In this document: piece after piece, positions 1 to 64,000 of the stretch
Position numbering within the stretch: the first letter of the stretch is position 1
Layout of the letters: each line of letters begins with the position of its first letter
NCBI RefSeq assembly: GCF_002355395.1
Contig: NZ_AP017315.1
Coordinates: 1-64,000, forward strand
DNA: 64,000 bases
Origin: Microcella alkaliphila
GTDB lineage: Bacteria > Actinomycetota > Actinomycetes > Actinomycetales > Microbacteriaceae
Reading direction: 5' to 3'
Translations under genes and position numbers: made by a program
Notes under the pieces: generated by a model
The model's input: only the letters and a program-made list of their open reading frames with translations
Database searches by the model: none
Told to the model about the DNA's origin: nothing

Positions 1-762
1 AACGTCGGCCGCGCGGCTCGGAAACTCCGGCCAGCGCGGTTCGAGCTCGTCGCGCATCAATGCGTAGAGCGCCCGCGCCGCCGGCTCGACCGGCTGCTCG
101 AGTGCCGCGGCGAGCGCCGCCGCCTGCCGCGGCAGCACCTGCTCAAGTCGCCTGGTCGGCTCGAGCAGGTCGCGCTGGGGCTCGTCGGGGTCGAGTAGCT
201 GCCCGCGTAACGCCCGCACGAGGTGCTGCAGCGCCCACGTGCGCACGAACAGTCCGCCGCTGACTACCTCCCCGCGCCGCGCGCGACCGACCCCAATGCG
301 CAGCTTGATGAGCGCGAACCCTGCCTCGAGCGTGGGGTCGATCGCGGTCGTCGCCGCGGCGCGCGCCTGCGACTCGGCGATCAGTGTCGCAACGGTGCCG
401 GCCTCGTCGTCAACGGTGACGGTCGTGAGCCCGGCGAGCGCACCCTCCAACTCGGCCGTATGGGCCGCCGCGAACTCGAGCAGGTGTCCGTCGTCGTAGA
501 GCGCCACCACGCCCGCGCCGCCCTCCGGCAGGGCGAGCACGATGTGCTCCTGCCGCGGCAGCCACGACAGGTCGGCCCGCACCCGCGGCCCCGCCCCGTC
601 GGCGGCGATGGCGAAGAAGTCGTGATCGCTCCACTCGTCGCGCCGGTGCCGGCCGGCCTCACTCACCGAGCCCATGAGGGCGAGGCCCACCAGCTCGGGA
701 TGCTCGCGCACCGCCCGCGCCAGCTCGTCGGACAGATCATCGAAGCGCTGGGCGTCGCCCAT
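1..762 (-). CDS. Nucleotidyltransferase-like protein, 3' end cut by window
   Basis: An open frame runs without a stop from the ATG at 760-762 to the left edge (254 codons visible), so the gene is partial. The start is supported by an AGGAGGT ribosome site at 768-774. Residues about 26-48 read as a nucleotidyltransferase signature: a GS pair (LMGSVSEAG) followed about 18 residues later by DEWSDHDFF, the usual GS-x(n)-DxD arrangement of metal-binding acidic residues. The rest is alpha-helical and Ala/Leu/Arg rich, as in aminoglycoside-adenylyltransferase-like or kanamycin-nucleotidyltransferase-like proteins of unknown substrate. What is seen is the motif and frame; the catalytic role is inferred from the family. 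It is transcribed away from the toxin-antitoxin pair to its right. Confidence 0.7.
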   Translation of the reverse strand, partial: MGDAQRFDDLSDELARAVREHPELVGLALMGSVSEAGRHRRDEWSDHDFFAIAADGAGPRVRADLSWLPRQEHIVLALPEGGAGVVALYDDGHLLEFAAAHTAELEGALAGLTTVTVDDEAGTVATLIAESQARAAATTAIDPTLEAGFALIKLRIGVGRARRGEVVSGGLFVRTWALQHLVRALRGQLLDPDEPQRDLLEPTRRLEQVLPRQAAALAAALEQPVEPAARALYALMRDELEPRWPEFPSRAADV

Positions 763-975
763 GGCGCACCTCCTCTGAGAGACGCGCCACGCGCATCCCG
801 AATCATGCGAGCGGCCACCGGCCGTCGCGTCGACAGAAAGCAACGCGGATGCGCGACCAGCGTCGCGACAGGGCCGTTCGGTTGTGGGGCGCTCGCTACG
901 GAGCGCGCTCAGTCTGCCACCGGCGGGCCCGGCGCGCCAGAGGGAGATGTGAACAACGACTCGCGGCTCCATAGC

Positions 976-989
976 TGTTACATGTAACA
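976..989. promoter_or_regulatory. Perfect 14-bp palindrome, probable antitoxin operator
   Basis: TGTTACATGTAACA is a perfect palindrome ending 7 bases before the antitoxin ATG at 997. Its position over the expected promoter and start region fits autorepression by the antitoxin or the antitoxin-toxin complex, as is usual for MazEF-type operons. No good ribosome site separates it from the ATG, so the transcript may have a very short leader or none. The 210 bases between it and the gene to its left show nothing else I can name. Confidence 0.6.
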
Positions 990-996
990 TCGGGGT

Positions 997-1200
997 ATGT
1001 CCTCAGCCGGTCGCGTCTCCGCGTACCGCGCCCGCATGCGCGCCGCAGGGTTGCGGCCCGTGCAGGTGTGGGTGCCCGACGTGCGATCCGACTCGTTCGC
1101 TGCGCAGGCGCGTACTCAAGCAGCCCGGATCGCCGACGCAGCGGCGCACAGCGACGACATGCAGTTCGTCGAAGCGATCAGCTCGTCGTGGGACGAGTGA
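997..1200 (+). CDS. DUF3018 (MazE-like) antitoxin
   Basis: A 67-residue protein with the DUF3018 pattern: a short basic N-terminal helix (RVSAYRARMRAAGLRPVQ), then VWVPDVRSDSFAAQA and an acidic C-terminus ending SWDE. Proteins of this family are paired with MazF/PemK toxins and are thought to bind and neutralise the toxin and to repress the operon. Here the stop codon overlaps the toxin GTG start by the GTGA arrangement at 1197-1200, so the two are translationally coupled. The palindrome just upstream is the likely operator. The family call is from pattern memory; the pairing with a clear MazF makes it solid. Confidence 0.8.
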   Translation: MSSAGRVSAYRARMRAAGLRPVQVWVPDVRSDSFAAQARTQAARIADAAAHSDDMQFVEAISSSWDE

Positions 1201-1523
1201 AGCGCGGCGACGTTCGGCTTGTCGCCGGCGGCGTGTACGCACACAAGCCGCAGCCAGCCATCGTTCTTCAGGACGACGTCTTCGACGCTCTGGATTCGGT
1301 CACGGTGTGCCCGCTGACGACCACGGCTGTTGACGCACCGTTACTCCGCGTCCCGATAGCCTCAACGGCAGAATCCGGTCTCGACGCCGACAGCTTTGCG
1401 ATGGTCGACAAAGTCACGACGGTTCGACGCAGCAACGTGGGGGCGGCGATCGGGGCAGTGTCGAGCCAGCAGCTCGTTGAGATCGAGCGCCGTCTGCTGG
1501 TGTTTCTCGGCATCGCGCGCTGA
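1197..1523 (+). CDS. MazF/PemK-family endoribonuclease toxin
   Basis: A 108-residue protein starting at GTG 1197, which overlaps the antitoxin stop. An upstream in-frame start would run through the antitoxin and is not credible. The N-terminus VKRGDVRLVAGGVYAHKPQPAIVLQDD is the conserved strand pair of the CcdB/PemK barrel. CPLTTT and a later DKVTTVRR are typical of the family, and the C-terminal helix (LVEIERRLLVFLGI) also fits. MazF toxins cut single-stranded mRNA at short sites and slow growth when the antitoxin is lost. Length and motifs are normal, with no sign of inactivation. Confidence 0.85.
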   Translation: MKRGDVRLVAGGVYAHKPQPAIVLQDDVFDALDSVTVCPLTTTAVDAPLLRVPIASTAESGLDADSFAMVDKVTTVRRSNVGAAIGAVSSQQLVEIERRLLVFLGIAR

Positions 1524-1569
1524 TTCAGGAGGTCGCCCTGTGCGACCGGCACGCGAGGTGCGCTCCACA

Positions 1570-2826
1570 CTATGGGCCGAGCGCGGTGATGGGCACGACC
1601 GTGACACCGTCGGGTCGCCGATAACCGTAGCGGCCACCCGTGATGACGAGAAGCGCGCTCGGTTCGCCGTGACGGTCGTGATCGACCTTTCGCGCCATCG
1701 AGAGCAAAGTAGCCGCGGCCTCGTCGACACGGCCCTCACCGAGTTTCACCTCGACCGCAGCCCAGCGGCCGTCTGGCAGCTCAATGACTGCATCGACCTC
1801 GCGGTTGAGTTGGGTGTCACGCCACGACGACAGCCGCGCCCCCAGCTGCTGGCTGTACACCCGAAGGTCGCGAATAACGAGCGACTCGAAGTGGAAACCG
1901 GCGGCCTCGAGGTCTCGAGTGAGATCAGCCACACCGACCCCGAGCGCAGCGACACCTAATGACGGGTCAACAAAGTGGTGGACCGCGCTCGTTCTCAGAC
2001 GCGTGCGCGATCGCATATGTGGAGCCCACGCCTCAAGGGGCTCAATGAGCATGAGCCGCTCGATGACCTCGAGGTAGTGGCCGAGGGTGCGTTCATCGAT
2101 CGGCCCGCGTGCCCCGCCAACGTCGGCGGCTGTCGCTGAGCGATTGATCGGCCCTCCCACCACACGGGCGAGGGCGGCGAACAACCGGCCGATGTTGGTG
2201 GGGTTGCGGCGCGGGCCCATGGCGGGTACATCAACCTCGGCGACCGTTCGCAGGTAGTCGGCGAGCCACACCCTCGCCTCACGCTCGCCCGCATTGACAA
2301 GCTCGGGCCACCCGCCCACGACGATACGTTCGAACACATCGGTGACCGCGAGCCCGGAACCCTGCACACCATGATCAAGCGGGTCATCGAAGATCGTGGC
2401 AAGGCTCACCTCACCGGTCGAATGTCCGGATTCACAAAGAGACATAGGCCGCATACGCAACCGACCGATGCGGCCAGCTCCTGAGTGCAGACGAGCGTCA
2501 TCCCGAGGGCGTGCCGAGCCCGTGAGCAGGAAGTGTCCGACGCCGTCGCGGTCATCGACCGCGCGTCGCACGAGGTTCCACAGCTCAGGCGTTTCCTGCC
2601 ACTCATCGAACAAGATGGGCCCGGGAGAGCCGAACAGGATGCTCGGGTCGGCATCGAGCGCAGCCTGCGCGCTGCCGTCGACATCCATGCGGAACACGGT
2701 CTTCGCAACCTGGCTGGCGGTAACTGTCTTGCCGACCGCCTTCGGACCATCGATCAGGATGGCGCCGTTTACCCGCATTCGCTCCGCTAGTTCGGTGTCA
2801 ACCACGCGCGTTCGATACGTCCGCAT
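1570..2826 (-). CDS. DUF4143-type AAA ATPase
   Basis: A 418-residue protein of the common ATPase plus DUF4143 architecture. A Walker A motif GPKAVGKT is at residues 27-34 and a Walker B ILFDEWQE near residue 70. The SGAGRIGRLRMRPMSLCESG segment is typical of the family. The C-terminal half carries a nuclease-like fold signature, NREVDAVIE followed by WAAVEVKLG, resembling the PD-(D/E)xK arrangement. Members are widespread, often near toxin-antitoxin loci, and their cellular role is unsettled. It is convergent with the MazF gene (46-base gap) and divergent from the DUF554 gene across an AT-richer spacer full of inverted repeats. Confidence 0.8.
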   Translation of the reverse strand: MRTYRTRVVDTELAERMRVNGAILIDGPKAVGKTVTASQVAKTVFRMDVDGSAQAALDADPSILFGSPGPILFDEWQETPELWNLVRRAVDDRDGVGHFLLTGSARPRDDARLHSGAGRIGRLRMRPMSLCESGHSTGEVSLATIFDDPLDHGVQGSGLAVTDVFERIVVGGWPELVNAGEREARVWLADYLRTVAEVDVPAMGPRRNPTNIGRLFAALARVVGGPINRSATAADVGGARGPIDERTLGHYLEVIERLMLIEPLEAWAPHMRSRTRLRTSAVHHFVDPSLGVAALGVGVADLTRDLEAAGFHFESLVIRDLRVYSQQLGARLSSWRDTQLNREVDAVIELPDGRWAAVEVKLGEGRVDEAAATLLSMARKVDHDRHGEPSALLVITGGRYGYRRPDGVTVVPITALGP

Positions 2827-2850
2827 GGCGACACCCTAAGGGATGCTGGA

Positions 2851-2914
2851 GACGAAATGTGGCTTTCGTCGGATATGAAATGCAAGATTCGTCGAAAACG
2901 AGATGACATTTTCG
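2851..2914. promoter_or_regulatory. Cluster of TTTCGTC inverted repeats between divergent genes
   Basis: The 116-base spacer between the DUF4143 ATPase and the DUF554 gene is AT-richer than its surroundings and repeats one short word in both orientations. GACGAAA (2851-2857) pairs with TTTCGTC (2864-2870), and CGAAAA (2893-2898) pairs with TTTTCG (2909-2914). A further ATTCGTCG lies between them. Such phased inverted words in a divergent promoter region suggest binding sites for a dimeric regulator. Which gene they control cannot be told from the sequence. Confidence 0.45.
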
Positions 2915-2942
2915 TCGGCGCGAGCGTGCGAAGATTGCGGCT

Positions 2943-3704
2943 GTGATCGGGCTCGGAACACTCATCAACGTTGTCGCGATCGTGCTGGGTGCCGCGACCG
3001 GCCGCCTCATCGGCCATCGCCTGCCCGAGCGTACCAACCGCCTCGTCACCGACGTGCTCGGCCTCGTCGTGCTCGTGCTCGGCGGGCTCAACCTCGCCTC
3101 GCTTGCCGACCCCGACTACGTCGCCACCGTCACCCCGGGCGGCACGCTGCTCGTCGTGCTGGGCGCCCTCCTCATCGGCGGCATCACCGGCTCGGCCCTG
3201 CGCATCGAAGACCGGCTCGAGCAGTTCGGCGGGTGGTTGCAGGCACGGTTCACCCGCGCCGACGCGGTCGCCCACGCCGACAAGCGCGCCCTGTTCATCA
3301 CCGGCTTCGTCAATGCCTCGCTCGTGTTCTGCGTCGGCCCGCTCGCAATCCTCGGTGCCTTCAGCGACGGCACTGGTCAGGGCATCGACCAGCTCGCCCT
3401 CAAGTCGGTGCTCGACGGCTTCGCGTCGGTCGCGTTCGCCGCGACCCTCGGCTGGGGCGTCGCCCTCTCGGCCCTGCCCGTCGGCATCTGGCAGGGCCTG
3501 CTCACCCTGCTCGCGGCCACCCTCGGCGCCGTACTGTCGAACGCGGCCATCGCCGCCCTCACCGCGACCGGAGGCGCTCTGCTGCTCGGCGTCGGCATCC
3601 GCATCATGAACATCCGCGCGATCGCCGTGGGCGACCTGCTGCCCGCGCTCGTCGTCGCGCCGATCCTCACCGTCGTGGTTGGCCGACTCCTCGGTACGGC
3701 CTGA
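2943..3704 (+). CDS. DUF554 (YqgA-type) integral membrane protein
   Basis: A 253-residue, strongly hydrophobic protein with about seven membrane segments. It begins with the family hallmark of a short N-terminal helix (MIGLGTLINVVAIVLGAATG) and has GGLTGSALR-like text (LLIGGITGSALRIEDRL) near residue 80. DUF554 proteins are conserved inner-membrane proteins of unknown transport function. GTG at 2943 is the chosen start because it precedes the first membrane helix directly. The ribosome site is weak. Function beyond membrane localisation is not known. Confidence 0.8.
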   Translation: MIGLGTLINVVAIVLGAATGRLIGHRLPERTNRLVTDVLGLVVLVLGGLNLASLADPDYVATVTPGGTLLVVLGALLIGGITGSALRIEDRLEQFGGWLQARFTRADAVAHADKRALFITGFVNASLVFCVGPLAILGAFSDGTGQGIDQLALKSVLDGFASVAFAATLGWGVALSALPVGIWQGLLTLLAATLGAVLSNAAIAALTATGGALLLGVGIRIMNIRAIAVGDLLPALVVAPILTVVVGRLLGTA

Positions 3705-3731
3705 CCGCCACGTCGCAGAGGCGGCCAGCGT

Positions 3732-4217
3732 TCAGCAGTCGCAGCTGATCGCCGCGCCGCCGACCACCGGCGCCGTCAGCGGATCGGCGGCCCTGTGGAT
3801 CGGCCCGCCCGCCCCCTCGACGGGCAGCCCCTCCCGCGCCCAGTATTCGAACCCGCCAAGCATCTCCTTCACCGGCCGGCCGAGGCTCGCCAGCAGGTGC
3901 GCCGCCTTCGTGCCGCCATTGCAGGCGGGCCCCCAGCAGTACACAACGATCGGGATGCTCGCATCCAGCTCCGCAAGACGCCCCGCCAGCTCGCCGCGCG
4001 GCACGTGCGTGGCGGCCGCCGCGTGCCCCTGATCCCACGCCTCGCGCGACCGCACGTCGATGAAGTGGAACCGCTCGCCCGCCTCGAGCGCCGCAGCGAC
4101 ATCAGAGGGGTCGGTCTCGTGAGTGAGGCGCCGTGCGAAGTGCTCGGCGGCCGCGGCTGGCTCGGCGAATCCGCCGAGCGCGCTGCCCACAACGGTGGTC
4201 GAGTCGACTGCAGTCAT
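3732..4217 (-). CDS. Rhodanese-like sulfurtransferase
   Basis: A 161-residue protein from ATG 4217. A longer upstream frame exists, but it would run into the promoter of the divergent gene. The rhodanese fold is shown by FHFIDVRSREAWDQGH (about 51-65), HVPRGE, and the active loop VVYCWGPACNGGTKAA with candidate catalytic Cys94 and a second Cys99. The C-terminus ends SCDC, an unusual extra cysteine pair that could bind metal or form a disulfide. Rhodaneses move sulfane sulfur between thiol carriers. It is divergent from a glutaredoxin-like gene 89 bases away, which suggests a shared thiol-redox theme. Confidence 0.8.
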   Translation of the reverse strand: MTAVDSTTVVGSALGGFAEPAAAAEHFARRLTHETDPSDVAAALEAGERFHFIDVRSREAWDQGHAAAATHVPRGELAGRLAELDASIPIVVYCWGPACNGGTKAAHLLASLGRPVKEMLGGFEYWAREGLPVEGAGGPIHRAADPLTAPVVGGAAISCDC

Positions 4218-4306
4218 GGCGCCATCGTAGGACGGTGCGTTGCCGGGATGCGCGGATCGCGCGATCCGTCGGGAACACTGACGAGCATCCCGTTGTTGCA
4301 TTCACC

Positions 4307-4576
4307 ATGTCGAACACTGTCGAGACCCCCGACCGCGTGACCATGTACGGCGCCGACTGGTGCCGCGACTGCCGGCGCAGCGAGGCCCTGCTCAACGAGC
4401 TCGGCGTCGACTGGGTGAAGGTCGACGTGGAGCAGAGCGCCGACGCCGCGCAGACGGCGCAGGCGATCAGTGGCCGCATGAACATTCCGGTGGTGCACTT
4501 CCCCGACGGTAGCCACCTAGTTGAGCCGAGCGACGCCGACCTGAAGGCGAAGCTCGAGGCGCTCAGCGCCTCCTAG
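4307..4576 (+). CDS. Glutaredoxin/mycoredoxin-like protein
   Basis: An 89-residue thioredoxin-fold protein starting at ATG 4307. Residues 12-24 read TMYGADWCRDCRR-like, giving a CxxC active site at Cys19 and Cys22 with the spacing Arg-Asp. IPVVHFPDGSHLVEPS carries the cis-proline and the glutaredoxin C-terminal turn. Actinobacteria use such proteins with mycothiol (mycoredoxins) to reduce mixed disulfides; whether this one uses mycothiol is inferred from lineage. It is divergent from the rhodanese gene and likely shares its promoter region. Confidence 0.8.
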   Translation: MSNTVETPDRVTMYGADWCRDCRRSEALLNELGVDWVKVDVEQSADAAQTAQAISGRMNIPVVHFPDGSHLVEPSDADLKAKLEALSAS

Positions 4577-4692
4577 CCGAGCGCACGGTTAACCGCACCC
4601 CAGCACCCGCTGAGTAAGGCCCTTCGGCCCTGGCGGGTCCCTCGCGCGCCTCGATACCGTCGAGAACCCGACCACCGATTCAAGGAGGAATC

Positions 4693-5430
4693 ATGGGAAA
4701 GCTCGACGGAAAAATTGCCCTCATCACGGGCGGCTCGCGCGGAATGGGCGCCGCACACGCCCGACTCATGTCGTCAGAGGGAGCCACAGTCGTCATCACC
4801 GACGTGCTCGACGACGACGGCAACGCCCTCGCGGCGGAGGTTGGCGGCATTTACCACCACCTCGACGTCACCGACGAGGATGCGTGGGCGCGCGTCGTGA
4901 CAGACGTGCACGACAACGTCGGCCCGATCGGCATCCTCATCAACAACGCCGGCATCGTCGGCTTCAGCCCGATCGCGACCGCCGCGACCGAGGAGTGGAA
5001 CCGCGTCATCGGCATCAACCTCACCGGCACCTTCTTCGGGATGCGCGCCGTCGTCGAGTCCATGACGTCCGCCGGCGGCGGCGTCATCATCAACATCTCG
5101 TCCACGGCGGGCCTGCAGGGGTACTCGAACCTCTCGGCCTACGTCGCCAGTAAGTGGGGAGTGCGCGGGCTGACCAAGTCGGCCGCGCTCGACCTGGGGC
5201 AGCACGGCATCCGCGTCGTGTCGATTCACCCCGGGCCGATCCGCACGCCCATGACCGACGGCTTCGGCGACGAGATGACGGCGCAGCAGGCGATTCCGCG
5301 CTTCGGCCTGCCCGAAGAGGTCGCCGCGATGGCACTGTTTATCGCCGCCGATGCCACCTATACGACGGGCACCGAGTTCGTCATCGACGGCGGCGCGACG
5401 GTCGGCGCGGCGCTGCAGCCGCCGCAGTAG
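4693..5430 (+). CDS. Short-chain dehydrogenase/reductase
   Basis: A 245-residue classical SDR. The NAD(P) loop TGGSRGMG is at residues 12-19, the NNAG motif near 84-87, serines at 136-137, and the catalytic Y150-x3-K154 (YVASK). An AAGGAGGA ribosome site 5 bases before ATG 4693 fixes the start. An aspartate in the VITDVLD segment at the end of the second strand suggests NAD rather than NADP preference. The PGPIRTPMTDG loop resembles 3-alpha/20-beta-hydroxysteroid dehydrogenases, but the substrate cannot be read from sequence. It stands alone, with a 116-base upstream spacer. Confidence 0.88.
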   Translation: MGKLDGKIALITGGSRGMGAAHARLMSSEGATVVITDVLDDDGNALAAEVGGIYHHLDVTDEDAWARVVTDVHDNVGPIGILINNAGIVGFSPIATAATEEWNRVIGINLTGTFFGMRAVVESMTSAGGGVIINISSTAGLQGYSNLSAYVASKWGVRGLTKSAALDLGQHGIRVVSIHPGPIRTPMTDGFGDEMTAQQAIPRFGLPEEVAAMALFIAADATYTTGTEFVIDGGATVGAALQPPQ

Positions 5431-5472
5431 TCACGGCCGGGGCGGGCACCCACCGAGCGCAGCACGGGCCGC

Positions 5473-5527
5473 GAGTTGCGTGTTGTGGTCGACTCGATCG
5501 CCGGGAGGCAACCACAACACGCAACTC
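5473..5527. repeat. Inverted repeat, 17-bp stem with 21-base loop (copy A)
   Basis: GAGTTGCGTGTTGTGGT at 5473-5489 is exactly complementary to 5511-5527, enclosing 21 bases. The outer half of the stem differs from copy B downstream, but both contain GTTGTGGT/ACCACAAC at the inner end, and both loops end with a similar CCGGG...AGGC. It lies between two convergent genes. Confidence 0.8.
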
Positions 5528-5561
5528 ACGCCACCGTGAGTGCCCTCGCGTCCACCCACTC

Positions 5562-5616
5562 GAGGTGGCAGTTGTGGTTGCCACACCGGGCAGGAGGCGA
5601 CCACAACTGCCACCTC
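5562..5616. repeat. Inverted repeat, 17-bp stem with 21-base loop (copy B)
   Basis: GAGGTGGCAGTTGTGGT at 5562-5578 is exactly complementary to 5600-5616, again enclosing 21 bases, so it has the same geometry as copy A 34 bases upstream. The two copies share inner stem and loop sequence but have compensating changes in the outer stem, so pairing was kept while sequence drifted. It could act as a bidirectional terminator or be a member of a dispersed palindromic repeat family. No T-run follows either arm. Confidence 0.8.
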
Positions 5617-5645
5617 ACCAGCCTCGCGGCTCGGCGCGGTCGGTA

Positions 5646-6125
5646 CTACCCGCGCACCCGGCCGACCCCGGGCACGATGCGGCCGGTGCGCGACGCGTAG
5701 TCGGCGTATTCCGGGAACCGGGCCGCGAGCATCCGTTCTTCGAGGCGCGCCTTGATGCTGAGCAGCACGAACAGCGCGACAAAGAACGCCGCGTGCCACC
5801 AGGATGCTCCGATGATGAAGAGCCCCGCGCCGAGCAGCACCAGCCCTGAGTAAAGGGGGTGCCGCACGAGACGGTAGACGCCGGCCGTGACCAGCTGCGA
5901 GCCCTCGCGCGGAATCGGTGACGGCGTGAGCGCCCGCCCCAGAGTGATGCCGGCCGCCACCCCGACGACGACGCCCGCGCCGACGAGGGCGAGGGCGATG
6001 CCGACGACGACGGGCGTCCGCGCCCACAGGTCGCCGCGCGGCGCGACGGCGAGTGCGATCAGCAGCGCGAACTGCGCACCGACAAGACCCCACGCGAGGG
6101 CAGGATGCACGGATACGCGCGTCAT
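5646..6125 (-). CDS. Isoprenylcysteine methyltransferase-like membrane protein
   Basis: A 159-residue protein with about four membrane helices and the C-terminal signature of the ICMT/PEMT family: VTAGVYRLVRHPLYSG, then a helix-rich stretch, E-E-R-M-L, RFPEYADYA and TGRIVPGVG. The paired H-P and E-E-x-x-L-x-x-x-F-x-x-Y elements are the proposed S-adenosylmethionine-binding parts. Bacterial members probably methylate small lipophilic substrates; the substrate here is unknown. ATG 6125 starts directly before the first helix. It is convergent with the SDR gene across the stem-loop repeats. Confidence 0.8.
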   Translation of the reverse strand: MTRVSVHPALAWGLVGAQFALLIALAVAPRGDLWARTPVVVGIALALVGAGVVVGVAAGITLGRALTPSPIPREGSQLVTAGVYRLVRHPLYSGLVLLGAGLFIIGASWWHAAFFVALFVLLSIKARLEERMLAARFPEYADYASRTGRIVPGVGRVRG

Positions 6126-6186
6126 GCGGGAAGAGTACGCCCCCGCCGCGAGCGAGTCACGGCGGGGGTGCCTTGGGGGGTCAGAG

Positions 6187-8313
6187 TTACCCGCGCGACT
6201 TCTTGCCGGCGATCAGGTCCTTCTCGTCGATGGGCGCGAGGCCGCGGGCGCGAAGGTCGGCGTAGTGGGCACGCGCCTCCTCCTGACGTTCCGCCTCGAC
6301 CCCGGTCGCGATCTCGGCGCGGATGTGTGCATCCTCCAACAGGAAGGCGTCGGTCAGCGCTCGCGCGTGCGGTCGAAGGCGCGGCAGCAGGCGACCGTCG
6401 ATGTAGTCGGTAATCGCCTGAGCGCGGTGCGACGAGAGGCGCCCGTGCATGAGATACCAGGCGAGGTTCTTCTCGATGAGCGTGAAGCCGAATAGGTCGC
6501 GCAACCAGGTGAGCACGGTCTTCGTGCCGGCGTGCTCGACGTGGTCGAGCGCCTCGGTGAAGGCCTCCCACTGCAGCAGCTCGCCGTGCGCGCGGGCGGT
6601 CTCGATCAACTCGTTCTGGTGGCGGTTGAACAACTCGGCCGCGTCCTTCTTGCTGAGCTTCGACGCCCCGCGGAGGCGACCGGCGAGCTCGGCGACCATC
6701 GTCTCGACGCGGTCGGTGAGCAGTTGGCGTTGCGACGCGGTGTCGCGCACGTAGCCGACCGAGCGGGCGGTCGAGCCGAAGTCGGCGACCGACTGGGCGA
6801 GACGGCGCAGGCCCGACTTGTGGAAGGCGCGGTCGCCGACCTGCTCAACGACGTAGCCGGCGAGCGCCCCGGCGTCGGCCTTGGCGAACTTCTTCGAGTA
6901 GTCGGTGAGCAGGCGCTTGGCCACCAGCTGCAGCAACACGTTGTTGTCGCCCTCGAACGTGACGTACACGTCGAGGTCGGCGCGCAGCTGCACGAGGCGG
7001 TTCTCGGCGAGGAAGCCCTGGCCGCCGCACGCCTCTCGGGCCTCCTGGATGATGTCGAGCGCGGCCCAGGTGCTCAGCGGCTTCAGTGCCGCGGCGAGCG
7101 TCTCGAGGTCTTGGCGCGACTCGTCGGTGTCGTCCTTCCCCGAGAACACGGCGTCGAACTTCTCGAGGAACACCTCGTGGGCGAACGACATCGCGTAGGT
7201 CTGAGCGAGGCGCGGCAGCAGGCGGCGCTGGTGGCGCTGATAGTCCATCAGGACGACCTCGTCGCTGTCGCCACCGGCGAACTGCCGCCGCTCGGTGCCG
7301 TAGCGAATCGCAATCGTCAGGGCGAGCTTGCTGGCGACCGTGCAGGCACCATCGAGCGATACGCGGCCCTGCACGAGCGTGCCGAGCATCGTGAAGAAGC
7401 GACGGCCGGGGCTCTCGATGGGCGAGGTGTAGACGCCGTTCTCGTCGACGTCGCCGTAGCGGTTGAGCAGGTTTTCACGAGGCACACGCACATCGGTGAA
7501 GTGCAGGCGTCCGTTGTCGATGCCGTTGAGGCCGCCCTTGAGCCCGTCGTCTTCGCCGCCAACGCCGGGCAAGAAGTCGCCGTTGTCGTCGCGGATCGGC
7601 ACGTAGATCGCGTGCACGCCGTGATTGACGCCGCGCGTGATGAGCTGCGCGAACACGACGGCGGCCTTCGCGTGCAGGGCGGCGTTGCCGAGGTAGTCCT
7701 TCCAGGCGGCGCGGAACGGCGTGGTGATGACCCACTCGTCGGTGGCCGGGTCATACGTGGCCGTGGTGCCGACGGCCGACACGTCGGAGCCGTGTCCCGT
7801 CTCGGTCATGGCGAAGGCACCGGGAACCTCGAGGGTCAGGGTCGGGGGGAGCAGCGTCTCGTGGTGCTTTTCGGTGCCGAGGTGCTGAATGGCGGCGGCG
7901 AAAAGGCCCCACTGCACGCCCGACTTGATCTGCATGCTGGGGTCGCCGAGCACGAGCTCTTCGAAGCTCGCGATGTTACCGCCGTTGTCTTCGTCGCCGC
8001 CGACCGACTTCGGGAAGGCGCGGTGCACCGAGCCCGCCTCGATGAGCTTGTGGAGTTGGCCGAGCACACGCTCGCGGTGGGCGTCTTTGCCGAGCTCGGG
8101 GTCGCGGTGGAATTCGGGGCGCGTCATGAGTTCGCGCGCGTGCTTGCGGGCGTAGGACCACTGCCCGAGCAGCTGTTCGCCGAGCGCGGCGACGTCGATC
8201 GTCAGGGGCAAGTCGACCTCTCCCGTGACCGGGGCAATGCCGGCGGCGTCTGCGGCCGCCGCGTCCTCGGTGGGCGCGGCGGGGCGGGTGCTGCTGTCGG
8301 TGAGCTGCGTCAT
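6187..8313 (-). CDS. Acyl-CoA oxidase/dehydrogenase family enzyme
   Basis: A 708-residue protein, the length of acyl-CoA oxidases rather than the ~390 of acyl-CoA dehydrogenases. ATG 8313 (MTQLTDSS) is chosen over an upstream frame with no coding character. Motifs seen are FAMTETGHGSDV (flavin and substrate loop), YGTERRQFAGG, and EACGGQGFLAENRL followed by VTFEGDNNVLLQ, the last two being typical of peroxisomal-type ACOX. It should catalyse the first step of fatty acyl-CoA beta-oxidation on FAD, passing electrons to oxygen if a true oxidase. No other beta-oxidation gene is adjacent. The 206-base spacer to the divergent thioredoxin gene holds the direct repeat TTAGTGG (8486-8503 area). Confidence 0.85.
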   Translation of the reverse strand: MTQLTDSSTRPAAPTEDAAAADAAGIAPVTGEVDLPLTIDVAALGEQLLGQWSYARKHARELMTRPEFHRDPELGKDAHRERVLGQLHKLIEAGSVHRAFPKSVGGDEDNGGNIASFEELVLGDPSMQIKSGVQWGLFAAAIQHLGTEKHHETLLPPTLTLEVPGAFAMTETGHGSDVSAVGTTATYDPATDEWVITTPFRAAWKDYLGNAALHAKAAVVFAQLITRGVNHGVHAIYVPIRDDNGDFLPGVGGEDDGLKGGLNGIDNGRLHFTDVRVPRENLLNRYGDVDENGVYTSPIESPGRRFFTMLGTLVQGRVSLDGACTVASKLALTIAIRYGTERRQFAGGDSDEVVLMDYQRHQRRLLPRLAQTYAMSFAHEVFLEKFDAVFSGKDDTDESRQDLETLAAALKPLSTWAALDIIQEAREACGGQGFLAENRLVQLRADLDVYVTFEGDNNVLLQLVAKRLLTDYSKKFAKADAGALAGYVVEQVGDRAFHKSGLRRLAQSVADFGSTARSVGYVRDTASQRQLLTDRVETMVAELAGRLRGASKLSKKDAAELFNRHQNELIETARAHGELLQWEAFTEALDHVEHAGTKTVLTWLRDLFGFTLIEKNLAWYLMHGRLSSHRAQAITDYIDGRLLPRLRPHARALTDAFLLEDAHIRAEIATGVEAERQEEARAHYADLRARGLAPIDEKDLIAGKKSRG

Positions 8314-8519
8314 GGTGTGTGTTCCGTTCGCACGTGATGGGCCGGCAGCAGGTCGCGCCGGCGCGTGGTAATGCCCACGGTAGATCTCGGGGAATCGTCG
8401 CGCTCGTTCGTGGTGACTGGGCCACCATCGGCACGGGATGCACGCGGTCGCGATTGTGGGGAATCTCACATACCTGGGGACTCCCTTAGTGGGCGATCGC
8501 TTAGTGGAAGGATGGACGC

Positions 8520-8918
8520 ATGGCGACCATTGACCTGACCACTGCTGACTTTGAACAGACCGTCACAAAGGACGGCATCACGCTCGTCGACTTCTGGGCC
8601 GACTGGTGCGGGCCGTGCAAGGCGTTCGCCCCGGTGTACGAGCAGGCAAGCGAACAGCACCCCGACGTGACGTTCGGCAAGGTCGACACGGAGGACCAGC
8701 AGGCGATCGCAGCGGCTGCGAACATCCGCTCGATCCCGACGCTCATGGCCTTCCGCGATGGCATCCTCGTGTTTGCCCAGCCCGGGGCGCTGCCGGCACC
8801 CGCGTTGGAGCAGGTCATCACCGCGGTGAAGGGCCTCGACATGGATGATGTGCGCAAGCAGGTCGCGGAGGCTCAGGCCCAGCAGGGTGACGTCGAGACG
8901 CCCGAGGAGCTGCGCTAA
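8520..8918 (+). CDS. Thioredoxin-family protein
   Basis: A 132-residue thioredoxin: VDFWADWCGPCKAF gives the active site Cys30-Gly-Pro-Cys33, KVDTEDQQ and IRSIPTLMAF supply the central strand and cis-proline. It is about 25 residues longer than classical thioredoxin because of a charged C-terminal tail (VRKQVAEAQAQQGDVETPEELR). An AAGGA ribosome site precedes ATG 8520. It is a cytoplasmic disulfide reductase or thiol chaperone. The gene end is only 6 bases from the convergent recQ end. Confidence 0.88.
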   Translation: MATIDLTTADFEQTVTKDGITLVDFWADWCGPCKAFAPVYEQASEQHPDVTFGKVDTEDQQAIAAAANIRSIPTLMAFRDGILVFAQPGALPAPALEQVITAVKGLDMDDVRKQVAEAQAQQGDVETPEELR

Positions 8919-8924
8919 CTCAGC

Positions 8925-10919
<1,995 letters not shown>

Positions 10920-11011
10920 CGACCCAGGCTAACGGCCACGGCCGACGCAGACCCCGGGGTCCACGGAGCTGTGACCGGATGCGCGGGGCGCGGTGCTGTG
11001 GACGGGGACTC

Positions 11012-11575
11012 TCAGATGTGGATGGCCGGGTCGATCCAGAACCCGTCGGCGCCGGCCGTTGCGGCCGCGCCGCGCGGCTTTGACACGGCAGGGATTCCCG
11101 TTGCCACGTGATTCGGCGGAACGTCGCGCGCGACGAGCGCGAGCGCCCCCACCTGCGAGTCATCGCCGATCGTGACCGGGCCCAGCACGGTGGCGTTCGC
11201 GCCGATCAGCACGTTGTTGCCGATCGTCGGGTGACGCTTGCCCTTCTCGAGGGTTCGGCCGCCAAGGGTGACGCCGTGGTACAGCATGACATCGTCGCCG
11301 ATCTCGGCCGTCTCGCCGATCACGACACCCATGCCGTGGTCGATGAAGAAGCGGCGCCCGATGGTCGCGCCGGGGTGAATCTCAATGCCGGTGAGCCAGC
11401 GTGAGAACTGCGAAATGAGCCGCGCGAGCAGGCGCAGGCGGGCGCGCCAGAGCCGGTTCGCGAGGCGATGCCACCAGATGGCGTGCAGGCCGCTCGAGGT
11501 GAGGAACACCTCGAGCGCGGAACGCGCGGCGGGGTCTCGCCGCCGCGCGTTCGCGATGTCTTCCCGCAGTGGCAT
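11012..11575 (-). CDS. cysE: Serine O-acetyltransferase
   Basis: A 187-residue short-form CysE (EpsC-like). After an N-terminal helical segment it has left-handed beta-helix hexapeptide turns: [29 protein letters not shown] and YHGVTLGG, the last containing the conserved catalytic His region. It makes O-acetylserine from serine and acetyl-CoA, the substrate of the adjacent CysK. Its ATG abuts the cysK stop codon with no intervening base (11575/11576), so the two genes form a coupled operon. Confidence 0.95.
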
Positions 11576-12511
11576 CTACGCCCGCAGGTCTTCGTACAGC
11601 ACGCTCGAGAGGTAGCGCTCGCCGTAGCTCGCGACGATCACGACGATCGTCTTGCCGGCGTTCTCGGGGCGCTTCGCCAGCTCGACCGCGGCGTGCACGG
11701 TCGCGCCCGAGGAGATGCCCGCGAGGATGCCCTCCTCAGCGGCCAGGCGGCGCGCCATCGACACGGCCTGGGTGATGTTGACGTCGATGATCTCGTCGTA
11801 GATCTCGCGGTCGAGCACGGCCGGCACGAAGTTGGCGCCGATTCCGGCGATCTTGTGCGGGCCGGGGTTGCCGCCGTTCAAGATCGGGCTCTCTTCCGGC
11901 TCCACGCCGACGATCTGAACGTCGTCTTTCTTGCCCTTGAGGAACTGGCCGGTACCGGTCAGCGTGCCCCCGGTGCCGATACCCGAGACGAAGATGTCGA
12001 CGGCACCGTCGGTGTCGTTCCACACCTCCGGGCCGGTGGTCTCACGGTGGATCTGGGCGTTTGCCTCGTTCTCAAACTGGCGGGCGAGCACGGCGCCGGG
12101 CGTGTTCGCGACGATCTCCTGGGCCTTGCCGACGGCGCCCTTCATGCCCTCGCTGCCCGGCGTGAGGACAAGCTCAGCGCCGTAGGCCTTGAGCAGCATC
12201 TTGCGCTCCTCGCTCATGGTTTCGGGCATCGTCAGCACGACGTTGTAGCCGCGCGCGGCGCCGATCATGGCGAGTGCGATTCCCGTGTTGCCGCTCGTGC
12301 CCTCGACGATCGTGCCGCCCGGCTTCAGCTCACCGCTCTTCTCGGCGGCGTCGATGATCGCGACGCCCAAGCGGTCCTTCACGCTCGCTGACGGGTTGTA
12401 GAACTCGAGCTTCGCGAGCACGGTCGCCCCCGCGCCATCGGTCACGGCGTTGAGCCTCACGAGCGGGGTGTTGCCGAAGACCTGAGTGATGTCGTCGTAG
12501 ACGCGGGCCAT
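11576..12511 (-). CDS. cysK: Cysteine synthase A (O-acetylserine sulfhydrylase)
   Basis: A 311-residue PLP enzyme. Lys45 in [11 protein letters not shown] is the cofactor lysine, and [11 protein letters not shown] is the substrate and PLP-phosphate loop. [21 protein letters not shown] text ([16 protein letters not shown]) binds the phosphate. It condenses O-acetylserine with sulfide to cysteine. ATG 12511 (MARVYDDI) is preferred over an upstream in-frame ATG because MARVYD aligns with family N-termini. It is the first gene of the cysK-cysE operon. Confidence 0.96.
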
Positions 12512-12604
12512 GATGCTCCTCGAATTCGTAGTGGATTGGTGATGCAAGCGTAGAGGTCGCGTCGCCGGGTTGGCCGGGCGCCGAAACCCCCCGACACAAA
12601 CGGA

Positions 12605-12637
12605 ACGGGGGCGGCGGGTATTCCCCGCCGCCCCCGT
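12605..12637 (-). terminator. Strong hairpin terminator after the nuclease gene
   Basis: A 14-bp perfect GC stem (12605-12618 with 12624-12637) closes a 5-base loop TATTC. It lies 24 bases beyond the stop of the large nuclease gene and is followed on the minus strand by a moderately T-rich stretch (TTCCGTTTGTG). It separates that gene from cysK, which is transcribed in the same direction. Confidence 0.8.
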
Positions 12638-12661
12638 CTCATGAGCGGATGCTCGTGTGGG

Positions 12662-15600
12662 CTACCAGAAGATGAGCGCGGTGATCAGCGTCACCAGAGC
12701 GTTCACCCACTTCGGCGCTCCCGGGATCGCCGGGGGCACGCGCCGCTCATCCGTCTGCACGGTGAGAGTCTCGTACCCGTCGGCGACCACGGTCAGCTCA
12801 ACCGACAGGTTCGCCAGGCGGTCACCCGACTGCACCGTGTAGGTAGACCCCGTCGCGCCCGCGATCGGCTGACCGTTGCGCAGCCACTGGTAGCTCACGT
12901 CGACCGACCGCACGCTGTAGCGCCCGACGTCAACCGTCAGCGTCTTGCCCACCACAGCGGCCCCGACCAGCTTCGGCTTCTTCACGACCTCGATCTCGGG
13001 AAGCGGCTCGCCGGCCTCGATGAGCACCGGGATGCTCACCTCGGTGCCGTTGTCGGCGACCGTGATCACGACCTCGGCGACGCCTTCCACGCCGCCCGGT
13101 ACGGTGAACGCGACCGTCGCACGACCCTGCTCGTCGGTGTTGTCGACGATCGTCGGGTCGATGGCGGCCTCGGCGAGAACCTGACCATCGATGCTGACCG
13201 TGACGACAGCATCCCGGTCGCCGGCGTTCGTGAACAGCAGCGAGCTGAGCTGCAGCTCGACGGTGTCGCCCGGCGTCAGCGTCGTACCCGAAATGTCGGG
13301 GCTGACCCCGATCGAGCGCTGGGCGACGTCGGGGGCGATCGGCGAGAACTCCGCGAAGTAGTCGACGAACGCCTGCAGGTCGATACGGCCCGAGTCGGCG
13401 CGGTTCGTGCCTTGCGCCAGGGTCGCGAAGCCGTCGCCACCGCTCGCGAGGAACGAGTTGGTGACGATGCGGATCGTCTGCGCGTCGGTCACGGTCGACC
13501 CGTTCAGCGTGATGGTGCTGATGCGCTCACCGCGCGGAGCGGTCGGGTCGTACGTGTACTCGAGCCCTGCAGACAGGCCGAGCTTCAGGAACGGACGGGT
13601 TGCGCCGTCGGGCTGCCACTGCTCTTCGAGCACCGAGCGCAGCTGGGCGCCGGTCAGCTCCATCGTGAAGAGGCTGTTCGCGAAGGGCTGCACGTTGGCG
13701 GCCTCCCGGAACGTGACGTTGCCGTCGGGGTCGCCCGCCCCACTGCTCGCGAAGAGCAGGTCGGCGCGCAGGCCACCCGGGTTCATGATCGCCACCTCGG
13801 TGTTCAGGTCGCGCGTCGCCCAGAGCTGAGCGTCGGCGACCAGGTTGCCGAGGGTGGAGGAGCCACCGCGGTTCTCGCCGCCATTGCCCTGCACGGCACG
13901 ACGGATGTCGCTCGTGATCTCACCGAGGCTCACCGCTCCGGCGACCTCCGCGAAGGCAACGGCGTCCGCGACGATCGATGCGACCGCCGGATCGGGCTGC
14001 GCCGCTCCGGGCAGCGGGGCGACCGTCGACGCGATGTCGACCAGCTGGCCCGACTCGCGGTCGACCGAGAGCGTGAGGCGCCCGTAGTGCGAGCCGTACT
14101 CGCCGCCCTGCGTCACGACCAGAGGCAGCTCACGGCCGTCGACCGGAACCTCGTGGTTGTACACGCGGTGCGTGTGCCCCGAGACGACGGCGTCGACGTT
14201 GCCGGCAATGCCGGTCACGAACGACCCGAACTCGGAGTCGTCGGTCACCGACGCGATGTCGGCGGTGGCGGCACCCTCGTGCACGAGCACGACGATGACG
14301 TCGGCCTCGCCGTTCGACTCGTCGCCGTCACGCAGCTGCGTGGCGACGCGGTTGACCGCCTCGGTCATGTCACCGAATTCGAGTGACGCGATGCCCGCGG
14401 GGGTCACGAGCGTCGGCATCGCCTCGGTGAGTGCGCCGACGAAGCCGACGCGCACGCCATCGAGCTCGGTCACCCAGTACTCGTCGTAGGCGGGCTCGCC
14501 CGTCTCGCGCTCGTAGATGTTGGCCGCGATGTACGGGAAGTCGGATGCCGGAATCACGCGGTCGTCGAGGTCGCTGCGCCCCAGGTCGAACTCGTGGTTG
14601 CCGATCACCGTCACGTCCAAGCCGATCGCGTTGAGCACGTCGATCGTCGGCTGGTCCTGCTGGATGAATGAGGTGAAGGTCGACGCTCCGATGTTGTCGC
14701 CGGCCGACACGAACAAGGAGTTCGGGTTCTGGGCGCGCACATCGTTGACGAGACCGCCGAGCACCGCGGCACCACCGACATTCGTTCCCGCCTCGATACG
14801 GCCGTGCAGGTCGTTGATGGTCACGATGTCGATCTCGACCGGTGCGACCTCGGTCGACAGGCCGACGACGATCGGGTCGTGGTCGCTCGAGCGGTACACC
14901 GAGGTGCCGTCCGTCGCACCGAAACGGTACTCGCGGTCGCCCCACTCGGCGGCGTTGATGTCCCACACGCCCACACCGGTCACGTTGGCGGCGATCGCCG
15001 GGCTCGCGATGATGTGGTCGAGCGAACCGAGCTCGCCATTGAAGGTGTAGGTGTACTGCCCCTCGGTGCGCTCGTCGACGAGGCTGGTCCAGCCCGCGTC
15101 GGCGAAGACCGCGATCGGGTCTTCCTGGCTGTAGGCGTTGAAGTCGCCGAGCAGGAGGATGTTCTCGCCGCGCTCGTCGTCGGCGGCGATTTCCTCTGCG
15201 AACGTCTTCAGCGCCTCGGCCTGGTTGACGCGGTCACCATTGAAGAAGCCTTGGCCGTCGGCGGGCTCGACACCCGATCCGCTCTTCGACTTGAAGTGGT
15301 TCGCGACAACCGTGAAGCGGTAGCCGTCAGCGTCGAAGGTGGCGGCCAGCGGCTCGCGCGCGTTGAACCACACGCTCTCGTCGACCTGGGTGATCATGTC
15401 ACCGACGAGGTCGACCGACCCCGGCTTGAAGATGATCGCGTTGGTGATGAAGTCGGTGAGGTCGGCGTCGTTCAGCACCTCGGCCGTGGGGACGTAGTCC
15501 CACGTACCGGCGCCGGCCGCGGCGTTCAGCGCGTCAACCAGCTGGCCGACGGCCTGGTCGAGAGGCTTGCCGAGCTTGACCGAGTTCTCGATCTCCTGCA

Positions 15601-16696
15601 GACCCACGACGTCGGCGTCGAGCGCGTTGATCGCCGCAACGATCTTCGCCTCCTGGCGCTGGAACTCGGCGGCGGTGCGGGCACCGCGAGCGTTCGAGTT
15701 CTCGCTCGTCAGCGTCGTGAAGTAGTTGAGCACGTTGAAAGCGGCGACGGTCACGTCTCCGCCGACCACGGGGGCCGACTCGGGGCGCGGGTTGCGGGTC
15801 TCGAATTCGACGCCGAAGCCGTCGGGGCCCTCGCTCGAGATCGGCACCTGCGGCTGCAGACGCCAGTCGTCGAAGCCGTACTGCAGCACCATGCCGGCCT
15901 CGGGGAACACCACGGCGTCTCCGTTGCGCACGATCTCGTCGGCCGTGAAGTACGGCTGCGTGCCGGGGTAGTTGCTGTTCAGCACCTGGATGTTGTAGCC
16001 GTCATCGAGCAGGATGCGCGCGGCACGGTTCTCGGCGGCGATCGCGTTCGCCTCGGGGCCGGGGCGCACCTGCTCGGTGCTCTTCACGAGCTCCTCGCCG
16101 GGGGCGAGCCACAGGGTGCCAAAGTTGAAGAGCTGGCGGGTGGAGGCCACGAGGTAGTCACCGGTGGGGGTGACGAGCATGTTCTCGAACTGCTCGCGGT
16201 CAGCACCGATGATGTCGGTCGGCAGCGGAGTCGGCTCGGGAAGGTCAACATCGGCCTCGACCAGCGCGACCGACCCGGCGGCGCTCGCCGTGATCTGAGT
16301 CTGACCGAAGCGCTCGCTCACTGCCCCCGTCACGTCGACGAGGTCGCCGATCGCCACGGCGGGGTTGTTGTTCGACAGGAAGATGAAGATGCCGTCGGAG
16401 GCACCGGGCGTCGCGTCGTCGAGGCCGCCAGACCCCTGCGTCTGCACGACGATGCCGTTGTAGCCGCTGACTCCGCGGTAGTCGGCGGTGACGACGCCAC
16501 GCACGGTGACGGTCTGGCCGACGAGCGGCGACACGTCGCCCGTGCCCTGCACGTTGGCAATCGGGGTGAGGTGGGTGTCAGCAGCGGCGGGCGCAACAGC
16601 GACCACGCTGAGGCTGAGGCCCACCGCGAGGGCGGTGCCGAAGGCGGCCGCCCGGGCTGGCGCCGTGCGCCCGCCAGAGGGTGTGAGTTGTCTCAT
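12662..16696 (-). CDS. Secreted ExeM/NucH-type nuclease fused to 5'-nucleotidase
   Basis: A 1344-residue exported multidomain protein. A signal peptide (residues 1 to about 39, ending PAAAD) is followed by an OB-fold YhcR-like domain (about 40-140). An endonuclease/exonuclease/phosphatase domain spans about 310-620 (AAFNVLNYF, LQEIENS, LLGDFNAYSQED, SSDHDPIVVGL). A calcineurin-like 5'-nucleotidase starts near 625 (IVTINDLHGRIEA, SAGDNIGAST, VIGNHEFDLG, VSGHTHRVYNH), with its C-terminal substrate domain and then Ig-like repeats. The last residues (ALITALIFW) are hydrophobic, but no LPxTG is seen. It should cut extracellular DNA and dephosphorylate the nucleotides, releasing nucleosides and phosphate. 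An AAGGAG site precedes the ATG. Confidence 0.9.
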   Translation of the reverse strand: MRQLTPSGGRTAPARAAAFGTALAVGLSLSVVAVAPAAADTHLTPIANVQGTGDVSPLVGQTVTVRGVVTADYRGVSGYNGIVVQTQGSGGLDDATPGASDGIFIFLSNNNPAVAIGDLVDVTGAVSERFGQTQITASAAGSVALVEADVDLPEPTPLPTDIIGADREQFENMLVTPTGDYLVASTRQLFNFGTLWLAPGEELVKSTEQVRPGPEANAIAAENRAARILLDDGYNIQVLNSNYPGTQPYFTADEIVRNGDAVVFPEAGMVLQYGFDDWRLQPQVPISSEGPDGFGVEFETRNPRPESAPVVGGDVTVAAFNVLNYFTTLTSENSNARGARTAAEFQRQEAKIVAAINALDADVVGLQEIENSVKLGKPLDQAVGQLVDALNAAAGAGTWDYVPTAEVLNDADLTDFITNAIIFKPGSVDLVGDMITQVDESVWFNAREPLAATFDADGYRFTVVANHFKSKSGSGVEPADGQGFFNGDRVNQAEALKTFAEEIAADDERGENILLLGDFNAYSQEDPIAVFADAGWTSLVDERTEGQYTYTFNGELGSLDHIIASPAIAANVTGVGVWDINAAEWGDREYRFGATDGTSVYRSSDHDPIVVGLSTEVAPVEIDIVTINDLHGRIEAGTNVGGAAVLGGLVNDVRAQNPNSLFVSAGDNIGASTFTSFIQQDQPTIDVLNAIGLDVTVIGNHEFDLGRSDLDDRVIPASDFPYIAANIYERETGEPAYDEYWVTELDGVRVGFVGALTEAMPTLVTPAGIASLEFGDMTEAVNRVATQLRDGDESNGEADVIVVLVHEGAATADIASVTDDSEFGSFVTGIAGNVDAVVSGHTHRVYNHEVPVDGRELPLVVTQGGEYGSHYGRLTLSVDRESGQLVDIASTVAPLPGAAQPDPAVASIVADAVAFAEVAGAVSLGEITSDIRRAVQGNGGENRGGSSTLGNLVADAQLWATRDLNTEVAIMNPGGLRADLLFASSGAGDPDGNVTFREAANVQPFANSLFTMELTGAQLRSVLEEQWQPDGATRPFLKLGLSAGLEYTYDPTAPRGERISTITLNGSTVTDAQTIRIVTNSFLASGGDGFATLAQGTNRADSGRIDLQAFVDYFAEFSPIAPDVAQRSIGVSPDISGTTLTPGDTVELQLSSLLFTNAGDRDAVVTVSIDGQVLAEAAIDPTIVDNTDEQGRATVAFTVPGGVEGVAEVVITVADNGTEVSIPVLIEAGEPLPEIEVVKKPKLVGAAVVGKTLTVDVGRYSVRSVDVSYQWLRNGQPIAGATGSTYTVQSGDRLANLSVELTVVADGYETLTVQTDERRVPPAIPGAPKWVNALVTLITALIFW

Positions 16697-16774
16697 CGGT
16701 TCGGTGCTCTCCTTGGATAGCGTTTATGACGCTTCACGGATTGACCCCCGAATGGGGGCCGACAAGAGCGTAAA

Positions 16775-16793
16775 CACAGAAATGTCTGTGAAC
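16775..16793. promoter_or_regulatory. Inverted repeat upstream of nuclease gene
   Basis: CACAGA (16775-16780) and TCTGTG (16785-16790) form an inverted repeat about 80 bases upstream of the nuclease start, extended on the minus strand as GGTTCACAGACATTTCTGTG. GTTCAC is also the core word of actinobacterial Pho boxes, which would fit a phosphate-scavenging enzyme, but only one clear copy is present, so this is a weak suggestion. A GACCCCCGAATGGGGGCC stem (about 16743-16760) lies nearer the gene in the leader. Confidence 0.3.
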
Positions 16794-16901
16794 CAAGCGC
16801 GCAGATGAGTAGTCACGCAGAGTTCACACTGGCGTTGGCCGCGCTCGCAGGCCAGGCAATCCGGGTGAATTTTTCGGGAACGGGCCCCGAGCATCCGATC
16901 G

Positions 16902-18416
16902 CTAGGCGCGCTGCGCGAGCTGCCGAATGAGGCGGTCGCCCGGCCGAACCGCGTCGAAGCGGGCCGTGATGTCGGCGCGGCCGAGCAGTTCTTCCAGCGC
17001 CGGGCGACGGCGCTGCGACACCAGGGTGACGACGAGCCCGCGGGCGCCGGCGCGGCCGGTGCGACCGGCGCGGTGCAGGTAGGCCTTGTACTCGTCGGGC
17101 GCGTCCGCCTGCACGACGATCGCGATGTCGTCGACGTGGATGCCGCGGGCGGCGACGTCGGTAGCGACGAGGGCCGTGACGCGTCCGCTCGTCAACTTGT
17201 CGAGGTTGCGCTGGCGGCGCTCCTGAGAGAGGTCGCCGTGCAGGGCCAGGGCCGCGATGCCAGCGTCGTCGAGATGGTCAGCGAGCTCGTCGGCGAAGGT
17301 CTTCGTGCGGGTGAACACGAGCGCCTTGCCGTCGCCCGAGACGAGTTCTTCAACAACGGCGCGCTTGTGTCGCGGGTCGACGACGAGCACACGGTGCTCG
17401 GTGGTCGACGTCTTCTGCGTCTCGCCCGCGATCTCGTAGACGGCCGGGTCGCGCAGGAACTCGGCGACGAGCGCACCGACCCGGGTGTCGAGCGTCGCCG
17501 AGAACAGCAGCATCTGCGACTCGCTACGGGTGCGGCGCAGGATGCGCTGCACCGGCTCGAGGAACCCCAACTCGCACAGGTGGTCGGCCTCGTCGACGAC
17601 GGTGACGAGCACCTCCGACAGGTCGAGCTTGCCCTGCTCAATGAGGTCTTCGATACGGCCAGGGGTACCGATGATGATGTCGACGCCGCGCTTGAGCGCG
17701 CCCGTCTGACGACCCTGCGGCACACCGCCGTAGATCTGCGTCGTGAACAACCCGACGCTGCGGGCGATCGGCTGCACGGTGTCGTCGATCTGCAGGGCGA
17801 GCTCGCGGGTCGGCGCGAGAATCAGCGCGCGGGGCTTGCGACCCGGCAGCAGCTTCTTGGCGCCCCTGTTTTGCAGGAGCCGTTCGACGAGCGGCGCACC
17901 GAACGCGATGGTCTTGCCCGACCCGGTGCGGCCGCGGCCCAGCACGTGCCGGCCAGCCAGCACGTCGGGGATCGTCGCCGCCTGGATCGGGAACGGCGAG
18001 GTCGCGCCCTGCTCGGCGAGCGCCCGCACGATGTTCTGCCCGAGCCCGAGGTCAGAGAAGCTGAGCCCCGCCACCGACGCCGGGTCGACGAGGGTCGCCT
18101 TCAGTTTCTTCAGCACGACATCCGGCTGCGGCACGCGCGGCGTGCGCGGGGCCGCATCGCGGGTCGCTGGCCGGGATGCGCGGGGCTCGGCGTGCGCGCG
18201 GTCGCGGCCCCGAGCATCCTCGCTGCGCTCCTGACGCTTCTCGCTGCCGGGCTTCGCGGGGCGCCCCGGTCCGCCCTTTTTGCCGCGCTTCTGCTCGGGC
18301 TCGAAGGGCCGCCAGTCGGGGCGGTGCGTCTTCTTGCCCGTGCCGGTTCGACCGGACGACGCCGCGGCGCCGCGGCGCTTGCGCGGGTCGCGAGAGGATG
18401 ATGAGGGACGGGCCAT
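16902..18416 (-). CDS. DEAD-box RNA helicase
   Basis: A 504-residue superfamily 2 helicase. A basic, Arg/Lys/Pro-rich N-terminal extension (residues 1 to about 95) precedes FSDLGL...SPFPIQ (Q motif), GRGRTGSGKT (I), APTRELALQ (Ia), GTPGRIEDL (Ib), VVDEADH (II), SATLD (III) and HRAGRTGRAG (VI). Such proteins remodel mRNA or ribosome assembly intermediates, and the basic tail gives unspecific RNA binding. GRGRTG replaces the usual GRAQTG-type loop, a common variant. ATG 18416 is the start. The next gene is divergent, 39 bases away. Confidence 0.92.
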   Translation of the reverse strand: MARPSSSSRDPRKRRGAAASSGRTGTGKKTHRPDWRPFEPEQKRGKKGGPGRPAKPGSEKRQERSEDARGRDRAHAEPRASRPATRDAAPRTPRVPQPDVVLKKLKATLVDPASVAGLSFSDLGLGQNIVRALAEQGATSPFPIQAATIPDVLAGRHVLGRGRTGSGKTIAFGAPLVERLLQNRGAKKLLPGRKPRALILAPTRELALQIDDTVQPIARSVGLFTTQIYGGVPQGRQTGALKRGVDIIIGTPGRIEDLIEQGKLDLSEVLVTVVDEADHLCELGFLEPVQRILRRTRSESQMLLFSATLDTRVGALVAEFLRDPAVYEIAGETQKTSTTEHRVLVVDPRHKRAVVEELVSGDGKALVFTRTKTFADELADHLDDAGIAALALHGDLSQERRQRNLDKLTSGRVTALVATDVAARGIHVDDIAIVVQADAPDEYKAYLHRAGRTGRAGARGLVVTLVSQRRRPALEELLGRADITARFDAVRPGDRLIRQLAQRA

Positions 18417-18455
18417 AGCCGCCCGAGCCTATCCCACGCCCATTACGCTGGCCCC

Positions 18456-18920
18456 GTGACGACCGTCGCCATCGAGCCCGCCGAGCAGCCGGACGTGCAG
18501 GGCATGCTCGACGAGGGCACCCGCTACGCGCTGAGCCTGTACCCGCCCGACTCGTGCTATCTGCTGAACGCGTCCGAGCTCGCGGCCGACGGCGTGACCG
18601 TCTGGGTCGCCCGCAGTGACGGCGGGGCCGCGCTCGGCATGGTCGCGCTCGTCGACGGCCGCGACGGCACGGCCGAGATCAAGCGACTCTTCGTGCGCGA
18701 CGAGGCCCGCGGCCTCGGCGCCGCCACGATGCTGATGGATGCGCTGGAACGGCACGCGCGCACGCTCGGCGCCGCGCGCATCCTGCTGGAGACCGGCCCC
18801 CAGCAGCTCGCGGCGATCAGCCTGTACGAGCGGCGCGGGTACGTGCGGATCGAGAACTTCGGCCCGTACGTCGGCGACGATTTCAGCCACTGTATGGCGC
18901 TCGAGCTCGACGGCTGCTAG
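18456..18920 (+). CDS. GNAT-family N-acetyltransferase
   Basis: A 154-residue single-domain GNAT. The acetyl-CoA pyrophosphate loop is RDEARGLGAATML (about 74-86), preceded by the beta-bulge strand AEIKRLFV, and ARILLETGPQQLAAISLYERRGY is the C-terminal signature. The substrate is unknown; small metabolite acetylation is likely. GTG 18456 is the start. Its stop overlaps the end of the convergent RND gene by 4 bases. Confidence 0.85.
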   Translation: MTTVAIEPAEQPDVQGMLDEGTRYALSLYPPDSCYLLNASELAADGVTVWVARSDGGAALGMVALVDGRDGTAEIKRLFVRDEARGLGAATMLMDALERHARTLGAARILLETGPQQLAAISLYERRGYVRIENFGPYVGDDFSHCMALELDGC

Positions 18921-21900
18921 TCGGAGGTCGTCGCGCGTTCCGCGGCGAGCGCCGCCGCCTCGCGGGCGGCACGCTTCTCATCGCGACGTTCGCGCGCACC
19001 CTCGACGAGCCAGTACAGCGCCGGCAGCACAACGAGGGTCAGCAGCGTCGACGACACGAGTCCGCCGATCACGACGACGGCGAGCGGCTGCGAGATGAAG
19101 CCGGCCGTGCCGGTGATGCCGAGGCCGAGCGGCACGAGCGCGAAGATCGTGGCCGCCGCGGTCATCAGCACGGGGCGGAGTCGACGCACCGAGCCCTCGA
19201 TGACGGCCTGGCGCACCGTCATGCCGCCCTCGCGATACTGGTTGACGAGGTCGATGAGCACGATCGCGTTGGTGACGACGATGCCGATCAGCATGAGCAC
19301 GCCGACGAGCGACGGCACGCCGAGCGGAATGTCGGCGATGACCTGCAGGAGGATCGCGCCCGTCGCGGCGAACGGCACCGAAACGAGCAGGAGCAACGGC
19401 TGGCGGAGGCTCTTGAACGTCGCGACCAAGATCACGTAGGTGATGAGGAGGGCGACGAGCAGCGCCAGGCCGAGCTGCTGGAAGGCGTCGGCCTGCTGGG
19501 CGGCGACACCGCCCAGCTCGGCGCGGGCGCCGTCGGGCAGCTCGATGTCGTCGAGGGCCGTGGCCACCATGGCGGAGGCGCTTCCGATGTCCTGCGTCGA
19601 CGGGGTGATGCTGACGGTTGCACTGCGAATTCCCCGAATCGTGGTGATCGATTCGGGCCCGAGGGCCTCCTCGACGATCGCGACCTCGCTGAGCGCGAGC
19701 GGCCCGGTCGCGGTAGGTAGCGTGAAGTCGCGCAACTCGGCGATCGTGACGGGGGCATCGTCGTTCGGCAGGAAGATTTCGAGGGTCGTGTCACTGATGA
19801 CGACGTCGCCGACGGGCGCGGGGAACATCGCCTGCGCCACGAGACCGCCAATCGCCGCCTCGGTCAAGCCCACCTCGGCGGCGGCCACGCGATCGACCTC
19901 GATGGCGATGTACGGCTGCGTCTCGGACAGGTTGCTGGAAGCCTCGGCCGTCACCTCGAGATCGCGCACGGCGTCGAGCACGTCTTGGGCGGCCTCGCGC
20001 AACGCCTCCTGGTTCGGCGCGAAGATCTCGACGTCGATGGTCGACGACGCGAAGCCCTGGTCGGCGGAGCGCACCGTGATGTCGCCGACACCCTCGAGGG
20101 CGAACAGCCGGTCGCGCACCTCCTGCTGCAAGGCCACCTGGTCGGCACTCTCGTCGGTCGTGATGGAGTAGGTGATGTCGCTGCCACGGCCAAGGAAGCC
20201 GAAGATGCCGCCGCCCTGACCGATCGACGCCTGTACCGTCTCGATGCCCTCGATTTCGAAAAGCTCGTCCTCGACGACGGTGGCGGCCTCATCGAGACGC
20301 TCGAGGCTCGCCGAGGTGTCGACCACCTGGCTGACCGTCAGGGTGTTCTGACCGCTGTCGCCGATGAAGTTGGTCTGCAACTGGGTGGCGAGTGCGCCGG
20401 TGCCGCCGAGCACGAGCAGGGCGAGCAGCAGCGTCGCGACGGGACGGCGCACGCTGAACCGCAGGGCGGGCAGGTAGCCGCGCTGGAGGGGCGTCGGGTT
20501 CGCCGACTCCTCCTCGAAGGTCGTCGCCGGCGCGTGTGAGCCCGCCTTCGGGCCGCGCAGGAACCAATACGCGAGCACGGGCACGATCGTGAGCGCCGTG
20601 AACAACGAGGCGCCGAGGGCGATCGCCGTGGTCAACGCGAAGGGGCGGAACAGTTCACCCGTGATGTCGCCCACGAGCGCGAGCGGCAGGAACACCGCGA
20701 TCGTGATGAGGGTCGACGACGTGATGGCGGTGGCGACCTCGCGCACCCCGTTCTGAATCGCCTCCATGCGCTCTTCGCCGAGACCCATGTGCCGCTTGAT
20801 GTTCTCGACGACGACGATGGAGTCGTCGACGACGCGGCCGATCGAGATGGTGATGGCGCCGAGCGTGAGGATATTGATGGAGTACTCGGCCACCTGCATT
20901 CCGATGAAGGTCAACAGGATGGATGTCGGAATCGCGACGGCCGTCACGAGCGTCGAGCGCACCGACAGCAGGAACACCAGAATCACGATGACGGCGAACA
21001 CGAGGCCGAGTGAGCCCTCGATCGCGAGCGCCTCGATCGAACTCTCGATGAACGGCGCCTGGTCGAAGACGACGGTGAACTCGGTGCCCGAGCCGATGGC
21101 GGCGGCGATCGCCGGCAACGCGTTCTGCACGGCGCGGGAGACGTCGACGGTGTTGCCATCGGGCGTCTTCGTGATGCCGAGGGTGAGCGCGGGTTCGCCG
21201 TTGATACGCGACAGGTTGTCGACCGGGTTGCTGACGATGGCCACGTCGGCGACGTCGTCGATCGTCGTGACGACGAGAGTGCCCTCGGCCGTCACCTCAG
21301 GCTCGTCGGCGAGCAGGGGCACGGCGGCGAGCGCGTCCACGCTCTCGATGCGCACGCCCGTCAAGACGGCGAGGGTGCGGTCGTTCTCGGTGATGGTGCC
21401 GGCCGGCAGCAGCACACCGTAGGCGTCGAGGGCGTCGACGATGTCGGACCGGGTGAGCCCGCGCTCGGCGAGGGCGTCGTCGTCGACCGTCACCTCGACG
21501 CGGTCGCCGACCGCGCCGAATACGCTGACTTCGCGAACGCCCTCAATGTCGGTGAGCTCGGGCACCGCCTGAACGTCGAGCGCGGCGGCGAGCTCTCCTT
21601 CACTGAGGCCGCTCGTGACACCCACTTGCACGACCGGGAGGTCATCGATCGACCCCGTGATGACCTGCACGTCGGCGCTCGACGGCAGGTCGAGGCGATT
21701 GACGGCGAGCTGCACGCGCTGCTCGGCGCGCGCAATGTCGGTGCCGAAGGTGAACTGCGCGGTCACGATCGAGAACCCGGTCGATGACGTCGCATCGGAT
21801 GCCTCGAGGCCGTCGACCGCTTGAATCGCGTTCTCGATCGGCGTCGACACGTCTTGTTCGACCGCATCGGGGGCCGCCCCCGGGTACTGGCTGATGATCA

Positions 21901-22039
21901 GCACCTGCGGGAAGGCGATCGAGGGAATCAGTTCCTGCTTGAGGCTCGTCAGCGCGAGTCCGCCGAAGACGCCGACCACGATCGTGACGAGCGCGATGAG
22001 CGCCCGGTTGCGCAGGCTGAAGGCCGACAGCTGAAACAC
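18917..22039 (-). CDS. RND-family efflux permease (HAE1/AcrB-like)
   Basis: A 1040-residue transporter with the RND duplication: TM1 at the N-terminus (RNALIALVTIVVGVFGG), a large exterior loop, then TM2-6 containing GRVVDDSIVVVENIKRHMG (the TM4 segment with paired aspartates for proton relay). The pattern repeats in the second half (TNAIVLIDLVNQYREGG). No membrane fusion protein or outer-membrane partner is nearby, as expected for a Gram-positive, where such single-component RND pumps act in the plasma membrane. Substrate unknown. GTG 22039 has a CGGAG ribosome site. A GACCGATCGGTC palindrome lies upstream. Confidence 0.9.
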   Translation of the reverse strand: MFQLSAFSLRNRALIALVTIVVGVFGGLALTSLKQELIPSIAFPQVLIISQYPGAAPDAVEQDVSTPIENAIQAVDGLEASDATSSTGFSIVTAQFTFGTDIARAEQRVQLAVNRLDLPSSADVQVITGSIDDLPVVQVGVTSGLSEGELAAALDVQAVPELTDIEGVREVSVFGAVGDRVEVTVDDDALAERGLTRSDIVDALDAYGVLLPAGTITENDRTLAVLTGVRIESVDALAAVPLLADEPEVTAEGTLVVTTIDDVADVAIVSNPVDNLSRINGEPALTLGITKTPDGNTVDVSRAVQNALPAIAAAIGSGTEFTVVFDQAPFIESSIEALAIEGSLGLVFAVIVILVFLLSVRSTLVTAVAIPTSILLTFIGMQVAEYSINILTLGAITISIGRVVDDSIVVVENIKRHMGLGEERMEAIQNGVREVATAITSSTLITIAVFLPLALVGDITGELFRPFALTTAIALGASLFTALTIVPVLAYWFLRGPKAGSHAPATTFEEESANPTPLQRGYLPALRFSVRRPVATLLLALLVLGGTGALATQLQTNFIGDSGQNTLTVSQVVDTSASLERLDEAATVVEDELFEIEGIETVQASIGQGGGIFGFLGRGSDITYSITTDESADQVALQQEVRDRLFALEGVGDITVRSADQGFASSTIDVEIFAPNQEALREAAQDVLDAVRDLEVTAEASSNLSETQPYIAIEVDRVAAAEVGLTEAAIGGLVAQAMFPAPVGDVVISDTTLEIFLPNDDAPVTIAELRDFTLPTATGPLALSEVAIVEEALGPESITTIRGIRSATVSITPSTQDIGSASAMVATALDDIELPDGARAELGGVAAQQADAFQQLGLALLVALLITYVILVATFKSLRQPLLLLVSVPFAATGAILLQVIADIPLGVPSLVGVLMLIGIVVTNAIVLIDLVNQYREGGMTVRQAVIEGSVRRLRPVLMTAAATIFALVPLGLGITGTAGFISQPLAVVVIGGLVSSTLLTLVVLPALYWLVEGARERRDEKRAAREAAALAAERATTSD

Positions 22040-22145
22040 GGGCGACTCCGGGTGAGGCGAAAAGGGGTGGTGGCAGGGATTGCGTCATGCGAAGAGCCGC
22101 ATGCAATGCTCGTCAGCATCCCAGCAGTTACTGGACATTGCCAAA

Positions 22146-22167
22146 GCGGCGCGTGAGTGCGCGCCGC
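22146..22167 (-). terminator. Hairpin downstream of the MocR regulator gene
   Basis: GCGGCGCG (22146-22153) pairs perfectly with CGCGCCGC (22160-22167) around a TGAGTG loop, 45 bases after the MocR-type gene stop. On the minus strand it is followed by CTTTGG, a poor T-run, so termination may be partial. The alternative is a leader structure for the RND gene. Confidence 0.45.
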
Positions 22168-22173
22168 GAATTC

Positions 22174-22185
22174 GACCGATCGGTC
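22174..22185. promoter_or_regulatory. GACCGATCGGTC palindrome, TetR-like operator
   Basis: A perfect 12-bp palindrome lies 135 bases upstream of the RND exporter start, in the gap between it and the upstream MocR-type gene. The sequence looks like a TetR-family operator, and efflux pumps are commonly so controlled. No TetR gene lies in the window, so the regulator would act from elsewhere. Confidence 0.45.
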
Positions 22186-22211
22186 AGTGGTCCTTGCGCC
22201 CGGCGTGCCGC

Positions 22212-23651
22212 CTACACGACCGCATCGACGAGGGCGTCGCTCGTCGCCGGGCGGTGCGAACCGCTGTCGAGTCGCTGCCAGGCGCGCTCGAGCCCGTCAA
22301 CCGCGCGGCGAATCAGCGGCTCGGGGTAGCAGAACGGCAGGCGCACATAGCGTTCGAAGGCGCCGTCGACGCTGAAGCGGGGGCCGGCGCCGATTTGGAC
22401 GCCTTCTGCCCGCGCGACGAGGGCGAGTTCGCTCGCGACAGGGCGGCCGAGGTTCGTCCAGAGCACGAGCCCGCCCTCGATCTGCGGCAGCCGCCAGTCG
22501 GGCAGCTGGGCGGCGAGCAACTCGCGCAAAAGCGCCTCCCCGCTGCGCAGCTGCGCACGCCGCTCGCCGACCAACTCGTCGTAGCGCGGCAAGAGTTCGA
22601 GCAGGAGAAGCTGCTCCAGGGTCGGCGAGCCCAGGTCGCCGGGCGGGCGGGCGCGAGCAAGTTCGGCGATGGTGTCGCGGTCAGCGCGGATCCAGCCGAG
22701 GCGAATGCCGCCCCAGACGCTCTTTCCGACCGAGCCGACCGTGATGATGCGGGGGCTGTGCACGGCCATGGGCTGACGGCTCACGCCGTCGACGGCAAGG
22801 TCGGCCATCGTCTCGTCGACGATCAGCCGCGTACCGTGGCGGTCGGCGAGCGCCGAAACCCGAGCACGCTGCTCGTCGGGCATGATGCGGCCCGTCGGGT
22901 TGTGCACGTCGGGCATGAGGTAGGCGAGGCTCGGCGCCGAGCGGGGAAAGAGCTGGGCGAGGGCATCGTCATCCCACCCGGCATCGGCGCTGACGGGCAC
23001 CCCGACCAGTCGCGCTCCGGCCGCGGTCAACGCTTCGAGCGCGTGCGGGTAGCTCGGGTTCTCCACGAGGGCACGGTCGCCGCGGCCGATGAGTGCGGTC
23101 GCGATCAGCGCGATGGCGTGCTGCGCGCCGAGGGTGATCAACATCTGATCGGGCGATGTCGGAAGCCCGCGGGCGGTGTAACGGTCGGCGAGCGCCGCGC
23201 GCAGCTCGTCGAGGCCGAATAGGTCGAAGCCGGCGAGGCCGAGGTGGTGAGGCAGCCGCTGTACCGCGGCGGCTGCCGCGTCGACGACAGCGGGCAGGGC
23301 GGGCAGCGTCGCCTTGGAGAAGTCGAGGAGGTCGGGGCGGTCGACGATGTCGAAGGCGGGCACATCCCCGGCGGGAAGGGACGCCACACTGCCGGAGCCG
23401 CGTCGGCTGACGAGGTATCCCAGCTCGCGGAGGCGGGCGTAGGCCGCCGCCACCGTGGTTCGGCTGACGCCTTCATGGTCGGCGAGCTGCCGCTCGGCCG
23501 GGAGGCGCGCGCCGAGTGCGATGCGACCGTCGAGGATCAGCAGGCGGACCCGGTCGGACAGAGCGTGCGCGAGCGTGCCGCTGTGCGCTCGCCAGTCGCC
23601 GAGTTGGGCGCTGAGCGCGCGGGCGGTGAGAGTGGTCGTCACGGTCGCCAT
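22212..23651 (-). CDS. MocR-type regulator (GntR HTH plus aminotransferase domain)
   Basis: A 479-residue protein from ATG 23651. Residues about 10-75 are a GntR winged helix (LAHALSDRVRLLILDGRIALG, RLPAERQLADHEGVSRTTVAAAYARLRELGYL). The rest is a fold-type I aminotransferase domain with the PLP lysine in TVGSVGKSVWGG. MocR regulators sense PLP or amino compounds through this domain. It is divergent from a YczE-family membrane protein gene 61 bases away; this pairing recurs in actinobacteria and suggests it controls that gene. The shared spacer holds the ATTGGCCT...AGGCCAAT inverted repeat. Confidence 0.9.
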   Translation of the reverse strand: MATVTTTLTARALSAQLGDWRAHSGTLAHALSDRVRLLILDGRIALGARLPAERQLADHEGVSRTTVAAAYARLRELGYLVSRRGSGSVASLPAGDVPAFDIVDRPDLLDFSKATLPALPAVVDAAAAAVQRLPHHLGLAGFDLFGLDELRAALADRYTARGLPTSPDQMLITLGAQHAIALIATALIGRGDRALVENPSYPHALEALTAAGARLVGVPVSADAGWDDDALAQLFPRSAPSLAYLMPDVHNPTGRIMPDEQRARVSALADRHGTRLIVDETMADLAVDGVSRQPMAVHSPRIITVGSVGKSVWGGIRLGWIRADRDTIAELARARPPGDLGSPTLEQLLLLELLPRYDELVGERRAQLRSGEALLRELLAAQLPDWRLPQIEGGLVLWTNLGRPVASELALVARAEGVQIGAGPRFSVDGAFERYVRLPFCYPEPLIRRAVDGLERAWQRLDSGSHRPATSDALVDAVV

Positions 23652-23668
23652 GTGGCCACGATAGCGCG

Positions 23669-23693
23669 ATTGGCCTCTTGTGAACAGGCCAAT
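23669..23693. promoter_or_regulatory. ATTGGCCT-N9-AGGCCAAT operator in divergent promoter
   Basis: Two 8-base arms (23669-23676 and 23686-23693) form a perfect inverted repeat in the 61-base spacer between the MocR-type regulator and the YczE-type gene. A candidate -10 (AATACT, 23691-23696) for the rightward gene overlaps the right arm, so a bound dimer would affect initiation directly. A GTGGCCAC palindrome (23652-23659) touches the regulator start and may be a second site. Confidence 0.6.
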
Positions 23694-23712
23694 ACTGCTG
23701 TGGACTGGGCGC

Positions 23713-24411
23713 ATGACCTCGACGACCGCAGCGACGACCCCCGCGCGCCCCGTGCATCCGGTGCGCCGCTGGTCGCAGTTGCTCGTCGGCTTGGTGCTCT
23801 ACGGCGTCGCGATCGGGCTCATGATCAGCGGCAACGTGGGCCTCGACCCGTGGACGGTCTTCGCGCAGGGGTGGTCACGCACCGTCGGTATTCCGATTGG
23901 CATCATGACGGTACTGATTGGCATTGGCGTGCTGCTGCTCTGGATCCCGCTAAAGCAGCGCCCCGGTATCGGCACGGTGCTGAACGTCATCGTGATCGGC
24001 CCCGTCATCGACCTGACACTGCTCGTGGTCGACACCCCCGATGCGCTCATCGCGCGCTGGGTGGTGTTCCTCGGCGGGCTGGCGCTGCTGGCCCTCGCGA
24101 CCGGGCTGTACTTCGGCGCCGGTTTCGGCCCAGGGCCCCGCGACGGCCTCATGACCGGCGCGCACGCGCGGTTCGGCTGGCCCGTCTGGGCGGTCCGCAC
24201 GGGCGTCGAGGTCACCGTGCTGGCCACCGGCTGGATGCTCGGGGGCACGGTTGGGCTCGGAACGGTCGCCTTCGCCCTGCTCATCGGCCCCATGGTCGGC
24301 GTCACGCTCGCGCGCCTGCGCCTGCCGGAGGCGCCCCGCCGACAGCGCGGAAGCGTGCGCAGCACGGACGCGAGTCACCCCGTGCCCGGCGGGACGGGAG
24401 GGGGCGCATGA
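23713..24411 (+). CDS. YczE/YyaS/YitT-type membrane protein
   Basis: A 232-residue protein with about five membrane helices. Typical family text includes LYGVAIGLMISGNVGLDPWTV (about 36-56) and FGAGFGPGPRDGLMTGAH (about 136-153), each with a conserved Gly/Asp-rich turn. Function is unknown; members are thought to be small transporters and are often divergent from MocR regulators, as here. ATG 23713 lies just beyond the operator. The stop overlaps the next small gene by ATGA. Confidence 0.8.
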   Translation: MTSTTAATTPARPVHPVRRWSQLLVGLVLYGVAIGLMISGNVGLDPWTVFAQGWSRTVGIPIGIMTVLIGIGVLLLWIPLKQRPGIGTVLNVIVIGPVIDLTLLVVDTPDALIARWVVFLGGLALLALATGLYFGAGFGPGPRDGLMTGAHARFGWPVWAVRTGVEVTVLATGWMLGGTVGLGTVAFALLIGPMVGVTLARLRLPEAPRRQRGSVRSTDASHPVPGGTGGGA

Positions 24412-24515
24412 CGGTCCTCATTGCACTCGCGGCCCTCAGCACGTGGGCGATCGTCGCGACGATCGAGTTGGTTGGTCGGGACGGCTACGGGCGCATCCCC
24501 GCGCGCACCGGCTAG
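24408..24515 (+). CDS. 35-residue single-span membrane protein
   Basis: The ATG overlaps the stop of the YczE-type gene (ATGA at 24408-24411), giving translational coupling. The product has one hydrophobic helix (LIALAALSTWAIVATIELV) followed by the charged end RDGYGRIPARTG. Small proteins with a helix and an RDGYxRIP tail recur in related actinobacteria, which argues that it is real. A tight terminator follows within 100 bases, so it is the last gene of the unit. Function unknown. Confidence 0.6.
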   Translation: MTVLIALAALSTWAIVATIELVGRDGYGRIPARTG

Positions 24516-24576
24516 CATCCAGTCTCCGCCGCGGGGTGCTCCGCGCGGCGGGCGACCCGGTTCAGGCGGGTCGCAC

Positions 24577-24620
24577 CCGGCGGGGGTGAGGGTTCCAGGC
24601 CTCACCCCCGCCGGTCTTTT
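24577..24620 (+). terminator. Rho-independent terminator
   Basis: A 15-bp perfect stem (24577-24591 with 24600-24614), loop GTTCCAGG, is followed directly by TCTTTT. Two weaker hairpins lie just before it, including CGACCCG/CGGGTCG. This closes the YczE-type operon and insulates the following PadR-controlled promoter. Confidence 0.9.
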
Positions 24621-24646
24621 CGCGCGACCCTTGCGCGGGATCAAAA

Positions 24647-24685
24647 CGCGATATATCGTGTCTTGCACGGACGCGATATATCGCG
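24647..24685. promoter_or_regulatory. Twin CGCGATATATCGCG operators
   Basis: The perfect 14-bp palindrome CGCGATATATCGCG (24672-24685) is preceded 25 bp centre to centre by a near copy, ACGCGATATATCGTGT (24646-24661). They stand out as AT islands in GC-rich DNA, 40-80 bases upstream of the DUF4097 gene. The operon also encodes a PadR regulator, so autorepression by a PadR dimer is the simple reading. Confidence 0.7.
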
Positions 24686-24725
24686 AGATGAGCATCCCGA
24701 GTGGGACCGCCGAAAGGAGCCGCGC

Positions 24726-25532
24726 ATGGCGCAAGAAACCTGGATCGTCAGCGATCCGACCACGATCGACCTCGAGCTCGTGCGCAGTGTCAAGGTGGGC
24801 CTCATCGGAGGGCAGGTGGACATCGTCGCCCACGACGAGCCCGGCGCGCGCATCGAGGTGCACGGCGTCACCGGCCGCGACCTGAAGATCGCACTCGACG
24901 GCGACCGGCTGGTCGTCGACCACCTCGACAAGCGCTGGACCGAGTTTCTCGACATGTTCCGCAGCTACCGCGGGTCGTCAAAGGCCGAGGTCAGCATTCT
25001 CGTTCCACGCAGTGCCGCCCTCACGTTCGGCGTCGTGACGGCGACCGCGCTGATCAGCGGCTTGCACTCCGACGTGGCGGTCAGCACGGTCAGCGGCGAC
25101 GTCGTCGTCGACGGCGTCGCCGGCGACCTCAGCGTCAACGCCGTCAGCGGCGAAGTGTCGGTGCGCGGCCACCACGGCGACGTGTCGGCGAAGACCGTGT
25201 CGGGTGACCTGACGGTCAGCGGCGAGGTGTTCCGGTTCCGGGGCAACACCGTCTCGGGCGACACCGTCGTCGACCTGCACGGGCTACCCGACATGGTCTC
25301 GCAGAAGAGCGTCAGCGGCGACCTCACCGTGCGCCTCGATGCGGGCGTGCCCACGCAGTACCGCATCACCACGCTGTCGGGCGCGCTACAACTCGACGAT
25401 GCGCGCGTCACCGGCGTGCGGGGGCAGTACGAGGGCCGCTTCGGCGAGCTGCACGGGCGCTTCACCGAGGTGGTGGCGAGCACCGTGTCGGGCGACGTGT
25501 CGGTCGTGCACGCGGAGCGGGTCGCGTCGTGA
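24726..25532 (+). CDS. DUF4097 beta-strand repeat protein
   Basis: A 268-residue protein from ATG 24726 behind an AAAGGAG site. From residue about 100 it is built of short repeats centred on the phrase TVSGD or AVSGE (for example STVSGDVVVDG, KTVSGDLTVSG, NTVSGDTVVDL, KSVSGDLTVRL), the DUF4097/DUF4098 pattern that folds as a right-handed beta helix. No signal peptide or membrane segment is seen, so it appears cytoplasmic. Its stop overlaps the PadR start by GTGA. Such proteins are often paired with PadR regulators; the biochemical role is not known. Confidence 0.82.
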   Translation: MAQETWIVSDPTTIDLELVRSVKVGLIGGQVDIVAHDEPGARIEVHGVTGRDLKIALDGDRLVVDHLDKRWTEFLDMFRSYRGSSKAEVSILVPRSAALTFGVVTATALISGLHSDVAVSTVSGDVVVDGVAGDLSVNAVSGEVSVRGHHGDVSAKTVSGDLTVSGEVFRFRGNTVSGDTVVDLHGLPDMVSQKSVSGDLTVRLDAGVPTQYRITTLSGALQLDDARVTGVRGQYEGRFGELHGRFTEVVASTVSGDVSVVHAERVAS

Positions 25533-26227
25533 CCCCGCCCGTCTTCGGCCACGGCCACCTGCGCCTCTACCTGCTGTCGGTGCTCGAGGAGCGCGACATG
25601 CACGGCTACGAGATCATCCAGGCCATCAGCGACCGGTTCGGTGGCACCTACGTGCCGTCGGCCGGCACGATCTATCCGCGGCTCGCGAAGCTCGAGGCGG
25701 AGGGCCTCGTCACGAAGGCCGACGCCGACGGACGTCGCACCGTCTACTCCCTGACGGGCGCGGGTCGCGCCGAACTCGACGCGCGCCGGGCTGAGCTCGA
25801 CTCGATCGAGGAGGGGGTGGGCGACAGTGTGCGTCGCCTCGCCGACGAGGTGCGGGCATCCGTGTCTGACGCGATGGCAAGCCTGCGCGCCGAACTCGCC
25901 GCAGCGGCGCGCGACGCCCGCGACGACGCGCGCGGCGCAGCGTCGGCGGCGAACGACCAGGCGCGGGATGCGCGGCGCGCGGCGGACGCGCCCGACGCGC
26001 CCCGCGCATCCACGACACCGCCGCCGAGCGGCACGACGGAGGTGCGCTCCGAGTCGCGGGCGCAGCTGGCCCGGGCTGAGGCGCTGCTCGCCGACTTCCG
26101 TCAGGAGGTGCGGGCTGACCTGCGTCGCGCGATCGCGGCCGGACGCCCGCTAGACGCGGCCGCCGTCGACGCGCTCGCGGCGGGGCTCACGTCGCTGCGC
26201 GCCGACCTCGGAGCTCAGCTGCCCTAG
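25529..26227 (+). CDS. PadR-family transcriptional regulator
   Basis: A 232-residue regulator starting at GTG 25529, which overlaps the DUF4097 stop. The PadR winged helix occupies residues 1 to about 90: LRLYLLSVLEERDMHGYEIIQAI, GTIYPRLAKLEAEGLV and GRRTVYSLTGAGRAEL. The rest is a long Ala/Arg/Asp-rich helical region, likely coiled coil and longer than in typical PadR proteins, for dimerisation. It probably represses its own operon through the twin palindromes upstream. Confidence 0.88.
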   Translation: MTPPVFGHGHLRLYLLSVLEERDMHGYEIIQAISDRFGGTYVPSAGTIYPRLAKLEAEGLVTKADADGRRTVYSLTGAGRAELDARRAELDSIEEGVGDSVRRLADEVRASVSDAMASLRAELAAAARDARDDARGAASAANDQARDARRAADAPDAPRASTTPPPSGTTEVRSESRAQLARAEALLADFRQEVRADLRRAIAAGRPLDAAAVDALAAGLTSLRADLGAQLP

Positions 26228-26239
26228 CCGCCGGCGCGC

Positions 26240-26896
26240 TTAGTCGCCCGCGGCCCACTCGACGGGCAGGTAGAGGTCTTGCACCCGGTCGGCGGTGGCG
26301 GTGTGGTCGTTGCGCGTGTAGATGCCGCATTCGACGACTGCGCAGTCGACGGCGTCGTCGGCGGGGGGCCCGACGAGCAGGTAGGCGGTGAACGAGCCGG
26401 AGTCGCGGTCATCGAAGGCGCGCGCGCCGAAGATGCGCCAGGCGAACTCGTTGTTGATCCAGTTGGAGGGCGCCCACTGCACGCTGCCCTCTTCGAGTTC
26501 GTCTTCGGTCTGGTCGGGCACGCCGCCGAGGCAGGGGCCGGGGCGCCCGTCGAGTTGGGCCGGGATCGCGCAAATGGCGACGTAGATGCCCCGGTTCGGC
26601 ACATAGCCCTCACCGGTCACGACAATGCGGTCGCCTTCGGCGATCGCGGCGAGATCGACGGCGCCGCCTGATTCGCTCGCCGCGCTGAGCGTGCGCGTCA
26701 GCCCGTCGTCGCCGGTGGCCGTCACCGTGGTGGGGAATCCGTCGACTCGGGCCTGACCGCTCGACCCCTGCGGCTCGTGGAAAAGGATCGGCAGCGCGAC
26801 CGACGCCACGAGGCCGCCCAGGGCAAGCGCGACGACGCCGGTGATGAGCCACCCCCACCGCACGGGTCGGCGGCGAGGCGGGCGGTCCGAGCGCAT
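26240..26896 (-). CDS. Membrane-anchored neocarzinostatin-like domain protein
   Basis: A 218-residue protein. A basic N-terminus (RPPRRRPVR) and one hydrophobic helix (about 13-38) anchor an exported domain. That domain has two cysteine pairs: Cys109/Cys122 (ICAIPAQLDGRPGPCLGG) and Cys185/Cys190 (VDCAVVECGIYTRNDHT), followed by DRVQDLYLPVEWA. Spacing and surrounding text match the two disulfides of the neocarzinostatin immunoglobulin-like fold, seen in actinobacterial apoproteins and in domains beside HtaA-type haem proteins. There is no sign of an enediyne cluster, so ligand carriage or a structural wall role is more likely. The fold call is from pattern memory. Confidence 0.6.
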   Translation of the reverse strand: MRSDRPPRRRPVRWGWLITGVVALALGGLVASVALPILFHEPQGSSGQARVDGFPTTVTATGDDGLTRTLSAASESGGAVDLAAIAEGDRIVVTGEGYVPNRGIYVAICAIPAQLDGRPGPCLGGVPDQTEDELEEGSVQWAPSNWINNEFAWRIFGARAFDDRDSGSFTAYLLVGPPADDAVDCAVVECGIYTRNDHTATADRVQDLYLPVEWAAGD

Positions 26897-26947
26897 ATCG
26901 CCAGTCTACGAGGTGGGCTGCCGCGCGTGGCTAGGCTCGGCAGCATC

Positions 26948-27170
26948 ATGGATGCTGGCCCTCCGCGCCCGACGACGGCCCACCCGCTGTCGCCCGCAAC
27001 GGTGCTGGCTGTGCTGGTGGGTGGATTCGTCGGCACCGCTCTGCGGCTCGGTGCTGACCGTTGTCCTGTCTCTGACCCTCGGTCTCGGCGCAGCTGTCGC
27101 GGGCATCGCGCTTGGCCGTCGCCTGCGCCCCGACGGCTCGACGCCTCTCACCGACGGGAGCGACGAGTGA
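26948..27170 (+). pseudogene. crcB: crcB remnant (internal deletion with frameshift)
   Basis: From ATG 26948 the frame reads like a CrcB N-terminus (LAVLVGGFVGTALRLG). It then abruptly loses sense near 27050, while another frame picks up a CrcB C-terminus (VLTVVLSLTLGLGAAVAGIALGRRL) ending at TGA 27168-27170. The whole middle of the protein (the NxxGS and GGxTTFST regions, roughly 60-70 residues) is missing. The remnant end still overlaps the start of the intact crcB by GTGA. So an original crcB1-crcB2 tandem has lost its first gene. Confidence 0.75.
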
Positions 27171-27550
27171 ACCCCGGGCTGGTGCTCGCCGTTGCGGCGG
27201 GGGGCGCGCTCGGAGCAGTGCTGCGCTTCCTGACCACGGTCGTGCTCGCCGGTCGCGAGCAGCCCCCCGGCCCGGTCGTGATCGTCAATGTCGTCGGGTC
27301 GCTGGTCTCGGGTGTCGCGATCGGCGCAATCGAGGATCCGGTCGTGTTGCTCGTTGTCGTGACGGGTTTCTGCGGCGGCCTTACGACGTTCAGCACCCTG
27401 AGTGTCGAGACGGTGCAGCTGGTCATGGACGGCCGCGCGAAACGCGCCGCCGGTGGGATGCTCGTCAACCTCGTCGCGGGAACCCTCGCCGTCGCGCTCG
27501 GCACCATCCTCGGCGGGATACTCGGCGCGCTGCCGGGAGAGGCTTGTTAG
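27167..27550 (+). CDS. crcB: Fluoride exporter CrcB/Fluc subunit
   Basis: A 127-residue four-helix membrane protein with GGALGAVLRF at the N-terminus, VNVVGSLVSG (conserved Asn in TM2) and GFCGGLTTFSTLSVETVQL (TM3 break with the Phe box). Fluc proteins form antiparallel dimers that pass fluoride out of the cell; Gram-positives often encode two complementary subunits. The partner gene just upstream is broken, so this subunit would have to work alone as a dual-topology homodimer or is itself idle. GTG 27167 is the start. No fluoride riboswitch is recognisable upstream. It overlaps the convergent monooxygenase end by 4 bases. Confidence 0.9.
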   Translation: MNPGLVLAVAAGGALGAVLRFLTTVVLAGREQPPGPVVIVNVVGSLVSGVAIGAIEDPVVLLVVVTGFCGGLTTFSTLSVETVQLVMDGRAKRAAGGMLVNLVAGTLAVALGTILGGILGALPGEAC

Positions 27551-28686
27551 CGGCCGATGCGGCTCAGCTGGGCGACGACCTGACGGGCGATGTTGCGGCC
27601 GGCGCGGTTGGCCCCGATCGTGGAGGCGGCCGGCCCGTACCCGGCGAAGAACAGGCGCGGGTCGCGGGCGACGCGGTAGCTGTCGACCGTCACGCCGCCC
27701 TCCTTCTCGCGCAGCTTGAGCGGCGCGAGGTGGCGCAGCTCAGGCCGGAACCCGGTTGCCCAGATGATCGCGTCGGCGCGCTGAAAGCTGTCGTCGGGAA
27801 AGCGCACGCCGTCCGCCTCGATGCGCGCGAACATCCCGCGGGTTTCCAGGATGCCCCGATCGATCGCCGCCTGGATCTTGCGGGTGCGCGGCACCCCCGT
27901 GCCGCTGACGATGCTCGGCAGGGCGCGGCCAGCGCGCGCCGCCTCGTCTTGCATGCCAACCGCCTTCTCGGCGCCCTCGACGTCGAGCTCGGCGCCGTCG
28001 AGGAACTCGGGCGGGCGCCGGGTCGCCCACGTGATCGAGTTCGCCACGCCCTCGAGTTCGAGGATGAAGCCGATCGCGGAGGTGCCCCCTCCGACGACCA
28101 CAACGTCCTGCCCCTCGAAGTCACGCGCATCCGTATACGCGCTCGTGTGCACGTGGCGGCCGGTGAAGTCGCGCAGACCGGGGTAGTGCGGCACGAAGGG
28201 GGCGCCCCAGGTGCCCGTGGCGTTCACGATGGTCGCGCCGCGCAGCTCGAGCTCGCCGGCCTCCGTGTCGAAGGTGACGAGCAGGTCCTTTCCGAGGTCG
28301 GTGACGCTCGTCACGTCGGCGGGGCGCACCACTTGCAGCCCGTAGTGCTCCTCATACGCGGCGTAATACTCTTCGACGACGTCGCGCGCCGGCACGCTGT
28401 GGTCGGCGGTCGAGAAGCTGAGGCCGAGCTCGTCCATGCCGGGCAGGTCGTTGACCTTATGGGCTGAGCCGAGCTTGAGCGCCTCCCAGCGGTGCTGCCA
28501 GGCGCCTCCCGTCGAGGGGCCGCGGTCGAGAAGCACGAACTCTTCGCCCGGTTCGAGGCCGAGGCGGCGTAGGTAGTAGGCGACGCTGAGCCCGGCCTGG
28601 CCCGCCCCGATGACGATGCACGAGGTGCTGAGGTCGGCGTCCGTCACCCGCTCTACGGTAGTCGTTCGCCCGTTGTCGCCGCTCAC
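27547..28686 (-). CDS. FAD-dependent NAD(P)-binding monooxygenase-like oxidoreductase
   Basis: A 379-residue flavoprotein. The FAD loop is IVIGAGQAGLSVAYYL (about 24-39) and the second Rossmann loop is VVVVGGGTSAIGFI (about 173-186). INATGTW-like and ATGFRPEL motifs mark the flavin monooxygenase/YhiN-CzcO-type group, and FFAGYGPAASTIGANRAGR completes the FAD site. Likely an NADPH-using flavin monooxygenase of unknown substrate. GTG 28686 is one of several possible starts; a GTG 13 codons later (VTDADLS) is also plausible. Confidence 0.85.
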   Translation of the reverse strand: MSGDNGRTTTVERVTDADLSTSCIVIGAGQAGLSVAYYLRRLGLEPGEEFVLLDRGPSTGGAWQHRWEALKLGSAHKVNDLPGMDELGLSFSTADHSVPARDVVEEYYAAYEEHYGLQVVRPADVTSVTDLGKDLLVTFDTEAGELELRGATIVNATGTWGAPFVPHYPGLRDFTGRHVHTSAYTDARDFEGQDVVVVGGGTSAIGFILELEGVANSITWATRRPPEFLDGAELDVEGAEKAVGMQDEAARAGRALPSIVSGTGVPRTRKIQAAIDRGILETRGMFARIEADGVRFPDDSFQRADAIIWATGFRPELRHLAPLKLREKEGGVTVDSYRVARDPRLFFAGYGPAASTIGANRAGRNIARQVVAQLSRIGR

Positions 28687-28805
28687 TCGGCGCCAAGGCT
28701 GAGGAGCGCTCCGTGGTAGAGTGCTCGCTAGTCTTTATCCAGTCCCACGTCGGCGCTGTTCCGCGGAATTTCCGCCCGCCGACCAACCTGTGAGGGGGGT
28801 CACGT

Positions 28806-28997
28806 ATGGGGCGCGGTCGCCAGAAGGCAAAGCACACCAAGGTGGCGCGAGAGTTGAAGTACTTCAGCCCGAACACCGACCTGACTCAGCTTGAGCGTGA
28901 GCTCGCTGCGAAAGAAGACGACCCGTACGTCGACAAGTGGGCCGACCTGGTCGACGACGACGAAGACGACCTCGACGAGACGCCGCGCACCGCGTAG
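28806..28997 (+). CDS. DUF3073 small protein
   Basis: A 63-residue protein that begins MGRGRQKAKHTKVARELKYF, the hallmark of DUF3073, and ends in a very acidic tail (DDDEDDLDET). The family is actinobacterial, found beside purine genes, and of unknown function. The basic head and acidic tail suggest nucleic-acid or ribosome association. A GAGGGGGG ribosome site lies 9 bases before the ATG. It is convergent with purM and followed by its own terminator. Confidence 0.88.
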   Translation: MGRGRQKAKHTKVARELKYFSPNTDLTQLERELAAKEDDPYVDKWADLVDDDEDDLDETPRTA

Positions 28998-29021
28998 CAG
29001 GCTGTATTCGTCACGCTCAGG

Positions 29022-29045
29022 GCCCGCTTCGGCGGGTCTTTTGCG
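29022..29045 (+). terminator. Short hairpin with T-run after DUF3073
   Basis: CCCGC (29023-29027) and GCGGG (29032-29036) form a UUCG tetraloop stem, followed by TCTTTTG. It sits between the DUF3073 stop and the convergent purM stop. Confidence 0.8.
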
Positions 29046-29070
29046 TTCGGTCGCGGCCCCGCGCCCGTCG

Positions 29071-30177
29071 TCAGTTCGCGTAGCTGCCGACGAGGCGCAC
29101 GGCGCCGCCGTCGACACCCTTGGCGCCCTGCTCGAATCCATTCAGCTCGCGTGAGGCCGTCGACACGACTCCGACCTGCCAGGTGGGCAGGCCCCGGGTC
29201 GTCAGTGCCGTGGAGATCGCGGACGCGTGCTCGGCGGGAACGACCGCGAGCATCCCGAGCCCGAGGTTCCACGTTCCCTCGGTCGATTCGAGGCTGTCGC
29301 CGGCGAGGTCGGCGAGCACGCGGAACACGGCGGGCGGACTCCACGTCGACCGGTCGACCTCGACCCACGCGCCCTGCGGCAGGACGCGGGCGAGGTTCGC
29401 GGCGATGCCGCCGCCGGTGACGTGGCTGAGCGCGTGAATGGTTGCGGGATGCTCGCGCAGCGCCTCGAGGATCGGCCCCGTATACAGCCGTGTCGGCTCG
29501 AGCAGCGCGCGGCCTACGACGCCCCCCAACTCGGGGAGCTCGTCGTGGAACGCGATGGAGCGCTGCGCGAGGATGTGCCGCACGAGCGAGAAGCCGTTCG
29601 AGTGCAGGCCCGAGCTCGCCATGGCGAGCACGACGTCGCCGTCGGTGACCCGCTCGGGGCCGAGCACCTCGTCGGCCTCGACCACGCCGACCGCGGCGCC
29701 GGCGACGTCGTAGTCGTCGGGGCCGAGGAGGCCCGGGTGCTCGGCCGTCTCGCCGCCGACGAGCGCGGTGCCCGTCGCAGCACACGCCTCAGCAATGCCG
29801 CGCACGATGTCGGCGATGCGCTCGGGGTGCACCTTGCCGCAGGCGATGTAGTCGGTCATGAACAGCGGTGTCGCGCCGACGACGACGATGTCGTCCACGA
29901 CCATGGCGACGAGGTCCTGCCCGATGGTGTCGTGAATGTCGAGCGCCTGCGCGATCGCCACCTTCGTGCCGACGCCATCCGTGCTCGTGGCAAGCAGCGG
30001 CTTGCGATACGCGGTGAGCGCCGAGGCGTCCCAGAGGCCGGCGAACCCCCCGACTCCGCCGAGCACGTTCGGGCCGTGGGTGGCGGCGACGGCCGACTTC
30101 ATGAGTTCGACCGCGAGGTCGCCCGCAGCGGTGTCGACTCCGGCGGCGGCGTAGCTACTCGATGCGCTCTCGGTCAC
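29071..30177 (-). CDS. purM: Phosphoribosylformylglycinamidine cyclo-ligase
   Basis: A 368-residue PurM (AIR synthetase), the fifth step of purine synthesis, closing the imidazole ring of FGAM with ATP. Recognised by YAAAGVDTAAGD at the N-terminus, STDGVGTK (phosphate/ATP site), VGGETAEHPGLL and SSGLHSNGFSLVR. It is head to head with purF (106-base spacer), whereas the two are often co-directional in bacteria. The spacer shows CGACCCGCTCGGGTCG, a palindromic element near the purF start. Confidence 0.96.
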   Translation of the reverse strand: MTESASSSYAAAGVDTAAGDLAVELMKSAVAATHGPNVLGGVGGFAGLWDASALTAYRKPLLATSTDGVGTKVAIAQALDIHDTIGQDLVAMVVDDIVVVGATPLFMTDYIACGKVHPERIADIVRGIAEACAATGTALVGGETAEHPGLLGPDDYDVAGAAVGVVEADEVLGPERVTDGDVVLAMASSGLHSNGFSLVRHILAQRSIAFHDELPELGGVVGRALLEPTRLYTGPILEALREHPATIHALSHVTGGGIAANLARVLPQGAWVEVDRSTWSPPAVFRVLADLAGDSLESTEGTWNLGLGMLAVVPAEHASAISTALTTRGLPTWQVGVVSTASRELNGFEQGAKGVDGGAVRLVGSYAN

Positions 30178-30283
30178 CCGTCAAGCGTATCGGCGGCGGC
30201 GTGCGCGGATGAGCGCGTGTGCGAGACTGGAGCCGACCCGCTCGGGTCGATTCCCCGGTCTTTCCAGGAGCGCGCGAAACTCC

Positions 30284-31741
30284 ATGTGCGGCATCGTCGG
30301 CCTCGTCTCGTCGGGCCCCGTGAATCAGCAGGTCTACGACGCCCTGGCGTTGCTTCAGCACCGCGGCCAAGACTCCACCGGCATCGCGACCGCCGAGGGG
30401 CGCGTGCTGCACATGACGAAGGCGAAGGGCCAGGTGCGCGAGGCGTACCGCACGCGCGACATGCGGAGCCTGCTCGGCACGATGGGGCTCGGTCACGTGC
30501 GCTACGCCACGCGCGGCACGGCCTCCAGCGAAGAGGAAGCGCAGCCGTTCTACGTGAACGCGCCGTACGGCATCATCCTCGTGCACAACGGCAACCTGAC
30601 GAACACGCGTGAGCTCACCCGCGAACTGAACGACGTCGACCGTCGACACCTCAACACGAACTCCGACACCGAGCTGCTCGTCAACGTGCTCGCCCACGAG
30701 CTGCAGCAGCAGGTGCTCGGCAACGAGCTGTTTCCCGAGCAGGTGTTCGCCGCGATCTCGCGGGTGCACGAGCGCGTCGAAGGGTCGTACGCCGCGATCG
30801 CCCTCATCGCCGGTCAGGGGCTCTTGGCCTTCCGCGACCCGTTCGGCATCCGGCCGCTCGTTCTCGGCCGTCGCACCTCGGGTCTTGCCGGTGATGAGTG
30901 GGTCGTGGCGAGCGAATCACTCGTCCTCGAGGCCGGCGACTACGAGGTCGTGCGTGATCTCGCCCCCGGCGAGGCGGTCTTCATCACCCCCGACGGTCAG
31001 ATGGAGTCGCGCCAGTGCGCCGCGAACCCCCGCCTGATCCCCTGCTCGTTCGAGTACGTGTATCTCGCCCGCCCCGACTCGGTCATGAACGGCATCTCGG
31101 TCTACGAGGCGCGGCTGCGCCTCGGCGACCGGCTCGCGAACACGATCGCGCAGTACGCACCGACCGGCAACATCGACGTCGTCATGCCGATTCCCGACTC
31201 ATCCAGGCCCGCCGCCATGCAGGTGGCCCAGAAGCTCGGCATCGAATACCGCGAGGGCTTCTACAAGAACCGCTACGTCGGCCGCACCTTCATCATGCCC
31301 GGCCAGGCGGAGCGCAAGAGGAGCGTCAAGCAGAAGCTGAACGCGATGTCGAGTGAGTTCCACGGCAAGAACATCCTGATCGTCGACGACTCGATCGTGC
31401 GCGGCACCACCTCTCAGGAGATCGTCGAGATGGCGCGCGCGGCCGGGGCGAACGAGGTCACCTTCACGTCAGCCGCGCCGCCTGTTCGGTACCCCCACGT
31501 GTACGGCATCAACATGCCCACCTCACGCGAACTCGTCGCACACGGCCGCAAGATTCCCGACATCGCGCGTGAGCTTGGCGCCGACCACCTCATCTACCAG
31601 GAGGTCGCCGACATGCAGGCGGCGATCGTCGAGGGCACCGACATCACCGAGCTCGAGATGAGCTGCTTCACGGGCGACTACGTCACGGGAACCGTCAGCC
31701 CCGAGTATCTCGAGTGGGTCGAGGCGAACCAGAACAGTTAA
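30284..31741 (+). CDS. purF: Amidophosphoribosyltransferase
   Basis: A 485-residue PurF, the committed step of purine synthesis (PRPP plus glutamine to phosphoribosylamine). ATG 30284 is chosen because it puts Cys next to Met (MCGIVGLVSSG), the N-terminal nucleophile exposed after Met removal. LQHRGQDSTGIAT and the PRPP motif NILIVDDSIVRGTTS are intact. A short propeptide is absent. A CCAGGAG ribosome site lies upstream. Its stop overlaps a convergent small membrane protein gene by 4 bases. Confidence 0.96.
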   Translation: MCGIVGLVSSGPVNQQVYDALALLQHRGQDSTGIATAEGRVLHMTKAKGQVREAYRTRDMRSLLGTMGLGHVRYATRGTASSEEEAQPFYVNAPYGIILVHNGNLTNTRELTRELNDVDRRHLNTNSDTELLVNVLAHELQQQVLGNELFPEQVFAAISRVHERVEGSYAAIALIAGQGLLAFRDPFGIRPLVLGRRTSGLAGDEWVVASESLVLEAGDYEVVRDLAPGEAVFITPDGQMESRQCAANPRLIPCSFEYVYLARPDSVMNGISVYEARLRLGDRLANTIAQYAPTGNIDVVMPIPDSSRPAAMQVAQKLGIEYREGFYKNRYVGRTFIMPGQAERKRSVKQKLNAMSSEFHGKNILIVDDSIVRGTTSQEIVEMARAAGANEVTFTSAAPPVRYPHVYGINMPTSRELVAHGRKIPDIARELGADHLIYQEVADMQAAIVEGTDITELEMSCFTGDYVTGTVSPEYLEWVEANQNS

Positions 31742-32148
31742 CGGGCGTCGGTCGACTCGCCGCTCGCGTCCGCGCTGTCGACGTCTCCGGCAGCGGGATG
31801 CTCGGCGCCGGTCTCGTCCTCCAGCTCACCCTCGATGGGCGCCGGATCGACCACCTCGTGCACAGCCTCCATCGTGCGGGCACGCGTGCGTGACACCCGA
31901 TCGAGAACGATGCCGATGATCGCCCCGACGACGACCCCCGCGGTGATGCCGTACAGCGAGAAGTAGGCGACGAGCGTGCCGAGCCCGACCTGCGACGTGG
32001 GGTCACTCGGCACCGACACGGTCGCGATCAGGGTCGCCAGAAACCCGAGGAACCCGCCGACCACCATGAAGGCACCGAGCTTGGGTGCGCGCCGCACGCT
32101 CAACTGCTGACGCTCGCCGGGCTCCGGCGCGGGGGTCTGGTCGCTCAC
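31738..32148 (-). CDS. Two-helix membrane protein with acidic tail
   Basis: A 136-residue protein. Two hydrophobic segments (about 25-47 and 58-82, separated by PSDPTSQVG) are followed by a highly acidic C-terminal region (EGELEDETGAEH...). Unknown family; similar small proteins occur beside purF in related actinobacteria. It ends inside the purF stop (convergent) and is preceded on its strand by the sterol-carrier-like gene across only 4 bases, so these two are one operon. Confidence 0.65.
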   Translation of the reverse strand: MSDQTPAPEPGERQQLSVRRAPKLGAFMVVGGFLGFLATLIATVSVPSDPTSQVGLGTLVAYFSLYGITAGVVVGAIIGIVLDRVSRTRARTMEAVHEVVDPAPIEGELEDETGAEHPAAGDVDSADASGESTDAR

Positions 32149-32152
32149 GCGC

Positions 32153-32530
32153 CTATTGTGGCCGATTCACCTGGGCGATCGGGAACAGGTGCGCAAGGTC
32201 ACTGCGCGATCCCGAAGCCTGGATGCGCGCATCCCGAACGGCATCTGCCCACGCCGCCTGGCCTGCCGCGAGCGCGATCAGGGTGCGCGCATCCATTTCG
32301 ACGACGTTCGGCGGGGTGCCGCGGGTGTGCCGCGGGCCCTCGATGAGCTGGACGGCTCCGAACGGGGGGACGCGCACCTCGACGCTGCGACCGGGATGCT
32401 CGTCGCCGAGCACCTGGAGCACGTAGCGGCTGGCCGTCGCCAGCGTCGTGCGGTCGGCGGCGTCGAGGTCGGCGAGCGCCGCCTGGATGGCGGCTTCGCC
32501 GTCAGGCTGCGGGATGCGCGGGCGGGGCAT
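32153..32530 (-). CDS. Sterol-carrier-like (SCP2-type) family protein
   Basis: A 125-residue protein resembling the small actinobacterial sterol carrier family: SVEVRVPPFGAVQLIEGPRHTRG, then PPNVVEMDARTLIALAAGQAAWADAV, ending LFPI. The last phrase matches the SCP2-fold helix and pocket pattern used in lipid or cofactor binding. The biological ligand is unknown. It is divergent from purD (64-base spacer) and co-transcribed with the two-helix membrane protein. Confidence 0.7.
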   Translation of the reverse strand: MPRPRIPQPDGEAAIQAALADLDAADRTTLATASRYVLQVLGDEHPGRSVEVRVPPFGAVQLIEGPRHTRGTPPNVVEMDARTLIALAAGQAAWADAVRDARIQASGSRSDLAHLFPIAQVNRPQ

Positions 32531-32594
32531 GCGACGAGGCTAACGGCCCGCTACTGGCCGCGCTCGCGCGGTGCGGCCTCGGTAGGCTGACCGT

Positions 32595-33854
32595 GTGAAG
32601 ATTCTCGTTCTCGGCTCGGGTGCCCGCGAGCACGCCATCATCACCGCACTGCTGAGCGAGGAGGCCGACCACGAGATCGTGGCCGCCCCCGGCAACGCGG
32701 GCATCGCCGAAGCGGTCGAGACCGTTGCGCTCGACCCGACGAAGGGTGCCGTCGTCGCCGACTATGCGCTCGAGAACGGCATCGAGTTGGTGGTGGTCGG
32801 TCCGGAGGCTCCGCTCGTGGCGGGGGTCGCCGACGCGCTGCGCACGCGCGGCATCGCCGTGTTCGGCCCGAGCGCGAAGGCCGCCCAGCTCGAGGGGTCG
32901 AAGGCGTTCGCGAAGCGCATCATGGAGGCCGCCGGCGTTCCGACCGGTCGGGCGTTGCGGGCGGCGACCATCGCCGACGTCAACGGCGCGCTCGACTCCT
33001 ACGGCGCCCCCTATGTCGTGAAGGCCGACGGGCTCGCGGCCGGCAAGGGCGTCATTGTGACCGAGGACCGCGCCGCCGCGGTTGCGCACGCCGAGCACTA
33101 CCTACAGCAGGGCGGGGTGCTCGTCGAAGAGTTTCTGTCGGGACAGGAGATCAGCCTGTTCCTGCTCAGCGACGGCTCGACGGTCGTGCCGCTCAGCCCC
33201 GCGCAGGACTACAAGCGCATCGGCGAGGGCGACACCGGCCCGAACACGGGCGGCATGGGCGCGTACTCGCCGCTGCCGTGGGCGTCGGAAGGTCTGGTCG
33301 ACGAGGTCATCGCGAGCGTCGCGCAGCCCACGATTCGTCAGCTCGCCGCCGAGGGCACCCCGTTCATCGGGCTGCTGTACTGCGGCCTAATTCTCACCCC
33401 TACAGGCCTGCGCGTGATCGAGTTCAACGCGCGCTTCGGCGACCCCGAGACGCAGGTGGTGCTGCCGAGGCTCACGACCCCGCTGTCGACACTGCTGTTC
33501 GCCGCAGCCACGGGAACCCTCGCGAGCGCACCTGCCCCGCAGTTCTCGAGCGACGTCGCCGTAACCGTCGTGCTGGCGAGCGAGGGCTACCCCGACACCC
33601 CGCACACGGGGCGGCCGCTGACGGGCCTCGCCGAGGCCGCCGCGGTGGAGGGCGTGCACCTCTGCCATGCCGCGACCGCGCACAGCGAGGGCGGATTCGT
33701 CGCCACCGGCGGCCGCGTGCTCAGCGTCGTCGCCACCGGCCCCGACTTCACCGTTGCCCGCGAGCGCGCCTACCGCGCCATCGACCTCATCGGGTTGGAG
33801 GGCGGCCAGGTTCGTCGCGACATCGCCGCCCGCGTGGACCCGGCCGCGTCGTGA
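32595..33854 (+). CDS. purD: Phosphoribosylamine-glycine ligase
   Basis: A 419-residue ATP-grasp enzyme for the second purine step. N-terminal [14 protein letters not shown] is the GARS N-domain signature. The ATP-grasp shows [13 protein letters not shown], and [12 protein letters not shown] carries the metal ligands. GTG 32595 is the start. The stop overlaps the purC GTG start (GTGA, 33851-33854), so the two are translationally coupled. Confidence 0.96.
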
Positions 33855-34738
33855 CCGCCGGCCACGTCACAGAAACCCTCGACCTCCCGGGGTGGGTGCA
33901 CGCGTACAGCGGCAAGGTGCGCGACCTCTATATGCCGGACGGTGCATCCAGCCTCGCCGAAGCCGACCGCGTCTTGATGGTGGCGAGCGACCGGGTGAGC
34001 GCCTTCGATCACGTTCTCGAGCCGGGCATCCCCGGCAAGGGCGCGCTGCTGACGCAGCTGAGCCGATGGTGGTTCGCGCAGCTGCCGATCGCCAACCACC
34101 TCGACCCGCAGGGCGTCGTGCCCGACGCCGTGGCCGACCGCGGCGTCGTCGTGCGGCGGCTTCGCATGCACCCCGTGGAATGCGTCGTGCGCGGCTACCT
34201 CGTCGGCAGCGGCTGGGCCGAGTATCGCGAGCACGGCACCGTGTGCGGCATCGAGCTGCCCACCGGTCTGGCGAACGGCGACCGGCTGCCCGAACCGATC
34301 TACACTCCGGCGTGGAAAGCGCCCTACGGCGAACACGACGAGAACATCACGTTCGAGCGCTCGGTCGAGCTGGTGGGCCGGTCCGTCGCCGAGGCACTGC
34401 GGGATGCATCGCTCGCGATCTTCACGCGGGCCTCGGCGGTCGCCGAGTCACGCGACGTGATCCTCGCCGACACGAAGTTCGAGTTTGGCGACGACCCCGA
34501 CACCGGCGAGCTGACCCTCGCCGACGAGGTCCTGACGAGCGACTCGTCGCGGTACTGGGACGCGACGCTGTACGCCGCGGGCGGCCCCGACCGCCTGGCG
34601 AGCTTCGACAAGCAGATCGTGCGCGACTGGCTGGCCGCCAACTGGGACGGCTCCGGGGTTCCGCCGCGCCTGCCCGTCGAGATCGTCGAGCAGACTGCGG
34701 CCCGCTACCGCGAGCTGATCGACCGCCTGACCGCGTAA
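33851..34738 (+). CDS. purC: SAICAR synthase
   Basis: A 295-residue PurC, which adds aspartate to CAIR. Starting at GTG 33851, the N-terminus has YSGKVRDLY, then MVASDRVSAFDHVLEPGIPGKG, EPIYTPAWKA and ILADTKFEFG, all typical. The protein is of the longer actinobacterial/eukaryotic type rather than the short E. coli type. The long open frame upstream of this start overlaps purD and is not used. Confidence 0.95.
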   Translation: MTAGHVTETLDLPGWVHAYSGKVRDLYMPDGASSLAEADRVLMVASDRVSAFDHVLEPGIPGKGALLTQLSRWWFAQLPIANHLDPQGVVPDAVADRGVVVRRLRMHPVECVVRGYLVGSGWAEYREHGTVCGIELPTGLANGDRLPEPIYTPAWKAPYGEHDENITFERSVELVGRSVAEALRDASLAIFTRASAVAESRDVILADTKFEFGDDPDTGELTLADEVLTSDSSRYWDATLYAAGGPDRLASFDKQIVRDWLAANWDGSGVPPRLPVEIVEQTAARYRELIDRLTA

Positions 34739-34778
34739 CGGCGCGGAATACCCCGGGGGTGTACAGCGTTACCCCGGC

Positions 34779-35681
34779 ATGTCCGATCAGCGCACCCTGC
34801 CCGCCGACCTCACGATGGGCGCCGTCACTCTCGACGTGGCGAACCTCGACGTGATGACCGCGTACTACCGAGACGCCGTCGGCCTCGAGGTGCTCGCCGA
34901 GGCGACGGGTACGGTCACCCTCGGGCGCCCCGCGAACGTCGCCAACACCGGCGCGGGCACCGTGGTCACCCCCGCGAAGCCTGCGGTCCTGCTGCGTCAC
35001 AGCCCGGCGATGCGGCATGCGGGCCCCCGTGAGGCGGGACTGTTCCACACGGCGATCCTGTTCGAGACGCGCGCCGCTCTCGCCTCCGCGGTGTACCGCA
35101 CAGCGACGGCGCATCCCGATCGGTTCACAGGCTCGGCCGACCATCTCGTGAGCGAGGCCTTCTACTTCGACGACCCGGAGGGCAACGGCGTCGAGCTGTA
35201 CTGGGATCGCCCCCGCGACACCTGGCAGTGGTCGGGCGACCGCGTGTCGATGGCGAGCCTGCCGCTCGACCCGAACGCGTTCCTGCGCGAGCACCTGACC
35301 GAGGACGAGCTCGACCACCCGACGCCCGGCGCGGTCGGCCACGTGCACCTCTCCGTGGGCGACGTCGACACGGCCCGCTCCTTCTATTCGGGCGCACTCG
35401 GCTTCGACATCACGGCCGAACTGGGGGGCCAGGCCGTCTTCATGAGTGCGGGCGGCTACCACCACCACATGGCGATGAATGTGTGGCGCAGCCGTGGAGC
35501 CGGGCGACGTCAACCCACCCTCGGGCTCGGTCTCGTCGACATCGTGCTGCCGTCGGCTGACGCCGTCGGCGCCCTCACCGAGCGGATGCGCGACCACCAC
35601 ATCGACGTCGCGAACGACGGGCAGACGGTCAGCCTTGATGACCCCTGGGGGAACCGCTTGCGCGTCACCGCAACCCCCTAG
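34779..35681 (+). CDS. VOC (glyoxalase/extradiol dioxygenase) family protein
   Basis: A 300-residue protein made of two vicinal-oxygen-chelate modules. The first begins GAVTLDVANLDVMTAYYRDAVGL and the second GHVHLSVGDVDTARSFYSGALG. Candidate metal ligands are His (GLFHTAILFE), Glu (GNGVELYWDRP) and HHHMAMNVW in the second module. Such proteins include catechol dioxygenases and glyoxalases; substrate not readable. It lies between purC and a SGNH hydrolase on the same strand, 40 bases after purC. Confidence 0.82.
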   Translation: MSDQRTLPADLTMGAVTLDVANLDVMTAYYRDAVGLEVLAEATGTVTLGRPANVANTGAGTVVTPAKPAVLLRHSPAMRHAGPREAGLFHTAILFETRAALASAVYRTATAHPDRFTGSADHLVSEAFYFDDPEGNGVELYWDRPRDTWQWSGDRVSMASLPLDPNAFLREHLTEDELDHPTPGAVGHVHLSVGDVDTARSFYSGALGFDITAELGGQAVFMSAGGYHHHMAMNVWRSRGAGRRQPTLGLGLVDIVLPSADAVGALTERMRDHHIDVANDGQTVSLDDPWGNRLRVTATP

Positions 35682-35692
35682 ACTCGGGCGCC

Positions 35693-36481
35693 GTGAGCAA
35701 TCCGCACGACCAGCCCACGTATACCCGCGACGGGCGCGCCGTCAGCCGCGCCGTCGCACTGGCCCTCGCACCCGTGATCGTGCCGCAGTCTCGCGAGCTG
35801 CGCGAGAGCATCCCCGTCCTCCCCGAGGCGCCGGCTCCGTGGCGCGGCTCGGCCGGCCCGCGTGGCGACGACACCCCCGTGCGCCTGCTCGTGCTCGGTG
35901 ATTCGACGGCGGCGGGGGTCGGCGTCGACCACGCGCGGCTCGGGCTCGGCGGGCAATTGGCCGAGGCACTCAGCGAGGCGACCGCGCGACGGGTCTTGTG
36001 GCGCGCATCCGGCCGATCGGGCGCGACGGCGCGTGACCTGATCGCGCGGCACCTGCGGCCGGCGCTGCGCGAGAAGACGACGGTCGTCTTTCTCACCGTC
36101 GGCGCGAACGACGCTCTCGCCGTGCGCAGCGCGCGCGGTTTTCGCCGCGACGTCGGCCACATCGTCGACAAGGTGTTCGCGGCCCACCCCGACGCGGTGC
36201 TGCTCATGTCGTCGCTGCCGGCGTTCTTCCGGTTCCGCGGGCTGCCCGAGCCGCTGCGCTCGACCCTGTACCGCCACTCGCAAGCGCTGGAGCACGAGGC
36301 GCGTGAGCTGATCGACGCGCACCCGCGGGCGCACATGTCGCCGCCGCCCCCGCCGTACGCCGAGGGCTTCTTCGCGGTCGACGACTTTCACCCGAGCGCG
36401 CTCGGCTACCGCGACTGGGCGCAGTTCGCCGTCGCCGACGCCCTCGAGTCGCCGGTCGGCGCACTGCTGCGCGAGGCGTAG
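35693..36481 (+). CDS. SGNH/GDSL-family hydrolase
   Basis: A 262-residue esterase-like protein. LLVLGDSTAAGVG holds the nucleophilic serine, LTVGANDAL the block III Asn, and FFAVDDFHPSALGY the Asp/His of the catalytic dyad. The Gly of block II is in the ASGRSGATA segment. No signal peptide is evident, so it should act in the cytoplasm on an ester or thioester of unknown identity. It follows the VOC gene after 11 bases, likely as one operon, and is convergent with the MscS-type gene. Confidence 0.85.
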   Translation: MSNPHDQPTYTRDGRAVSRAVALALAPVIVPQSRELRESIPVLPEAPAPWRGSAGPRGDDTPVRLLVLGDSTAAGVGVDHARLGLGGQLAEALSEATARRVLWRASGRSGATARDLIARHLRPALREKTTVVFLTVGANDALAVRSARGFRRDVGHIVDKVFAAHPDAVLLMSSLPAFFRFRGLPEPLRSTLYRHSQALEHEARELIDAHPRAHMSPPPPPYAEGFFAVDDFHPSALGYRDWAQFAVADALESPVGALLREA

Positions 36482-36550
36482 GCAGCGCACAGGGCATTCC
36501 CGCCGCTCAGCGCGACCGGGCGCCCCGACTGGTCAGCGTTCGGCCGCGAA

Positions 36551-37693
36551 CTACGAGGCCGACTCATCCCCGTCGGCGGGCGCCTCGCCGGCGACCGGGC
36601 CTCCGCGACGGGCGCGGCCCCGCGCATCCTCGGTGTTGACGGGCGCAGCCTCGCCCAGCTCGACGCGCTGCGTCGGCAGGGCCTCGGGCGCCTCGCGACG
36701 CACCCAGTCGACGAGTTTCTCGCGCACCAGAATCTGCAGGTCCCAGAGGTCGCTTGAGTTGCGGGCGCTGACGAGCGGGCGGACGCGCACGTGGCCGCCG
36801 ATCGCGCTCGTGACCGCGATGCTCGCGACGCGCTCATCCCAGAGGGGCGATGCCTCGACGATGCGGGTCAGCTCGGCGCGCATCGCGTCGACGTCGATGC
36901 GCCAGTCGACATCGAGCTCGACGGTGCCCATGAGCTCGGATGCGCTGCGGGTCCAGTTCGCGAACGGCGTCGTCGTGAAGTAGGTCGACGGCAGAACGAG
37001 GCGCCGCTGGTCCCAGATGCGCACGACAACGTACGTGAGCGTGATGTCTTCGACCCGGCCGAACTCGCCCTCAACGACGACAACGTCATCGAGCCGAATG
37101 GCGTCACTGAAGGCCAACTGCATGCCGGCGAACACATTGGCGAGGGTCGACTGGGCAGCGAGACCCGCGATCACTGACGCAAGACCCGCCGAGGCGAGCA
37201 GACTGGCGCCGGCGGCCTGCGCGCCGGGGAAGGTCAGTAGCGCCGCGGCGATCGCGAGCAGACCGATGATCACAACGACGACCCGACTGATGAGTCGCAG
37301 CTGCGTCTGCATGCGCCGCGCGACGCGGTTGTCGTCGACCGTGATGTCGTAGCGCCGCAGCACGCGGTCGAAGAAGAGCTGCACGACCGCGGTGATGAAC
37401 CACGCCGCCGCGAGAATCACGAGAATGCGGAACGTCTGGTTGATCGCCGGCCGCCAGTCAGGCTCGGGCAGCGTCAGCGCGACAGCAATCCAGACCCCGA
37501 TGAGGCCGAGCAGGATGCGCAGCCTCCTCCTCGGCGGACCGAACGTCGCGTAGGTGCCCGCCCACTTCCGCGAGGCGATGCGCGCGACGAGCGCGAGCAT
37601 CCCCGTCACGACGATGACGATGCCGAGCGCGATCGCGACGGCGATCGCAAGGCCCGGCCAGCTCTGCCAGGTGAAGGTGTCGATGTCGGGCAC
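36551..37693 (-). CDS. MscS-type mechanosensitive channel
   Basis: A 380-residue membrane protein from GTG 37693, which has a GGGAGG ribosome site. An earlier frame start would extend across the purS promoter. Four hydrophobic helices occupy residues about 10-165. The pore-lining helix is AGASLLASAGLASVIAGLAAQ, rich in Gly/Ala as in MscS TM3. It is followed by the beta domain signature GDVV-like text (LDDVVVVEGEFGRVEDITLTYVVVR). The C-terminal tail is charged. It releases solutes on osmotic downshock. Confidence 0.88.
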   Translation of the reverse strand: MPDIDTFTWQSWPGLAIAVAIALGIVIVVTGMLALVARIASRKWAGTYATFGPPRRRLRILLGLIGVWIAVALTLPEPDWRPAINQTFRILVILAAAWFITAVVQLFFDRVLRRYDITVDDNRVARRMQTQLRLISRVVVVIIGLLAIAAALLTFPGAQAAGASLLASAGLASVIAGLAAQSTLANVFAGMQLAFSDAIRLDDVVVVEGEFGRVEDITLTYVVVRIWDQRRLVLPSTYFTTTPFANWTRSASELMGTVELDVDWRIDVDAMRAELTRIVEASPLWDERVASIAVTSAIGGHVRVRPLVSARNSSDLWDLQILVREKLVDWVRREAPEALPTQRVELGEAAPVNTEDARGRARRGGPVAGEAPADGDESAS

Positions 37694-37807
37694 GAAGCCT
37701 CCCGTTCCGGTTTCCTGATCGGTGGTCGTCGGTCGGTCAGCCCACCGTAACCGCGCCGGTAGAGTGAATGCTGACCCCACCCGCTGCCGCGCATCCGAGG
37801 AGCCGCC

Positions 37808-38080
37808 GTGCCCACCATCGTCGTCGAGGTCATGCCGAAGGCCGAACTGCTCGACCCGGCCGGCAAGGCCGTCGCCGGGGCGATTCACCGCCTGGGCGAG
37901 AGTCGCATCACCGACGTTCGCCTCGGCAAGCGCTTCGAACTGCACGTGGATGGCGAGGTTGACGACGCCCTCCTCGACACGGCCCGGCAGCTCGCCGCCG
38001 ACCTGCTCTCGAACGGTGTCATCGAAGACGTCGTCAGCGTGCACGTGGCCGAGCAGGCCGCCGCAGGCGCGGGCGCGTGA
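37808..38080 (+). CDS. purS: FGAM synthase subunit PurS
   Basis: A 90-residue PurS beginning [18 protein letters not shown] with the conserved [19 protein letters not shown] centre. PurS bridges PurQ (glutaminase) and PurL (synthetase). GTG 37808 follows a GAGGAG site. Its stop overlaps the purQ GTG by GTGA. It is divergent from the MscS-type gene; the 114-base spacer has a candidate -10 TAGAGT (37759-37764). Confidence 0.94.
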
Positions 38081-38778
38081 CCATGCGCGTCGGAGTCGTC
38101 ACCTTCCCCGGGTCGCTCGACGACCGCGACGCGATGCGCGCCGTGCGCCTCGCCGGGGCCGAGCCTGTCGCTCTGTGGCACGGCGAGCACGACCTGAAGG
38201 GCGTCGACGCGATCGTCTTGCCCGGCGGCTTCAGTTACGGCGATTACCTGCGCGCCGGCGCGATCGCGGCCCGCTCGCCGATCATGGCCGAGGTCATCGA
38301 CGCGGCGAACGGCGGGATGCCCGTGCTCGGCATCTGCAACGGCTTCCAGATCCTCGTCGAGGCACACCTGCTGCCCGGCGGCCTGATTCGCAACGACCAC
38401 GGCGACTTCATCCGCCGCGACCAGCGCCTGCGCGTGGAGTCGACCGCGTCCGCGTGGACCAACGGCTTCACCGAGGGCCAAGAGATCGTGATCCCGCTGA
38501 AGAACGGCGAGGGCGGGTACATCGCCGACGAGGCAACGCTTGACCGGCTCGAGGGCGAGGGGCTCGTCGCGTTCCGCTACCTCGACGTGAACCCGAACGG
38601 GTCGCTCCGCGACATCGCGGGCCTGCGCAACGAGCGCGGCAACGTGGTGGGCCTCATGCCGCACCCCGAACACGCGGTCGAGGCGGGCTTCGGCCCCGAC
38701 ACGACGAGTGCGATGCGCTCCGGCACCGACGGGCTGACGTTCTTCACATCGGTGCTCAAGCAGAGCGTGCTGAACTAG
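38077..38778 (+). CDS. purQ: FGAM synthase glutaminase subunit PurQ
   Basis: A 233-residue class I glutamine amidotransferase. The nucleophile is in [11 protein letters not shown], the catalytic His/Glu in [10 protein letters not shown], and the N-terminus [16 protein letters not shown] is PurQ-specific. It feeds ammonia to PurL through PurS. GTG 38077 overlaps purS; ATG 38083 is an alternative. purL is not next: it starts 3.8 kb downstream, after the DUF3817 gene, the low-GC insert and a CPBP protease. Confidence 0.95.
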
Positions 38779-38783
38779 GGGTC

Positions 38784-39323
38784 GTGACCACCGACGCCTC
38801 CCCGGCGCCTGCCGCGCCGTCCTCCCCCGCTGGCTCGCCCCGTGCATCCCGTGTGACACCGAAGAGGCTGTATCGCGTGCTTGCGATCGCCGAGGCGATC
38901 ACCTGGACGTTGCTCATCGGCGGCCTCATCATTCGCGCGGTCGTCGGCCGCGAGGATGGCGCGATCTTTGTGACGATCGGCGGCAGCATCCACGGTTTCG
39001 TGTTCCTCGCCTACGCGGCGACCGCCGTCTTGACCGCGGTCAACCAGCGCTGGGGCGTGAGAATCGGGATGCTCGCGGTCGTCACCGCGATCGTCCCGTA
39101 CGCGACGATCCCCTTCGACGTCTGGGCGCACCGCACGGGCCGTCTCGAGGGCGACTGGCGGCGCGAAGAGTCGGACGACCCGCGCGACCGCGTGTGGTTC
39201 GACCGCCTCGTGCGGTGGATGCTGCGCCACCCGTACCTGCTCGGCACGCTGATCGTGGTCGGTGTCGTGGTGCTGTACGTCGTGCTGCTGATGATCGGGC
39301 CGCCGATTCCGAAGGCCGACTAG
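38784..39323 (+). CDS. DUF3817 integral membrane protein
   Basis: A 179-residue protein with about four membrane helices. RLYRVLAIAEAITWTLLIGGLI and SIHGFVFLAYAATAVLTAV carry the DUF3817 pattern (an early E-A-I-T and a central H-G), and PYATIPFDVWA and the C-terminal helix complete it. It starts 5 bases after purQ and is probably co-transcribed. Its last 100 bases (39222-39321) are repeated almost exactly at 41320-41419, on the far side of the inserted gene. The present 3' end may therefore have come with the insert. Confidence 0.85.
   Translation: MTTDASPAPAAPSSPAGSPRASRVTPKRLYRVLAIAEAITWTLLIGGLIIRAVVGREDGAIFVTIGGSIHGFVFLAYAATAVLTAVNQRWGVRIGMLAVVTAIVPYATIPFDVWAHRTGRLEGDWRREESDDPRDRVWFDRLVRWMLRHPYLLGTLIVVGVVVLYVVLLMIGPPIPKAD
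39222..39321 (+). repeat. Left copy of 100-bp duplicated gene end
   Basis: The last 100 bases of the DUF3817 coding sequence, up to the first base of its stop, match 41320-41419 at 93 of 100 positions by hand alignment. Six of the seven differences are silent and one changes Val to Ile. Confidence 0.9.
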
Positions 39324-41047
39324 GCACTCAATCGATACTCGCGTAGTCGGCTAGTGGGGGGCGCAGTCGCGACAACCTTGTTCGCCTCAATTAGGCGCCT
39401 GAGGTCTCGCCGCAAGACACCAATCGACAAGTTGGTGGCTGCCGCCAGATCTCGGATGCCTAGCTGCTTGCGGCTCTCAAGGACTCCAAGTATCACCTGC
39501 TCCGAGTCGGTGACCTGAAGCTCCAGGAACGGTAATGGAGTTGCCGAGAGCTTCGAACTGGGAATGAAGTCTCCTCTTCGGTCTTGTTCAAGCCACCCAC
39601 CGCGATTGAGACTCAGCAACAGACGCCAAGCGTCGTAACTGTCCATATCCAACTGATACCGGACCACTTGGTCATCGAGGCGACCTTTTTGCAGCGCGAG
39701 CGCAAGGGCAGCCAGAGACCGCTCGTCGAGGTTGGCCGCACCAACGAGGGCGAGATGCTCGACAACGTCGGGGTCCATCAGACCGTGGCGTGCCAACGAG
39801 GTAGTGAATCGAACATTCGTTGCCGTGAATGTCGGGAGCGGGAGCCCTTGCGACTTCATGGAGCCAACCATGAATCGAATGCCTGTGCCCTGGTTCTCCG
39901 AGACAGTTGAATTGTCAGGAAGGGGAACATCGGGGAGTAGTCGCGTGAGCCAGGAATTTCGTGATCGTGAAGTCCCATCTAGTAGCTCGGACTCACGCCT
40001 TCCGCCCCAAATTCCGCCCGGGTTAGAGATGTCCAGTCGATCCGGATAAAGCTCTATCTTCACCTGTTCAGATTCGGCGAATGCTGAATAGTCGCGATGT
40101 GCGAGCGAGTTGACGATTGCTTCCCGGACGACGTCGATCGGTATCTCGGGTACGTCAGTCGACGACCGACCAAGGCTTACGCGCCGCTTCGGCAGAGTCG
40201 CCTCGATCTTGCGAAGTGCATCGCTAATCATCCACGGTATCGGTCCGTCATAGGTCCCTCGGTCGAGCATTCGGATCTCGCCGCGTGCACCGTCGAGAGA
40301 CGATGCCGGGAAGTGCGCGTAGCTGATCATAAATTGCGGAAACCGCTCTTGGGGATATCGCCCCAAACTCAAGTAACCAGCCAAAGTAACCCCGCCTGTT
40401 TCAGGATCCAGCACGCGCAGTTTCTTGAGGAGGTCTTCATCGTTCGCCGAGACTGCTGCGAGGCGCGCTCGTGTTGACCGAACTCGAGTCACTAGCCCTT
40501 GAAGGAGTGCTTCATCGAGGTCGGTCAATGACACCCCCGGCACTACATCGACATCGCGAATTGGCTGGGAGCGATTTGAGCTGAGCAGGAAGATCGCATA
40601 GGTGCTCATTCGATGGTCGCCATCAAGGAGCCTTTCGAAGCTTCCTTGTTCCTTGCCTCGCTCCACGACGAAGCAAGGTTTCATCTCGGGCGGAAGTTCC
40701 TCCACTGTCGCGACTACAACTTCAGCGCCCTCAAACTCGAGAATCGACACTTCTACTATCGGGTCGGGGCTCAGTGAGGGCTGCAACTCACCCGCTTTAC
40801 GAGGGCGCACGAGTTCTTTGAGTCCATCTGCAATAGCGATTGCGTTAAAGCCTGGGGCAGGGTGAAATCCTGTCTCCTCCTCCAACCCCAAGATGAGAAC
40901 GCCGCCGCGCGTGTTGCTGAACGCGCTAATGGTTGAAGCAAGGCTCTTCGGCAGCTTGCCCACGGCCGCCTTCACTTCCACCGCATCAGTGTCACGGCCG
41001 TGACGACGTAACCGGGCAACCGTCTCGTCGAGTTCTTGAACGTCCAC
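39320..41047 (-). CDS. AlbA_2 (Schlafen-type) ATP-binding protein
   Basis: A 575-residue protein of the COG2865-like type. Residues about 20-150 are an AlbA_2/Schlafen domain (DAVEVKAAVGKLPKSLASTI, SAFSNTRGGVLILGLEEETG). A GHKL ATPase fold follows near 295-375: VREAIVNSLAHRDYSA (N box) and DRLDISNPGGIWGG (G1). The C-terminus is a winged helix (LGIRDLAAATNLSIGVLRRDLRRLIEANKV). Members are called regulators or putative defence proteins; function is unproven. It alone fills the inserted segment, on the opposite strand to the purine genes. GTG 41047 has a GGAGAGG site. Confidence 0.82.
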   Translation of the reverse strand: MDVQELDETVARLRRHGRDTDAVEVKAAVGKLPKSLASTISAFSNTRGGVLILGLEEETGFHPAPGFNAIAIADGLKELVRPRKAGELQPSLSPDPIVEVSILEFEGAEVVVATVEELPPEMKPCFVVERGKEQGSFERLLDGDHRMSTYAIFLLSSNRSQPIRDVDVVPGVSLTDLDEALLQGLVTRVRSTRARLAAVSANDEDLLKKLRVLDPETGGVTLAGYLSLGRYPQERFPQFMISYAHFPASSLDGARGEIRMLDRGTYDGPIPWMISDALRKIEATLPKRRVSLGRSSTDVPEIPIDVVREAIVNSLAHRDYSAFAESEQVKIELYPDRLDISNPGGIWGGRRESELLDGTSRSRNSWLTRLLPDVPLPDNSTVSENQGTGIRFMVGSMKSQGLPLPTFTATNVRFTTSLARHGLMDPDVVEHLALVGAANLDERSLAALALALQKGRLDDQVVRYQLDMDSYDAWRLLLSLNRGGWLEQDRRGDFIPSSKLSATPLPFLELQVTDSEQVILGVLESRKQLGIRDLAAATNLSIGVLRRDLRRLIEANKVVATAPPTSRLREYRLSA

Positions 41048-41319
41048 TCGTTGGGCCTCTCCACATCACTGACTGATCAGTTCTGCGTCACTTGCGTCAC
41101 TGTTGCATCAGTGTACTCACTGAACAGAAGTGACGATACTGATTGCCGAATGAAGGCAGAGACTCTGGGAGCTGGGCTCCGAATCGCACAGCAGACGACC
41201 TAGATGCCGCCGATGATCACCATTGTGCAGGTCACGATCGATGCGAGAGAACCTTAGACCCAGCGCACCGAACCCGGAAGAAGATCATCGAACCTGGCGG
41301 CCGGCTGGGGCGATTGAGG
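39322..41319. mobile_element. Putative inserted low-GC segment at the DUF3817 gene end
   Basis: About 2 kb bounded by the two 100-bp copies. Base composition is clearly lower than in neighbours (29 of 60 GC in the line at 40321). It contains one gene, the AlbA_2/histidine-kinase-fold ATP-binding protein, plus its repeat-rich promoter. No integrase, transposase or terminal inverted repeats are visible, so how it entered is inferred only from the duplicated ends. Confidence 0.5.
41072..41123. promoter_or_regulatory. Repeat-rich promoter of the AlbA_2 gene
   Basis: Within 52 bases there are ACTGATCAGT (palindrome, 41072-41081), two tandem copies of TGCGTCACT (41084-41092, 41093-41101) and TCAGTG-TACT-CACTGA (41108-41123). 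All share CACT/AGTG cores. They lie 25-76 bases upstream of the GTG start. The protein has a C-terminal winged helix, so autoregulation through these sites is possible. Confidence 0.5.
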
Positions 41320-41421
41320 CTGCGGCACCCATACCTGCTCGGGACGCTGATCGTGATCGGCGTCGTGGTGCTGTACGTTGTGCTGCTGATGATCGGACCG
41401 CCGATTCCGAAGGCCGACTGA
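41320..41421 (+). pseudogene. Orphan 3' end of a DUF3817 gene (right copy)
   Basis: It encodes LRHPYLLGTLIVIGVVVLYV and the end GPPIPKAD-stop, the last 33 residues of the DUF3817 protein. A weaker trace (GRLGRLR for DRLVRWM) reaches back to about 41299. There is no start, no ribosome site and no upstream DUF3817 sequence, so it is a displaced gene end. Because codon changes against 39222-39321 are almost all silent, the copies come from related functional genes rather than a recent internal duplication. Confidence 0.8.
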
Positions 41422-41486
41422 CGCCTCATCCACAATCCGCCGCGCGACGGATGCCCTGATCACGGCGACCCTGGCAGGGTGGACGG

Positions 41487-42407
41487 ATGCGCTCGATCCT
41501 CATCTTTCTTGCCATCGCGTTCGGACTGAGTTGGCTCATCGCCCTGCCACTGTGGTTCGGCGACGGGCTCTCCAGCCCCTTCTTCGGGCTAGTGGCGCTC
41601 GCGATGATGGCGACGCCGGCGATCGCCGCACTGATCGTCGTGTTCCTCGTCGACAAACCCGCACGGAAGGCCGCCGCTCTGGGCCTCTGGCCGATCGGAC
41701 GCCCGGGCCGTTTCATCGGCTACCTGGCGCTGGCGCTCGTCGTGCCGGTGGTGCTGATCCTGGCCGCGCTGCCCATCGGCGCACTCTTCGGCGTCTACCC
41801 GGCCGACTTCGTGAACTTCAGTGGCTTCCAGGAGATCACCGATGCGCAATTGGCCGCCACGGGAGCGCCCGCGCTGCCCATCCCGATCGGCGTGCTCGTC
41901 GCCCTGCAGTTCGTGAACGTGCTGATCGGCGCGTTCATCAATCTGATTCCCGCGCTTGGGGAAGAGCTCGGGTGGCGTGGCTGGCTGCTGCCGAAGCTTC
42001 TACCGCTCGGGGTTGCCCCCGCGATCCTGCTGTCAGGCCTCATGTGGGGGCTGTGGCACGCCCCGCTCGTGCTGCTCGGCTACAACTACCCGACAGCGCC
42101 GGGCTGGCTCGGTCTCGTGATGATGTGCGGCATGTGTGTCGTGGTGGGCGCCGTGTTCAGTTGGCTGCGCATCCGTTCGGGTAGCGTGCGGGCACCGGCG
42201 CTCGCGCACGGCGCGTTCAACGCGGCGGCCGGTTTCTCGATCGTGTTCGTCGCGGCCGGCTCGGTGATCGACACGACGCAGGCGACAATTCTCGGCTGGA
42301 GCGGCTGGCTCGTGCCGCTCGTGCTCATCATCGTGCTCGCCGCGACGGGGCAGTTCCGCCCGGCGCCGACGCCCGAGGCGCAGCCGCAGCCGGCGACGAG
42401 CCGCTGA
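41487..42407 (+). CDS. CPBP (CAAX-like) intramembrane protease
   Basis: A 306-residue protein with about eight membrane helices. The Abi/CPBP motifs are present: GEELGWRGWLLPKL (motif 1, paired glutamates and Arg), GLWHAPLVLLGY (motif 2 His) and APALAHGAFNAAAG (motif 3 His). Family members are glutamate-type intramembrane proteases, some linked to bacteriocin immunity. ATG 41487. It is co-directional with the purine genes and lies just beyond the inserted segment. Confidence 0.88.
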   Translation: MRSILIFLAIAFGLSWLIALPLWFGDGLSSPFFGLVALAMMATPAIAALIVVFLVDKPARKAAALGLWPIGRPGRFIGYLALALVVPVVLILAALPIGALFGVYPADFVNFSGFQEITDAQLAATGAPALPIPIGVLVALQFVNVLIGAFINLIPALGEELGWRGWLLPKLLPLGVAPAILLSGLMWGLWHAPLVLLGYNYPTAPGWLGLVMMCGMCVVVGAVFSWLRIRSGSVRAPALAHGAFNAAAGFSIVFVAAGSVIDTTQATILGWSGWLVPLVLIIVLAATGQFRPAPTPEAQPQPATSR

Positions 42408-42413
42408 CCGCGG

Positions 42414-42503
42414 CTACCGATTGATCGCGCCGCCCAGCAGGAACGCGCCGGCAAAGACCAGCACGGCGATGATCGCAAAGATCCACAGGGGCGACGCCTT
42501 CAT
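42414..42503 (-). CDS. 29-residue membrane peptide
   Basis: A tiny frame from ATG 42503 encodes MKASPLWIFAIIAVLVF...GGAINR, a single hydrophobic helix with a basic start and an Asn-Arg end. It lies in the 207-base gap between the CPBP gene (convergent) and purL (divergent). The ribosome site is poor, so expression is uncertain. The amphipathic, membrane-like composition is not typical of random frames here. Confidence 0.45.
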   Translation of the reverse strand: MKASPLWIFAIIAVLVFAGAFLLGGAINR

Positions 42504-42614
42504 GCCGCCAGCGTACGCGCGGCGCGTTACGGCGCGATGACGCCGGTCAGTCGAGGACCCCGCCGCCGATAGGATCGGAGCATCCGCCCGCCGCCTGCTA
42601 GGAGCGCCCTGCCC

Positions 42615-44933
42615 GTGAGCGAGAACGTCGCGCCCGCCATCCCCCAGCCCGACACCGTCGACAACGCGATCGCGACGCCCGACAAGCACCAGCCGTACGA
42701 CGCGCTCGGGCTGAAGCCCGACGAGTACCAGCAGATCCGCGAGATCTTGGGCCGCCGGCCGACGAGCGGCGAGCTCGCCATGTACTCGGTGATGTGGAGC
42801 GAGCACTGCTCGTACAAGTCGTCGAAGGTGCACCTGCGCCAGTTCGGCCAGAAGGTGTCGGACGAGATGAAGACCCACCTCATGGTCGGCATGGGCGAGA
42901 ACGCCGGAGTCGTCGACATCGGCGAGGGCTGGGCGGTCACCTTCAAGATCGAGAGCCACAACCACCCCAGCTACATCGAGCCCTTCCAGGGCGCGGCCAC
43001 CGGCGTCGGCGGCATCGTGCGCGACATCATCTCGATGGGTGCCCGCCCCGTCGCCGTCATGGATGCTCTGCGCTTCGGCGCCATCGACCACCCCGACACG
43101 GCCCGCGTGCTGCCCGGCGTCGTCTCCGGCATCAGCTTCTACGGCAACTGCCTGGGGCTTCCGAACATCGGCGGCGAGACCTGGTTCGACCCGGTCTACC
43201 AGGCGAACCCGCTCGTCAACGCGCTCGCCGTCGGGGCCCTGCGCCACGAAGACCTGCACCTCGCGAACGCCCGCGGCGTCGGCAACAAGGTCGTGCTGTT
43301 CGGCGCCCGCACCGGCGGCGACGGCATCGGCGGTGCCTCGATTCTCGCCTCCGACACGTTTAGCGAGGGCGGCCCCACGAAGCGCCCCGCCGTGCAGGTC
43401 GGCGACCCGTTCGCCGAGAAGGTGCTCATCGAGTGCTGCCTTGAGCTCTACCGTGAGGGTCTCGTCGAGGGCATCCAAGACCTCGGCGCCGCCGGCATCT
43501 CGTGCGCGACGAGCGAGCTCGCCTCGAACGGCGACGGCGGCATGGTCGTCGACCTCGACCAGGTGCTCTTGCGCGACCCGTCGCTCACGGCCGAAGAGAT
43601 CCTGATGTCGGAAAGCCAGGAGCGAATGATGGCGATCGTCGAGCCCGACAAGCTCGACGCCTTCCTCGCCGTCACCGCCAAGTGGGACGTCGAGACCAGC
43701 GTGCTCGGCGAGGTCACCGACACGGGCCGCCTTGTCATCCACTGGCGCGGTGAGAAGATCGTTGACGTTGACCCGCGCACCGTCGCGGTCGACGGGCCCG
43801 TCTACAACCGGCCGATGCAGCGCCCCGAATGGCTGGATGCGCTCAACGCGAATTCCGCGCGCGCCCTGCCCCGCGCATCCGACGATTCTGAACTGCGCGC
43901 CCAGGCGCTGCAGGTTCTCGGCGGCCCGAACCAGGCCGACGCGAGCCTCATCACCAATCAGTACGACTACTACGTCATGGGCAACACGGCGCTCGCGATG
44001 CCGGATGACGCCGGGATGATCCGCATCGACGAAGAGAGCGGGCTCGGCGTCGCGCTCGCCACCGACGCGAATGGCCGCTACTGCCAGCTCGACCCGTACG
44101 CGGGCGCGCAGCTCGCGCTCGCCGAGGCGTACCGCAACGTCGCCGCGACCGGCGCGAGCCCCCGCGCCGTGAGCGACTGCCTGAACTTCGGCAGCCCCGA
44201 GAACCCCGAGGTGATGTGGCAGTTCGCCCGCGCCGTCGAGGGCCTCGCCGACGGCTGCCTCGAGCTCGGCATCCCGGTGACGGGCGGCAACGTGTCGTTC
44301 TACAACCAGACCGGCGACGTGCCGATTCACCCCACCCCCGTCGTCGCCGTCATGGGCGTCATCGACCACGTCGACCGCCGCCTGCCCTCGGGCTGGCAGG
44401 ATGAGGGCGAGAACCTCTACCTGCTGGGCGTCACCCGCGACGAGCTCGACGGCTCGGCCTGGGCGGGCGTCGTGCACGAGCACCTGGGCGGCGTGCCCCC
44501 GCTCGTCGACCTCGCGGCCGAGAAGAACCTCGCCGGGCTGATGGCGGCCGCTGCCGAGGAGGGACTCGTCACGAGCGCCCACGACCTCAGCGACGGTGGA
44601 CTCATCGCGACGCTCGCCGAGGGAGTGCTGCGCTTCGGCGTCGGCGCCCGCGTGTGGCTGACCGAGCTGATGGAGCGCGATCGTGTCGACGCGACCGCTG
44701 CGCTCTTCGCCGAATCAGGCGCCCGGATGCTCGTCTCCGTCGCGAGGGAAGACGACGTCAAGTTCCGTGGCCTCTGCGAGGGCCGGCTGGTCCCCGTCAC
44801 CCGCATCGGCGTCACCGACGGCGAGATCGACGGGTTGGATGTGCAAGACCGCTTCACGCTGTCGCACGCCGAGCTCGGCGCCGCCCACCGGCACACGCTG
44901 CCCGAGCGCTTCGGCGCGGTCGTCGGGGGTTAA
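42615..44933 (+). CDS. purL: FGAM synthase large subunit PurL (small form)
   Basis: A 772-residue small-type PurL that needs PurS and Pur[31 protein letters not shown] (catalytic His) and [13 protein letters not shown] are the N-terminal AIRS-like signature. GFGEGGP-like text ([14 protein letters not shown]), GGNVSFYNQ and the C-terminal AIRS-C domain complete the double-barrel architecture. GTG 42615. It ends 4 bases inside the convergent aminopeptidase gene, the boundary between the purine region and the accessory catabolic cluster. Confidence 0.96.
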
Positions 44934-46432
44934 GCCCTCTCCATCCACCTTTCGATCTCGCGTGCGGTGCGCGGAAAATCGGCAGACAGCAGTTCACAGC
45001 CGTGTTCGGTGAGGAGCACGTCGTCCTCGATGCGCACTCCGATTCCGCGAAACCGTTCTGGCACGCTTAAGTCGTCTTCGTGAAAGTAGAGTCCGGGCTC
45101 GATAGTGAAGACCATTCCCGGCTCGAGGAAGCCGTCTAGGTAGACCTGCTGGCGAGCACGTGAGCAGTCGTGTACGTCGAGCCCGAGGTGATGGCCCGTG
45201 CCGTGAATCATGAATCGGCGATGGTGCTGAGCCTCCCCATGGAGAGCGTCTTCGGCACTCACCGGAATCAGCCCCCACTCGCTCACATGGTGCGCGATCA
45301 CCCGCATCGCGGCGTCGTGCATGTCTCGGAAGCGGGCTCCCGGCTTTGCCGCCTCGCGTGCGGCATCTGCTGCCTCGAGCACGGCATCGTATACCTCTCG
45401 CTGGATGTCGGTGAAGGTGCCCGAGATCGGCACAGTGCGTGTGATGTCGGCGGTGTACAGGCTGTCAACCTCAACTCCCGCATCGAGGAGGAGGAGGTCT
45501 CCCTGACGAATAGGTCCATCATTGCGAGTCCAATGCAGGGTGCACGCGTGAGGCCCCGCTGCGACAATCGTCTCGTACCCAACACCGTGGCCTTCCACTC
45601 GTGCCCGCCGGTAGAACACACCTTCCACGAGTCGCTCTCCCCGGTCGTGGCCGACGCAGTCGCGCAGTTGGCTGATGACATCGTCGAAACCTCGCTGCGT
45701 GGCAGCGACAGCACGGCGCAACTCGGCAATCTCGAAAGCGTCCTTCACGAGGCGCATTTCGCTCAGTACTTGAGCGAGGTGCTCATCATCGTCCGTCGGG
45801 ATCATGCCGAGCTCCCCGTCGCGCCGGGTGCTAACGCTCCGCCGTCGGCGGTCGACGAGAGAGGTCACCGGTAGGTCGGCGTCCCTCAGCACAACCATTT
45901 CGCCATCCCACATCTCGAGTGCTTGCTCGAATTCATCAAGAGATTGAGTGTCAATTCCCAGCTCATCGGCGACCTGCTGAAGAGTGGGTCGACGACCAGT
46001 CCAGAGTTCGCCGACCTCATTGTTGGCGTAAAACTCGTCGGAGTCGTGCCCGGAAGATGGCCGAAAGAACAGGATGGCGCGATGGCCATGGACGATTGGT
46101 TCCAGCACGAGAATCGACCCAGCGACGGTGTCTGACCCCCACGCAGTGAGATGCGCGAAACCGGAATGTGGGCGGTACGTGTAGTACTGGTCATTCGCGC
46201 GGACCGCTTGCAACCCCGCCGGTATGATCACGGTTTTGCCCTCGAAGGCTGCAGACAGCCGGGCGCGACGACTCTGCGCAAATACAGCGGCATCGCGCAG
46301 CAGCCCGCGTTCGACCGACACCTCTGCCCAGCCCTGCCTGATGTAGCTGCGAAACGAATCTGACGTTGGGGTGGTGGAACGATTGCGGCTCGTCACCGGA
46401 ATGGGTTCGCCTGCGATCTGATCGTCGTTCAT
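44930..46432 (-). CDS. M24B aminopeptidase P (Xaa-Pro aminopeptidase)
   Basis: A 500-residue metallopeptidase. The N-terminal AMP_N domain spans about 45-185 ([13 protein letters not shown]...[10 protein letters not shown]). The pita-bread catalytic domain has all five metal ligands: D317 (LLLLDAGVE), D329 (TADITRT), H414 ([12 protein letters not shown]), E445 (FTIEPGLYF) and E469 (VRIEDD). It should remove N-terminal residues before proline from peptides, with Mn or Zn. Creatinase-like function is unlikely because the metal set is complete. It is the distal gene of the minus-strand cluster, 39 bases after the GNAT-AAA gene. Confidence 0.93.
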
Positions 46433-46471
46433 TCTGGCCCCTGTCTGCGTCGTTTCGGAGATGTAGTGATG

Positions 46472-47812
46472 TCAGGTTCGGGCGTACGAGCGAATGTCCG
46501 CCTGAAATTCAGCGAGCGTCGTCTCCGACACTGTCGGTCGAGTGTGCCGGATCGCGTCCACATAGGCAGCTGTCTGCGGCGCTACCCGTTGCCCTGTCGA
46601 GCCGTCGCACTGCATGGCAGCGTCGAACGCTCGTTGCGCGGCCTTTCGAGCAGCGAACTCGATGTCTGCGGGCGAGAATCGCTCGCTACTCTGCGCCAGC
46701 ACATCGACGTCGATGTGAGCGGCACCCTTCGGCAGGTAACGGCGCCACATGGCTTTTCGAGCCTCCATATCCGGAAGCCCGATAGGAATGACGTAGTCAA
46801 AGCGACCGTGCCGTAGCAGCGCGTCGTCAAGATGACGTATGAAGTTGGTGGCACAGATCAACAGACGTCCCTCGCGTTCGCGAAATGCTGGGATCGACTT
46901 GAGCAACTCATTCGTCACGCTGTGCGACTGCGTCGGGCGTGCCGCATCGCGTCGTGCGGCGACCTCGTCCACTTCATCGATGAACACAACGGCGTGCTCA
47001 AGCTCCGCGATCTCGAGAAATCGGGCGCGCAGTGCCCCGGCGAGTCCGGCGACGTCGCTCGCCAACCGTGAGGGGTGGAGTTCGACGAAGGGCCACCCCA
47101 GTCGACTGGCGATCGCTCGCGCAAATGACGTCTTCCCCGTACCGGGGGGGCCAAACAGGACAACTGCTCGCGGCGGGTGCACGCCGCACTCCTCAGCCAG
47201 ATCAGCGTGTGCAAGCGGGTCGATGAGCCGGCTTTCGATGAGCGCCTTCTCGTCAGCCATTCCTGCGAGCCGCATCCACAGATCCCGTGGGAGAAGTGAC
47301 CCACCAAGGGACGTAAGTGACTCGAGACTGGAACGATGCACCGGTACCTGACGGTCGAAGTACCACAGGGGTATCTCGCCCGTGTAGTCGCTGTTGCGAA
47401 ATGCCTTGAGCCTGTTCTCCGACTGGGGCAGCAAGGCCGACAGGCGAAACACGTTGCGCGTTGCAAGACGCGCTTCGAGCCCGGTCAGTAGGGCGCTCCC
47501 GAGACCTTGATCGCGCACGGCGGGATCCTGCGCGAACAAGAGGATCCAGGCTCTCTCCCCGTCGACTCGCGCGACTGCCGCTCCGATGACCCTGCCACCA
47601 TCCGTTACAACGACTCCGACCCCGTCGTCACAGGCTGAAACGGTCTCAGCCAACGTGTACACAGGGTTCCGCTGATCGGACGTCCATTCACGCCAAACTC
47701 GAACCACTCCCTCAAGGTGGTCAGGCCGATAGTCACGGACCGTCCACGGCTCCCGAGGCGGTGACGACCCTGTCGTCCTCAGAGAGGGCGCATCTTTCGT
47801 TGTCGACATCAC
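46472..47812 (-). CDS. Fusion of GNAT acetyltransferase and AAA ATPase
   Basis: A 446-residue two-domain protein. Residues about 22-155 are a GNAT domain (VRDYRPDHLEGVVRVW, then AWILLFAQDPAVRDQGLGSALL with the acetyl-CoA loop at 97-109). Residues about 185-440 are a classical AAA module: Walker A GPPGTGKT (221-228), Walker B VVFIDEVDE (275-283), sensor ATN (321-323) and RHGRFD (334-339) with the arginine finger. No membrane segment, protease or nuclease is attached. The start is GTG 47812 or ATG 47809; the upstream ribosome site is weak. A chaperone-like remodeller that acetylates its client is one reading. The role is unknown. Confidence 0.85.
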   Translation of the reverse strand: MMSTTKDAPSLRTTGSSPPREPWTVRDYRPDHLEGVVRVWREWTSDQRNPVYTLAETVSACDDGVGVVVTDGGRVIGAAVARVDGERAWILLFAQDPAVRDQGLGSALLTGLEARLATRNVFRLSALLPQSENRLKAFRNSDYTGEIPLWYFDRQVPVHRSSLESLTSLGGSLLPRDLWMRLAGMADEKALIESRLIDPLAHADLAEECGVHPPRAVVLFGPPGTGKTSFARAIASRLGWPFVELHPSRLASDVAGLAGALRARFLEIAELEHAVVFIDEVDEVAARRDAARPTQSHSVTNELLKSIPAFREREGRLLICATNFIRHLDDALLRHGRFDYVIPIGLPDMEARKAMWRRYLPKGAAHIDVDVLAQSSERFSPADIEFAARKAAQRAFDAAMQCDGSTGQRVAPQTAAYVDAIRHTRPTVSETTLAEFQADIRSYART

Positions 47813-47978
47813 TCAGTCGTATCCGAGGATGATGATCTGCGACGTGAGGACCTGCGTAAGCGCGAGTGAGTCGCCGTCGGGGGTATTCGGAGGGCTAGGT
47901 GCATTCGTCGGTGATTGCATGACACCACGGTGCCAGCACGGACGCGAGCACCGGTGTGCGGTGCGCCCAATCAACGAC

Positions 47979-48425
47979 TCACAAATTCAGCTTGGCATCC
48001 CGAAATGCGGGTACGAGTTGGGCAGCGATGGCCACAGCGGCGGCGACCGATTCGTCGGTGTATGCCCCCTCACGGTCAAGAAAATTGAGAGACCCGATGG
48101 TGATTCCCTCATCTCTCACCGGCACATTGATGATGGCACCGCATCCCAACGACTCGATGACAGTCGAGTCGAAGAAGAATTCGCGGACCGACGCGCGGTC
48201 AGGCCCGAAGAAGGGCAGCCCGCCTTGCACAACGCGTTCGAACCACATGGGCGACACTTGGCCGTCGATTAGCTTGCGGCCACCCACGGGATACACCGCC
48301 TCATCACTGGAATAGATCCGCGCCATGCTGGAGGCGCCGTCCGCGATGACAGAGCCGGTAAAGAGGATCACGCCCGGGTTCACCGTCGCGCGCTGGTGCG
48401 CTTCGGCCAGAGTGAGAGATGTCAT
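47979..48425 (-). CDS. GAF-domain protein
   Basis: A 148-residue protein that is one GAF-like domain: ADGASSMARIYSSDEAVYPVGG, an FFGPDRASVREFFFDSTVI middle and GCGAIINVPVRDEGITIGSLNFLDREGAYT, ending in the GAF C-terminal helix. Small stand-alone GAF proteins of this type accompany amide-degrading gene sets and may sense the substrate. The start overlaps the PucR-type stop by ATGA (48422-48425), so the two are coupled. The following 166 bases to the GNAT-AAA gene show no recognisable element. Confidence 0.75.
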   Translation of the reverse strand: MTSLTLAEAHQRATVNPGVILFTGSVIADGASSMARIYSSDEAVYPVGGRKLIDGQVSPMWFERVVQGGLPFFGPDRASVREFFFDSTVIESLGCGAIINVPVRDEGITIGSLNFLDREGAYTDESVAAAVAIAAQLVPAFRDAKLNL

Positions 48426-49918
48426 GACAATCCTTTCGACGTCGTGCGCGTCAGAGGTTCGATGCCGGGACCCTCGTGGTCACGGGGGAGAAAGGCGCGA
48501 ATGATGGCCTCGACAGAGAAGGACTGCCGAGGGTCACCAACGGGAAGCCCGAGCGCGCGCGCCCGGTCCAGTCGCGCTGTCATTGTGTTGCGATGCAGTG
48601 AGAGGCGGGCGGCTGCGGCAACAACCGAACCCTCGTCCAAGAAAGCGCGCACGCTCATGACCAGACGATCCCGATCATTCGCACGACAGAACTCAGGCAC
48701 AACTAGCTGAGCGACCGTGATCGCATCGCTTGGGTCGAACAGGTAGTCGATTGCTTGCAGGGTGAGCTCTTCGAACGAGCCGACACCTTCCGCCCCCGCT
48801 GCCCACGCAGTCCGGGAGGCTATTCGAGCCTCGGCAACTTGCTCCTGCAGATTGCCCGGCGAATCATACGCCCGTGATAGGCCGATACCGATTCCCAGCT
48901 CGCCCAGACTGGTCGCAAGTGCCGCTCCGAGTTCGCGGGAGACACGCGACGTGTCGTCATCCTCGCCGAGAGACACAACAGAGATCCAGCCGTCGGCAGT
49001 GTCCACTAATGACCTGTTTATCGCAGCCCTACGCCACAGCAGGCGGACGACGTTCGACATCGTGCGTGTCGGGCGCTTCCCCGGTGCGGCGAGGAAGACA
49101 ACGGCGTGCGCATCACCATCCCGCCATCCGAGACGGGGCATCACCGTCTGCAGAGCAAGGTTGTCGGGCATTGCTGCTTCGTCGATGGCAGCAACGGCCG
49201 AGAGCACATCGGCGAGGTCCAAGGCTCCTGACTCGAACCACGCTGCCCGAATCAGCGGCAGAATGAGTGTCAGTGCAGTCGTGACGAAGTCTTCGTTCTT
49301 GCCAGCGGTAGCCCAAAGGGTGACCGATCCGGATGCCGAATCGCTGATGGTGAGCGGCCCGACCATGGTGAGACCCTGGCTTTCGCGCTCACCCACAGTC
49401 GCGATAGTGATCTCTCCAAGCCGCAGTTCTAGACATAAGCGCAACTCGGCGGCTGCAACACGCAGAATCTCATCTACGGTCGTTTGCTCACCTACGGTTC
49501 GCAGCAAAGCGATGAGCTGCGACTCGATCGCAGCGTTTGCCGCACCGATATCCGCTGAAAGCGCGAGAGCCACGTTGGTAGGGTCGTCCGCTGTGCTCAA
49601 GAGCGTGATATCGAGGCGTCGCGCGAGAAGCACGACCGACTCCGAGTGCTGCCCGGCAGCAACGACAAGACTTGCTCGCCGCTCCCATGCAAGACGCAAG
49701 ACAGCCGAGACCAACCAGCCACTTGTCTCTGCACCCGACGCCACGATCACGGCCGTTCGCGGAGACACTCTGCGCGCTTGATCCGGCCTCGAGATCAGGG
49801 CAATGGAATCAATCGTCGGATTCTCTGCCGCACGGTGGATGGTGACGGTTCGCGAGAGTGCTCCCCGCTCAATGGCCGCGGCAACGTCAAGTTTTCGCGG
49901 AGAGTGCGGCGCTGTCAC
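48422..49918 (-). CDS. PucR-family transcriptional activator
   Basis: A 498-residue regulator from GTG 49918, which overlaps the DUF917 stop. A long sensory part (1 to about 300) shows no named fold that I recognise with certainty. The C-terminus carries the PucR helix-turn-helix: VMSVRAFLDEGSVVAAAARL and SLHRNTMTARLDRARALG (about 440-480). PucR proteins activate purine, amide or amino-compound catabolism genes when their inducer is present. It very likely controls this cluster, including the hyuA promoter about 10 kb upstream on the same strand. Confidence 0.85.
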   Translation of the reverse strand: MTAPHSPRKLDVAAAIERGALSRTVTIHRAAENPTIDSIALISRPDQARRVSPRTAVIVASGAETSGWLVSAVLRLAWERRASLVVAAGQHSESVVLLARRLDITLLSTADDPTNVALALSADIGAANAAIESQLIALLRTVGEQTTVDEILRVAAAELRLCLELRLGEITIATVGERESQGLTMVGPLTISDSASGSVTLWATAGKNEDFVTTALTLILPLIRAAWFESGALDLADVLSAVAAIDEAAMPDNLALQTVMPRLGWRDGDAHAVVFLAAPGKRPTRTMSNVVRLLWRRAAINRSLVDTADGWISVVSLGEDDDTSRVSRELGAALATSLGELGIGIGLSRAYDSPGNLQEQVAEARIASRTAWAAGAEGVGSFEELTLQAIDYLFDPSDAITVAQLVVPEFCRANDRDRLVMSVRAFLDEGSVVAAAARLSLHRNTMTARLDRARALGLPVGDPRQSFSVEAIIRAFLPRDHEGPGIEPLTRTTSKGLS

Positions 49919-50985
49919 TGTTTCGTCTCCGTGAAATTGAGCCCGAAAGCAGCGGGGCCGACGAGCGCTAGGCCATCCGATTCGTACCATTTCGGGTCAG
50001 CAGGCGTCTTCAAGACATCCAAGACATCGCCTACGCGCACGTCGTCGAGGCTGACGACCGACGCTTTCTCTGGGTCGATGAGGGTAATGATGTCGGGCAC
50101 GGCGGCAGCGACAGCACCGTCGACGAGCACCATGAGTATCTCGTTTTGGATCTCGATGCGAACGATGCGACCGTTTCCGTCGTCCGTGAGCGTGACGCTT
50201 GAGGGTTGGGCAGGAAGGGCAACATCAGAAGGCCCGAACGAACTTTCCACATATGCAACTTGTGCGCGCGCGACACGTGATGTCCCGACCTCATCCGAGA
50301 GCTTTCGATACTTCGCGGCAAGCGGTTCGCCACTGTCGAGGATCTGGCCCAGGGTGATCATGCGAGAGGCCGACCCAATGACGCCGTGCTCGCGCAGTTG
50401 AGAGGCCGTGCAGGGATACATTGCTGAAGCCGCCCATCCGCCCAGTTCCTCCGTTGCCGCCCGCACGAGGGCTTCCGCGCGGCGCGCATTGCCCACCTCT
50501 ATGAGGATCCGCTCTCCGTTGGCTCCCATCAACGCAACCGGCCCGATGTTTACGCCGGCAGCGTTCAGGGTCGTCTGGCTGATCAACGGAAACACCCGTC
50601 CCATGGGATCCGCATCCACAACCGGAATGCCGGCCTGCAAGGCCGTCAACATGGGGACGATCGCGTTCAAGTTCGCGGCGGCCAGAGGAAAGATCGCAGC
50701 GGCTCGACGTCCGATCGCGCGTTCGACCGCCGCGAGACAACCCAGCATTTCGTCGCCACACGGCGGCATTTCGGCCATCAGCAATCCCTGAGAGACGAGT
50801 CCGACGGCGACGACAAGGTCATCTGGTGCAAGATCGTCTAGAGAAGCGAGCATCAGAGAGCGAGAAGTCATCGCATTCCGGGTCATGTCCGCGTACATCA
50901 ACATTGTCGTCGGATCGATCGAGCACGCGAGAAATTGAGCGCCCAGCGCAACGCGGTCGACATCTTCCGGTGACAACGCCTTCAT
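49915..50985 (-). CDS. Divergent DUF917 (S-Me-THD family) protein
   Basis: A 356-residue protein from ATG 50985 (MKALSPEDVDRVALGAQFL). The DUF917 core is clear: NLNAIVPMLTALQAGIPVVDADPMGRVFPLISQTTLN, then an alpha/beta C-terminal half. In most members the N-terminus has a glycine-rich FLGTGGGGDPY loop; here the same place reads FLACSIDPTTM, so the loop is gone. The Pfam family is named S-methyl-thiohydantoin desulfurase, a metal-dependent enzyme type. Loss of the loop suggests altered or no catalysis. It overlaps both neighbours by ATGA/GTGA and is coupled to the degenerate HyuA-like protein. Confidence 0.75.
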   Translation of the reverse strand: MKALSPEDVDRVALGAQFLACSIDPTTMLMYADMTRNAMTSRSLMLASLDDLAPDDLVVAVGLVSQGLLMAEMPPCGDEMLGCLAAVERAIGRRAAAIFPLAAANLNAIVPMLTALQAGIPVVDADPMGRVFPLISQTTLNAAGVNIGPVALMGANGERILIEVGNARRAEALVRAATEELGGWAASAMYPCTASQLREHGVIGSASRMITLGQILDSGEPLAAKYRKLSDEVGTSRVARAQVAYVESSFGPSDVALPAQPSSVTLTDDGNGRIVRIEIQNEILMVLVDGAVAAAVPDIITLIDPEKASVVSLDDVRVGDVLDVLKTPADPKWYESDGLALVGPAAFGLNFTETKQ

Positions 50986-52280
50986 GTTGTCGCTCCCGCT
51001 CGAGCAGTGGTTTCCACCCAATCCCCGATGACCCGAGCGCGAATGCGAACGACATGGCGACTGCCGTACGCCAAGGTGTACGCGGTTGACTCAACCACTC
51101 GTGTCGACTCGGGGGCTGCTCCCCAGTGCACAATCTGCGACCGAAGATCTTCCTGTGTCGCTCGCAGCCAGCCGTCAAGTTCATCTGTGGCGGACGCATG
51201 ACCCAGGAAGTCGGACCATGCGCTGAGCGGTGCGATAGCGGCTCCGAGCGCGGTCAGGTCGACACGTGTGCGCACCGTCGACTCGAGATCGCTGCGCAGC
51301 AACACCTTGTCGCTCGATCGAGAATCGATAACCGCCGCTGGCCTCTCCGGTTCACCGAGGAGCGACGGCGAATACGGGTCGATGCGCGCAGCATTGCACG
51401 CGAGAGCGGGCTCGCGACCACGTCGAATGACTGTGTGTGTAGCCGGGACGCCTTCATGGACACGACCGGCCCGAACACCCGCGTCATCCACGATGACCAC
51501 TTCGCCCTCATTGACGCCGGCCAGATGTCGAGCACCCATCAAACCGAGTGCTGGGCTGGCGTGTAGGGCCTGAACTGGCGTTGCCCCCAATCGACGAATA
51601 GGAACGCGCCCCCCGTCGCTCACGGCGAAATAGACGAGCGCTCCCGGAAGGTGCGCCCGCGCGGCCTGTTCTATTTGTGCTGCAAGTTGATCTCCTGAGG
51701 AGACGAGACACGCATTCACGGCCGCGGTGTAGTCACGATCGCGAAAGGAGTTCGAGAAGAATTCGTTCGAAAGCGTCACCCGAGCGAAGGGAAATGCAGA
51801 CAAGAGCGCGTCAGCGGCCTGCTGCTCATGCTCCGGATTCGCCACCGACCCAACTGCCGTCACGGACGCGACGAGCTCGGTCTCCGATGGATAGCCGCTG
51901 AGCGCTGCGGCTAGTGCCCCCACATCGAGGTCCATAAGGGGCCGGCCACGCATATCGTGTCCGCCCGCCACATCGATGACCGTGAGTCGACTACCGCGCA
52001 GATCGTGAGGCACCGGCAGCTCATGTAGCGGATCGGCGGCCGGACGAGGACTGATCCTGACGGCGACGACCTGCCGCTCCCGCTCCATCGCGAGGAGGCC
52101 TCCGAGATCGACGGTGACCGAGCGGATCTCGGCGGCCGACCGGTGCGCGATCCAGTCGAGCAACTCGGGGAATGGATCTTCTTGACTGATGGAATGCGAA
52201 TACTCCCCGGCAACTTCTCCGTCGCCGTCGACGGCGACAACCGAGCACCGGTCTTTCTCGAGTCGGATTCCCGCGCGCAC
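50982..52280 (-). CDS. Degenerate HyuA-like hydantoinase/oxoprolinase protein
   Basis: A 432-residue protein with the hydantoinase A outline but degraded motifs. Recognisable parts are SVANPEHEQQAADALLSAFPFARVTLSNE, which aligns with the SPVNPxHExxAAEIL...VTLSHE segment, and VNACLVSSGDQLAAQIE. The first nucleotide loop, normally DxGGTxTD at the N-terminus, here reads GIRLEKDRCSVVAV. The second, normally VDVGGTTTD, reads IVDDAGVRAGRV. Both ATP phosphate loops are therefore missing. It is coupled to the DUF917 gene by ATGA. A non-catalytic sensor or scaffold is plausible. GTG 52280; weak ribosome site. Confidence 0.65.
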   Translation of the reverse strand: MRAGIRLEKDRCSVVAVDGDGEVAGEYSHSISQEDPFPELLDWIAHRSAAEIRSVTVDLGGLLAMERERQVVAVRISPRPAADPLHELPVPHDLRGSRLTVIDVAGGHDMRGRPLMDLDVGALAAALSGYPSETELVASVTAVGSVANPEHEQQAADALLSAFPFARVTLSNEFFSNSFRDRDYTAAVNACLVSSGDQLAAQIEQAARAHLPGALVYFAVSDGGRVPIRRLGATPVQALHASPALGLMGARHLAGVNEGEVVIVDDAGVRAGRVHEGVPATHTVIRRGREPALACNAARIDPYSPSLLGEPERPAAVIDSRSSDKVLLRSDLESTVRTRVDLTALGAAIAPLSAWSDFLGHASATDELDGWLRATQEDLRSQIVHWGAAPESTRVVESTAYTLAYGSRHVVRIRARVIGDWVETTARAGATT

Positions 52281-52336
52281 GTCAAACCACGGCCTGCAAG
52301 GTCAACGGTGATCGCGGCATAGTAAGAGCACCTAGC

Positions 52337-53335
52337 TCAAGAGTTTCGCTTCTTGAAGAACAGGCTATCGGCCGCGATAGCGATGAGAATCAGAGCCCCT
52401 GTGACAACCTGCTGATAGGTCGTGTCCCACTGGAGCAGATTGAACCCGTTGGCGATCACCGTCAGGATCATTACTCCGACAAAGGCCCGCCACACCGCAC
52501 CCTGACCGCCCATGATGCTCGTGCCACCGATCACGACCGCGGCGATCGCCGTCAGTTCTAGGCCCGTGGCCATCCCGGGTTGTGCCGAGCCAGCCCGCGA
52601 GATCATCACGAGTCCGGCGAGCGCCGAACACGCCCCGCTGATCGCGAATACTCCGATCCTGACGGCACCGGTACGGATCCCGCTCAGTCTCGCCGCCTCG
52701 GCGTTGCCGCCCACCGCATAGATTCGGCGCCCATACGTGGTTTTTGCGAGCATGAGGCCGAACACGACAACAGTGACGCCGAACAAGATGGACGCCCAGG
52801 TCAGACCGAATGGCCCCCGCTCAGCAAAAATGCGGAACGATCCGGCGATCTCGGCCGGGGGCGACACAATGGCGCCCGCCGTGAGCACGATGGCGAGCCC
52901 GCGATAAATGATGCTAATCGCCAAAGTGCCAATGAACGAGTTGACCTTCGTGGAGACGATGATGAGCCCTGTAATGGCGCCCAAGAGAGTTCCGGCCACG
53001 ATGGCACCGATAAATCCGGCAGCGAAACCGAATGTCTGCGAGATCCAGATTCCGGTGATCGCGGAGACGGCCAGGGTCGCCGTCGCGGACAAGTCGAATA
53101 CCCCGCTGATGATGCACAATGTGGCGCCGACGGCGAGGAGGCCGACCACGGTCGCCTGATCAATGAGGTTGATGAGGTTTCCCGGGGTGAGGAAGGTGGT
53201 GGTACTCACCGAGAGCGCCAGCACAATCGCGAGCAAGCCGAAAGCGATGCCGAAGTCGCGGAGTTTGGACTGGAGGCGTTTCACGCCCCAGGGCTTGTCC
53301 GAGCGTTCGGACGTGGGTGGGAGCAGAGCGGTCAT
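52337..53335 (-). CDS. Ribose-type ABC transporter permease
   Basis: A 332-residue RbsC-like protein with about ten membrane helices. Family text includes LINLIDQATVVGLLAVGATLCIISGVFDLS (the EAA-equivalent start), TGLIIVSTKVNSFIGTLA and YAVGGNAEAARLSGI. ATG 53335 is chosen over a longer frame that would run into the ATPase gene. It forms the membrane channel with the double ATPase encoded 7 bases upstream on its strand. Confidence 0.92.
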   Translation of the reverse strand: MTALLPPTSERSDKPWGVKRLQSKLRDFGIAFGLLAIVLALSVSTTTFLTPGNLINLIDQATVVGLLAVGATLCIISGVFDLSATATLAVSAITGIWISQTFGFAAGFIGAIVAGTLLGAITGLIIVSTKVNSFIGTLAISIIYRGLAIVLTAGAIVSPPAEIAGSFRIFAERGPFGLTWASILFGVTVVVFGLMLAKTTYGRRIYAVGGNAEAARLSGIRTGAVRIGVFAISGACSALAGLVMISRAGSAQPGMATGLELTAIAAVVIGGTSIMGGQGAVWRAFVGVMILTVIANGFNLLQWDTTYQQVVTGALILIAIAADSLFFKKRNS

Positions 53336-53342
53336 CCGAGAC

Positions 53343-54863
53343 TCATTTCGTGAATGCGGAGGTGAGGATGTCAGAGGGCTGTGCCGAACGATCGAACTCG
53401 TCGACGATGCGGCCATGCCGCATTACAAGCACACGATGCGAGAGGCGGATCACCTCATCGAGCTCAGAGCTGACCACGAGAACCGCAGTGCCGCGTTCGG
53501 CGAGGTCTCGAATGAGACTGTGGATACGCGCTTTGGCGGCAACGTCGACGCCCCTCGTCGGCTCGTCCACCATCAGGAGCGCGGGTGGATGGAGTAGCCA
53601 CCGGGCAAACAGCGCTTTTTGCTGATTCCCGCCGGACAAGTCAACAGTCAGAGTGTCGGGGCCAACGCCACGAAGGTCAACGTCAACAGACACGGTGTCG
53701 ACGGCGACTTTCTCCTCCCGCCGTCGCACCCAGCCGCCAAAAGATCTCTTCGCCAATGTGCCGAGAGCAACGTTCTCGGTTACGGAGCGACCGAGCAGTA
53801 AACCCTGATCCTTGCGCGACTCGGGTACCAGAGCCATTCCGCTCGCGATTGCTGATGACACGGAATTTTCTTTCACCGCATCACCCCGAATGAGGATGGT
53901 GCCGGCACGACGCGGCTCGGCACCGAGGAGGCCGAGCAGCACATCGCTTCGGCCGCTGCCCACAAGGCCGGCGAGACCGAGGATCTCACCTTGGCGCAGT
54001 GTGAACGAGATGTCGTGGACATGCCGTGTTTCGAGCCCCTGGACCTCGACGACGATCTCCGCGAGCGACGACACCTCGGCGGGAGGGTGATCGATGGGGT
54101 CGACCTCGCGTCCGATCATGAGCGAGACAATCGAGGTGGGTGTGTACGCAGAAGACGCGCCTGTCTCGATGAGCTTGCCGTCGCGAAGGACTGTCACCCG
54201 GTCGGCGAGACCGAGCACTTCTTCGAGGAAGTGGGAGACGATGATGATTGTTGTGCCCCGGTCGGCAATTTCTCTGACAACCCGCAACAACTGCGCTTTC
54301 TCGACCTCGTTCAGCGCGGCAGTCGGCTCGTCCATGCACAGCACCCGGGCACCGCGCGCCAGCGCCTTGAGAATTTCTACCTGCTGCTGAAGCCCGAGAG
54401 GGAGATCGCCAACGATGGCATCTGGATCGAGTGTGAACCCAGTCTGTTCGAGCAGCTCCTCAAAACGAACTCGATCAGCGGCGAGATGTGCAAAGCCAGC
54501 CCGATGCGACCAGCGCCCAAGCATGACGTTCTCCAGCACCGAGCGCTGAGGAATGACCGCGAGCTCTTGACTGATGAGGGTGATGCCGTGATGAATCGCG
54601 TCACGCGGGGAGCCCAGGGCGACGGGCTCACCGTCGAGAAGGAGCGAACCGGAGGTCGCCGCGATCGCGCCGCCCAGTATTTTCAGCAGAGTACTTTTAC
54701 CCGCGCCGTTTTCCCCCAAGATCGCATGGATCTCGCCCGCACCGATGGTGAGATCGACATTGTCGAGCACGGTGGTCGATCCGTAAGCCTTCGAGGCTCC
54801 GCGCACCTCGATTCGCGCTACTGACGTCGATGCGACGTCAGCGTCGTGCTCTGCATGAGACAT
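53343..54863 (-). CDS. Ribose-type ABC transporter ATPase (two cassettes)
   Basis: A 506-residue RbsA-like protein. Cassette 1: Walker A GENGAGKSTLLKILGG, signature LGLQQQVEILKAL, Walker B VLCMDEPTAAL. Cassette 2 has the usual degenerate Walker A (GLVGSGRSDVLLGL), intact signature LSGGNQQKALFARW and LMVDEPTRGVD. One active and one weak site is normal for sugar importers of this group. ATG 54863. Between it and the binding-protein gene lies a strong stem-loop that may lower its expression relative to that gene. Confidence 0.94.
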   Translation of the reverse strand: MSHAEHDADVASTSVARIEVRGASKAYGSTTVLDNVDLTIGAGEIHAILGENGAGKSTLLKILGGAIAATSGSLLLDGEPVALGSPRDAIHHGITLISQELAVIPQRSVLENVMLGRWSHRAGFAHLAADRVRFEELLEQTGFTLDPDAIVGDLPLGLQQQVEILKALARGARVLCMDEPTAALNEVEKAQLLRVVREIADRGTTIIIVSHFLEEVLGLADRVTVLRDGKLIETGASSAYTPTSIVSLMIGREVDPIDHPPAEVSSLAEIVVEVQGLETRHVHDISFTLRQGEILGLAGLVGSGRSDVLLGLLGAEPRRAGTILIRGDAVKENSVSSAIASGMALVPESRKDQGLLLGRSVTENVALGTLAKRSFGGWVRRREEKVAVDTVSVDVDLRGVGPDTLTVDLSGGNQQKALFARWLLHPPALLMVDEPTRGVDVAAKARIHSLIRDLAERGTAVLVVSSELDEVIRLSHRVLVMRHGRIVDEFDRSAQPSDILTSAFTK

Positions 54864-54881
54864 GGAGAACTCCTCGACGGG

Positions 54882-54909
54882 AGGGAGCCGCCCGTGTGGG
54901 CGGCTCCCT
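54882..54909 (-). terminator. Stem-loop between binding-protein and ATPase genes
   Basis: A perfect 12-bp stem (54882-54893 with 54898-54909) closes a 4-base loop GTGT. On the minus strand it sits 8 bases after the binding-protein stop and just before the ATPase start, with no T-run. Such intercistronic hairpins stabilise the upstream message and allow excess binding protein over the membrane parts. Confidence 0.75.
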
Positions 54910-54917
54910 GAGCGTAC

Positions 54918-55949
54918 CTAGTCGGTGTACCCGGCAGTGAAGTCAACCGCGTCGAGGGCGGCCTTGGTTCCTCTGCCCCTGTTCGGGGCAAGCGTCGTCT
55001 GGTCGAGAGACATCTCAACCGTTTCTCCGCGAGCGAGAGCGAGTCCGAGCTCGGTCGCTTTCCTGCCGTTGGCAACGACATCCTGCACGAACACCGCGAA
55101 CCAGTCTCCGTTGCGAACCGACTCGACGTTCGTCTGTGAGGCACCGTTACCGATGAACAGCACATCCGAGTCGCCTGCCACGTCGGCCGCGCCGACGATC
55201 GCGGGCGAAGCGCCGATAACGACGTCGACATCAGGGTTCGCCTGCAGGACGTTCTGGAAGGCAGCGCGACCACTGTCGGCCGCGTATCCGCCTTCCACAC
55301 TGGCGACAAGCTCAATCGTGTCGTCGGTAGCGAGCGTTGCCTTTACCGCCTCGGTGCGAGCGTTGTCGAGCGGAAGCGCGCGGAAGCCCTCGAGGTAGGC
55401 GACCTGGCACGGCTTCGCCTCGACCGTCGCGCACGCTTCGATACCCAGCTCTGCCAGTGCAACGCCATTGTCAGTTGGCAGCTCTACGGTGCTGATGGCG
55501 CCGTCGACCTGCGGCTCGATCGTCGTTAAGTCGGGACCGACCACCGAAAACTCAACAACAACCGTAATTCCGGCGTCGACGGCTTCTTGAAGCGGGGCCT
55601 GAAGCGCCACATTGTCATTGGCCTGGATGACAATCACGTCGAACTGGCGCGAGGTGATCGCGTCACGAACCTGCTGAACCTGCGCCTGGCCGTCGAAAGC
55701 TCCGTCGACGAAGGTAGCCGTCGCATTGTTCTCTGCGGCGGCCTGCTCGACGCCAACGAACGTGCCCTGTGCGAACCCGTTGATGGCGGCAAATCCGAAG
55801 AATCCGACCGAGAGCGTCTCCTGCTCGGAACTCGGCGACTCTGGGGCCGCTGGTGCTGGGGCCGGCGCCTCTGCAGCTCCGGAACATCCGGAGAGGAACA
55901 GTGCGGCGCCGAGCGCCCCGGCTACTAATGATGCAAATCGTGTCTTCAT
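54918..55949 (-). CDS. Ribose-type substrate-binding lipoprotein
   Basis: A 343-residue periplasmic-binding-protein-like lipoprotein. The signal has the lipobox LSGC (Cys about residue 22), followed by an Ala/Pro/Glu linker to about residue 45. The type I fold shows VGFFGFAAINGFAQGTFVGVEQA and DVIVIQANDNVALQAPLQEAVDAGITVV, as in RbsB/XylF-like proteins. DNGVALAELGIEACATVEAKPC carries a Cys pair that may be disulfide-bonded. It captures the cluster's substrate outside the membrane. It starts 3 bases after the hyuB stop, so the importer is expressed with the hydantoinase. Confidence 0.92.
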   Translation of the reverse strand: MKTRFASLVAGALGAALFLSGCSGAAEAPAPAPAAPESPSSEQETLSVGFFGFAAINGFAQGTFVGVEQAAAENNATATFVDGAFDGQAQVQQVRDAITSRQFDVIVIQANDNVALQAPLQEAVDAGITVVVEFSVVGPDLTTIEPQVDGAISTVELPTDNGVALAELGIEACATVEAKPCQVAYLEGFRALPLDNARTEAVKATLATDDTIELVASVEGGYAADSGRAAFQNVLQANPDVDVVIGASPAIVGAADVAGDSDVLFIGNGASQTNVESVRNGDWFAVFVQDVVANGRKATELGLALARGETVEMSLDQTTLAPNRGRGTKAALDAVDFTAGYTD

Positions 55950-55952
55950 GAT

Positions 55953-57656
55953 CTAGTCCTTCTCTTGCGTGATGGGGGTGGACGGATAGTGCAACTCAGC
56001 GAACTCAGGAGTGATGTAGCCGTTGGCGATGTCATCGGCCACTGCCTGAGCGTCTCGCTGCTGAGGGTCGCCGTAGCCGCCACCCCCACCGACAGCAAGG
56101 CGTACGACATCGCCCGCTTTCATCGGCCGAGCGTTGGCTTTCAGCGTGCGTACTTCATCAGCGCGTCCTGGATTAATGACGACCTCAGGGCCGGCGGAGT
56201 CACACCCTCCGAAAAGGCCCCAGGCAGGGGTGATTGATCGCTCGAACCACAAACCGACGACGCAGTCTGAAAGGAATTCGTACTCCCGCACGACGCCGTT
56301 GCCCCCACGCCACCGACCAGGACCGCCCGAATTAGGCCGAATCGAGTACTCAGTGATCCTGAGCGGGAACCGCGTCTCCATCATCTCGATCGGCAGGTCC
56401 CGCAGTGAACCGTTGACGTTGTTGATGAGGGCGGATTCGCCATCCGATCCCTCCCAGGCACCCCAGCCGCCGAGCGTCGCCTCGATCGACACGAAGTTAC
56501 GCCCGACGCGGGGATCAAGGCCCGCGACAGTGATGATCATCGAGTCACCGTGACTCGCCGCTGCCACCCTGTCGGGCAGCGCGGGCGCCAACGCCCGAGA
56601 GACGAGGTCGATAAGCAAGCCCAGGTGGGAGAAATACCATTGACAGGCCGCGGGCGCGACAGCTCCCAGGACGGAACCGCTGCGTACTTGCGTGGTCATG
56701 GGGCGGAAGGAGCCGCCATTGGAATTCGCGTGAGGGCTAATCAACAGTTTGTAGCCGACGCGGAGCCCCGAGATGGCCTGGGCGACGCCACAGTTCACCG
56801 GCCCGCGTGTCTGATCTGCTGACTCGGTGACGTCGAAGTCGATGCTGTCGCCGACCACAGTGATGCGCAGCTTGATCGGTACCGGGCGATCCAAGTCGAT
56901 TCCATCGTTGTCGAGAACACCCTCGGCCTCGTAGATCCCGTCGGGGATCGCCGCGACAGCCTCGCGCTCAAGCACCTCCGTCTGACGGAAGATCTCCTCG
57001 CTCGCGGCCTGGAGGACGTCGATCCCGTAACGTCCGACGAGCTCGGTCATCCGGTTCATGCCCATTCGGAGCGCGGCGATCATTGCATTCATGTCGCCGA
57101 TCGTCTGATAGGGGAAACGAACGTTCGTCTTGATGAGATCAATGACCGAGGTTTCTGCGCCTCCCTCGATGAGCTTGACCGGGCCCATCCTGAAGCCCTC
57201 TTGGAAGATATCGACGGAGTCCATCGACCCTCCGACGTCTTTCGAGCCCATGTCCATCCAGTGAGCACGAGTCGCCGCGAACCCGACGAGCATGCCGTCA
57301 GTGAAGATGGGCGCGAAGATCGTCACGTCATTGAGGTGAGTTCCGCCTAGGTAGGAGTCGTTCAGGATCCAGATATCACCCTCTTTCCACACCTCGACGC
57401 CGAACTGTTGCTCGACTGCGATGGAGCAGTACTCCAAGTTGCCGAGGAAGAGGGGCAACCCTGCTGACTGCCCAAGCACGCGATGCTGGGTGTCGAGAAT
57501 GGCCACGACACAGTCGCCGCCTTCGTAGATGATCGGCGAGTACGCCGAACGAATGAGCGTCGCGTTCATATCATCCGCCGCGCTCGTCAGTGCGTTCCTA
57601 ATGATCTCGACCGTGACCGGATCGAGTGCTTCCATGGTGGAAGTGGCCATGATCAT
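55953..57656 (-). CDS. hyuB: Hydantoinase/oxoprolinase subunit B
   Basis: A 567-residue HyuB. The N-terminus DPVTVEIIRNALTSAADDMNATLIRSAYSPIIYEG is diagnostic, followed by ILNDSYLGGTHLNDVTIFAPIF and a Gly-rich GGPGRWRGGNGVVREYEFL segment. With HyuA it makes an ATP-dependent amidohydrolase that opens hydantoin, oxoproline or related cyclic amides. Start codon at 57656 overlaps the hyuA stop by ATGA; ATG 57650 (MATSTM) is an alternative. Length and motifs are normal. Confidence 0.93.
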   Translation of the reverse strand: MIMATSTMEALDPVTVEIIRNALTSAADDMNATLIRSAYSPIIYEGGDCVVAILDTQHRVLGQSAGLPLFLGNLEYCSIAVEQQFGVEVWKEGDIWILNDSYLGGTHLNDVTIFAPIFTDGMLVGFAATRAHWMDMGSKDVGGSMDSVDIFQEGFRMGPVKLIEGGAETSVIDLIKTNVRFPYQTIGDMNAMIAALRMGMNRMTELVGRYGIDVLQAASEEIFRQTEVLEREAVAAIPDGIYEAEGVLDNDGIDLDRPVPIKLRITVVGDSIDFDVTESADQTRGPVNCGVAQAISGLRVGYKLLISPHANSNGGSFRPMTTQVRSGSVLGAVAPAACQWYFSHLGLLIDLVSRALAPALPDRVAAASHGDSMIITVAGLDPRVGRNFVSIEATLGGWGAWEGSDGESALINNVNGSLRDLPIEMMETRFPLRITEYSIRPNSGGPGRWRGGNGVVREYEFLSDCVVGLWFERSITPAWGLFGGCDSAGPEVVINPGRADEVRTLKANARPMKAGDVVRLAVGGGGGYGDPQQRDAQAVADDIANGYITPEFAELHYPSTPITQEKD

Positions 57657-59701
57657 TGCTCCTTCTCGTGCTGGCGAATGATGAGTGAGCCGAGCTCATC
57701 GATAGTGACGCGGTACCCCGGGGGGACGACCGTTGTGGCCGTCTCTTCGACGATGACAGCTGGCCCGTCGAACTGATGGCCGCGCGCGAGGTTAGATCGA
57801 CGAACAACAACTGTCGGTCGCGGTTCTCCTTCGAAGACCACTGGCTGCACTTCATGCTCGAACTCGGTGCTTGTCGCCTCAGCGAGTTGATGGTTCTTGA
57901 GCTGCCCCAGGCTGCCTACGGCGCGCGTGCGAAGTGTTGTGATCTCAATCGGCGCTCCGAAAGTCGAGTGTCCGTACCGGTCTTGGTACATGTCGGCGAA
58001 GCGACGCGCGAAACTCTCGAGGAAGTCGGGTTGCTGAACCTCGTCAACCGACTCGAGTGGTACATGCAAGGAAAACTCTTGACCTTGATACCGGACATCG
58101 ATCGACGAGTTTGCTGATCGGCGATCTTCCGGAATCCCCTCCGATGAGAGTGAGTCAAGCGCCACCGTGCGCATGTGTGTCAGGACGCTAAAGAGATCGT
58201 CGAGGTCAAGATCAGCGTCAGCAGAGAAATATGGCTCGGCGAAATCACGTCGAATGTCCGTCTGGAGCATTCCCCACGCCGAGAACGCCCCGGGGAACCG
58301 CGGAACCACTGTCTCGGGAATCCCCAGCTCCTGCGCCAGGAATACCGCGTGCATCGGGCCCGCGCCTCCGAAAGCGACGAGGCTGAAGTCGCGAGGCTCA
58401 ATACCTCGTGAAATCGTGATCGTACGAATAGCTTGCGCCATTTGGGCGTTGGCGACGTTGCAAATACCTTCCGCGATAGCGATCTCATCGAGACCCAGTG
58501 GTTCTCCGACTGTCCTGAGTGCCGTCACGGCGGCCTCGCGGTCAAGCGTCATGGCGCCACCGGCAAACCACGCGGCGTCGACTCGGCCGAGCACGAGGTT
58601 GGCGTCAGTTACTGTCGGTTCGGTTCCGCCTCGCCCGTAGCATGCGGGTCCCGGCTTCGCGCCTGCCGATCGAGGCCCGACCCGAAGCCCGCCTGCCTCC
58701 AGCCACGCCACGGAGCCGCCGCCGGCGCCAACGGTGTGAATGTTGACGACGCTCATGAGCATGGGCAGACCTTCGAGCTCTGCTTCGGTTGACACATCGG
58801 GTTGACCGTCGACCACAAGCGAGACGTCGAACGAGGTTCCGCCCATGTCAACGCCGATGAGACTCTTGCGATCAGAGACCCGTGCGAGTTCGACGTCACC
58901 CATCGCCCCGCCGACCGGTCCGGAGAGGAGGGTCTGCAAGGGCCGCTCACGAGCCGAGCGAGCGGTCAGCACTCCTCCCGACGACTGCATGATGTGCAGC
59001 GGCGCCTGCACCCCTCGCTGTGCCAACTGCTCCTCGAGGGCAAGCAGGTAGTTACGCACAACGGGACCTGTGTAGGCCTCGACCACTGCGGAAGAGGTTC
59101 GCTCGTACTCGCGCCATTCTTTCGCCGACTGGTGCGAGAGCGAGATCGTGAAATCGTCACCGAGCTCTTCCCGCAAGATTTCGGCGGCGCGCAACTCGTG
59201 ATCCGGATTCTTGTAGGAGAACAGGAATGCAACCGCAACGGCCCCGTATCCTTCGGCCTCTGCTCGGCGAGCGGCGTGGCGAATCGCGACCTCATCGAGT
59301 GGTCGCACCTCCTCGCCCTGACTGCCGAGCCTGCCATTGATGCCGATAATGTCTTTTCGCTCCAGAAGGGGCTTGGGCTTTCGATATTGAGCGTCGTACA
59401 GATCGAGGCGCGGCCCGCGAGCGATCAAGTAGGTGTCTTCGGCGCCCGCAGTCGCGAGCAGGAGAACGCGCACACCGCGCCGCTCAAGAAACGCATTGAG
59501 TCCTTGCGTCGTACCGTGCACGAGGAACTCAATGTCATCGAGCTGCGGCACAAGCGCCTCGAGACCTTTCAAGACACCGACGCTCAGCTCACCCGGTGTC
59601 GTCGACGCCTTGGTCGCCTGTATCTCGCCGGTCGCGGTGTTGTACGCCACCACGTCAGTAAATGTTCCGCCGATGTCCATCGACACTCGATGTGTGTTCA
59701 T
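57653..59701 (-). CDS. hyuA: Hydantoinase/oxoprolinase subunit A
   Basis: A 682-residue HyuA with intact ASKHA-type nucleotide loops: SMDIGGTFTDVVAYN at the N-terminus and LIGVDMGGTSFDVSLVVDG near residue 290. HGTTQGLNAFLERRG, SSGGVLTARSARERPLQTLLSGPVGG and FGGAGPMHA are typical. It couples ATP cleavage to ring opening with HyuB. ATG 59701 is fixed by an AAAGGAG site; the longer frame upstream has no such site. It is the first gene of the minus-strand cluster, and its regulator is probably the PucR-family protein 10 kb downstream. Confidence 0.94.
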   Translation of the reverse strand: MNTHRVSMDIGGTFTDVVAYNTATGEIQATKASTTPGELSVGVLKGLEALVPQLDDIEFLVHGTTQGLNAFLERRGVRVLLLATAGAEDTYLIARGPRLDLYDAQYRKPKPLLERKDIIGINGRLGSQGEEVRPLDEVAIRHAARRAEAEGYGAVAVAFLFSYKNPDHELRAAEILREELGDDFTISLSHQSAKEWREYERTSSAVVEAYTGPVVRNYLLALEEQLAQRGVQAPLHIMQSSGGVLTARSARERPLQTLLSGPVGGAMGDVELARVSDRKSLIGVDMGGTSFDVSLVVDGQPDVSTEAELEGLPMLMSVVNIHTVGAGGGSVAWLEAGGLRVGPRSAGAKPGPACYGRGGTEPTVTDANLVLGRVDAAWFAGGAMTLDREAAVTALRTVGEPLGLDEIAIAEGICNVANAQMAQAIRTITISRGIEPRDFSLVAFGGAGPMHAVFLAQELGIPETVVPRFPGAFSAWGMLQTDIRRDFAEPYFSADADLDLDDLFSVLTHMRTVALDSLSSEGIPEDRRSANSSIDVRYQGQEFSLHVPLESVDEVQQPDFLESFARRFADMYQDRYGHSTFGAPIEITTLRTRAVGSLGQLKNHQLAEATSTEFEHEVQPVVFEGEPRPTVVVRRSNLARGHQFDGPAVIVEETATTVVPPGYRVTIDELGSLIIRQHEKEQ

Positions 59702-60010
59702 GTGCGCTCCTTTGCGTGTGGGGGAAAAGGTAACTTCGGGGCCAACACGCGAAATGTGTGTGCTGCACATATGGTTGTACGAAAATCGTGCAGGGTGTCG
59801 AGGCGGCACTCCTGTGCCTCGTCAGGCTCGACGACAGCTGAGTGCGTGGCCTTCACACGGCTACGCGCACTCACGACGTGACTCTGTCGGGAAGGGCGCT
59901 GAGCCAGGAGCTCGTGGATCGACTCCGCGCCTCGTCGCACTCTGCCCCGGCAAGATCAGCGCCGACCGCACGCCCACCCGCGCCGCTACCTTGGCCGGTA
60001 GGCTCTCGAC
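59702..60010. promoter_or_regulatory. Divergent promoter region of hyuA and the P-type ATPase
   Basis: A 309-base spacer with no gene. On the hyuA side it has two small palindromes: TGTGCTGCACA (59759-59769) and ACGAAAATCGT (59779-59789), the AT-richest part of the spacer and a likely PucR or promoter target. The half nearer the P-type ATPase is GC-rich, and I see nothing definite in it. Confidence 0.35.
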
Positions 60011-62485
60011 GTGACGAGCGACAACGCCACGACGCCCGCAGCCGGTGCGACACTCAGCGCGCCAGCCGACGCCCCGACAGGCGAGCGCGGCCTCACTGAG
60101 GCTGAAGCGCGCGACCGGTTCGCGCGCGGGCTCGGCAACGCCATGCCGTCGAGCACCGGGCGGTCTTTCTGGCGCATCATGCAAGCGAACCTCTTCACCC
60201 TGTTCAACGGGGTGGTCGGGGGCTGCTTCATCCTGCTGCTCGTGCTCGGCTACTGGCAGGATGCGCTGTTCGGCGTCTTCGTGATCGCCAACGTCTTGAT
60301 CGGCGTCGGGCAGGAGTTTCGCGCGAAGCTCACGCTGAGCCGGCTCGCGGTGCTGAACGCGCCGAACGCGACGGTGCTGCGCGATGGGGTGCCCACGAGC
60401 ATCCCGCTTGCCCGCATCGTCATGGATGACGTACTCGTGCTCGGCGCCGGCGACCAGGTCGCCGCCGACGCCGTCGTGATCGAGGCGCAGGGGCTTGAGG
60501 TCGACGAGTCGCTGCTCACCGGCGAGGCAGACGCGATCAACGCCCCCATCGACCGCGAGCTGCTCAGCGGCTCGACCATCGTCGGCGGCCGCGGGCTCGC
60601 CCGCGTCGTGCGCGTCGGGGCCGAGTCGTACGCCGCGAAAATCACGGCCGAGGCGAAGCAGTTCAGCCTCGTGAACTCTGAGCTGCGGCAGGCGCTCGCC
60701 CGCGTCATCACGTGGATCAGCTGGCTGCTCATTCCCGTCGGCCTGATCGCCATCAACGGGCAGATGCAAGCGCTCGGCGGGTGGGAGACCGCGATCGCGA
60801 ACGGCACGTGGCGCGAGGCCAGCGTCGGCGCGATCGCCGGGCTCATCGCCATGATTCCGCAGGGCCTCGTGTTCATGACGAGCGTCTCGCTCGCCGTCGG
60901 TGCGGTGAAACTGTCGCAGAAGCAGGTGCTCGTCCAAGAGCTCGCCGCGGTCGAGGGGCTCGCCCGCGTCGACATCCTCTGCCTCGACAAGACCGGTACC
61001 CTCACCGAGGGCCAGCTCGTGCTCGACGCGGTCGAACCGGTGGGCCGCGCGCTCGCCGCCGACGACCCGGCACTCGCGAGCTCGGGTCACGACTGGCGGG
61101 CCGTGCTCGCCGCCGTCGGCGCCGACCCGCAGGCCAACGCCACGGCAGCCGCCCTGCGCGAGCCGTACCCGGCCGCCGACGCCCCCGCGCCGGTCGCGAC
61201 GATCGACTTCTCCTCCCACCGCAAGTGGAGCGCCCTGCAGCTCGACGACCCGCGCGCCGCCGGCACCTGGGTGGTCGGAGCCCCCGACATCGTGCTCGCC
61301 GACTCGGTGCGCGAGCCGCTCAGCGCCGAGACCCTCGGGCGCACGACGGCGCTCGCCGAAGCGGGGCGGCGGGTGCTCGTTCTGGCGCGCACCGAGCATC
61401 CCCTCGCCCCCGTCGTCGACGGCGAGCAGCCGCCCCTGCCCGCGGGGCTCGCACCGGTCGCGATCGTGTCGTTCCGCGAGAAGGTGCGCGACGACGCCCC
61501 CGAGACCCTGCGCTTCTTCGCCGAGCAGGGCGTCGAGCTGTGCGTCATCTCGGGCGACGACCCGCGCACCGTCGCCGCCGTCGCGCGCGAGGCGGGCGTC
61601 GCCTTCGACGGCGAAGCAATGGATGCGCGCAAACTCCCCAGCGACCCCGCCGCCCTCGACGCCATCATGGCCGACACTCGCGTGTTCGGCCGCGTGGTTC
61701 CCGAGCAGAAGAAGCAGATGGTGCTGTCGTTGCAGCGTCTCGGCCGCACCGTCGCCATGACGGGGGACGGCGTCAACGACGCCCTCGCGCTCAAGTACGC
61801 CGACATGGGCATCGCGATGGGGTCGGGGGCCGCGGCGACCCGCGCCGTCGCCCGCCTCGTGCTGCTCGACGGGCAGTTCTCGCGCCTGCCGCGCATTCTC
61901 GCCGAGGGCCGCCAGGTGATCGCGAACGTCGAGCGGCTGGCGAAGCTGTTCCTGTCGAAGACGACGTACGCGGTCATGTTCGCGGTCGTGTTCGGCGTGC
62001 TGCTGTGGGAGTTCCCGCTCTTGCCCCGCCAGTTCTCGATCACCGACGGGCTGACGATCGGCCTGCCCGCGATCGTGTTCGCCTTGCTGACCAACACCCG
62101 CGTGTACCGGCCGGGATTCCTCACCAGGGCGGCGAGGTTTTGCGTGCCGAAGGGCCTCACCGTCGGCGTCGTGCTGATCTCGGTCGTCGCCTGGGCGCGG
62201 TTCGCGGGCGACTACTCGCTGGCGCAGATTCAGACGGCGGCGACCATCACGCTCACGCTCACCGCGCTGTGGGTGCTCGTGACGCTCGCCCGCCCCTTCA
62301 CGTGGCTCACGTCGCTCATCATCGCGGGCTCGTACGCCGGCCTCGCCGTCGTTCTCTTCGTGCCCTGGTTCGTCGAATTCCTGCAGTTCGAGATGCCGGA
62401 TGCGCGCCTCGCCGCCGTCTCGATCGGTGCGTCGCTGGTCGGCAACCTCGTGATCGAGATCTTCCACCGCCGCGTGCCGTCGTAG
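60011..62485 (+). CDS. P-type cation ATPase (CtpE-like)
   Basis: An 824-residue P-type ATPase. The phosphorylated Asp is at about residue 326 (CLDKTGTLTEG). DESLLTGEAD is the dephosphorylation loop and TGDGVNDALALKYADMGIAMG the hinge. The TM4 ion site reads IAMIPQGLVFMTS; P-type pumps for calcium usually have PEGL, so the Gln is notable. Overall layout resembles mycobacterial CtpE, a calcium importer; cation assignment is inference. About ten membrane helices, with the last six after the hinge. GTG 60011; no cytosolic metal-binding domain at the N-terminus. Confidence 0.88.
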   Translation: MTSDNATTPAAGATLSAPADAPTGERGLTEAEARDRFARGLGNAMPSSTGRSFWRIMQANLFTLFNGVVGGCFILLLVLGYWQDALFGVFVIANVLIGVGQEFRAKLTLSRLAVLNAPNATVLRDGVPTSIPLARIVMDDVLVLGAGDQVAADAVVIEAQGLEVDESLLTGEADAINAPIDRELLSGSTIVGGRGLARVVRVGAESYAAKITAEAKQFSLVNSELRQALARVITWISWLLIPVGLIAINGQMQALGGWETAIANGTWREASVGAIAGLIAMIPQGLVFMTSVSLAVGAVKLSQKQVLVQELAAVEGLARVDILCLDKTGTLTEGQLVLDAVEPVGRALAADDPALASSGHDWRAVLAAVGADPQANATAAALREPYPAADAPAPVATIDFSSHRKWSALQLDDPRAAGTWVVGAPDIVLADSVREPLSAETLGRTTALAEAGRRVLVLARTEHPLAPVVDGEQPPLPAGLAPVAIVSFREKVRDDAPETLRFFAEQGVELCVISGDDPRTVAAVAREAGVAFDGEAMDARKLPSDPAALDAIMADTRVFGRVVPEQKKQMVLSLQRLGRTVAMTGDGVNDALALKYADMGIAMGSGAAATRAVARLVLLDGQFSRLPRILAEGRQVIANVERLAKLFLSKTTYAVMFAVVFGVLLWEFPLLPRQFSITDGLTIGLPAIVFALLTNTRVYRPGFLTRAARFCVPKGLTVGVVLISVVAWARFAGDYSLAQIQTAATITLTLTALWVLVTLARPFTWLTSLIIAGSYAGLAVVLFVPWFVEFLQFEMPDARLAAVSIGASLVGNLVIEIFHRRVPS

Positions 62486-62574
62486 GGCGCGCGGCCGTGG
62501 GCGTACCCGCGTGCCGCGCCGCGCATCCCTGCCAGCGCACCCCGGGCATCCCGGCCGCCATCGCATGCGCTCGT

Positions 62575-62659
62575 TACGTTTTGCAGGAGTAGGGGCTGAG
62601 CCCGCGCGTCTGTGGCGCTGAAATCCGGGCACCGGCCGTCTGAACTCCTGCAATACGTA
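62575..62659. repeat. 16-base inverted repeat arms around a 53-base centre
   Basis: TACGTTTTGCAGGAGT (62575-62590) and ACTCCTGCAATACGTA (62644-62659) are complementary at 15 of 16 positions. The arms are far more AT-rich than the surrounding spacer. The 53-base centre contains a small GGGCTGAGCCC palindrome. The layout resembles a dispersed extragenic palindrome or the ends of a miniature element. Confidence 0.65.
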
Positions 62660-62726
62660 CGGTGTGCCGACATAGAGCGCGGGCCGCAGCCGGTGGCCAG
62701 GCGCAGTGCGGGCCGCACACAGGAAA

Positions 62727-62755
62727 CGGGCCCCGCGACCACCGCGCGGGGCCCG
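62727..62755. terminator. Bidirectional GC hairpin
   Basis: CGGGCCCCGCG (62727-62737) pairs perfectly with CGCGGGGCCCG (62745-62755). T-rich runs occur on both flanks (GTTTTCC downstream on plus, GTTTCC on minus). It sits between two convergent genes and could end both transcripts. Confidence 0.7.
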
Positions 62756-62823
62756 AACCGTTTTCCGGGGAGGGCAGGCCCAGGCATGCCCGCCCACCCC
62801 GGAAGCTTTGCCGGCAGAGGCGC

Positions 62824-64000
62824 CTAGTGCGCCGTCGCCTTCTCGGCGCCCACGCCGGTCAGCGAGCGCACCTCCATTTCGGTCTGCTTGTCGGCGCTCT
62901 CGACCCGACGCTCCAGGATGCTCGCGAGCCAGCCGAGCAGGAACGCCAGCGGAATCGAGACCACACCCGGGTTCGACAGCGGGAAGATCGCGAAGTCGGC
63001 GCCGGGGATCATCGACGTCTCGCTGCCGGACACGACGGGCGAGAACACGATGAGTACGAGCGCGCTGGTGAGGCCGCCGTACATGCTCCACAGGGCGCCG
63101 CGGGTGGTGAAGCCCTTCCAGAACAGCGAGTAGACGATCGTCGGCAGGTTGGCAGAGGCGGCCACCGCGAAGGCGAGTGCGACGAGGAACGCCACGTTCT
63201 GCCCGTTGGCTCCGATGCCGCCGATGATGGCGACGAGGCCGATGACGACGACGGTGATGCGGGCCACCTTCACCTCCTGGCGCGGCGACGCCTTCCCCTT
63301 CTTAATGACGGAGGCGTACACGTCGTGCGAGAACGACGCGGCGGCGGTGATCGTGAGACCGGCGACGACGGCGAGGATCGTGGCGAACGCGACCGCCGCG
63401 ATCACGCCGAGCAGGATCGGCCCGCCGAGCTCGAACGCCAAGAGCGGTGCGGCCGAGTTGACGCCACCGGGTGCGGCGAGGATCCGCTCGGGCCCGATGA
63501 GGGCGGCGGCTCCGTAGCCGAGCACCAGCGTGAAGACGTAGAAGATGCCGATCAGCCAGATCGCCCACACGACGCTCTTGCGCGCTTCTTTCGCAGTCGG
63601 CACCGTGTAGAAGCGCATGAGCACGTGCGGCAGCGCGGCGGTTCCGAGCACGAGAGCCAGCCCGAGCGACAGGAAGTCGAGGCGGGTGACGTCGTTGAGC
63701 CCGTACTTCAGCCCCGGCTCGAGGATCGCCGGGTTGTTGGTGGCCGCGACGGCCGCGTCGAGCAGCCCGGTAAAGCTGAAGCCGTGGAGCGCGAGCACCC
63801 ACACGGTCATCAGGCCTGCACCGGCGATCAGCATGACGGCCTTGATGATCTGCACCCAGGTGGTGCCCTTCATGCCGCCGACGAGCACGTAGAGGATCAT
63901 GAGCGCGCCGACGACGGCGATGACGACCGACTGCCCGACCCGCTCTTCGATGCCGAGCAGCAGCGAGACGAGCCCGCCGGCCCCGGCCATCTGGGCCAGC
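62824..64000 (-). CDS. actP: Cation/acetate symporter (ActP type), 5' end cut by window
   Basis: The frame is open from its stop at 62824 to the right edge (392 codons), so the N-terminal part lies outside. The sodium:solute symporter fold is plain: VGGMKGTTWVQIIKAVMLIAG, LPHVLMRFYTVPTAKEARKSV, and the late FWKGFTTRGALWSMYGG region. These match ActP/MctC acetate and pyruvate carriers (SSS family). The C-terminal tail is charged and cytoplasmic. Gene symbol rests on family likeness, so other monocarboxylates are possible. Confidence 0.85.
   Translation of the reverse strand, partial: LAQMAGAGGLVSLLLGIEERVGQSVVIAVVGALMILYVLVGGMKGTTWVQIIKAVMLIAGAGLMTVWVLALHGFSFTGLLDAAVAATNNPAILEPGLKYGLNDVTRLDFLSLGLALVLGTAALPHVLMRFYTVPTAKEARKSVVWAIWLIGIFYVFTLVLGYGAAALIGPERILAAPGGVNSAAPLLAFELGGPILLGVIAAVAFATILAVVAGLTITAAASFSHDVYASVIKKGKASPRQEVKVARITVVVIGLVAIIGGIGANGQNVAFLVALAFAVAASANLPTIVYSLFWKGFTTRGALWSMYGGLTSALVLIVFSPVVSGSETSMIPGADFAIFPLSNPGVVSIPLAFLLGWLASILERRVESADKQTEMEVRSLTGVGAEKATAH

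What the first reader, a model, noticed from the sequence alone, without database searches (positions are those of the whole stretch)
49915..52280. Degenerate HyuA-DUF917 pair that lost both signature loops
HyuA-like proteins and DUF917 proteins are frequent partners. Here both are present and translationally coupled, yet the HyuA-like protein has lost both ASKHA nucleotide loops (GIRLEKD and IVDDAGVRAG in place of DxGGTxTD) and the DUF917 protein has lost the N-terminal glycine-rich loop (FLACSIDPTT). The frames are intact and lie directly upstream of PucR and GAF genes, while a fully normal HyuA-HyuB pair exists 5 kb away. That pattern suggests the pair was kept as a non-catalytic sensor or partner complex, possibly signalling to PucR, rather than decaying.
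Basis: partly seen in the sequence, partly recalled or inferred. Interest (0 to 1): 0.72.

Follow-up and report, generated by a model that had tools for sequence, protein, structure and literature searches.

The report
ATP-site-less HyuA–DUF917 pair beside PucR
Two neighbouring proteins that resemble halves of a ring-opening enzyme have both lost their energy-binding loops, yet stay intact in many soil bacteria beside a working enzyme and a gene switch, so they probably now do something else, perhaps sense a chemical.

Summary
The 432-aa HyuA-like protein (52280-50982, sHyuA) lacks the phosphate-1, phosphate-2 and adenosine motifs; its DUF917 partner (true start 50985) lacks the Gly loop and a second Gly-rich stretch. 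This is family-wide: DxGGT in 0 of 77 sHyuA sequences (redundant set), against 77 of 77 canonical ones. Folds are kept; both genes are under purifying selection (dN/dS 0.14 and 0.07, one species pair). In 35 of 35 loci DUF917 follows sHyuA; PucR follows in 34 of 34 readable ones. 'Conserved, without ATP site, not decaying' is well supported. 'Sensor for PucR' is only the leading guess (0.45), with an ATP-independent enzyme close behind (0.33). New variant of a known kind.

The parts
50982..52280 (-). sHyuA: 432-aa HyuA-fold protein without ATP-binding motifs
52251..52271 (-). GIRLEKD, sHyuA residues 4-10, in place of the phosphate-1 loop DxGGTxTD
51465..51494 (-). IVDDAGVRAG, sHyuA residues 263-272, in place of the phosphate-2 loop
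49915..50985 (-). DUF917 / S-Me-THD-like protein, 356 aa, ATG start
   Evidence: PF06032 113.2 bits, PF20906 130.4 bits; AF2 pLDDT 90.7; TM 0.82 to 2o3i_A
50905..50934 (-). FLACSIDPTT, DUF917 residues 18-27, where canonical members have the GTGGGG loop
50665..50682 (-). DUF917 residues 102-107, in place of a second Gly-rich stretch (E-x-G-G-x-N)
   Evidence: E102 in 0 of 30, G104 in 2 of 30, G105 in 5 of 30, N107 kept in 30 of 30
50982..50985 (-). ATGA overlap: sHyuA stop / DUF917 start
   Evidence: a 4-nt overlap option in 23 of 35 loci
49915..49918 (-). GTGA overlap: DUF917 stop / PucR start
   Evidence: a 1-8 nt overlap option in 33 of 34 readable loci; similar in canonical loci
48422..49918 (-). 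PucR-type regulator, 498 aa from GTG
   Evidence: HTH_30 42.8 bits, GGDEF_2 32.4 bits
47979..48425 (-). GAF-domain protein, 148 aa, overlapping the PucR stop by 4 nt
   Evidence: PF01590 22.5 bits, cut-off 22.4; ORF coordinates
52337..53416 (-). ABC permease
   Evidence: PF02653 135.8 bits
53343..54863 (-). ABC ATPase
   Evidence: PF00005, two stretches
54918..55949 (-). substrate-binding protein
   Evidence: PF13407 111.8 bits
55953..57656 (-). HyuB, full length; HLND at 107 and H132 fit the CapB metal-ligand pattern
   Evidence: PF02538 542.9 bits; CapB ligands from passages of PMC8453981
57653..59809 (-). HyuA, full length, all three ATP motifs present
44930..59809 (.). low-GC block (about 0.62; flanks at 42-44.5 kb and 60-63 kb about 0.69-0.74) that holds the whole cassette

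Best explanation
The pair is a stable derivative of the HyuA-DUF917 two-protein system that has no ATP site left (shown) and is kept as a unit with PucR, next to an intact-looking ATP-dependent HyuA-HyuB ring-opening enzyme and usually a transporter (shown). Inferred: sHyuA and DUF917 form a heteromer that binds the substrate or product of HyuAB without ATP-driven turnover and passes that state to the overlapping PucR gene's product (perhaps also to the GAF protein), which controls the cassette. By analogy this resembles ROK repressors, where an ASKHA sugar-kinase fold serves as ligand sensor (ROK behaviour is recalled, not tested). Shown by sequence: loss of the ATP motifs in sHyuA and of the Gly loops in DUF917, purifying selection, synteny. 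Inferred: complex, ligand, contact with PucR.
For: Both phosphate-loop first Asp residues are absent in 44 of 44 non-redundant sHyuA (one row, P0012, lacks the N-terminal stretch), while 24 of 118 canonical conserved columns are kept. In CapA, alanine at the first Asp of either phosphate loop nearly abolished conversion (passages of PMC8453981). In DUF917, 17 of the 24 lost columns lie at residues 13-137, the N-terminal domain, and several follow strands of the model. D58, P78, R79, G144, G224 and W355 are invariant in 44 of 44 sHyuA and rare or absent in canonical HyuA. dN/dS 0.144 and 0.065. A DUF917/PucR overlap of 1-8 nt is possible in 33 of 34 loci. In 13 loci of one architecture sHyuA evolves about as fast as PucR and five times faster than the HyuA enzyme beside it: mean distances 1.05, 1.22, 0.21. 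In G014, G085, G129 and G244 a more distant HyuAB and transporter go with the same sHyuA-DUF917-PucR unit.
Against: PucR adjacency and overlap are also found with ATP-competent HyuA-DUF917 loci: 16 of 20 and 11 of 20. DUF917 keeps D124, D126, R130, N281, E282, D298 in 30 of 30, as a catalyst would. Tree-distance correlations do not single out PucR once loci with the distant HyuAB are left out (all pairs 0.89-0.99). No complex could be modelled; only single chains were predicted. Fast change in sHyuA could equally mean a structural subunit.
Confidence: 0.45

Rival explanations
1. The pair is an ATP-independent enzyme: DUF917 catalyses a hydration or isomerisation on a hydantoin-like ring before or after HyuAB acts, and sHyuA is its structural or substrate-holding partner.
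For: NCBIfam names two DUF917-family equivalogs as enzymes, S-methyl thiohydantoin desulfurase and thiohydantoin desulfurase; the window protein matches them weakly, 65.4 and 52.7 bits. Conserved polar residues retained. DUF917 is more conserved than sHyuA or PucR. An Asp/Glu/hydantoin racemase, MFS transporter and amidohydrolase lie in some related loci.
Against: Far under the equivalog cut-offs of 450 and 440 bits. Gly loops and E102 lost, E134 replaced by L in 29 of 30. Conservation alone does not show catalysis.
Confidence: 0.33
2. sHyuA and DUF917 are accessory subunits of the HyuAB holoenzyme (scaffold or allosteric), like the second HyuA-like subunit of acetophenone carboxylase.
For: HyuB in 32 of 35 loopless loci, the other three cut by contig ends, against 1 of 20 chosen canonical loci within 10 kb. 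Apc-alpha' is a HyuA-like subunit without contact to the beta subunit (passages of PMC5214803).
Against: Apc-alpha' keeps the ATP motifs (same passages); sHyuA has none. In several loci sHyuA-DUF917-PucR is transcribed away from or apart from HyuAB, and the unit is the same where HyuAB is of a more distant group. CapAB works as two subunits.
Confidence: 0.17
3. The pair is decaying.
For: 70 of 118 conserved columns lost in sHyuA and 24 of 65 in DUF917. In Arthrobacter sp. Hiyo8 (L024) sHyuA is broken, but HyuA and HyuB are broken there too, so poor assembly is likely.
Against: dN/dS 0.144 and 0.065; confident folds; recurrence in three families; new invariants.
Confidence: 0.02

Closest known systems
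HyuA / ASKHA alpha subunits of ATP-dependent amidohydrolases and ketone carboxylases (CapA 6yra, NMHase 9h03, Apc 5l9w, acetone carboxylase 5svb)
   Same: Fold over nearly the whole length; R75, G106-G107, E152, R182, N189, D222-G223, P279 kept
   Different: Phosphate-1, phosphate-2 and adenosine motifs gone; 432 aa against about 500-545 for DUF917-linked HyuA and about 700 for HyuAB-type HyuA
DUF917 / S-Me-THD family (PF06032 + PF20906; 2o3i; NF058532, NF058529)
   Same: Both Pfam domains far over cut-off, fold of 2o3i, DAD-x-MGR-x-x-P and the N281-E282 and P297-D298 residues
   Different: Gly loop and second Gly stretch lost, E134 to L, far below the equivalog cut-offs
Canonical HyuA-DUF917(-DUF917)-PucR operons of Actinobacteria
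   Same: Order HyuA, DUF917, PucR with short overlaps in many loci
   Different: HyuA keeps ATP motifs, DUF917 keeps GGGG, often 2-3 DUF917 copies, HyuB within 10 kb in only 1 of 20 chosen loci
ROK repressors (e.g. Lmo0178, 5f7r)
   Different: No DNA-binding part in sHyuA; the regulator is a separate protein; a mechanistic analogy from recall only

Membership tests
ATP-dependent HyuA (ASKHA) | HyuA fold | tested here: met
ATP-dependent HyuA (ASKHA) | phosphate-1 DxGGTxTD | tested here: not met
   DxGGT in 0 of 77 sHyuA, redundant, some starting late; first Asp 0 of 44
ATP-dependent HyuA (ASKHA) | phosphate-2 DxGGT | tested here: not met
   first Asp (window position 263) 0 of 44; no displaced copy
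ATP-dependent HyuA (ASKHA) | adenosine motif GxxPGP | tested here: not met
   absent in the window protein; the matching G-x-x-S-V-G columns of canonical HyuA are deleted in 44 of 44
ATP-dependent HyuA (ASKHA) | ATP binding | not testable with these tools
   needs protein
DUF917 / S-Me-THD-like | both Pfam domains over cut-off and 2o3i fold | tested here: met
DUF917 / S-Me-THD-like | N-terminal Gly-rich loop | tested here: not met
   window protein has no GGG; loop columns lost in the clade except G573/G812
S-methyl thiohydantoin desulfurase (NF058532) | equivalog score cut-off 450 bits | tested here: not met
   65.4 bits
Apc-alpha'-like accessory subunit | second HyuA-like subunit with conserved ATP motifs | tested here: not met
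PucR co-sensor | physical or genetic interaction with PucR | not testable with these tools
   only synteny and overlap, shared with canonical loci

The most novel reading that the evidence does not exclude
A two-protein ATP-dependent enzyme was converted as a unit into an ATP-free ligand-sensing complex: an ASKHA pseudo-ATPase plus a pseudo-DUF917 that together report the HyuAB substrate to a co-translated PucR activator, a kind of co-sensor that I know of for no PucR regulator.
Probability: 0.4. Interest if true: 0.72.

Novelty: new variant of a known kind. Interest (0 to 1): 0.52.

Why it matters
It is a natural experiment: two partner proteins lost their glycine- and phosphate-loop sites in the same lineage while the rest of each fold stayed, and an intact HyuAB is next door. 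If the pair is a sensor, it would explain how hydantoin- or lactam-type catabolic cassettes recognise their substrate. If it is an enzyme, it would show this DUF917 branch working without an ATP-binding partner. Either way it gives a handle on DUF917: a 2024 paper calls the family not experimentally characterised (passages of PMC11055893), although NCBIfam names two desulfurase equivalogs in it.

Tried and rejected
Rejected: plain decay. Displaced ATP motifs elsewhere in sHyuA: none found. PucR linkage as evidence for a new signalling role: the control loci show it too. Tree-distance correlation as a discriminator: r 0.94-0.98 within sHyuA/DUF917/PucR against 0.55-0.86 with HyuA/HyuB over 30 loci, but this comes from loci with a more distant HyuAB; without them all pairs lie at 0.89-0.99. 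Order of loss: one branch of the loopless clade (G573 with its near-copy G812) keeps GGGG in DUF917, so HyuA-first is possible, but the tree needs fewer steps for loss and regain; left open. Whether sHyuA is nearer to DUF917-linked or to HyuAB-type HyuA is unresolved (long branches meet, root unknown). A sigma-70-like promoter scan found none; no tRNA in the window.

The HyuB control was first read as 0 of 20 in the fetched stretches. On re-checking, one of the 20 genomes (G454) has a HyuB just outside the stretch, about 9 kb from its HyuA-DUF917 pair; 14 of the 20 genomes have no HyuB at all, and in the other five it lies on another contig or more than 200 kb away. The same check showed that 1 of the 35 canonical HyuA rows (L143) is a fragment of a HyuAB-type HyuA; DUF917 linkage of the database rows P0050-P0060 in that set was not tested.

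Papers: 'DUF917' gave 4 papers, 'thiohydantoin desulfurase' 0, 'methyl thiourocanate' 0, 'methylhydantoinase'+'ATP' 31 of which 20 were listed, 'oxoprolinase'+'acetophenone carboxylase' 5, 'thiohydantoin'+'ergothioneine' 2, 'hydantoinase'+'PucR' 4, 'hydantoinase'+'pseudoenzyme' 0, 'hydantoinase'+'ASKHA' 2. Of three papers I saw passages; of the rest the listing only. Foldseek matches for DUF917 other than 2o3i had E above 0.04.

Full report
OBSERVATION. The window lies in a 2.70 Mb single-contig genome; the nearest named locus is that of Microcella alkaliphila AC4r. On the minus strand a run of genes reads HyuA, HyuB, substrate-binding protein, ABC ATPase, permease, a 432-aa HyuA-like protein (sHyuA), DUF917, PucR and GAF. 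The DUF917 start is most likely ATG 50985, an ATGA overlap with sHyuA; DUF917 and PucR overlap by GTGA, and PucR and GAF by 4 nt. The neighbouring HyuA has all three ATP motifs, and HyuB fits the His/Asp pattern of the CapB metal site (motif roles from passages of PMC8453981 and PMC5214803).

EXTENT OF THE LOSS. A search of the large protein set (only the 7997 candidates sharing most words were scored) gave 62 proteins: 49 of sHyuA type, the window's own included, and 13 canonical ones. No sHyuA of 77 (a redundant set that includes the window) has DxGGTx(x)D, against 77 of 77 canonical sequences with at least one; 57 of these have two, and most of the other 20 are cut at the N-terminus. A few database sHyuA also start late, so phosphate-1 cannot be judged in them. 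On a non-redundant alignment of 44 sHyuA and 35 canonical HyuA (one of the 35 a HyuAB-type fragment), 118 columns are at least 90% conserved in the canonical set; 24 are kept and 70 lost in sHyuA, among them the Asp residues of both phosphate loops. D58, P78, R79, G144, G224 and W355 are invariant in 44 of 44 sHyuA and rare or absent in the canonical set. For DUF917, 65 columns are at least 90% conserved in 29 canonical sequences (11 more, divergent copies were set apart); in 30 partners of sHyuA 30 columns are kept and 24 lost. The lost ones include GTGGGG, G65, E102, G104 and G105; D124, D126, R130, N281, E282 and D298 are kept. E134, E in 24 of 29 canonical sequences, is L in 29 of 30. The loss is patterned rather than even.

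SELECTION AND RATES. Against M. alkaliphila AC4r, dN/dS is 0.144 for sHyuA and 0.065 for DUF917; the other nine genes compared lie between 0.031 and 0.163. In 13 loci of one architecture the mean pairwise distances are sHyuA 1.05, PucR 1.22, DUF917 0.56, GAF 0.64, HyuA 0.21, HyuB 0.18. sHyuA thus changes at a regulator-like pace, five times that of the enzyme subunit it resembles.

DISTRIBUTION. A pattern-based search of the GTDB contigs gave 23 distinct loci, 22 of them sHyuA loci of Microcella, Arthrobacter, Pseudarthrobacter, Paenarthrobacter and Sinomonas. In the window's own family 7 of 299 genomes, own included, have a full-length sHyuA; none of the 5 other genomes listed for its genus has one. 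In another family (f26), probably Streptomycetaceae because its DUF917 group with named Kitasatospora proteins, 6 of 249 genomes have one. With the Arthrobacter-type family (f2) that makes three families. The window, the 22, and the 6 and 6 further ones give 35 loci. In 35 of 35 DUF917 follows on the same strand, and in 34 of 34 readable loci PucR follows on that strand; the 35th, G230, ends inside a partial PucR. sHyuA forms one group (100/100, with long-branch warnings), and its DUF917 partners fall in one clade (100/98). In this genome the cassette lies in a block of GC about 0.62 from about 44.9 to 60.0 kb, with 0.69-0.74 in the stretches next to it (42-44.5 kb and 60-63 kb); GC is low again at 40-41.5 kb. 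With the patchy spread this points to horizontal gain.

THE HYUAB ASSOCIATION. A HyuB is found in 32 of 35 loopless loci. The other three (G230, G573, G700) run into contig ends and carry HyuB on other contigs. In 20 canonical HyuA-DUF917 loci that I chose, the fetched stretches of up to 20 kb hold a HyuB in 0, although the same profile finds distant HyuB at about 340 bits. A whole-genome check of these 20 genomes corrects this a little: one, G454, has a HyuB just beyond its stretch, about 9 kb from the pair; 14 of 20 have no HyuB at all; in the other five it is on another contig or more than 200 kb away. So 1 of 20 within 10 kb. The transporter varies: an ABC system in one architecture; in another an MFS protein with an Asp/Glu/hydantoin racemase and an oxidoreductase. 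In G014, G085, G129 and G244 HyuAB and the ABC genes are of a more distant group while sHyuA-DUF917-PucR stays. The trio is a unit that goes along with HyuAB-type enzymes.

A PucR lies in 16 of the 20 canonical stretches (in five of these it has no same-strand DUF917 directly before it), and in 11 of 20 a DUF917 stop overlaps a possible PucR start by 1-10 nt. The PucR connection therefore predates, or is independent of, the loss of the loops.

INTERPRETATION. Shown: a conserved HyuA-fold protein without ATP motifs, paired with a DUF917 that lost its Gly loops, under purifying selection, tied to HyuAB and PucR. Inferred: that the two form a complex and bind a HyuAB-related ligand. I favour a sensing role (0.45) because of the loss of sites in both partners, the pace of sHyuA and the unbroken tie to PucR. 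An ATP-independent enzyme (0.33) is close, because DUF917 keeps a polar core and two related equivalogs are named as desulfurases. An accessory role in a HyuAB holoenzyme is third (0.17).

NOVELTY. Full-text searches found 4 papers naming DUF917 and none with both hydantoinase and pseudoenzyme. PMC11055893 (passages) states that DUF917 proteins were not experimentally characterised. I saw no description of this loopless pair in those searches; the library lacks most subscription papers. I call it a new variant of a known kind.

Noticed in passing
window 44930-59809: A roughly 15 kb block of GC about 0.62, with higher GC on both sides, holds the whole cassette plus a GNAT/AAA+ protein (46472-47812) and an M24 aminopeptidase P-like gene (44930-46432); likely one horizontally gained island.
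   Followed up: partly
window 59861-63091: A 1076-aa open frame with no Pfam or NCBIfam match but 78% identical in M. alkaliphila over the part held; it overlaps the SSF symporter gene, so its true start is probably later.
   Followed up: no
L125-L127, L129-L132, L134, L135, L141: Canonical operons often carry two or three DUF917 copies, the last one next to and overlapping a PucR; in most it is a divergent copy.
   Followed up: partly
L012:14444-15739: An amidohydrolase beside GAF scores best against Xaa-Pro dipeptidase (238 bits, cut-off 500), a hint that the cassette substrate may be a proline-containing cyclic dipeptide or similar lactam; speculative.
   Followed up: no
window 46472-47812: One frame carries both GNAT acetyltransferase and AAA+ ATPase domains; 94% identical in M. 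alkaliphila.
   Followed up: no
L123 and L169 (G573, G812): DUF917 with an SSGGGG loop beside a fully loopless sHyuA: a possible intermediate or a regained loop.
   Followed up: partly
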